DNA from: Baffinella frigidus
Taxonomy: Eukaryota; Cryptophyceae; Cryptomonadales; Baffinellaceae
Direction of reading: 5' to 3'
Length of the DNA: 28,798 nucleotides
NCBI GenBank assembly: GCA_026770585.1
Contig: MU646377.1
Location: 708,673 to 737,470 of the forward strand
Shown here: in pieces, positions 1 to 28,798 of the stretch
How positions within the stretch are numbered: the first letter of the stretch is position 1
Layout of the letters: every line of letters starts with the position of its first letter
The notes under the pieces: generated by a model
What the model was told of the DNA's origin: nothing
Database searches by the model: none
Seen by the model: the letters and a program-made list of their open reading frames with translations, nothing else
Program-made: the position numbers and the translations under genes

Positions 1-740
1 TCCCCTCAGAGCTAATTTGAGGTTGTATAGCTCGAATAAACTGTTCACAACACTAAGATTTAGTCGACTGCTCTCGTAAACTTGAGGGCGTAAAACGGTT
101 TTAAGCGCGCCGTTTCGAGTTTCGTGGTACACAGGGAGCATCCCGATCGGAATGGTCATCTGTGCCGCTGGCACCGAGGACCATGCCCTCCCCCTCCCCT
201 TAGAGATATTCATGTGGGACTTGGCCGCTCTCGATTTCCCGATTTTTTTACTTGGCAATTCTCGTTGTACCACGATCAGGTCTCCCCCCCTCCCAGATTC
301 CTTTGGCACTCCAGGCCTCCTCTGGTGGGAAGACACGGTGGGCCTGTCGGTTGCGATCCGCTCAAACGAGGGGGGTGGTCTTCACAGGGCCTGATGAAAT
401 ACGGCCTCCTCGGGAGGGTATCCATGGAGACGATATTGGTTCGGACGCACGTGTGTTTCTGCCTGCCCTGGCCCTGAAATCGAGCACTTCTCCGGCGAGC
501 CTGTGCTGCAGTCTCCTCCGGGAACATGCTTAATTTTTTAAAAAATGGCCTATCAACCCGGGTTCTGGTCCTTATTAAATTTACTTAGGGCCCAAATTAA
601 CCTTCGTCCAACTCCTATGAACAAACAGGGGTCCGGTTTCTTTTCAATTAAACCTGTCCCCGGATTAAGTCCGCGATACGCCCCCCCCCCAACTATCGCG
701 GCTCCGAAAGCAGTCCCGCCCAGCGCACGTGCGTCCAGAC
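1..740. other. No recognisable gene
   Basis: Unremarkable mixed sequence. Open frames here are short, overlap in all frames and lack splice or composition support. Confidence 0.5.
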
Positions 741-741
741 T

Positions 742-1240
742 GATTCTCTCTCTCTGTCATGGCAGGGGATCCAGGGCATCCCTGCCGAATGGCTCGAGAC
801 CCTCACCGAGGGTGCGACCCCTCATCTTCCCCTGCCTAGTCTTTTGATTTACCATCAGTTGCGTTCCATACACATAAAGACGCAACACACACAATTGTCC
901 CTTGTGGCCCACTACACGAGAAAGGATAGCTTATGCAAGTAGAATAGCCACCATGTGTACGCTCCCGAGAAGGCCATGGGCGGCAGGGCATCCCTCCCGA
1001 GTGTCTCGAGACCCTCACCGAGGGTGTGTCCCCTACTCTTCCCCTGCCTAGTTTCCCCTCGTCAAATCTCGCTCCTCTGATGTTAACTGCGGGCACGAAT
1101 AAACGTGTGCGCTGTAGTGCGGCGCACTACAGCGAGCAAGAAGCGTGTGTTCAACTAGAAGGGTAGGGGCGGCACGGCATCCCTGCTGAATGGCTCGAGA
1201 CCCTCACCGAGGGTGCGTCCCCTTCTCCCCCCCTGTACCC
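742..1240. repeat. Three copies of an ~85-bp repeat
   Basis: Copies at about 760-840, 975-1060 and 1163-1240 share GGCATCCCTSCCGAATGGCT-like starts, an invariant CTCGAGACCCTCACCGAGGG core (an imperfect hairpin) and a TTCCCCTGCCTAG-like end. They are about 210 bp apart with unrelated spacers. Confidence 0.75.
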
Positions 1241-1274
1241 TCAGCGCTGCGCCCCGAACCCGTTCTCCCTGCGC

Positions 1275-1520
1275 TGAACACGAACGTTGATACCTCACAA
1301 CGGTTGGCAGTAATAAGTAATCTCTCTTTTTGCTCTGTTGGCATGCTCGGTACCTAACGGTGACTTTCCCCCCGTTCGCGCTCTGACACGCAAGCACTTG
1401 CCTGCCAGAGCGTGAACAGTTTCCCCCTATTCTTGCGTGGGCTCTCTCTCTCTCTGATACCTTACAACTGTTAGTATCAATAACAGTCTATCACTTCTTG
1501 CTCTGGCAGGCAAGCGCCCT
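1275..1520. repeat. Duplicated segment and inverted CTTGCCTGCCAGAGC
   Basis: TGATACCTYACAAC...TGCTCTG occurs at about 1287-1345 and 1458-1508. A perfect 15-bp inverted repeat (CTTGCCTGCCAGAGC / GCTCTGGCAGGCAAG) brackets the second at about 1397-1411 and 1499-1513. The minus strand of these arms resembles the CTTGCCTGTCAG exon-like end near 1640, so they may be exon-edge copies. Confidence 0.55.
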
Positions 1521-1547
1521 TTCCACCTGTACGTATGTGGGCATTCT

Positions 1548-1640
1548 AAGCCCTAAACCCTAACCCCTAAACCTTAAACCCCAAACCCTAAACCCCAAAC
1601 CCCAAACCCCAAACTCTAAACCCCAAACCCCAAACCCTGA
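1548..1640. repeat. Telomere-like CCCTAAA/CCCCAAA tract
   Basis: Degenerate C-rich tandem repeat of 7-bp units, ending in perfect CCCCAAA units. Confidence 0.9.
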
Positions 1641-2010
1641 CAGGCAAGCACGTGCTGGCGCTCCTCAAGACGCTCCCCTTCGGGAAGGGCCTCCCGATCG
1701 CCCAGCCCGGGCCTCCGACCCCCCACGCCGAGCTCTGAGAACCTTCGAGAAGGATCGAGAAGCTTCGAGAAGATTCCAAAGGATTCGAGACGTTTCGCGA
1801 CGTTTCGAGACGGTAGACATTTCGAGAGGATTCGCTCCTCGAGATGCTCCTCCTCTTCGGGAAGGGCCTCCCGCCTCCGACCGCCTGGGGCGGGCCGCCG
1901 ACAGCCTACGCTGAGCTCTGAGACACTTCGAGAATGTTCCAGAAGATTCGACAAGTTACGAGCAAGTTGTGAGAGGTTTCGGGAGGATCCGAGAAGGTTC
2001 GATACACCGA
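1641..2010. repeat. 10-bp periodic TTCGAGAAG array in two blocks
   Basis: Blocks at 1740-1840 and 1925-2005 repeat a ~10-bp unit (TTCGAGAAGN). Each is preceded by a related ~75-bp segment (CTTCGGGAAGGGCCTCCCG to GAGCTCTGAGA). The minus strand is open for 169 codons because of the repeat. EALPEEEEHLEERI-type reading could include a real exon, but splice support is weak. Confidence 0.75.
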
Positions 2011-2259
2011 CAGTACCCCTGCTGTAACAGCGCACAAGGTTGGGGGTCAGGCCCGGCGCCCCTACATTTAAGCTGTATTGAACGCGCGCCAACGGCCACC
2101 CCGCGGGTCGGGCTCTCTCAGACACCGAGTGAGGCAGACGTTCGGGCGCTACATATGTACTAGTTTCGGCGCTACTAGAAATTTGTCACACGGATGGGTC
2201 CAGTCTTCGCTAGATTCTTAATACCCACAAGACGCTCCCGAGGATGTCTGTGTGCCCGG

Positions 2260-2335
2260 TGTTGTGTGCTACCTTACCCCCGACCCACATGTCGGTGTCG
2301 TCTCCCTACCCCCGACCTGCATGTCCCGTGTCGTG
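2260..2335. repeat. Two-copy ~35-bp tandem
   Basis: TACCCCCGACCCACATGTC... and TACCCCCGACCTGCATGTC..., each ending in a GTGTCGT-like segment. Confidence 0.6.
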
Positions 2336-2390
2336 TTCTGAGCTCTGGCCAACCCACACCCCCGCGGAGCTTCGCGCTGCCGGCCCGGGC

Positions 2391-2493
2391 ATCCCTCAAG
2401 TGGCAAGGGGGTCTTAAAGGACCCCCTACAGGTCCTAGGCAGGTCCTAGGGCCCTACGGTAGGGCGTTTGAGCCTACTCTCCACTTGAGGGAT
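2391..2493. mobile_element. Short TIR element
   Basis: Perfect 13-bp inverted ends ATCCCTCAAGTGG / CCACTTGAGGGAT around a CCTAGG-rich centre. MITE-like; no coding sequence. Confidence 0.6.
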
Positions 2494-2537
2494 AGGGGGA
2501 AGCGTCGGCGGGCGAGGGCGCTGTCGGTTGCGGGGGA

Positions 2538-2583
2538 GGATCCTACCGTAGGAGGCCTACGGTACGATCCTACGGTAGGATCC
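2538..2583. repeat. Palindrome with 16-bp arms
   Basis: GGATCCTACCGTAGGA and its exact reverse complement flank a CCTACGG-containing centre. It overlaps the apparent stop codon of the minus-strand coiled-coil gene. Confidence 0.8.
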
Positions 2584-3031
2584 TTCCCGTGTTGGACCGA
2601 GCAGCGCCGGCGACTGCAGACGCTTCAGTGCGCGTATTTGACGATGGTGGTTGCGGGCGAGCGCTCGGGGGCGCACGCGCGAGGCCGCCGTGCGCATCGT
2701 CTTGTCTCTCGAGCGCGGCGTTGGAGGCAGAGGTTTTGATGCTCGCGTCAAGTTCGAGGGCGGAGGTTTTCTTGCGGGCGTCGGCGACTTGCTTCTCCAT
2801 CACCTTCCTGTCGTCCTCACGCTGCTGCTGCACCTCGGTGTTCGTTGAATAGAGTTTTCCGATGAAGGACTCGGCGTCAGAGACGTCTTTCTGGAGGGTG
2901 TCCTTTTCTTTCTGGAGGTTGCCCTTTTCGGACTCGAGCTTTGAGACCTCGAGGGACGAGGTGAGCTCGAGGGACGAGTGGAGCTCTTGGAGCCGTTGGT
3001 TCTCGGCCCGGAGCGTCTTGTTTGCAGAGAT
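2570..3031 (-). CDS. Long coiled-coil exon, probably C-terminal part of the J-domain-like protein
   Basis: Minus strand from a GTGTGCAG| acceptor. About 100 codons of clear coiled coil: ISANKTLRAENQRLQEL, SKLESEKGNLQKEKDTLQKD, EVQQQREDDRKVMEKQV and so on. From about 2700 down the reading becomes Pro/Ser/Arg-rich and stops at a TAG at 2570-2572, inside a 16-bp-arm palindrome (2538-2583). The true end is therefore unsure: an unrecognised donor near 2700 could lead into further exons at lower coordinates, or the palindrome may have supplied a new stop. No AATAAA was seen downstream. Confidence 0.68.
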   Translation of the reverse strand: MSANKTLRAENQRLQELHSSLELTSSLEVSKLESEKGNLQKEKDTLQKDVSDAESFIGKLYSTNTEVQQQREDDRKVMEKQVADARKKTSALELDASIKTSASNAALERQDDAHGGLARAPPSARPQPPSSNTRTEASAVAGAARSNTGRILP

Positions 3032-6000
3032 CTGCACACCATGTAAAAATACACTCAGCTGACTACGGAAGGATTTTGTGAATAGCCCAGACGTGAATGA
3101 TGAACCATAGGACCCTACAATAGACAATCCGTAAGGACAGAGGGTTGTTCTCAAGGATATCCTTACTGATTCTAGGTGGCTGAGCCACCGAGAATCCTTT
3201 CGTAGCCCGCTGTGTGGATTAGGGCAAGACCATAACTTCTTTTGTTGTTTCGCGAGCAGGGACCAAGGGTCCTTAGAGAGGAGGGGTTCTTAGGGAAACA
3301 TAATACTTGACTGGAACGGTGATGGCAGAACAAACTTGAACAAAACTGAAACTGAAAAAGAGTACAGCGTACATGGCGGCCGAGTCCACCGAGAATGCTA
3401 GAGGGGTCTATTTAAAATCAATGTGCTTTTAAAAGTGGGCATTTTTGTAGTAACTTTCGTTGATTGGTCACGTAACTAGCCACATATTGGCCAGTCACGA
3501 GGTTGGAACACCTTATCCTGGTCCAGATATTTACAACCTCATATATAAATAGGATCCTCCAGCATTCTCGAGTGGGTTGCTAGTGATAATGGACTTTCTC
3601 AGAACTCAAGCACAAGCTGCAGCCCATCACCGCATTCGTGTTTTTCTGGCAGCAATCCGACGACCAGAGAGTGAGCAACGTCAGAACCAAGGATTGTGGG
3701 TAGGAGGGGACCTCCGACGCCACTGACTCAGTGTCATCGGAGTTCCCCTCCTACCCACTGTGTCAGAGTTCCCCTCTTACCCACAAGGATCCTGGTCAGG
3801 TTGGGGCCTTCGGGCTCTAACCTGGTCGCACAGGTTATTGTCAGCGATGTTCTTGTCCTCCCGGAGCTTGACCAACTGAGCCTGCGTGTGGGTCGGGAGT
3901 GAGTCCGTGTCCGGTGGCGTGTCCTGCCTTTTCGTCTGGGGTTCTATGGCGCTCTGCCCTAGTTAGCAAATTCAAAACTTTGCCATTGGGATCTGCACTC
4001 GTTCGGGGTTCGGGGTGTGATCCACACAGACGGAGACAACGCACGTTGACTTGCTTACTAGGGCAGAGGGGAAAGATAGTTAACACTTTCGGACTTTCGA
4101 CCGCAACCGAAATGTTTTAAAGAGACTGATAATGTGAAGGTTTGGCCTCTGGAGGATGGTTGAGACCCCGCTTGGGTCGAGAGGCGTCTCGCAAGGCCAG
4201 AGGCAACACAAGCTGAAACCAAACCTGAGTTCACCGACCTTTCACATCAGTCAACTAGAGGCTCGCGACCTGGTCCATGGCCGAGGCTCGCTACCTGTCT
4301 GACCGAGGCTCACAGTGGTCAAGGAGTTCACCTTGAAGTCTTCGCTCGAGCCGCCCGTTTTCGGCTTCCCGTTCCGAAAGAGTATGCTCCACCATCCGCT
4401 TTGCTCCTGAAACCGAACAATCTAGATGTTATTGGCCATAGAGCGGTGAAGAGACCCCGGAGCTACACGTATTGAGGGTACCTAGGCTCGTAATCTGCGT
4501 CATGGCCTATCAATATGGAACGTTGGCGGAACGTTGGAGCAGCAGAGTTGCCAAGGGACCCGCGCACCACACAGCGGACTACACAAGGCAGAGTTAACAA
4601 GGTTGTCTCTTGAGATCAGGTTATAGTGGGAACCAGTACAACCCGAAGGGTCCTGGAGGCGCGTCCCCCCCCCCTGCCAGAGCACACTGGGGTGGTGGGG
4701 GGCAGCGCAGTGCTGTTGCATGCCCCGGCAGGGGGGGGGCAGTAGAGCTGTGCAGGCCGGGTGCATGCCCTGGCAGGGGCGGGGGCGGAGCTGTTGGATG
4801 GGAGAGCTCACCACACGCATGCGCTCCACCTCCTTCGTCAAAGCTTGAACCTGCAGGGGGGTTATGGTTTATTGTTGTGGTAGGGGCCTTTTGTCCCAGC
4901 AGATCCTCAACTGACCGCCTTTCACTGATCGTTGACACAGTCTACCGTGTACAGGGCACATGACCTCTCGTCGCCCCTGCTCAGACACAGCCTCGGTGGG
5001 GGTGCATGGCGGCCGGGTTGGTGGTAATAAGGTCTCTCTCTCTACCCCCCAGCAGAAACCCACCTTCGCGTGCACTTGGTCCATGTGCAACTTGTCCGCT
5101 GGACAAGTTGCAGGTTGACATGCTGGGTGTGCGGTACAAACCCGTTAACTTTGGAGCGGAAAAGAGCCCGGATCCGCAAAATCGGTGCGTCCAAATAGAC
5201 TGAGACAGAGCTAGACCTGCACGCGTGCCGTGTCGCGTTCGTCCTTGACAGAATCGAAGTGCCCTCGGACCGCGTCGTAGGTGCTCGGAACATCGAGGCT
5301 CCCCTGCACACAAAGGTTTGATTCCTCAGAGAGGCGCACGGTATTTGGTACAGGGTTTGGGGTTTAAGGTATGGGGTATATGGTATAGTGTCTGCACAAG
5401 AAGTTGATGTCAAAGTTTGATGCCAATGCTGCGCAAGCTTCGTTGGCCACATAACACTCAACCCTAAACCATAAAACAAAAACCATAAACCACTCACTAT
5501 AAACCCTAAAACCTAAAACATAAAACCATAAAACATGAAACATAAAACCATAAACCCTAAAGCATAAAACCCTGAACCCTAAACCCTAAACCCTGAACCC
5601 TGGACCGACAGGGGGAAGCTCAGGCGCAGTGCCGGCTAATTCAGAATAGTCAAATTTTGCCCCGCCACCTAGGATTCGAGAGCGACAACTACTTGAGCCA
5701 GGGCAACACAGCGGGCTACGAAGAGATGTTCTGGTCGATTTTGACCGAGAATCGGTCAGTATATCCGTAGGAGAAACCCTATGTCCCTACAGATTACCTA
5801 CCGTAGGGTCCTATGGATGATCCATCATGGGTTATTCACAAAAGCCATTTGCAGTCCGCTGTATAGGAAAGGCGTGCAAGGACGACCTTCTCGAGATGCG
5901 GCGCCACAGCCCTGAACAGCAGTTCGAGAGAGCGCTCGTGCGTAGCGACCTTCTCAGTCATCTCTGCACGACACCATATCTTCCACGTCAGCGCCGCAAA

Positions 6001-8119
6001 ACCCACTCGTCACGCACCAACGACACCCCCATTCTACCCCTCGGAATCAGCATTGAAGTGCTACCAGGGATCTTCCTTTAAGACCTTTTGATTGATTGAT
6101 TCCCAACATCTCGAGTCACAGGTTGAATGCAGACCTCGCTAAATGTTAGCTCCTATGTAGAAAGGACTCCAGGATTGGGGCTACGCAGCGATGGCCGGTG
6201 TGGTGAGGCGAACAAAAACATCAAGTACCAAACACCAGGCTGGCCCTGATAATTCTGGTCCAGCAAGCCGATTGTGGTTCTGTTTCGCGCAGGCTTCTTT
6301 CGCCGCCACCAGTTCGATCAAGCCATCTCTCTCTTGGAAGAGGTGCTCTTACCACGTGTGTGTGCGGCATTACACGTCCTCTTTGGGTTTAGGGTTTAGA
6401 GTTTAGGGTTTAGGGTTTAGGGTTTAGGGTTTAGGGTTTAGGGTTTAGGGTTCAGGGTTTATGGTTTATGGTTTATGGTTTATGGTTAATGGTTAATGGT
6501 TAATGGTTTATAGTTTATGGTTTATGGTTTGTCATTTATCACTGATCATTTATGGTTTATAGTTTATGGTTTATGGTTCGTGGTTTATGGTTTATGGTTC
6601 GTGGTTTATGGTTTATGGTTTATGGTTCATGGTTTAGGGTTGAGGACGCTCGTACCACGGACATGTGCGGCATGCCGCTCCTCTTCCTCCTTCTTCCTCT
6701 GTCGACAGTAGAGAGAGATGCTTTATTGAATAATAAGTACACTGGGATGGGACTACATAAACCCCAAATCCTGTAGCACGCAGTGTCGACAATACGGTGA
6801 ATTGTTCAAGGACGTAGAAAAGAAGCAGGCATTGGACTCCCTCACCCCCCGCAGCAAATCTGTTACCCCCCAGTTCGATCAACCGCAGCGCGCAAACTAT
6901 CTACTGCTGCTTCAAATAAAGGGGGGGGCGTCGCTCGCACGTACGTAACCCCAACTCCTAGCTCTCCCTCACTCAGGTTGACTATTCTCAAGTTGATAGT
7001 CTGGGTCTGCGGTACAAATTCGTCAACTTTGGCGCGGAAAAGAGCCCGGGCGCACCAAATCTGTGCGCTGAAATAGACTGAGACAGGGCTAGACGTACCC
7101 GCAGCTCCGCAGCGACCCGCGCAGCCTCTGCCTCCGCTTCCTTCCGCACTCGCTCCGCCTGCCCCCCCCCGCCCCCCCACCACTCTGTCACCTTCTAAGA
7201 CCCGAGGGGATCACTGCCGGGCTGCCAGTTGAGGTCCTTCCCAAGCCGTGAGCATAGTAGAATTGATACAGGATCTCTTCGCATTGGTCAGCATTTTCCT
7301 GCACCCCCCCCGGGATTCCCGCCCCCTCAGCACTCTGCCACCTTCTAGGAGCGGAGGGTCCCCGGGATGTGGGGTTCAGGGTTTAGGTTTTAGGGTTTAG
7401 GGTTAAGGGCTTAGGTTTTAGGGTTTAGGGTTTAGCGTTTATCGTTTAGGGTTTGCACCGGACCCTCCCTGACTCAGCGAACCGCGTGGAGGGGCGCGTG
7501 CCTCAGCCGCCGCAGCCGCCGCGAGCTCACGCCGCTCCTGCTCCTCCTTCTCGCGCCTCCTCGCCAGGCGCGCCTCCACGACGGAGTTAGCGCCGCGCAT
7601 GCGCTCGTCCTCGCGCCGCGTGCCCTCCACCTTGACCGCCTCCTCGAGCTGCGCGAAGCGCTCGTTCATGGCCGCGCTGCGCTCCTCCGCGTCGGGGCGG
7701 GCGCATTTGTCGGGATGGTTCACCAGCTGCCACCTGCGCAGTTTCTTGCGCACTTCTGAAAGACCCTGCCACCGGTCCGGGGTCAGGACATGCCAATCAA
7801 GTTGCGCCGGGCAGATGCCTGCGATCGAATCGATGGCTCAACTTATCCCACCCCATTTTGGATGCCCACCCAGACCCATGCCCTCGCCCTCCTCATGGAT
7901 ACACAACTTCGGTTCGAGAGCGCGAGCCCAGGATAGAACGGGCGAGGCCCGGATGCCTTCCAACATACAGCACCACGGTTCGATAGCGCGAACCCAGGCT
8001 ACTGGCAGGCCAGGCACCACCTGCTCCATCTCCTCGGGCGAGCAGTCTGGTAGCGGCTTGAGCGCCAGGGTGTTGTCGGCGGCCCCAAGGTCCCCGAACA
8101 GCGTGCTGAACCCCGCCAT
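2570..8119 (-). CDS. J-domain-like coiled-coil protein, split gene (whole-gene span)
   Basis: Reconstructed on the minus strand from exons at 8119-8021, 7818-7459, 7158-7099, possibly 6900-6867, then 5963-5887, 5303-5217, 4850-4812, 3881-3822 and 3031 to about 2570. The second exon carries an HPDK motif preceded by a basic helix (RKKLRRWQLVN), as in DnaJ/Hsp40 J domains, which stimulate Hsp70 ATPase. The rest is charged alpha-helical coiled coil, so this is a J-like domain fused to a coiled coil, not a canonical DnaJ: I see no G/F region, zinc-finger or C-terminal substrate domain. Exons from 5963 leftward join in compatible phase. Exon 1 (phase 0) to exon 2 (phase 1), and exon 2 (phase 1 out) to exon 3 (phase 0), do not, so a small exon is missing or a boundary is wrong. 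The stop near 2570 lies inside a palindrome and may not be the true end. Confidence 0.62.
3058..3216 (-). mobile_element. TIR element family G, copy 1
   Basis: Reverse-orientation relative of elements at 5708-5868 and 24897-25048: ends resemble CACAGCGGGCTACGAA, with an interior CCTACNNTAGGNTCCTATGG and TATTCACRAAATCC. It immediately precedes (minus sense) the long coiled-coil exon. Confidence 0.55.
3390..3570 (-). mobile_element. TIR element family B, copy 1
   Basis: Ends CGAGAATGCTAGAGGGG and CCTCCAGCATTCTCG, about 180 bp. The interior GAGGTTGGAACACCTTATCC is the reverse complement of the interior of copies at 10779 and 18443. It sits in the intron between minus-strand exons 3881-3822 and 3031. 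Confidence 0.75.
3822..3881 (-). CDS. Coiled-coil exon, J-domain-like gene
   Basis: Twenty codons, minus strand, CACACGCAG| to CAG|GTTAGAGCCC: AQLVKLREDKNIADNNLCDQ. Phase 0 to phase 0, continuing directly into the long coiled coil at 3031. The donor context GACCAG|GTTAGAGCC resembles donors in the plus-strand gene at 10514, 23276 and 23440. Confidence 0.62.
4130..4500. other. Intron of the minus-strand gene, no exon seen
   Basis: Contains GAGGCTCRCNACCTG-type repeats near 4255-4315, related to the GGCTCATAACCT motif elsewhere, and the inverted pair TTTGGCCTCTGGAGG / GGCCAGAGGCAAC (4142-4205). No supported exon. Confidence 0.4.
4812..4850 (-). CDS. 13-codon coiled-coil micro-exon
   Basis: Minus strand, CCCTGCAG| to |GTGAGCTC: VQALTKEVERMRV, with hydrophobic residues at heptad spacing. 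Strong consensus splice sites on both sides and phase 0 throughout, linking the exons at 5303-5217 and 3881-3822. Confidence 0.58.
5085..5217 (-). mobile_element. Introner-like element (family A), minus orientation
   Basis: From the donor of the exon at 5303-5217: CTAGCTCTGTCTCAGTCTAT, then CGGGCTCTTTTCCGC, GGTTTGTACCGC and CCCAGCATGTCAACCTG. It shares these blocks in order with the copies at 6958, 11875, 12309, 18155, 19751 and others. Confidence 0.75.
5217..5303 (-). CDS. Coiled-coil exon, J-domain-like gene
   Basis: About 29 codons, minus strand, from TTTGTGTGCAG| to CAG|GTCTAGC: GSLDVPSTYDAVRGHF then DSVKDERDTARVQ, phase 0 to phase 0. The donor GT directly precedes the CTAGCTCTGTCTCAG terminus of an introner-like element, so that element starts at the splice junction. 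Boundary uncertainty is about 1 nt. Confidence 0.62.
5338..5605. repeat. Telomere-like tracts in both orientations
   Basis: A G-rich tract (5340-5395) and a C-rich tract (5460-5605) of degenerate TTTAGGG/CCCTAAA with CATAAAA variants, in an intron of the minus-strand gene. Confidence 0.85.
5708..5868 (+). mobile_element. TIR element family G, copy 2
   Basis: Begins ACACAGCGGGCTACGAAG, contains CCTACCGTAGGGTCCTATGG and GGTTATTCACAAAAGCC, and ends near CAGTCCGCTGTATAGG. Matches 24897-25048 in the same orientation. Confidence 0.55.
5887..5963 (-). CDS. Helical exon, J-domain-like gene
   Basis: Minus-strand exon after CGTGCAG| with a 2-nt lead (phase 1), then MTEKVATHERSLELLFRAV and APHLEK up to an AAG|GTCGTC donor in phase 0. 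It is amphipathic-helical in composition and joins in frame to the next exon at 5303. Plus-strand open reading across this stretch has poorer composition and no matching splice sites. Confidence 0.55.
6384..6645. repeat. TTTAGGG then TTTATGG tract
   Basis: Eight or so TTTAGGG units grade into GGTTTATGGTTTATGG variants over 260 bp. Short plus-strand open frames here (VYGLWF repeats) are by-products. Confidence 0.95.
6867..6900 (-). CDS. Possible 34-nt micro-exon of the J-domain-like gene
   Basis: Between AGCAGTAG| and |GTAACAG, minus strand, reading IVCALRLIELG. It enters in phase 0 and leaves in phase 1, exactly what is needed to link the exon ending at 7099 to the phase-1 exon starting at 5963. 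A related stretch near 6290-6340 (minus; RDGLIELVAAKEACAKQ) shares TTGATCGAACTGG and is either an alternative exon or an exon-edge copy. The assignment rests on phase and short similarity only. Confidence 0.3.
6958..7092 (-). mobile_element. Introner-like element (family A), full length
   Basis: 135 bp with inverted ends CTAGCTCTCCCTCACTC and GACTGAGACAGGGCTAG. In minus sense it begins 7 bases inside the intron after the exon at 7158-7099. Interior blocks are shared with all other copies. Confidence 0.85.
7099..7158 (-). CDS. Coiled-coil exon after the J domain
   Basis: Twenty codons between a GGGGGCAG| acceptor and a |GTACGT donor: AERVRKEAEAEAARVAAELR, a highly charged Ala/Glu/Arg helix. 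Phase 0 at both ends. The donor is followed within 7 bases by the TIR of an introner-like element (6958-7092, minus orientation). A further minus-strand candidate exon, starting at 7298 after a GGTGCAG| acceptor, reads ENADQCEEILYQFYYAHGLG and may lie between this and the HPDK exon. Confidence 0.6.
7370..7456. repeat. TTTAGGG tract
   Basis: Degenerate TTTAGGG units directly abutting the donor of the HPDK exon (minus sense). Confidence 0.9.
7459..7818 (-). CDS. J-domain (HPDK) exon
   Basis: About 119 codons after a CGATCGCAG| acceptor. They read DWHVLTPDRW, GLSEVRKKLRRWQLVNHPDK, then an alanine/glutamate-rich helix ending in a charged run (RRREKEEQERREL) and an Ala run. HPDK sits between a basic helix II and an amphipathic segment containing ERFAQLEEAV, matching J-domain helices II and III. 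A Trp replaces the usual Tyr at the start of the domain. The donor is probably CCG|GTGCAAAC at 7458-7457, directly followed on this strand by telomere-like repeats. The J-domain call rests on HPDK plus helix pattern; divergence suggests a J-like protein rather than a housekeeping DnaJ. Confidence 0.72.
8021..8119 (-). CDS. J-domain-like gene, candidate first exon
   Basis: Minus-strand ATG at 8119 opens 33 codons, MAGFSTLFGDLGAADN onward, ending in PEEMEQ at a CAG|GTGGTG donor. Composition and the clean ATG make it the best start for the J-domain protein. It ends in phase 0, whereas the best acceptor for the HPDK exon is phase 1, so the junction is unresolved. In-frame reading continues past the donor to about 7838, but that stretch holds two copies of a CCTGGGNTCGCGCT repeat and looks intronic. 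Confidence 0.5.
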
Positions 8120-8896
8120 CGTTGTGCGCTCCTTGTGCCACAAGAGACGTGTGTTTCTGTGTTCGATCGCATGTTTCTCTTGTTCCGTGCGATTTTGGTG
8201 CTAATAAATGCGAACCAGATCCTGAAACTGATGATGAGGGGTTTCTCAAAAGTCAACTTCGAGGATCTCGAGGGGACCTGCTGGAACAATTTCAGGAGGA
8301 TCCACCGTCAACTTTACCTTTCAAGGGCTGCTTCAAAACCCGTGAGAGATCAAGAGACATGACAAACGAGAATCCACGAAAGTTTTGTCAATCTACCACC
8401 AGCAATCCTGAGCGGCTTATATACATGTCTGGCCAGGTAGTAATTTTCAGGCAAAATGAGGAAATCTCCACGTATCTCCTTACAATTGGCCTTGTACTCT
8501 CCCGGACGCGACATGTAAAATTCGTCAGATAAAGCAGTCATCGCCGTCAAATTAAAGATCACAGTCTTTCTATTTGTGTGTCCATCGCATGTCACGAATA
8601 TTTACAATAGTATTACTTTTTACAAGTAGAGGCTCGAAACCCGCTCCGGGCACCCCATAAAAGCCGCTAGTGGTTGCTGGTGGTAATCATATCTTGCGAT
8701 CGAAGGCGTCATATCTTGCAAATCATATCTTGCGATCGAAGGCGCTGCAACAGTTTTGGTAGGGCTGCGCCTTCGATCGCAAGAAAGTCCCTATACCCCC
8801 CAATTCCCTCGGCAAAATAGCTTGCGATCGAAGGCGCAGTCCCCGGATATTCAAAAGCAGGGAGCAGGGACAGCGTCACCCACCAGCCTCTCCGAC
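8120..8896. promoter_or_regulatory. Shared upstream region of the two divergent genes
   Basis: About 780 bp separate the candidate ATGs. No TATA box stands out. The plus-strand frame near 8200-8330 (ETDDEGFLKSQLRGSRGDLL) has some coding character but no supported splice partners. The right part carries four copies of a 16-bp motif. Confidence 0.4.
8693..8836. repeat. Four copies of CTTGCGATCGAAGGCG
   Basis: Direct copies at 8693-8708, 8729-8744 and 8821-8836, inverted copy at 8768-8783, all identical over 16 bp. The core TCGATCG/CGATCG is near-palindromic. The motif sits just upstream of the candidate start at 8897, so it is either a regulatory site cluster or a short mobile repeat. Confidence 0.8.
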
Positions 8897-9233
8897 ATGT
8901 TCACGCAGGTGAAAATTCGGGGGAAAGGGGCCGAGAACAAGAGACCCACCAGCTCCGTGGGCCCCTTCAATGCCATCCGCGACCTCGTCCCGAGCGCGAC
9001 CAGCAGCACCCCCCTCAAGGACCTCAAGACCCGGATCGCGAGCGACTCTGCGTCGGTCACGTTAATGTTCGGCGGCAACCCCGTGGACGGTAACCGTCCC
9101 CGGTTTGCTCAGAAATTGCTGAAGGCGCAGTCCCCGGATATTCAAGTCATCGAGCAGCGGAAGTCGCTGCTCGATGACCCGGAGAGCTCTGATGAAGAGT
9201 CCGAACCGGAGCAAACCTGGGACTGGTCGCATT
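8897..9233 (+). CDS. Candidate first exon
   Basis: ATG at 8897 opens a frame reading MFTQVKIRGKGAENKRPTSS, SVTLMFGGNPVDGNR, KSLLDDPESSDEESEPEQ. The frame is open upstream to about 8756 but without an ATG. The Ser/Thr/Pro-rich start then acidic tail looks like a disordered N-terminus. Donor choice is weak: CATT|GTCCTC at 9234 gives phase 1, matching a 49-nt intron to an AATGCAG| acceptor. GCGCAGTCCCCGGATATTCAA-type sequence occurs twice (8834 and 9122), so part of this exon edge has been duplicated. Confidence 0.5.
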
Positions 9234-12200
9234 GTCCTCCCCCATCTTTGCGCCCTGACTCAGCAGCCCCACGGAAATGCAGGCGCGTACTCCCTCGATG
9301 CGCTCTGCTCCCCCGGGAGCTCGTCGACAGACTACATGCAGCACCTCGTCGCTGTCAGCCCGGCGCTCCACGTCTGCCGCGTGTACCTCTCCCTAAACGA
9401 CAAGTGGAACGAGGAGGTGATCGTGCTGCTCCTCAACACCGGACAGTCCACCATCCGCCACGTCCGCGCAGCCCTCGCCCCCCAGCTGTCCACCTCCCGC
9501 TTCCCGGCGCTCCGCGGCACCGGCACCCCCCCCGCCGAGTCCCGCAGCGAGCTCCTAGTCTTCCTGAGCGAGACGGGCGAGAGGCTGCGCGGCGACGACA
9601 CGCTCCCCGTCGCGTCAGAGAGCGCGATGCGCGACTTCGGACGGCACTCCGCCGTGATCGCGCAGCTCGAGATCCCGAGCGCCGACGAGAACCGCATGCA
9701 GGCGGTGCTGAACTGGGACGCCGCGCAGCGCGCTCGCTTCGTTGCCAAGGTCCAGCTCTGCCTCATTAACACTGGGCTCACCATAAAATAATTTTAGTTG
9801 CCCTTTTGTACTGGGCTTTCTGTTCTAAATGTGTTTTATGGCATGCCCAGTTTTACTCAGGCAAGGCAGGACTAGAAGGCACCAGCCCTCCCACCCGCCC
9901 TCGTCGTGGTCGCAAATCGTTTTTTTCAATCCCCTTAATGTGTACTGGAGGTCGCCGGAATCCGGCGGCCTGCGGTACAAATCAGGGGTCTCAACGAAGA
10001 GGACTAGGTGGTCTGTATCGATGCTTTCCCCCTGGCGACTTTGGTGCTGCATTCTTGCACCTTTGGTGTTGCAACACACGGATCTCGCCTGAAACTGACC
10101 CCCCCCCCCCCCCCCCCCCCCCCCCCGTTTCTTTCTCTCTCGCTCTCTCTCTCTCCCTCGCTCTGTCAGTCGATTTGGTCCTTCCGTAAGGGTTGGTCGG
10201 TTGGCGAGACCGATTCAATTTCGGAAGGTGTCCATCTAAAAACATTCTGGTACACCCCAGGTATTTTAATCCCCCAAATGTGAGAGAGTCTCCACCGCCA
10301 AGCCAAATCTGAAACAACAGCTATTTCAGACCTCGAAGAAAGCCCTAAACCCTAAACCCTCGCCAAACAGGCCGAGAAGCTTTCGGATGTCGCGCACGAG
10401 GAGAAAAACGAGGAGGAGGATGAGGATGAGGACGACGACGACGACGACGACGAGGCGGATGCAGACATCCGCCTTTCCAAGCGCATCCCCACGCGTGAAT
10501 CGCGCAGTGACCAGGTTGCGAGCCCTCTCCCCAAGAATGTCCCGCGTTCGAATCCCCTTCTGAGATCCTGAGGGAGATTTGTTCTGATTCCCAGGGCTCT
10601 GCGCGAGAATGCCATGCCTGTTGGTGACTTTAGCTGTTGTTGTTGACTTACAAACTCCGCTTGTTGTTATACCCAACTCCATAATCGCAAACAAGGCCCT
10701 CTGAAAGCTGTGTCATGCTAGCTGTGTGCAGTAAGTAATGGTTGCTTTCATTAGAGGTGATTCTCTCGCACGCTCACTCGAGAATGCAAGAGGGGCCTAT
10801 TTACATGTGGGGTTGTAACACTTGGTACCAGGATAGGGTATTCCAACCTCGCGTCTGGGCTAATTTCGCCTAGGATGGCTCCACAGGCAATGAACGTTCC
10901 TACACAGAGGCTATATCTCGGGTTTGAATAGGCCCCTCTAGCATTCTCTGGCATACTGCCCTCTCAACCGTGAGGTTTTGTGAAGTGCAGCAACCCGTGT
11001 GGATGATCCTTTCGCACCCTGACCTCCCTAACCCCTCGCCCCTCACCCCTAATCCCTAGTCCCTAATCACTTAACCGTAACCTCTACCCCCCACCCCCTA
11101 ACCCCTAAACCTTAACCCCCCAACCCTTACTCCTAACCCCTAACCCTCCACCCTGAAACCTAAGACCCAAAACCCCACAACCTAGACCCAACCTCCCAAC
11201 ACCTAAAACCTACACCCTACACCCTAAACCCTACGCCCTAAACTCTCAACCCTCGACCCTGAACCATAACCCCGCGACTCAGGAGGAGAGGGAGTGGTAC
11301 TTGAGGTGCAACGAGGTGGCGGAGAAAGGAGGCCATAGTGCTACATCTGACGCTATGTCGGACGACGAGGACGACGAGGAGCAGGTCAGCACGCCCCTAA
11401 ACCCTAAACTCTAGACCCTACACTCTAAACCTTAAACCCTGAACCCTGAGCCCTGAGCCCTGAACCCTGAGCCCTGAGCCATAAGTCCTGAACCCTGAAC
11501 CCTAAATGAGGGTTGGGGTTTCCGCGCGTGCCGGGTTCTTGAACCTGACTCTCACGCTCTGTTGCCTGTCATCCTCTGCGTGTTTTGTTTGGGTGTAGGG
11601 TGTGGGGCGTAGGGTGTGGGATGTGGGTATTATGGGGTGTGGGATGTGGGTATTATGGTTTGGGGTTTGGGGTTTCCGCCCGGGTGCGCGAACCTGACTC
11701 TCATGCTCTAAACCCTCATCCCCAAACCCACAACCCCAAACCCCAAACCCCAAACCCTGAAGCAGGCGGGGTTTTTGGCCCCGGAGAAGATGCTGCAAGC
11801 GATCGACAGCAACGCCCCTATCTCTGCACCAGAGGAGGCCGACGTAGTGCAAGGTGCCACCCGCCCTCCAACGCCTAGCTGTGTCTCAGTCTATTTGGGC
11901 TGACCGATTTGGTGAGCCTGGGCGCTTTCCCGTGGTTACGTTGACGGGTGTGTACCGCGGACCCAGCATGTCAACTTGAGAATAGCCCCGGAGAAGATGC
12001 TGCAAGCGATGGACAGCAACGCCCCTGTCTCTGCGCCGGAGGAAGCCGACGCTGTGCAAGGTGCCACCCGCGGGTCCCCAGGAATACGTCTACAATAGCG
12101 CCATCAAGCGAAACTGTTAAGTGGAGCGCGTGATCGACAGCAACGCCCCTCTCTCTGAACCGGAGGAGGCAGACGCTGTGCAAGGTTCCGCCTGCCCCCC

Positions 12201-13806
12201 GAAGTTCATAGGGCTTGATAAATCTATTCCTAGGGACCCAAACTATTAAGTGAAACACTTGACCGACAGCTTCCCTTGCTGCGTTTGCGCGTCCGAGGCC
12301 CTGAACCTCTAGCTCTGTCTCAGCCTATTTGGGCTGACCGATTTGGGGAGCCCGGGCGCTTTTCCGCGCGAAATTTGAGGGGTTTGTACCACGAACCCAG
12401 CATGTCAACGTGAGAATAGTCGGTCTACCCGAGTGAGGCAGAGCTAGGAGGTGATCAGCAACAGCGTCCCCGACGCTGACTCGTCAGGAGGTGCACCATT
12501 CCCAGGGGGTGGTAGCGCGGACCCGACCTACCACGAGTGGCGCCCCAAAACCTTCACCCTAAACCACACTCACAACCCCCAACCCCCACACCCCCATCCC
12601 AACCCCCCTAAACCCTAAACCCTAACCCCTAAACCAAAGGGCGCTAGCTACCACCGCGTTTGAGGCGCCTCAAACTCTACACCCTATACCCCAAACCCCA
12701 AACCCCAAACCCAAAACCTCTACACCTAAACCCGACACCAAAGCCCCATAAACCCTCAACCCATTCCCAGAGGGCGCGAGCTACCACGAGTGGCGGCGCA
12801 CATACATCGAGCGCCTCCAGACCGTCAGCCGCGCCGTGCCCCCCCCCGCCACATTTGCTACGCTCCAAGAGTTCCACACCGCTTTCGAGGTACCGGTTTA
12901 GGGTTTAGGGTCTAGGGTTCAGGGCGTAAGGCTATTCCAGGTACGGAGGGGCGCAGCGACTTTGGAACCCCGCAAGTCCTGGCGGCGTCCACGCGTACTT
13001 GGTTCAGGGTGTAGGGTGTAGGGTTCAGGGTTGAGGGTGTAGGTTTGCGTCAGTTGCCCCGTCCCCACCCCCCTACCTGTGCTACGCTGCGGGAGTTGTA
13101 AATGATGGGAAGGGGTTGAGGGTTTAGAGGTGTGTAGCTGGATAGTGTCGACAAATTGCCGGCGGGTTGCCGTAACGAGTTATGCGTTCGATCGTAGGCT
13201 CGAGAGCAGCTCCTCCTTCCTTTCCCCTCCTCCCCCGTTTCCCTCTTCGCGCAACAGCGAAGAAGAAGCAGAAGTCAGGCTGTGGAACCTTTGATCAGGC
13301 CCGCACGTCTCCCCCTGCACCGAACCTGAGCTTTCCGCGGCCGTGTTGGGTGAACCATAACCTGTCCTGTCCCTGAGAGCCCCGGCCGAGTCTTGTGGCG
13401 CCTTGTGGCGCTGTTGACTAATTTGAGCTCTTCCTGGTACAAACCCTGCTCAGATTAGTCATCCATCTGGTGTAAAACTGTCAGGTTTAGTCAACTGACG
13501 TGTGGCGCTCCGCAGGGGTTGTCGACTACCAAGAGCAACACCCCCGGGGTACCCCCCTAAACCCTAAACCCTAAACCCTAAACCCTAAACCCTAAACCCT
13601 AATCCCCAAACTCTAAACCCTGAACCCTAAACCCTAAACCCTAAACCCTAAACCCAATTTTTTCAAACCCTAAACCCTAAACCCCAAACCTTAAATCTCA
13701 CACCCTCAACCCTAAACCCTAAATCTGAAACCCTGCACCCTGGAACGCTAAACCAGATGGCAGGGTGCGCGCTCGAAGACCCGATCAAGGAGTGCGATTC
13801 CTCGAT

Positions 13807-13845
<39 letters not shown>

Positions 13846-16800
13846 GGTTTAGGGGGGACCCCGCCACAGAGCCGCTCATCGCACACACATTGCTTGCCGG
13901 AACCCCCTCAACCCCCAAACCCTAAAACCCTCAACCTTGAACTGAACCCGGAACCCTCAACTCTTTCTCGCAGATGGCGGCGTGTGGTGTCACGGAGGTT
14001 ATGGAGGAGTTCGATTCCGTGGACCCGGAAACAGAGGCGCTCATCGCGCAGCTCTTCTCCCCTGCCCGCGCTTTCATCCAGAAGGTTCTTCCAAAGTTTA
14101 TTACTCTGTGCCTTAAGTCGATTACCATCAGTCTTAAGTTGATTACTCTCAGCCTTGAGTTGAGTTAAGGGCCTCGAGTTGAGGATATCGAGAATGTTGT
14201 CCTCAAGGCGGGTCCGGCCCTCTTTTTAAGATGAGTTTGATACCGTGGACCCCGCCACGGAGGCGGACATTGCACAGATCTTCTCCCCGGGGCGCGCATT
14301 CATCCAGAAGGTTCTTCTTTATTCCTCCCAGTCTTAATTTGTCTTCTCTCAGCCTTAAGTTGAGGTTGTCGAAGAGTTTAGTCCACACAACAGGCTTCAA
14401 AGAAAATTTCCACCAGAATGCTGGTCGACATGTCGGTCAATAAGTTGTCTTTGTACGGACCAATTCTTAATTAGTACCATCAACGTAAATGGACCGACAT
14501 GCGAAGCCTACTGTGTGGTCCTCGCGAGGGTGCTAGTACCATCTGAACGTTTCCAGCACACAGAGTATGTCCCAACGTTGATTTTGGTGAGTGTGCACCA
14601 GGGAAACACCGCACCGCGACTTCAGTTCCGCATCATCGAATCATTACAAACTGCTCCTGTGGCAGTTGGCGGCCATGCATTCTCTGGGGTTTGTTTGGCT
14701 GACATGGACCTCCGTATATAAAATGAAGGCGTGTGGAGTATTTATTCTTGACAATTTGGCTTTGTTTCCTCCGGAAACATCATTGCCAAATGCACCTGTG
14801 GCAGTTGGCAAGCCCTAAACCCTACACACTAAACCCTAAAACCTAAACCCTAAACCCTAAACCTTAAACCCCAAACCCCAAACCCTAAACCCTAAACCCT
14901 AAACCCTAAACCCTAAATACGCTCGTGGCAGTTGGCGGACATGAACTTGGAGAAGCACGATTCCGAAGCCGCGATCCAGAACTTCTCGGAACTCAACAAC
15001 GTACGCCCCTTTGACCCCCTTACTTTCAACAACGTGAGCCCCTTCGACCCCCTCACTTTCAACACCGTGAGCCCCTTTGACCCTCTCACTTTCAACACCG
15101 TGAGCCCCTTTGACCCCTCACGATCAACACCGTAAGCCCCTTTGTCAACAACGTGAGCCCCTTTGACCCCACTACCCTCGACAACGCACACCCCTTTGAC
15201 CCCCTCACTTTCAACAACGTAAGCCCCTTTGTCGACACCGTACGCCCCTTTGAATTCCCCAAGCTCGACAACGCACGCCCCTTTGACCCCTCAGTGCAAC
15301 ACTGTAAGCCCCTTTGTCAACAACGTACGCCCCTTTGACCCCTCACCCTCAACAACATACGCCCACTTGTTCCCGCACTCTACATCGCACGCCCCTTTGA
15401 CCCCCCATCCTCGACAAAGCACGCCCCTTTCACCCACACACCCTGAACATCGTGAGCTCCTTTGACACCCCACCCTTGATACCGCACGCCTCTTTGACCC
15501 GCGACCCTCGACACCGTAAGCCATTTTGACCTCTCACCCTCAAGAATGCACGCCTCACTGACCCACCACCCTTCTTGAGTGCCCTCGTGCCACTCCACAA
15601 ACCCTAAGCCCTAAGCCTCAAACCCAACCCCAAACCCCCAAACCCTAAACCCTAAACCCTGAACCCTGAACCCAAACCCCGAACCCCTGAACCCTGATCC
15701 CTGGACCCTGAACGAGGGCGCCTCCCTTGGCTGACCCCTCGGCAGCTGCTGGAGAGGCACGAGAAGTTGAGAGCGGCACAGGCCCTGGCATGTTCTGTCA
15801 ACCGTCCTAGGAGTCTCGGGCGATGGCCTTTCTGCAGGATAAGTTCCGGTGTCCGCCTATGTTGGGAGCTTGAAGAACCTAAAAGACCTAAATGGGGGGG
15901 GTTGGATCCGGTGCCCAACGCAGCGGATCCGTTCCGTCTGACTCGCTCCCCGAAGTCAGCAAACCAGCATAACCTAAAGGAGTGCGCTTGTGCGCAGCTG
16001 CTGGAGTGGCACGAGAAGATCCGGTGCTCGGACCCGTCCGCCGCCGAGAAAGACGACGACGAGGTTTGTACCCTGACGTGTCCAGGTAGTACCAGGGTCT
16101 GGACGCGCCGTGTCCGGGTTGTACCAGAGAAAGGACGTGACGACATGGTGTGTCCAGCCACCGGTGCCTTTGTTTCGAGGTTCAGGCTTCAGGGTTCAGG
16201 GAGGGTGCAGGGTGCAGGGTGCAGGGGTCAGGGGTTAGGGGTGAGGGTTCAGGGTTGAGGGTTTACGCGCGAGGCGGGCAGGCGCGCGGACACGGCCACC
16301 CGTCGACAAGCACGACGAGGTCTGTCCAGCCACCGGTGCCTTTGGAAATCGGTCCATGTAAAAGATTCCATGCACATGGCAACCCCTTTCGGATTAACGG
16401 GGAATCTTCCCCGGAAATCCGGGGAATATTGGCGTCGGTCACTGCGCTACCCTCGTTTGAAATGAAGTCGAGCAGATCAAGAATCCTGAGCACCATCCAG
16501 AACTTAGACGCCTTCAGGTCTGCCAACTCGACACAGTGGGCTTCGCTGATCGGTCCATTTATGTTCGTGGCACTAATTAACAATCGCTGGGCACAGAGAC
16601 ATCTTATTAACTGACATGTCGACCAGAGTGCTGGTCGAAATTTTCTTCAAAGCCCACTGTGTGGTACGGAGCACCGGTTTCGTTTACGCTGCGTGGAATT
16701 TGAGTAATGCCGGAATTAGGGTGTCAACCCTTTCCCTCAACAGGTGCGGGAGATCCTCGAAGGGTGCAAGGAGCTTCATCCCCTCTTCACGACCCTCCTC

Positions 16801-19800
16801 GACAAGTATGCCGCTGCTGAGGTGAGGGGCCCGCCTCGGGAAGGCCGTGTGATAGGCCCGCCTCGGGATACCCCTGAACCCTGCACCCTGCTCCCTGAAC
16901 CCTAAATCATCAACCATGAACCATACACCCTCAAACCTGAACCAAACACCCTGAACCCTGAACCATGAACCCTGAACCCGGAACCATGAACCATGAACCA
17001 TGAACCATGAATCCGGAATCCTGAACCCTTCCTGAGGTGCAGTGTCCACTCGCTTCCGCTGCGACCGGAATCCGAAAACACCGCAGACCCTAAACCCTAA
17101 ACCATAAACCCTAAACCCTAAACCCGAAACCCGAAACGTGCCAAGGTGTTCGAGGACTCGTCGAGCCAGGAGGCGTTTGCCAGCCTGCCGGAGGACTTCG
17201 CGGCGAACGAGACCTGGGTATCGAACCTGTCACTTTCCCCAAGGGCAAACCCTCTCAAGGCAAACCCTCTCTGGGTAAAGTCACTCCGGTCATCCTACAC
17301 GGGACACTATCCCCAGTACAGTCCCGTGTAGGCCAACGAGACGCGGGCATCCACTCGGGGTTCGCAACCTGCAGATTTCATATGGAAACAGACTTAATTT
17401 AAATCGCCTTTTGGCTAGCGTAGGGGTGGGTTTTGTTCTATGGTAGAGCTATGCCGAGGCCAATATAGCAAGTTCCACCCTTAATATAGCACGAAACGGT
17501 GTTCGAGGACTTGGCGAGCCAGGAGGCTTTTCTCAGATTAGTTTTCATCCACGCACGAAACCTACCTGGTTTAGTCAACCGTCGTACAGGGGGACTCATA
17601 ACCTGCTCTCCCGCAAAGCCTAAACCTAAATCTTAAACCCTCGCAGGGCTGCACGAGACCTTGTATCACGCTAAGAAGATCCTAGCCGCAAACGGCCCTT
17701 GCCATAGACGCTAAACCCCAAAACAAAGCCTACACCCCAAACCCCAAACCCCAAACCCCAAACCCCAAACCCCAAACCCCACCAATTTCTCTGTTCAACA
17801 TCGCCAATTGGTTAATGTAGAGCATTCTCGGCGGGAATTGGAGCCGTGCTGCCCGTGTTTCGGGCGGGGACGTGACCAACTCTCGTGCAAACCTGGACGT
17901 GCGTCTACAGCCGACATTTAAAAAGAGAACTTGACCTCGAGTGGCAGGCCACGGCGCTTCCCGTGGCCGAGGAAACCTCAAACTCTAAACCCTTAACCCT
18001 TAGCACCCGGCATATAAACACTTCTTTCGAACGGCAGGCGAAGGCGCTGCTCGCGGCAGAGGAAGGGCGGGCCGAGGATGAGGCTCGCAACCTTCAGGAA
18101 CTCCGCGCGATCGCGGAGCAATCCAGCGCCCTCCACTTCGTCGCTGCGGAGCAGGTCCTTTCAGTCTATTTGGGCTCATTAATTTGGAAAGATGGGGGTG
18201 TTTTCCGCTCCAAAGTTGACAAATTTGTACCGTATCCCGAGCGTGACAACTTGTGAATAGTCTGTCAAAGGGAGTGAGGATCGCGGCGGAATCGAGCGCC
18301 CTCTACTTCCTCGCCGCCGAACAGGTTACCCTAAGGCTCATAACCTACGGGACCGAAGGCTCACAACCTGTGGGACCACAACCTGTTTGTCGCACCAGAT
18401 CGGGTGGGCTTGAGGTTGACTTCGCGTAGGAGTCTAGCCACTCGAGAATGCAACATGGGCCTATTTACATGTGGGGGTGTAAACCTTTGTAACAGGATAG
18501 GGTGTTCCAACCTCGCGTCTGGCCTAACCAGGGGTGGAACGGCTCCAAAGGCAATGAAAGTTACTACACAAAGGCTACATTTCGGTTCTAAATAGGCCCC
18601 TCTAGCATTTTCGTGTGGAGCGCACTCCCCTCCCTCGCTGCCGAACAGGTTCCTAGATCTGTCTCAGTCTATTTGGGCTCACTAATGTGGTGAGCCCAGG
18701 CTCTTTCCCGCGGCAAACCTCGCACACGCGCTGACCTTTCGGAGATCGCAACCTGTTAGATTTCGTGGGCGCGGGAGAACGTGTTTTGGGGATCCAAGTT
18801 ACAAGGTTCATATCATCTGTGAGGCTCACGTATGAGGCTCACAACCTGTTATGTTTCGTGGGCGCGGGAAAACGTGGCGCTGGCGGTGAATAAGATGTCT
18901 TTGTACCGAGCAAATCTTCATTAGTACCACGAAAATAGATGGACTGGCCCGTGAAGCCCACTGTGTGGTCAGAGCGTCAGGCCCATAACCTTTGGGGCTC
19001 ACAACCTGTATCGCATCGCAGATTTCGTGGGCGCGGGAGAACGTGGCTCTGGCGCAGCGCAACTCCTCCGACAAGCTCTCCCGCCTCGACGCAGGCACGC
19101 TCCCCTAGCCCCTAGTTGCCACTAGCTCCAATAAATCCTAATCGCCCGCTCCGCCCCCTTTCTGCTGCGATCCTCTGCACTGGGGGTCTTGATGTGATCC
19201 GAAAGGAAGCATGGCGTTTCTGTAAAACCAGTTGGTGCTCATAACCTAGTGCGGTTCGTGCGCAGAGCTGCCGCGGTTGCAGGCGGAGCGCGCCCGCTCT
19301 TCACACCCGACAGTACACCCGATACTCGCAACCTGTCTCCGGAAAAGAAGAAGAGGCTCCTAACCTGGGTGTGCTGGAAGGAGCGCGCCTGTTCGTGGCA
19401 GAGCTCATAACCTAGCGCGGTTCGCGCTCATAACCTAGTGCGGTTCGTGCTCATAACCTTGTGCGGTTCGTGCTCATAACCTTGTGCGGTTCGTGCTCAT
19501 AACCTTGTGCGGTTCGTGCTCATAACCTCGTGCGCAGAGCTGGCGCGGCTGCAGAAGGCGCGGGCCCGGGAGGCGCGCGCGTCCAAGGCCCTCAAGGTCT
19601 AGCTCATTTTCATGTGCGGGGTGTTTTTGCTATCTGGTGATGGTTTTTTATATATATTAAAGCTATGTCGAAACTAATATAGCAAAATAAGAGAGTCACC
19701 ACCCTTAAGATAGCATGAAAGGCGGTTTGAATTGAGTCGCCCCGCACACTAATCTCAGTCTATTTGGGCTCGCCAGTTTGGTGCGCCCGGGCTCGCTCCT

Positions 19801-22800
19801 TCTCCAAAGTTGACAGATTTGTACCGCAGTCAACTTGGGAATAGTCTGCCAACAAGGAGTGAGGCAGAAGTAACGCTCCGACGGCTTCTCTAGGAGTAGG
19901 GGGGAGGTCTGACGCCCTCAACGTCTGCAAACGAGAGTCCCCCGTACCACGGTTGACTAAACCAGGAGGTTGACTAAACCGGCACGTTTGTTTTGTTCCT
20001 CCGAGGCCCTCTCTGGCTCTGCCCGACCAAATCTCGGGGGTGTCGCCAGACATGTATTTCAGATTAAAATTAGACCGTTCGCAAGGCTTCTGAAACATTT
20101 TTTGACCAGTCTCAGCCCATGGACAACTTTGAAGGGAACTACCTTGGTGCCTTCTAGCTCTGCCTGAGTCGGGTTGGCTGATCGTTTTCACTCTCAGCCA
20201 AGCTAGGACCTGCCCATCAAATGTTCCAAAGAAGTAGAGGCTGACAGCGGAGTGTGTGTGCAGGACAAGGCGGCGTTTCTGAAGCGGGAGGCGGTCGATG
20301 AGCGCCTCCAGGCCAAACGCCTCCAGAATAAGGTCTTGGAGAGAGAGAGAGGGAGGGAGGGAGGGAAAGAGAGAGACAAAAAGGGAGGGAGGGAGAGAGG
20401 GCGGGAAAGAGAGAGCGAGAGGGAGACAGAGAGGGAGAGAGGGGGGGACAGAGGTAAAGAAAAGAGGTGCGTCTATTATGGATCGGAACCAACATGTGGC
20501 TACCATGTACTCCCTTCCGTGAAGGCCTAGTGGAATGGTGCATGTTGCGATTGCGCTTGCCTTGCCTCCACACCTTGATCGAACCCTGCTCCATCGCCTG
20601 GCACACCCGAGTCATCGCTCGAACCTCTCGCTAGCTACACACCGCACCGACGCAACCCCCAACCCTAAACCCTAAACCCTGAACCCTGAACCCTGAACCC
20701 TACACCCTGGAAGGTGCTGCACGCCGCGCTCAAGAGCAAGATCCGCGTCCAACGTGCCGACGAGGGCGTGCAAGTCACCAAGTATATACCCGAAACGCCA
20801 AACACCAAACGCCAGAACCCACAACCCACACACCAAAACCAAAACTCCAAAACCCAACCCCCAAAAAACAAAACCCAAACCCAACAAGGGCGTGGAAGTC
20901 AACAAGCATATACCCGAAACCCGAAACCTGATACCCGAAACGCGAACCTCGGAACCCGAAACCTGAGACAGGGCGTAGACGTCGCCAAATATAGACCCGA
21001 AACCCGAAACCCGAAACCCGAAACCCGAAACTGTCAACGCCCTGAGGTCATCAGGAGTCCCCATCAAGGTTCATGGGGCTGACCTTGGTGTGTCGGTCAC
21101 TTTTGCCAGGATCGCGGTGGGGCTCGTGGAGGGCCTGCAGCGGGAGGTCAGCATCCGACCCTCTCTCGTACATATCGGGGTGTGCCAAATGACCTGAATA
21201 GTCCACGTCGAAGGGCGAGAGGGAAGCTGCTACTCGAGGCCGACCGTGGCCTTCTCTAAAATCCGCAAGTGGCAACCTGAAACCTTTTTTGTATGGGAAT
21301 TGGTCAACGGCGCTCCCCTTTAGGTCCTTGAGGTTTTGATTTCGCCCAACATAGGCGAACACCTCGCCCTTCCGTAAAAAGGATCTGCAGAAAAAGCACT
21401 GTTTGCTTCCGGGTCGCATTTAGCTCTCCAGTGTAGAGGCTCTCGGCGGGCCTAACCTTTCCATAACTTGGCAGAGTCTTTTCCTGGGGCGCAGGTAAAG
21501 ACTCCTTGCGGTAAGTCATCAACCACAACTTTTGAGTACGGCACCGTCTCTGGGGCGCAGGTGACAAACGAGGCGGCAGAGCTAGCGTCGTACGCCGTCG
21601 AGCTCAAGAAGGTCTGCTTCTGTCCCAATCCATTTGGGCTCACCAATTTGGTGCCACTGGCACACGGGATTAGCGTGTTAAACTCTAAACCCCAAACCCC
21701 AAACCCCAAACCCCGAACCCAAAACCCAAACCCCCCAAACCCTAAACTCAAAACCAGGGGCGGCCGACGTGGCGGATGCCTACCTCGGGGCGCTTAACTG
21801 TTAAACCCTACACCCTAAACCCTAAACCCCCCACCCCTCAGCCCTCAAGCCAGGCGGTGGCGGCGGACGTGGCAGACATCTCGGAGCGACCAAGTTCACC
21901 TACACCTCAGACCCCAAACCCTCAACACCAAACTCAAAACACCAAACACCTAACACCAAACACCAAACACCAAACACCAAACCCCGAAGGCTAAAGCCTG
22001 AAGCCCAAACGTTGAACCCTCGAACCAGGCGGTTGCAGCCGACGTGGCGGACGCGTATCTTGGGGCGATCAAGTTCACGTACATCGAGTCCAAGGCCTTC
22101 GCCAAGAACCTCGAGTCCGCCACCTCTGCCGTCCAGGCACCCCTAACCCCTAACCCTTAAACTCTAAACCCTAAACCACACACCAGCTCCGCCGTTCAGG
22201 CAACCCACCCTATAGTCCCTTCTGCCCCTTAGAGTGAATTATTGTGGTTTGGGGATCTGGTGGATTTCTACCGCCCCCGTTGGTAAAAATGATCGAACCT
22301 CAGACCTTCTCGAAGAACCTCGAATCCGCCACCTCCGCCGTCCAGGCAAGCGAGCGCGCGATTTTGTGTTGTTTATTCACCCATACTGCCCTCTGCCCGC
22401 TGCCCTATCGTCTGTAGCTGCGAACAAGGCTTCGATCCTAAGGCCGTCGCCTAGTCACTCTGGCAAACACCCGGAGTGAAGCCTCGCAGTCTGTTGGGTG
22501 TGGTGGATTTCTACCAGTCGGGATCGATCCCCTTCCCCCGCCCCCCCCTTGGTACAAATCTTCCGTCGCCTTCTAGGAACACAGCCCCAACTTGAGAGGC
22601 GTAATAGCTCTACCTCACTCGGGGCGTCTGACTGTTCTCAAGTTAACATACTGGGTTATCGGTACAAATCTGACTACGTTGGAGCGGAACAAAAGCCAGG
22701 GCTCACCAATTTGACGCGAGCAGGGTCTCAGCCTTTTTCGGCTCACCAGGTGGCGCTGCCTCAGTCACTTTCTAAATGCTCTCATCAATGCAGGCGGCGC

Positions 22801-24079
22801 AGCAGCACTGGTCCGACAAGCGCTCGCTCTCCTGCGCGGAAATCCCATCCTCCGTCGAAGCCGAGAAGGTCGCTCAACCCTAAACCCCCAACTCCCCACC
22901 CCGAACACTACACCCCAAACCCCCAAACCCAAACCCCAGACCCGAAACCCGAAACCGAAACCACAAACTCCAAAGAAGGCAAAGGAAAAGACGCTTTCCG
23001 CGCAGCGCAGCCACCAGACCATCCATGTTGGCACAGGAACCCTAAACCTTGAAACCCTAAACCCTGAACCCCAGACCCAAACCCCCAAACCCAAAAAGTA
23101 AAAAGTAAACCCTACACCCTAAACCCTAAACCCTTAACCCTAAACCCTAAACCCTAAACCCTAAACCCTAAACCCTAATCCCGAAACACCAACCCCAGGA
23201 GGCGAAGGAGAAGATGCTCTCAGCGCAGAAAAGCCACACCACCATCCAAGAGAAGATCCAGGGCCTCAACGACCAGGTTATGAGTCCCCCGCACGACGGT
23301 TATCTGAACCCAGACAGTTAGGGTTCAGGGTTTTGCACCGGAGAGGTAACTAACCCGAACAGGCTTGGTGCCGCGGGAAAGGCTTAGATTAGCAGGCACC
23401 ATCCAAGATAATATCCAGGGCCTCAACGACCAGGTTGCGAGCCTCTTTTAGGGGTGATGGGTGATCAGGTTCACGTTTTCGGGGTACGGGGGCTCGCAAT
23501 CGAGGTCAGGTCAGGAAATCAGGAAAATTTCCAAAAATGGACTTTTATGCTATCTTAGGCATGGTTTTTATCTCAAAATAGCATCTACCACCCATAAGAT
23601 GCACAGAAAGGTAAAACAATTTTAAAAATGCTGCTGACTTGACCTCGATTTTTTCCGCGCGGAGCCCATTTCGACAACACCCCGAAAACTTGAACCCTAA
23701 ACCCTGAACCCTTTTCGTCTCACGTGAGCTGCCTCCACTGCCGAAAACCTGAATCCTACACCCTACACCCTACACCCTACACCCTAAACCCTGAACCATA
23801 TTCGACTCACGTGAGCTTCGCTAATCGGTGCTTCCGGGAAGCAGGGAAAGCCCTAAACCCTGAACCCTAAACGCTACACTCCTGCAGGCTGCAGCGATGG
23901 AGCGTTCCTTCGGGCCCCTGAAGGACTTCCTCGGGTCTCACGCCGACTCCGTCACTTCCACCGGCATGACCGTCTGTACCTACCGTCTCTCTGCGGTACG
24001 CTCTTTCTCTTTCTCTTTCTCTTTCTCTCCCTTTGTCTATATATCACTCTGTGTGTGTCTCTCTCTCTCTATCTTTCTT

Positions 24080-24111
<32 letters not shown>

Positions 24112-25429
24112 GATCGCTCTCTCTCTCTCTCTCTCTCGTTATCTCTATATCTCTATATCTCTCTATATTCATCTGTCCATCTCTATATCACTATCTCTAT
24201 CTGGTACACACCGAGCTCCTGGCACCGTGCATTTGGTCCACTGTTTATTTTTCCCAACCATTGGTTTATTTTACGCACTGCAGAAGGTTCCACGGCAGGC
24301 GGCTGGAGAGAGGCGTGGGGGGAACCTACTGTGGTCCTAGGGTGGGGTGCGGGGGTTTGTAGTCGAGATACCCCTTTACTGTGCACGGCTTCCATAACTA
24401 CGTTGAGGCTTTAGGGTTCACGGTTCACGGTTTACGCTCAACCCTAAACCCTAAACCCTAACCACTAAACCCTAAACCCTACCCCATAAACGCAGGCGCA
24501 CCTGCTGTCCTGGTGCAAGGCGCACGCTGAAGCCCCTGGGGCAAACCGTAGACCCTAACCTCAAACCCTAACCCCTAAACCCTAAACCTTAAGCGCTAAA
24601 TGCAGGAGCATATTCTGGAGTGGCGCGCGGCACATGAAGAAGGCCCGGGGTCAAAACCATAGACCCCAACCTCGGACCCTCACCCCCAACCCTTAAACCT
24701 TGTAGCAGGGGTGCTAACCTGCGCAAGGTAGAGTGTTTAAGTCTACCAGGTCCACTTTGGGCGAGTGCCAGGTTGCGAACCCTAAACCCCGAACGCAGGA
24801 GCACCTTCTCGAGTGGCGCGCGGCACATGCAGAAGGCCCGGGGGCAAACGCACCCCGCGAGATCGAGAACCCAGACTCCTTCAGGTCTTCCACCAGCTAC
24901 ACACAGAGGGCTACGAAGCGATTTTTGGCCTGGATTGGGCTGAGACTCCGGAACCATATCCGTAGGCACTCCCCTATGTTCCTACGGTATTACCTACTAT
25001 GGTTCAGTATATTCACGAAATCCCTTGGTAGTTCACTGTGTGTTCAGAGGGCCACGGGCAAACGCGACCCGCACGATCGAATCCCCAGACACCTTCAGGT
25101 GTGCGGGTTCCTGACCACCACCTAGCAGCCACCGGTGCCTTTCTCTCCCGGATTCCGGAGAGATCGGTCACGATACTAGCCAAAGGGTTTGAACTTTGTA
25201 CGGGAATAATTTAGATGGACCGATCCCCGAAGGCACCGGTGGCTGCCAAGTGGCCCGTTGGTGGTTGACAATTGATGGCATTAAATACCACCCCCTGCCC
25301 TCCCACCGCTCACGCTTGCGCCCCACGGCCAGGAGAGCATACACGGAGCGCTTCGAAGGGCGCGCCGCGGGCGTGTTTGAGTCCGCGGGGCGCCTCTTCA
25401 AGTCGTTCAGCACCGCGCTCATTTTCTGA
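8897..25429 (+). CDS. Large coiled-coil protein with ubiquitin-like N-terminal region, ~24 exons (whole-gene span)
   Basis: Exons read in compatible phase: 8897-9233, 9283-9749, 10371-10514, 11283-11384, 11766-11853 (optional extra copies 11986-12060 and 12122-12184), 12771-12889, 13974-14084, 14932-15000, 15998-16063, 16744-16821, 17146-17217, 18038-18154, 19022-19094, 19538-19596, 20264-20332, 20714-20773, 21069-21146, 21561-21611, 22029-22136, 22794-22868, 23199-23276, 23888-23995, 24799-24884 and 25333-25429. The sum is about 900 residues. Most exons have lengths divisible by three and phase 0 ends. The product is acidic then largely helical; I do not recognise the family. Two introns appear to use GC donors (19095 and 22137). 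Main doubts are the start codon, the first intron, and whether some transcripts end at 19108. Confidence 0.65.
9283..9749 (+). CDS. Ubiquitin-like-pattern exon
   Basis: About 155 codons. The order strand (CRVYLSLND), strand (EEVIVLLLNTG), helix (STIRHVRAALAPQL), strand (SELLVFLSETGERLRGDD) and a final strand (SAVIAQLEI) resembles a ubiquitin-like fold. This is pattern only; no di-Gly terminus and no family identity. Reading on gives a stop at 9789-9791. However AAG|GTCCAGCTCTGCCTCA at 9750 matches the introner terminus (CTAGCTCTGCCTCA) and this gene's donor style, and phase 0 there fits the exon at 10371. I therefore place the stop inside the intron. The alternative is a short separate gene ending LINTGLTIK. 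Confidence 0.68.
9750..9805 (+). mobile_element. Introner-like 5' end (family A), decayed
   Basis: GTCCAGCTCTGCCTCATTAA and CACTGGGCTCACCATAAA track the family start (CTAGCTCTGTCTCAGTCTAT, TTGGGCTCACCAATTTGG). It sits on the donor of the exon ending at 9749. Confidence 0.5.
10098..10130. repeat. Poly-C run followed by CT tract
   Basis: Roughly 28 consecutive C, then CTCTCTCG repeats to about 10165. Confidence 0.95.
10371..10514 (+). CDS. Acidic-stretch exon
   Basis: 48 codons from CCAAACAG| (directly after a short CCCTAAA tract) to CAG|GTTGCG: AEKLSDVAHEEKNEEEDEDE, a run of seven Asp, then ADADIRLSKRIPTRESRSDQ. Phase 0 to phase 0. The Asp/Glu run is encoded by a GAC/GAG tandem, so length may vary between alleles. 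The minus-strand reading is a Ser/Val simple repeat and is not credible. Confidence 0.65.
10779..10948 (+). mobile_element. TIR element family B, copy 2
   Basis: CGAGAATGCAAGAGGGGCCT to AGGCCCCTCTAGCATTCTC, interior GGATAGGGTATTCCAACCTC. It lies in the intron between exons 10371-10514 and 11283-11384, in gene orientation. Confidence 0.8.
11020..11280. repeat. Highly degenerate telomere-like C-rich tract
   Basis: CCCTAACCCCT, CCCTAATCC, ACCCTAAACC and similar for about 260 bp up to 10 bases before the acceptor of the exon at 11283. Confidence 0.85.
11283..11384 (+). CDS. Helical/acidic exon
   Basis: 34 codons after GCGACTCAG|, ending CAG|GTCAGC: EEREWYLRCNEVAEK, GGHSATSDAMSDDEDDEEQ. Phase 0 to phase 0. 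About 250 bp of degenerate telomere-like C-rich repeat lies immediately upstream and another tract immediately downstream. Confidence 0.62.
11390..11765. repeat. Intron made of telomere-like repeats
   Basis: C-rich (11395-11505), G-rich (11585-11680, GGGTGTAGGGTGTGGG type) and C-rich (11708-11760) blocks. A TTCCGCNCGNGTGCG...AACCTGACTCTCA segment occurs twice (11520 and 11676). Confidence 0.85.
11766..11853 (+). CDS. Exon with two downstream near-copies (copy 1)
   Basis: After CTGAAGCAG|: AGFLAPEKMLQAIDSNAP, ISAPEEADVVQ plus one base, donor CAAG|GTGCCACC, phase 0 to phase 1. It joins directly to the phase-1 exon at 12771. Two related exons follow at 11986 and 12122, both phase 1-1, so one, two or three copies could be included without changing frame. 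Confidence 0.6.
11875..11985 (+). mobile_element. Introner-like element (family A) between duplicated exons
   Basis: CTAGCTGTGTCTCAGTCTAT to TCAACTTGAGAATAG. Its final TAG is the acceptor of exon copy 2 at 11986; the usual 3' terminal segment (GAGTGAGGCAGAGCTAG) is missing, replaced by exon sequence. Confidence 0.8.
11986..12060 (+). CDS. Duplicated exon, copy 2 (phase 1-1)
   Basis: Starts right after an introner-like element whose GAATAG end supplies the acceptor. Reads PEKMLQAMDSNAP, VSAPEEADAVQ and ends CAAG|GTGCCACC. It is nearly identical to copy 1 but lacks its first five codons. Being phase-symmetric it could be a real alternative exon or an exonised duplication; reading stays open, arguing against long neglect. 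Confidence 0.45.
12122..12184 (+). CDS. Duplicated exon, copy 3 (phase 1-1, truncated 5')
   Basis: After CTGTTAAG|: ERVIDSNAPLSEPEEADAVQ, ending CAAG|GTTCCGCC. Shorter than copies 1 and 2 at the 5' side but still phase 1-1 and open. A fourth, more degenerate copy begins at 12448 (VISNSVPDADSSG), directly after another introner-like element, in a frame that would not splice cleanly. Confidence 0.38.
12309..12447 (+). mobile_element. Introner-like element (family A), full length
   Basis: 139 bp with near-perfect TIRs CTAGCTCTGTCTCA / TGAGGCAGAGCTAG (one mismatch). Its last AG coincides with the start of exon copy 4 (GAGGTGATC). Confidence 0.88.
12545..12765. repeat. Telomere-like C-rich tracts
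   Basis: Two blocks around an exon-edge copy (GGGCGCTAGCTACCACCG, ~12638-12655), ending just before the acceptor of exon 12771. Confidence 0.85.
12771..12889 (+). CDS. Helical exon with YHEWRRTYIERL motif
   Basis: Acceptor CCATTCCCAG|, 2-nt lead (phase 1), then GASYHEWRRTYIERLQTVSR, AVPPPATFATLQEFHTAFE, donor GAG|GTACCG (phase 0). Truncated copies of its 5' edge occur near 12510-12545 and 12640-12660, and a copy of its middle (ACCTGTGCTACGCTGCGGGAG) near 13070-13104; these look like non-coding exon-edge duplicates. Confidence 0.6.
13405..13545. repeat. Dispersed repeat with GTTGACTAA...TTTAGTCAAC ends
   Basis: GTTGACTAATTTGAGCTC ... CTCAGATTAGTCATCCA ... CAGGTTTAGTCAACTG. Related pieces occur at 17526-17590 and 19950-19992. 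It looks like a decayed TIR element. Confidence 0.5.
13553..13735. repeat. CCCTAAA tract, nearly perfect
   Basis: About 25 units, many exact CCCTAAA, in the intron before exon 13974. Confidence 0.95.
13775..13895 (+). pseudogene. Exon copy split by a GGTTGAG tandem
   Basis: GAGTGCGATTCCTCGAT, then six GGGTTGAG-type units, then GACCCCGCCACAGAGCCGCT and CATCGCA. The outer parts align with consecutive pieces of the exon at 13974 (GAGTTCGATTCCGTGGACCC, ACAGAGGCGCTCATCGC). Confidence 0.55.
13974..14084 (+). CDS. Acidic helical exon (MEEFDSVDPETEALIAQLF)
   Basis: 37 codons from TTTCTCGCAG| to AAG|GTTCTTCC, phase 0 to phase 0: MAACGVTEVMEEFDSVDP, ETEALIAQLFSPARAFIQK. Two other copies flank it. A downstream one (14231-14311; DEFDTVDPATEADIAQIFSP) shares the FIQK|GTTCTTC donor but has a frame-incompatible acceptor. 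An upstream degenerate one (about 13775-13895) is split by a GGTTGAG tandem repeat. Confidence 0.62.
14231..14311 (+). pseudogene. Exon copy, probably not spliced in frame
   Basis: Copy of the exon at 13974-14084, lacking its first third. After TTTTTAAG| it needs a 2-nt lead, whereas the preceding exon ends in phase 0, so use of both would shift the frame. The reading itself is intact up to AAG|GTTCTTC, so it could replace rather than follow its neighbour. I treat it as a pseudo-exon. Confidence 0.4.
14383..14518 (+). mobile_element. TIR element family C, copy 1
   Basis: Ends CCACACAACAGGCTTC and GCGAAGCCTACTGTGTGG. Interior blocks ATGCTGGTCGACATGTC and TTAATTAGTACCA recur in inverse order and orientation at 16531-16664. 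Confidence 0.7.
14812..14920. repeat. CCCTAAA tract
   Basis: About 15 mostly exact units ending 12 bases before the acceptor of exon 14932. Confidence 0.95.
14932..15000 (+). CDS. Short helical exon
   Basis: 23 codons between CTCGTGGCAG| and AAC|GTACGCC: LADMNLEKHDSEAAIQNF then SELNN, phase 0 to phase 0. The acceptor plus first bases (TGTGGCAGTTGGC) also occurs near 14655 and 14796 in the preceding intron, so this 3' splice site exists in three copies. A ~34-bp minisatellite starts exactly at the donor. Confidence 0.58.
14998..15565. repeat. ~34-bp minisatellite
   Basis: Fifteen or more degenerate copies of AACGTGAGCCCCTTTGACCC plus CTCACTTTCAACA, starting exactly at the donor of exon 14932-15000 (its first unit supplies GTACGCCCC). 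Homogeneous units at the left, divergent at the right. Confidence 0.9.
15598..15715. repeat. Telomere-like C-rich tract
   Basis: CCCTAAGCC, CCCTAAACC and CCCTGAACC units after the minisatellite. Confidence 0.9.
15826..15890 (+). repeat. Dispersed repeat family H
   Basis: TGGCCTTTCTGCAGGATAAG to AAGAACCTAAAAGACCTAAA; nearly identical to 26319-26390. Diverged copies at 19193-19222 (5' part), 21307-21399 (minus) and 28376-28456. Confidence 0.8.
15998..16063 (+). CDS. Short charged exon
   Basis: 22 codons from TTGTGCGCAG| to GAG|GTTTGT: LLEWHEKIRCSDPSAAEKDD, DE. Phase 0 to phase 0. A partial 5' copy lies near 15740-15785 (LLERHEKLRAAQAL) and a copy of the 3' edge plus donor near 16291-16325. 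Confidence 0.55.
16165..16265. repeat. G-rich telomere-like tract
   Basis: GGTTCAGGGNNNAGGGTGCAGGG units, flanked by CAGCCACCGGTGCCTTTG motifs at about 16155 and 16326 that match the termini of family D. Confidence 0.8.
16531..16664 (-). mobile_element. TIR element family C, copy 2 (inverted)
   Basis: Begins ACACAGTGGGCTTCGC and ends AAGCCCACTGTGTGG. The interior is the reverse complement of 14383-14518. A right-half copy lies at about 18889-18970. Confidence 0.7.
16744..16821 (+). CDS. Helical exon
   Basis: 26 codons from CCCTCAACAG| to GAG|GTGAGGG: VREILEGCKELHPLFTTLLD, KYAAAE, phase 0 both ends, with good consensus splice sites. Amphipathic helix composition. The downstream intron begins with a short duplicated segment (GGCCCGCCTCGGGA twice) before a CCCTGAA tract. 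Confidence 0.62.
16866..17037. repeat. CCCTGAACC/CCATGAACC tract
   Basis: Degenerate telomere-like array with a homogenised AACCATGA sub-block (16980-17010). Confidence 0.9.
17146..17217 (+). CDS. Exon VFEDSSSQEAFASLPEDF
   Basis: 24 codons from GTGCCAAG| to TGG|GTATCG, ending in AANETW, phase 0 both ends. Immediately upstream is a CCCTAAA/CCCGAAA tract. A copy of the 5' edge occurs near 17500-17533 and copies of the 3' edge near 17332-17350 and 17647-17680. The last reads LHETLYHAKKILAANGP but needs a phase-1 entry, so I leave it out of the main model. Confidence 0.55.
17277..17332 (+). mobile_element. Hairpin element family E, copy 1 (one arm cut)
   Basis: AAGTCACTCCGGTCATCCTA...ACAGTCCCGTGTAGG. 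The left 36 bases match 27069-27107 almost exactly, pointing to recent activity or copying; the right arm is truncated. Confidence 0.7.
17410..17500 (+). repeat. Dispersed repeat family I, copy 1
   Basis: Contains AGCTATGCCGAGGCCAATATAGCA and CCACCCTTAATATAGCACGAAA. Related copies at 19626-19735 and 23545-23640 keep the TATAGCA...CCACCCNTAAGATRGCA layout. Confidence 0.6.
17715..17780. repeat. CCCCAAA tract
   Basis: Eight near-perfect CCCCAAA units in an intron of the plus-strand gene. Confidence 0.9.
18038..18154 (+). CDS. Coiled-coil exon
   Basis: 39 codons from ACGGCAG| to CAG|GTCCTT: AKALLAAEEGRAEDEARN, LQELRAIAEQSSALHF, VAAEQ, a strongly helical Ala/Glu segment; phase 0 both ends. The introner-like element begins at the donor. 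Copies of its 5' edge (17940-17980) and of its 3' edge plus donor (18287-18328 and 18615-18650) lie in the flanking introns. Confidence 0.63.
18155..18278 (+). mobile_element. Introner-like element (family A) starting at a donor
   Basis: GTCCTTTCAGTCTATTTGGG to AAGGGAGTGAG. Its first GT is the donor of exon 18038-18154, and its 3' end abuts a copy of that exon's 3' edge. Confidence 0.75.
18443..18612 (+). mobile_element. TIR element family B, copy 3
   Basis: CGAGAATGCAACATGGGCCT to AGGCCCCTCTAGCATTTTCG; interior closely matches 10779-10948. In gene orientation inside an intron. Confidence 0.8.
18649..18715 (+). mobile_element. Introner-like 5' half (family A)
   Basis: GTTCCTAGATCTGTCTCAGT then CTATTTGGGCTCACTAA and GAGCCCAGGCTCTTTCCCGC, right after a CCGAACAG exon-edge copy. 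The 3' half is lost. Confidence 0.7.
19022..19094 (+). CDS. Coiled-coil exon with GC donor or alternative terminus
   Basis: After ATCGCAG|: ISWARENVALAQRNSSDKLS, RLDA plus one base. Two outcomes are possible. A GCAG|GCACGC GC-type donor at 19095 gives phase 1 and joins perfectly to the exon at 19538. Alternatively reading continues GTLP and stops at 19106-19108, 21 bases before an AATAAA. Copies of the exon start (TTTCGTGGGCGCGGGA) occur at about 18751 and 18853. Confidence 0.6.
19130..19135 (+). promoter_or_regulatory. AATAAA polyadenylation-like signal
   Basis: AATAAA 21 bases after an in-frame TAG at 19106-19108. It could terminate a shorter isoform if the GC donor at 19095 is not used. 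Whether this lineage uses AATAAA is unknown. Confidence 0.35.
19228..19536. repeat. Tandem CTCATAACCT array feeding a 3' splice site
   Basis: A 23-bp unit (GCTCATAACCTTGTGCGGTT CGT) is repeated about five times at 19404-19530. The last copy ends CTCATAACCTCGTGCGCAG|, the acceptor of exon 19538. A first copy with its own exon start is at 19235-19310. Confidence 0.8.
19538..19596 (+). CDS. Coiled-coil exon ELARLQKARAREARASKALK
   Basis: Acceptor GTGCGCAG|, 2-nt lead completing a Glu codon with the base from 19094, then LARLQKARAREARASKALK and donor AAG|GTCTAG. The phase-1 match to a GC donor 440 bp upstream and the uninterrupted heptad character support one continuous gene across 19 kb. A truncated copy of acceptor plus exon start lies at about 19258-19310. 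Confidence 0.58.
19751..19869 (+). mobile_element. Introner-like element (family A)
   Basis: AATCTCAGTCTATTTGGGCT to GGAGTGAGGCAGAAG, with the internal GGGCTCGCTCC and ATTTGTACCGCAGTCAACTT blocks. Confidence 0.8.
20154..20207. mobile_element. Miniature CTAGC hairpin
   Basis: CTAGCTCTGCCTGAGTCGGG then GGCTGA...TCAGCCAAGCTAGG: family A-like terminus closed into a ~54 bp hairpin. Confidence 0.45.
20264..20332 (+). CDS. Coiled-coil exon
   Basis: 23 codons from GTGTGCAG| to AAG|GTCTTGG: DKAAFLKREAVDERLQAKRL, QNK. Phase 0 both ends and heptad-like. The donor runs straight into a GA-rich tract (20338-20460). Confidence 0.62.
20338..20462. repeat. GA-rich low-complexity tract
   Basis: GAGAGAGAGGGAGGGAGGG-type sequence at the start of the intron after exon 20264-20332; opposite-strand frames are Ser/Leu/Pro artefacts. 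Confidence 0.95.
20653..21030. repeat. Telomere-like blocks around exon 20714
   Basis: CCCTAAACC/CCCTGAACC at 20658-20710, then CCAAAAC and CCCGAAA variants after the exon; 20997-21030 is a clean CCCGAAA run. Confidence 0.85.
20714..20773 (+). CDS. Coiled-coil exon
   Basis: 20 codons from CCTGGAAG| to CAA|GTCACC: VLHAALKSKIRVQRADEGVQ, phase 0 both ends. The exon end plus the first ~25 bases of the intron (GGGCGTGCAAGTCACCAAGT) recur degenerately near 20886 and 20970, each followed by CCCGAAA repeats. Confidence 0.58.
21069..21146 (+). CDS. Exon VHGADLGVSVTFARIAVGL
   Basis: 26 codons if the acceptor is CCATCAAG|: the call residues then VEGLQRE, donor GAG|GTCAGC, phase 0. Other AG dinucleotides nearby would give other phases; this is the only one keeping frame. 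The reading is open further upstream, so the 5' boundary is less certain than the donor. Confidence 0.45.
21307..21399 (-). repeat. Family H repeat, minus orientation
   Basis: Reverse complement shows TTTCTGCAGATCC, CGCCTATGTTGGG and AAGGACCTAAAGGGG, in the order of copies at 15826 and 26319. Confidence 0.65.
21561..21611 (+). CDS. 17-codon helical exon
   Basis: GGGGCGCAG| to AAG|GTCTGC: VTNEAAELASYAVELKK, phase 0 both ends. The CTGGGGCGCAGGT acceptor motif also occurs at about 21485-21497. The intron begins with a diverged introner-like start (CTGTCCCAATCCATTTGGG). Confidence 0.55.
21680..22025. repeat. Telomere-like blocks alternating with exon-edge copies
   Basis: CCCCAAA, CCCTAAA and CACCAAA blocks separated by two partial copies of exon 22029. 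Confidence 0.85.
22029..22136 (+). CDS. Helical exon, apparent GC donor
   Basis: 36 codons after CGAACCAG|: AVAADVADAYLGAIKFTYIE, SKAFAKNLESATSAVQ, then CAG|GCACCC. No GT donor in frame is available at the exon end, so a GC-AG intron is inferred. Truncated copies of the exon start lie at about 21755-21800 and 21851-21895 (both break frame). Copies of the exon end, again followed by GC, lie at 22187-22201 and 22310-22348, the last CAG|GCAAGC. Confidence 0.6.
22612..22735 (-). mobile_element. Introner-like element (family A), reverse orientation
   Basis: TAGCTCTACCTCACTC to CAAGTTAACATACTGGGT, GGTACAAATCTG, GTTGGAGCGGAA and GCTCACCAATTTG: family A blocks in inverse order. The one clear copy against gene orientation. 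Confidence 0.7.
22794..22868 (+). CDS. Exon AAQQHWSDKRSLSCAEIPSS
   Basis: 25 codons from ATCAATGCAG| to AAG|GTCGCT, ending VEAEK; phase 0 both ends. It follows an intron with a reverse-oriented introner-like element and precedes a CCCCAAA-type tract. Confidence 0.57.
23038..23190. repeat. CCCTAAA tract
   Basis: Degenerate, then about nine exact units, ending just before the acceptor of exon 23199. Confidence 0.95.
23199..23276 (+). CDS. Coiled-coil exon
   Basis: 26 codons from CAACCCCAG| to CAG|GTTATGAG: EAKEKMLSAQKSHTTIQEKI, QGLNDQ; phase 0 both ends. Upstream is an uninterrupted CCCTAAA tract. A 5' partial copy lies near 22975-23030 and a 3' partial copy with donor near 23396-23445. Confidence 0.64.
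23440..23500 (+). repeat. GTTGCGAGCC...GGCTCGCAA inverted pair
   Basis: GTTGCGAGCCTC at an exon-edge copy donor and GGGGCTCGCAATC about 50 bp later: inverted termini of a short intronic element. Confidence 0.45.
23888..23995 (+). CDS. Exon AAAMERSFGPLKDFLGSHAD
   Basis: 36 codons from CCTGCAG| to GCG|GTACGC, ending MTVCTYRLSA, phase 0 both ends. The donor is followed by a ~190 bp CT/ATCT microsatellite whose three open frames (Ser/Leu/Tyr-rich) are not genes. Confidence 0.6.
23999..24200. repeat. CT/ATCT microsatellite
   Basis: CTCTTT and CTCTCT repeats then ATATCTCTATATCTC. Begins 4 bases after the donor of exon 23888-23995. Confidence 0.95.
24420..24795. repeat. Three telomere-like tracts, each ending in a GCAG acceptor and exon copy
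   Basis: Tracts at 24437-24492, 24548-24603 and 24655-24700/24778-24795 precede copies of the exon that is complete at 24799. Confidence 0.8.
24799..24884 (+). CDS. Exon EHLLEWRAAHAEGPGANAPR
   Basis: 86 nt from CGAACGCAG| to TTCAG|GTCTTCC, phase 0 to phase 2, ending EIENPDSF plus AG. Two truncated copies precede it (24499-24550 and 24605-24650), each behind its own CCCTAAA tract and GCAG acceptor. A 3' copy lies at about 25047-25102. The phase-2 end matches the last exon exactly. Confidence 0.62.
24897..25048 (+). mobile_element. TIR element family G, copy 3
   Basis: ACACACAGAGGGCTACGAAG to CTTGGTAGTTCACTGTGTGT, interior ATCCGTAGGCACTCCCCTAT and ATTCACGAAATCC. Confidence 0.65.
25125..25245. 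mobile_element. TIR element family D
   Basis: GCAGCCACCGGTGCCTTTC and GAAGGCACCGGTGGCTGCC ends, then inner inverted GATCGGTC/GGACCGATC. 121 bp, in the last intron. Confidence 0.8.
25333..25429 (+). CDS. Terminal exon
   Basis: Acceptor ACGGCCAG|, one base completing an Arg codon with the AG from 24883-24884, then RAYTERFEGRAAGVFESAGR, LFKSFSTALIF and TGA at 25427-25429. The phase match over the 448-bp intron is strong support. No perfect AATAAA follows; AATAAG occurs near 25451. Confidence 0.62.
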
Positions 25430-25483
25430 TCGCATGCCGGGGTTACTCGCGAATAAGGACGCGCACTGTTCTTAGGGTGGTCC

Positions 25484-25594
25484 TATGCTCCCAGGACTAG
25501 CCCTACTGTAGGACCCTAGGGAGGTGCGTGTCCTTACTCGCGAGTCACCCCTGTATTGAGGGTCCTACGGTAGGGCTAGTCCTGGGAGCATAGG
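25484..25594. mobile_element. TIR element family F, ~36-bp arms
   Basis: CCTATGCTCCCAGGACTAGC then CCTACTGTAGGACCCT, and the near-exact inverse at 25558-25594. Centre includes GTCCTTACTCGCGAGT, found again at 26015. Confidence 0.85.
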
Positions 25595-25599
25595 GTCGT

Positions 25600-25860
25600 G
25601 AGCTCGTTGCGGACGCAACCCAGCAATAGTTTGAACACGACTCGGTACAGGGGTACCTCACTCACAAGAAACCAACCCCCCCTAGGACCGTACAGTAGGC
25701 CTATGTCTAGGGCCCTATGGTGATCTTAGGGGCGTGGGCGTTTCGTATGAGCGAGGTACCCCAGTAATAGTCTGGACACGACTCGGTACTAGTCCGGACA
25801 CGACTCAGGACGTGTGGGCGTGGCTCGTAGGAGTCTACTCACCTAGGAGGGTCTTCAGGT
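25600..25860. repeat. Repeats around ACACGACTCGGTAC
   Basis: GACACGACTCGGTAC/AGGAC occurs four times in direct orientation (25635-25815). GGTACCTCACTC and GAGCGAGGTACCCC form an inverted pair. No gene. Confidence 0.6.
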
Positions 25861-26150
25861 GAAGATGCTACACTGCCTCCACTTGGGGCGAAGTGGCGCG
25901 GGTGAGAGGCGTGAAGATCGACAGTGATCGACAGGGACCAGCGAGGCGGCGTGGGTTTGCATCACAGTCTACGCCAATTCCTGGGAGTGTGGGACCACCC
26001 TGGGGGCGGTGCGTGGCCTTACTCGCGAGTAAACCCTGTATCTCGAGCGAGAGGAGTTACCCCCCCCCCTCTCCACGCGGGGTTCAGGGTTCAGGGTTTA
26101 GGGTTTAGGGAGGAGCATCTTCCTCGTCTTCATCCCCCCCCAAAACTAAG

Positions 26151-26237
26151 GCAGCTCTGCAAAAATCAGGCTTCCGTTTTAGACTCCCACATCTGGAATT
26201 TCAACCCCGGGAGAACGAGCTCGTACCCCGACAATGA
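26151..26237 (+). CDS. Isolated terminal-exon-like fragment
   Basis: After CAAAACTAAG|: AALQKSGFRFRLPHLEFQPR, ENELVPRQ and TGA. A G-rich telomere-like tract and a poly-C run precede it, and AATAAA occurs at 26509-26514. It resembles the last exons of the neighbouring gene in layout but no partner exon is evident, so it may be a relict. Confidence 0.25.
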   Translation, partial: AALQKSGFRFRLPHLEFQPRENELVPRQ

Positions 26238-26318
26238 TTTTGCTGATGATACCCTTTAGCCGGTTTCTGCCGCGATCGTTCTGCACCGGGGGGCCTGAAT
26301 GTGATCCGAAAGGAAGCA

Positions 26319-26392
26319 TGGCCTTTCTGCAGGATAAGTTCCGGTGTCCGCCTATGTTGGGAGCTCGAAGAACCTAAAGGACCTAAAGGATG
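26319..26392 (+). repeat. Family H repeat
   Basis: Near-identical to 15826-15890. The upstream TTTCTGCYGCGATC...ATGTGATCCGAAAGG also matches 19157-19222. Confidence 0.8.
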
Positions 26393-26735
26393 CTACTTCT
26401 CAACTTCGCCTTCGTCAGTTTCCCCCACTCTTGAGAAGTGAGGGCTCATAGACTTTTGTATTACTCAAATCAAGGTTTAAGGGCCTACCTAGGACCTGTA
26501 TCGACATTAATAAAGAAGAAGAAGACTTCTAGAGCATTTGCGGTATTCTTGTCCTTTTTCGGGATCGGGTTTTCATGTTTTCGAGTTTTTATTTGTAACA
26601 GAAGTGTCCATTCAAAATGTTTTACGACCTTTACAATATTTTAAAACCCTCGAAAACATAAACACCCGATCTCGAAAACGGACAACAATTACCGCAAACG
26701 CGCTACAGGAGGAGATAGTCTTAACAGGCCAGACT

Positions 26736-27040
26736 TGAGTCCCAATAGGCCATAATTAAGTATTGATAGGCCATACTTAAGTCGTAATAGCCCATAAGCA
26801 AGTCTCAATAGCCCAGAATTCGCGGTGCGTCTTGATCTTGGCCGTGTGGCTCGTTGTGGGCATCTACGCTCTAAGGGCACCTTTGACAGCCTCCTCATAA
26901 CCTTGCATCCTTAGGTGCCCTTAGAGTCTAGATACCCACCCTCGTGCACACACCCGTCAGCAGTGGGTCTCTCGTCCCCGCGGTGCGTCGTAATAGGCCA
27001 GAATTAACTGAAGGTCTTAATAGGGCAGAATTAAGTTGTA
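26736..27040. repeat. ~23-bp tandem (ATAGGCCATAATTAAGT) interrupted by a TIR element
   Basis: Units at 26736-26822 and again 26990-27030. Between them 26856-26939 is an 84-bp element with ends GTGGGCATCTACGCTCTAAG and CTTAGAGTCTAGATACCCAC. Confidence 0.75.
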
Positions 27041-27076
27041 GCTCGTGCGCACCCCCGCGGTGAAGTCCTCTGGGTA

Positions 27077-27147
27077 AAGTCACTCCGGTCATCCTACACG
27101 GGACTGTATCCCCAGCACAGTCCCGTGTAGGATGACCGGCGTGACTT
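27077..27147. mobile_element. Hairpin element family E, complete
   Basis: 71 bp: AAGTCACTCCGGTCATCCTA through CACGGGACTGT and the inverse arm ACAGTCCCGTGTAGGATGAC ending CGTGACTT. Partial copies at 17277 and 28577. Confidence 0.85.
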
Positions 27148-27344
27148 GACCTCTGAAGTCTACGACAGCACCACACATCGAGGAGTGTGCTTTGGACTTT
27201 GCGGAGGAAGTCCGGGTGCCTTTAGGTCCTTGGTCCTTGACGACCTTTAGGATTGATTCAACCCCGCTATGGCCGGACACATCGCCATTTCGTGGAAAGA
27301 CTCGGCACAAACCGTTTAGGGGGTGCACGGAGACTTGGGAGGAC

Positions 27345-27575
27345 CCTGAAATCCAAACACCCTAAACCTTAAACCCTAAACCCCAAACCATAAACCCTAA
27401 ACCCTAAACCCTACCCCTTAAAACCCTCAACCCTAACCTTAACCCGTTAACCCTACATCCTTATGCCTAAACCGTAAACCGTAAACCGTAAACCGTAAAC
27501 CCTAAGCCCTAAACCCTAAATCCTTAGCCCTAAACCCAAAACCCAAAACCCAAAACCCAAAACCCAAAACCCTAA
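27345..27575. repeat. Telomere-like C-rich tract
   Basis: CCCTAAACC with homogenised sub-blocks ACCGTAA (about 27470-27500) and CCCAAAA (27535-27570). Confidence 0.92.
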
Positions 27576-28370
27576 CCTCGTGAGCTGTTCTCGGCGACCG
27601 TGCTCGTGGCGATCGTGCTTGCTGGATTTATTTGAGACGAATCCACCGTTTTTTGCGAACCGCGTATGTCGTATGCAGCGAGGTTAAAAAAATGTAGAAA
27701 CCGACAAACAGTTCAGTTTTTTTTCAAACCAAACTTTTCCCTTAGCTATTCACAGAGGTGGTAGAGCGGGTCTCTCATTAGTTGACACTCTCTGAGGGCC
27801 AAAACGCATCGAACCTTGGAACCGTTTGGGTTAACTTGTGTAGTAATTTCACAAAAGCTACTACACAAGTTGACTGAAATGGTTGGAATTTTTACTACTT
27901 TTCTACGTTGAACCACTCGAGGCTAGAAATGTGAGCATTCTAAAATCGGGGTTCCTTTACAAGTGGGGGCGGTGTGTAGTAATTTTCACACATAAAGTCG
28001 CGTTTGGTCACGTGACCCGCGGACTACACGCGGGGTACGTGACCACACGCGCCCGTGACTGGTCAAATACTCCCCAGTAGCTCCAATAGTTCGAGCTTTG
28101 AATCGTGTCTACTACGGTAATTACAGTCCCGCTTTTTGAGGAGCAACCCCCGTAGCTAAGCAGGACGGTGCCTCCATTCAACGTAAGTGGAACCTATTCT
28201 TAGACCCTGCAGTGGCATGGGGTTGGCAAAACTGCGAATCCTCTTTAGTACATGCTCAATGTCAGAATGGCCCAATGACTCATTGATTCATTGAGTCATT
28301 GGCTATGAGCCCATGAGACGCCAGAGGTTATGAGCCCATAAGACCTCTGGCGGAAGGGCTCCGAAAGCAA
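27576..28370. other. No gene; several hairpins
   Basis: Perfect 13-bp arms AACTTGTGTAGTA/TACTACACAAGTT (27833-27874), an inverted pair around TGGTCACGTGACC (28006-28044), and CGCCAGAGGT/ACCTCTGGCG (28320-28353). No credible exon. Confidence 0.6.
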
Positions 28371-28684
28371 AAATGTTTTGTCTGCAGATCTTTTCTACGG
28401 AAAGGCGTGTCGTTGGGCCAAGTTGGGAGCATTTAAAACCTAAAGGAACTAAAGGCTCCAATCCGCTCGGGCGCTCGAGACACACAGAGACGTCGTGTGC
28501 GAGTAAGGCTTCACAGAGGAGAGGACGGCTCCGCGGGCACGTGCGAGCTTATATCTTCTTATAGTGGACGTGACTGTGTAAAGTCACTCCTGTCGTCCTA
28601 CACGGGAAAGTATCCACAGAAAGTAGCGGTACAAGCTCGTACGCTTCGTAGGATTCCACGAAGAAGAAGAAGATGCCGGAACCG

Positions 28685-28798
28685 ACCAAATCCCAAACCC
28701 TAAACCCTAAACCCTAAACCCTAAACCCTAAACCCTAGACCCTAAACCCTAAACCCTAAACCCTAAACCCTGAACCCCAAACCCTAAACCCTAAACCC
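28685..28798. repeat. CCCTAAA tract at the window end
   Basis: About 15 mostly exact CCCTAAA units to the last base. C-rich strand reads 5'-3' toward the right edge, opposite to a right-hand telomere, so it is interstitial or inward-facing. Confidence 0.95.

Follow-up and report, generated by a model that had tools for sequence, protein, structure and literature searches.

MITEs are short, high-copy elements with inverted ends and a target site duplication. The element described here, which we call E, resembles them: it is 139 bp long here, has inverted ends, shows a partial target duplication and is dispersed at high copy number. It differs from MITEs in general by an excess of AGGT beside its ends and by a frequent mismatch between its two flanks. 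Two reports (Gozashti 2022, PMC9860276; Farhat 2021, PMC7789003) describe introners as elements that create introns and whose similarity extends to both splice boundaries. As described there, they are, like E, short non-autonomous protist elements with inverted ends and many copies, whose ends lie at splice sites and whose target duplications can include splice-site bases. Unlike them, the testable E cases look inserted at the donors of existing introns, and in one gene, L075, the intron would extend well beyond E. In stwintrons (PMC8469720, PMC12403724), one intron also lies at the donor of another; there the inner intron splits the donor, whereas E would duplicate it, and splicing of E by itself would be hypothetical. 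The gain of introns through tandem duplication or break repair (PMC4974935, PMC3296678, PMC11782384) shares with E direct repeats located at, or close to, the borders of introns, but the repeats beside E measure 21–87 bp and the insert is a copy, mostly truncated, of one transposon family. Among the papers listed by a literature search, none dealt with MITEs that target splice donors, which is weak evidence of absence.

The window, the whole 28,798-bp stretch of the Baffinella frigidus genome analyzed here, had been read from its letters as carrying about ten copies of one introner family. The ordered blocks and termini said to be common to these copies were confirmed, and the copy at 9750 proved to belong to a sibling family. 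As the first profile was built from nine of the window copies of this sequence-only reading, its matches (nhmmer, 9 window copies at E-value <1e-8, next hit at 0.05) are to some extent built in. When the profile was rebuilt from 68 full-length copies of the genome, 8 window copies remained at E-value ≤1e-5. The repeats are real, and independent support for them comes from the genome-wide matches to a consensus. The features are as follows, a slash marking a putative boundary of exon and intron.

5102..5214 (nhmmer 5213-5088), minus strand: E copy, 3' part diverged or lost, 2 bases past a donor-like GCAG/GT (putative first intron base 5216) of a predicted minus-strand gene
6958..7092 (nhmmer 7091-6966), minus strand: E copy retaining both ends, 6 bases past the GT of GG/GTACGT (putative first intron base 7098) of a predicted minus-strand gene
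9752..9875, plus strand: sibling element with inverted ends CCAGCTCTGCC...GGCAGGACTAG, at a donor-like AAG/GT; flanks AAGGT (9747-9751) and AAGGC (9876-9880)
11778..11864, plus strand: left copy of a flanking duplication, an exon end plus 11 bases beyond the donor
11875..11987, plus strand: 3'-truncated E copy amid duplicated exon-like sequences, 21 bases past a donor-like AAG/GT (putative first intron base 11854), ending AATAG/CCCCGG
11985..12071, plus strand: right copy of the duplication, a duplicate of 11778-11864, abutting the truncated E of 11875
12309..12447 (nhmmer 12309-12437), plus strand: full-length E, 139 bp, flanks AACCT and GAGGT, without target duplication
18159..18278, plus strand: E copy cut at both ends, amid the exon-like duplicates 18109-18156 and 18279-18326, after a donor-like GCAG/GT (putative first intron base 18155)
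18653..18723 (nhmmer from 18654), plus strand: 5' half of E, 4 bases past a donor-like CAG/GT
19748..19863, plus strand: E copy without adjoining AGGT
21614..21681 (nhmmer from 21615), plus strand: decayed 5' part of E, 2 bases past a donor-like AAG/GT, the weakest of the nine copies
22613..22735, minus strand: E copy lying antisense to the plus-strand exon-like sequence around it

Six donors had been placed at or near element starts (5217, 7099, 9750, 18155, 18649 and 21612). A donor-like GT is indeed present at offsets 2, 6, 2, about 4, 4 and 2, respectively, and may serve as a splice donor. The copies at 11875 and 12309 end, as had been noted, in an AG adjoining exon-like sequence, which after the former is the duplicate at 11985-12071. 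Duplicated exon-like segments also bracket stretches of the window without E. Pfam identified no family in the three frames of 17800-19702; on the minus strand DnaJ was hit at E-value 0.0053, short of its cut-off, and other window stretches gave weak sub-threshold hits or none.

Building a consensus and searching the genome for copies, as had been suggested, revealed a dispersed family. Its inverted ends are CTAGCTCTG...CAGAGCTAG, and CTAG is carried at both. The exact-end search detected 704 near-exact E 5' ends dispersed across the 382-Mb genome. With the consensus as query (40 of 4,760 first-look candidates were scored), 40 of the 41 matches listed are 91–94% identical and the remaining one 82%, each listed match spanning 132–139 of the 139 bases. 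Target duplications, also proposed as a check, are found in a subset of copies. Among 61 E copies, 5-bp flank identity is 0.466 versus 0.314 for shuffled pairs, and of lags 2–11 only lag 5 is clearly over background. Of the 42 copies with CTAG at both ends, 12 have flanks that agree in at least 4 of the 5 bases (about 1.5 expected) and 22 have flanks that agree in two or fewer; these 22 poorly agreeing copies still fit RNNNY at the left in 20 and at the right in 13, for a background of 25%. These data support a family that is dispersed over the genome, has inverted ends and shows a 5-bp target duplication in some of its copies. E thus carries signs of DNA transposition (inverted ends, target duplication) and, being short and of high copy number, the features of a MITE. 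Two exact E patterns had no match among viral contigs, from which records of the present genome were possibly excluded.

AGGT is located 2–12 bases ahead of the E end in 44 of 423 forward and 82 of 693 reversed ends, versus 4.6% expected; this background takes no account of RNNNY, so some of the excess may simply reflect target preference. In either orientation the excess is concentrated at offsets 2, 3 and 5: counts at offsets 2, 3, 4 and 5 are 7, 6, 2 and 6 forward (1.8 expected each) and 24, 17, 5 and 12 reversed (3.0 expected each). An AGGT excess at offset 12 (10 of 423) is unexplained. Of the exact E ends, about one in ten shows donor adjacency. Because AGGT lies within 30 bases of just 12 of 61 full-length copies in sense and 9 of 61 in antisense, the majority lie away from donors. 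The open frame before 11 offset-2/3 sites has a median of 67 codons versus 39 at 1,723 other AGGT sites (p=0.017), the value for one of these sites, locus L082, being inflated by another E copy upstream; at offsets 4 and 6–12 it is not longer (10 sites, p=0.18).

With moderate confidence, we regard E as a MITE-like non-autonomous transposon that generates a 5-bp duplication at RNNNY with an excess of AGGT targets, lengthens existing introns when it hits a junction, and has a truncated class lying in exon-end duplications. When the target of this high-copy element is an exon/intron junction RAG/GT, insertion would keep one donor intact ahead of the element and place another behind it. The upstream exon would retain its splice site, and the element would become the new 5' part of the intron. 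As the donor would be retained ahead of the element, junction insertion may be nearly neutral. We infer all splicing from sequence: the junctions would be spliced, the introns would be older than E, and the AGGT excess would combine target choice and tolerance. Copies of the truncated class would probably arise via repair or aberrant transposition, the fragment making up the greater part of the intron that separates the two copies of the exon. This would offer transposons a possible route to gather at splice donors without making introns, and similarity-based introner searches could mistake such insertions for intron gain or omit them. The precise offsets give directly testable predictions.

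The thioredoxin-domain gene L075 (2.6e-20) is informative in this respect. E lies at 1524-1389 and starts 2 bases past the donor. The protein P0004, which like P0001 and P0002 comes from a metagenomic contig, aligns to L075 over 1988-1563, 864-733 and 443-354, the first and second of these matches being separated by 21 residues; the match following E begins 525 bases beyond it. P0001, 88% identical to L075, continues EDEVALIPHPFQ at the position of E, without E, the intron of the relative at this point being deduced from the translated frame and not from DNA. Since P0001 passes the same junction without E and the P0004 match resumes 525 bases on, L075 points to a pre-existing intron, into which E looks to have been inserted. 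A third element of this locus, at 559-712, has an AAGGT duplication and is antisense to the gene.

At L082, L083 and L084, which were selected because AGGT stands on either side of the element, E lies inside an AG/GT repeated by its duplication; at two of these loci it follows a clearly coding-like stretch. L083 consists of 53 open codons, AG/GT, the element, AG/GT and a stop after 14 codons; L084 has the same order with 69 open codons and a stop after 6. L082 is a weak coding-flanked case: the other E copy occupies the first part of its upstream stretch and about 28 codons remain. The sibling at 9752 has no match to the E profile, its ends being related to those of E, and is laid out like L083 and L084, with 150 open codons before it. 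Followed in the frame with the longest open stretch ahead of the element, the stop comes 16 codons past the right-hand AG in L082, 8 in L030 and 19 at the sibling. As these frames, at five loci with AGGT-type flanks, stop after 6–19 codons, the element seems inserted into a pre-existing intron. Alternative frames past the junction stay open for 62 codons in L082, 39 in L083 and 59 in L084. L044 has GAGGT on both sides, without a clearly coding frame. A protein search with L084 found no relative, and one with L011 a single relative, P0023 (78% identity over 58%); its tail could be an intron without E but is too short to be firm. A PDB search with L057 gave a single chance-level hit.

Truncated copies behave differently from full-length ones. 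Duplications flank 14 of 39 truncated copies, whereas full-length copies have them in 4 of 60 cases and random intervals in 267 of 2,000 (truncated versus random, Fisher p 4e-4; full-length versus random, p=0.17, no association). The right duplicate lies at most 7 bases from the 3' end of the truncated copy in 9 of 39 cases versus 28 of 2,000 random intervals (Fisher p 1e-8). The duplications flanking truncated copies often correspond to exon ends, and several of the tabulated repeats contain exon ends with the donor. The window candidates at 11875 and 18155 accompany exon duplication rather than clean insertion and resemble element-filled introns; if spliced there, they would agree with introners in this respect. 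Donor adjacency might be a by-product of genome-wide exon-end duplication in which E fragments, telomere-like repeats or other sequence act as fillers. Local duplicates number 483 pairs over 285 kb and occur in 68 of 76 sequences, with repeated counting of arrays. These pairs, the truncated copies abutting duplicated stretches and the duplicated exon-like segments around E-free parts of the window are in agreement with this; full-length copies, however, are not tied to duplications and yet occupy donor-like sites in L083 and L084, which makes it a rather unlikely account. We hold with similar reserve the idea that target preference in the E/sibling lineage has converged on the exon/intron junction, an insertion forming a removable intron back-to-back with the old one and truncated copies yielding new exon-intron units; the same element would then both lengthen introns and multiply exons.

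Parts of the introner interpretation hold: the family is dispersed, with inverted ends and a 5-bp duplication, its ends meet AGGT beyond chance, and at several loci E directly follows a coding-like frame. Intron creation by E is not supported in this small sample. It would require that E enters uninterrupted exons and is spliced out precisely, with the donor from the left duplication and the acceptor from the right one (NAG/GT) or from the CTAG of E. The CTAG at both ends would suit it, the enriched offsets 2, 3 and 5 are by our reasoning those where an intron of neutral length could result from a 5-bp duplication, and NAGgy...nag-type patterns are mentioned by Gozashti 2022 (PMC9860276). However, at L082, L083, L084, L030 and the sibling a stop codon ends the frame shortly past the element, a sixth locus (L044) lacks a clearly coding frame, and L075 suggests that the intron was already present. 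Moreover, inspection by eye of the 60 of 200 ORF rows listed showed no full-length copy with clear coding on both sides. We also considered six offset-5 loci as clean introners and rejected them: in five, a copy at the selected site was recognized by the profile, and as judged by eye L081 and perhaps also L076 come after a coding-like stretch. With L075 and the AG/GT on both sides of E weakening a strict introner origin, we judge it improbable. Equally doubtful is a stwintron-like arrangement, which would link introners to twin introns. E at a donor would be spliced as an internal intron (GT...NAG) abutting the old donor, so that the long intron would be lost in two steps, in stwintrons with the internal intron going first. 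AG/GT on both sides in L082, L083 and L084, and AAG/GT and AAG/GC at window 9747-9880, suit it, but of the 54 ends that have AGGT at offset 2 or 3 just 3 are accompanied by an exact right-hand AGGT, for about 20 expected if all were retained (estimated from the 22–23 of 61 copies with an exact right end).

The copies had also been described as following the transcription direction of the host gene. Within the window this applies to 8 of 9, with gene strands predicted from exon-like frames. It does not extend to the genome: the neighbors of 46 seed copies are on the same strand in 24 cases and on the opposite strand in 20, with 2 left unassigned, and donor adjacency is equally common at reversed and forward ends. 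Copies in both orientations, named beforehand as evidence against an introner family, are largely what we observed. A sense-only bias, which the sampled loci had indicated (CAGGT within 30 bases at 12 of 100 in sense versus 2 of 100 in antisense), is rejected, the genome-wide AGGT counts (44 of 423 and 82 of 693) disagreeing with it.

Element E, a 139-bp MITE-like sequence with inverted ends, forms a large, dispersed family. A first profile, built from nine copies named in the sequence-only reading, matched nine copies in the window at an E-value <1e-8, which partly confirms the repeat family proposed there; remaking the profile from 68 full-length genome copies retained eight of these. The assembly searched, eukaryotic judging from its genes and introns, contains 382,457,362 bases in 1,364 contigs (window, G000:C75:708673-737470). 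The 139-base consensus gave 4,760 first-look candidates, 40 of which were scored; among the 41 matches listed, 40 are 91-94% identical to the consensus and one 82%. A 25-base 5' pattern with at most one mismatch had 352 + 352 matches (reversed control, 0), and the exact terminal 18-mers occur 423 and 693 times. The genome search for further copies, as earlier proposed, matched hundreds of E ends.

In 61 distinct full-length copies analyzed with their flanks, the termini are close to CTAGCTCTG and CAGAGCTAG. Across lags 2-11, agreement between left and right flanks clearly exceeds that of shuffled pairs at lag 5 only (0.466 vs 0.314), and the 5-bp flanks have the motif RNNNY. Among the 42 copies with CTAG at both ends (19 others were dropped), these flanks are identical at four or five positions in 12, for about 1.5 expected, and at two or fewer in 22. 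In these 22 copies, RNNNY is still present in 20 left and 13 right flanks, against a background of 25%. Flank agreement and the retained RNNNY therefore establish the suspected target duplication as genuine and 5 bp long, though in many copies the two ends no longer match each other.

AGGT, a donor-like sequence, lies within 30 bases upstream of E in 25 of 100 copies in sense and 14 of 100 in antisense; windows farther from the same 100 copies gave 5-14 per 100. Genome-wide, it is found 2-12 bases ahead of 44 of 423 ends, and of 82 of 693 for the reversed element. The expected 4.6% is a background AGGT rate without RNNNY in the model; some of the excess may therefore reflect plain target preference. 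For both orientations the excess is concentrated at offsets of 2, 3, and 5; on the sense side offset 12 is raised as well, which is unexplained. The evidence as a whole is consistent with a MITE-like element that would often insert into, or survive at, putative splice donors, its target duplication leaving a donor in place, and with a separate route involving truncated copies.

Right-side patterns were found at 52 and 46 places in the genome, and among the 54 ends with an offset of 2 or 3, paired coordinates gave AGGT on both sides at three loci. These three, L082, L083, and L084, were selected for this feature, and the reading frame was chosen as the longest open stretch ahead of the element. 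They are given here with two similar cases.

Open frames around elements with donor-like flanks
L082: 67 open codons before E, stop 16 codons past the right-hand AG
L083: 53 open codons before E, stop 14 codons past the right-hand AG
L084: 69 open codons before E, stop 6 codons past the right-hand AG
L030: flanks GAGGT/GAGGC, 71 open codons before, 8 after
Window 9752-9875, sibling element of a related family without a match to the E profile: flanks AAGGT/AAGGC, 150 open codons before, 19 after

L083 and L084 are the firm cases, because the first part of the L082 upstream stretch is another E copy, leaving about 28 codons. Alternative frames past E stay open for 62 (L082), 39 (L083), and 59 (L084) codons. 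At L044, flanked by GAGGT on both sides, no clearly coding frame was found. For the 11 usable sites with an offset of 2 or 3, L082-L084 among them, the open frame ahead of AGGT has a median of 67 codons vs 39 at 1,723 other AGGT sites (p=0.017); no clear difference was seen for ten sites with offsets of 4 or 6-12 (p=0.18). The sequence-only reading had regarded the family as introners; creation of introns by clean insertion of E is not shown, as the frames chosen at donor-adjacent loci stop soon after E and the predicted intron of locus L075 runs on beyond it.

The L075 minus strand codes for a thioredoxin-domain protein (PF00085, 2.6e-20). Its frame reads AAAAEDE|GT, with E two bases on, at 1524-1389. 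P0004, one of three relatives encoded by metagenomic contigs, matches at 1988-1563 (58%), 864-733 (66%), and 443-354 (63%). Only 21 residues of P0004 separate the first two matches, vs a long gap in the DNA, which argues for one predicted intron, or two, extending well past E. P0001, with 88% identity across 96% of the query, has the sequence AAAAEDEVALIPHPFQ and, at the level of translation, continues through the insertion point without E. By eye, about 54 residues that follow EDYLR in P0002 are lacking in L075 and P0001; they are possibly an unspliced intron, and a recent intron gain or loss is possible. The locus also carries a third element:
L075 559-712: 154 bp, antisense to the gene, more palindromic, related end CCAGCTCTGTCCCAC, flanked on either side by AAGGT

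As the sequence-only reading had claimed, nearly all window copies of E (8 of 9) follow the direction of the inferred gene. The rule does not extend elsewhere: neighbors of seed copies beyond the window are on the same strand in 24 cases, on the opposite strand in 20, and assigned to neither in 2 (n=46, overlapping loci included).

Of the 99 usable copies, 18 are flanked by direct duplications: 14 of the 39 truncated copies and 4 of the 60 full-length ones. For random intervals the count is 267 of 2,000. The right-hand duplicate begins within 7 bases of the E 3' end in 9 of 39 truncated copies, 2 of 60 full-length copies, and 28 of 2,000 random intervals (Fisher, truncated copies: 4e-4 for duplication, 1e-8 for proximity to the 3' end). 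Several duplicates are exon-like ends with a donor, for example window 11778-11864 and 11985-12071; truncated pieces of E may end up between duplicated exon ends. In 16 pairs, one repeated pair having been dropped, 20 of 62 differences change an amino acid in the best frame, fewer than the 28.3 simulated (sd 2.7, p=0.002), which suggests that at least some second copies are translated. The two window pairs, taken singly, are not significant (p 0.095 and 0.72). Local duplicate pairs are a common feature of this genome: 285 kb yielded 483 of them, with arrays counted more than once. In the window, duplicated exon-like segments with E-free stretches between them occur at 14004-14363, 22093-22348, and 23240-23436. 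By eye, the second copy at L062 (weak DUF1899 match) looks decayed, and L061 and L057 hold decayed partial exon copies too.

Degenerate telomere-like repeats (CCCTAAA/TTTAGGG) make up about 12% of the sequence analyzed (window alone, 12.9%), and visual inspection places many of them between exon-like stretches.

Other repeats
Window 1550-1650, 6380-6650, 13550-13740, 27350-27590, and many loci: telomere-like repeats
Window 14383-14516 and 16531-16664: two arms of 134 bases each, with 80% complementarity
Window 3390-3572, 10780-10950, 18440-18620, and L076: another family, its ends resembling GAGAATGC...GCATTCTC (by eye)
Window 20154-20206: 53-base stretch with CTAGCTCTGCC and AAGCTAG as its boundaries (by eye)
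Window 14974-15564 and 19403-19557: tandem arrays, with unit lengths of 32-33 and 23 bases
L006 1302-1639 (338 bp), L007 2449-2743 (295), L050 1502-1797 (296): longer stretches with E-type ends and identical 5-bp flanks

The 53-base stretch may be a relative of E with an internal deletion. The 134-base arms perhaps represent another dispersed family; by eye, similar sequence occurs near window 18900 and in L083.
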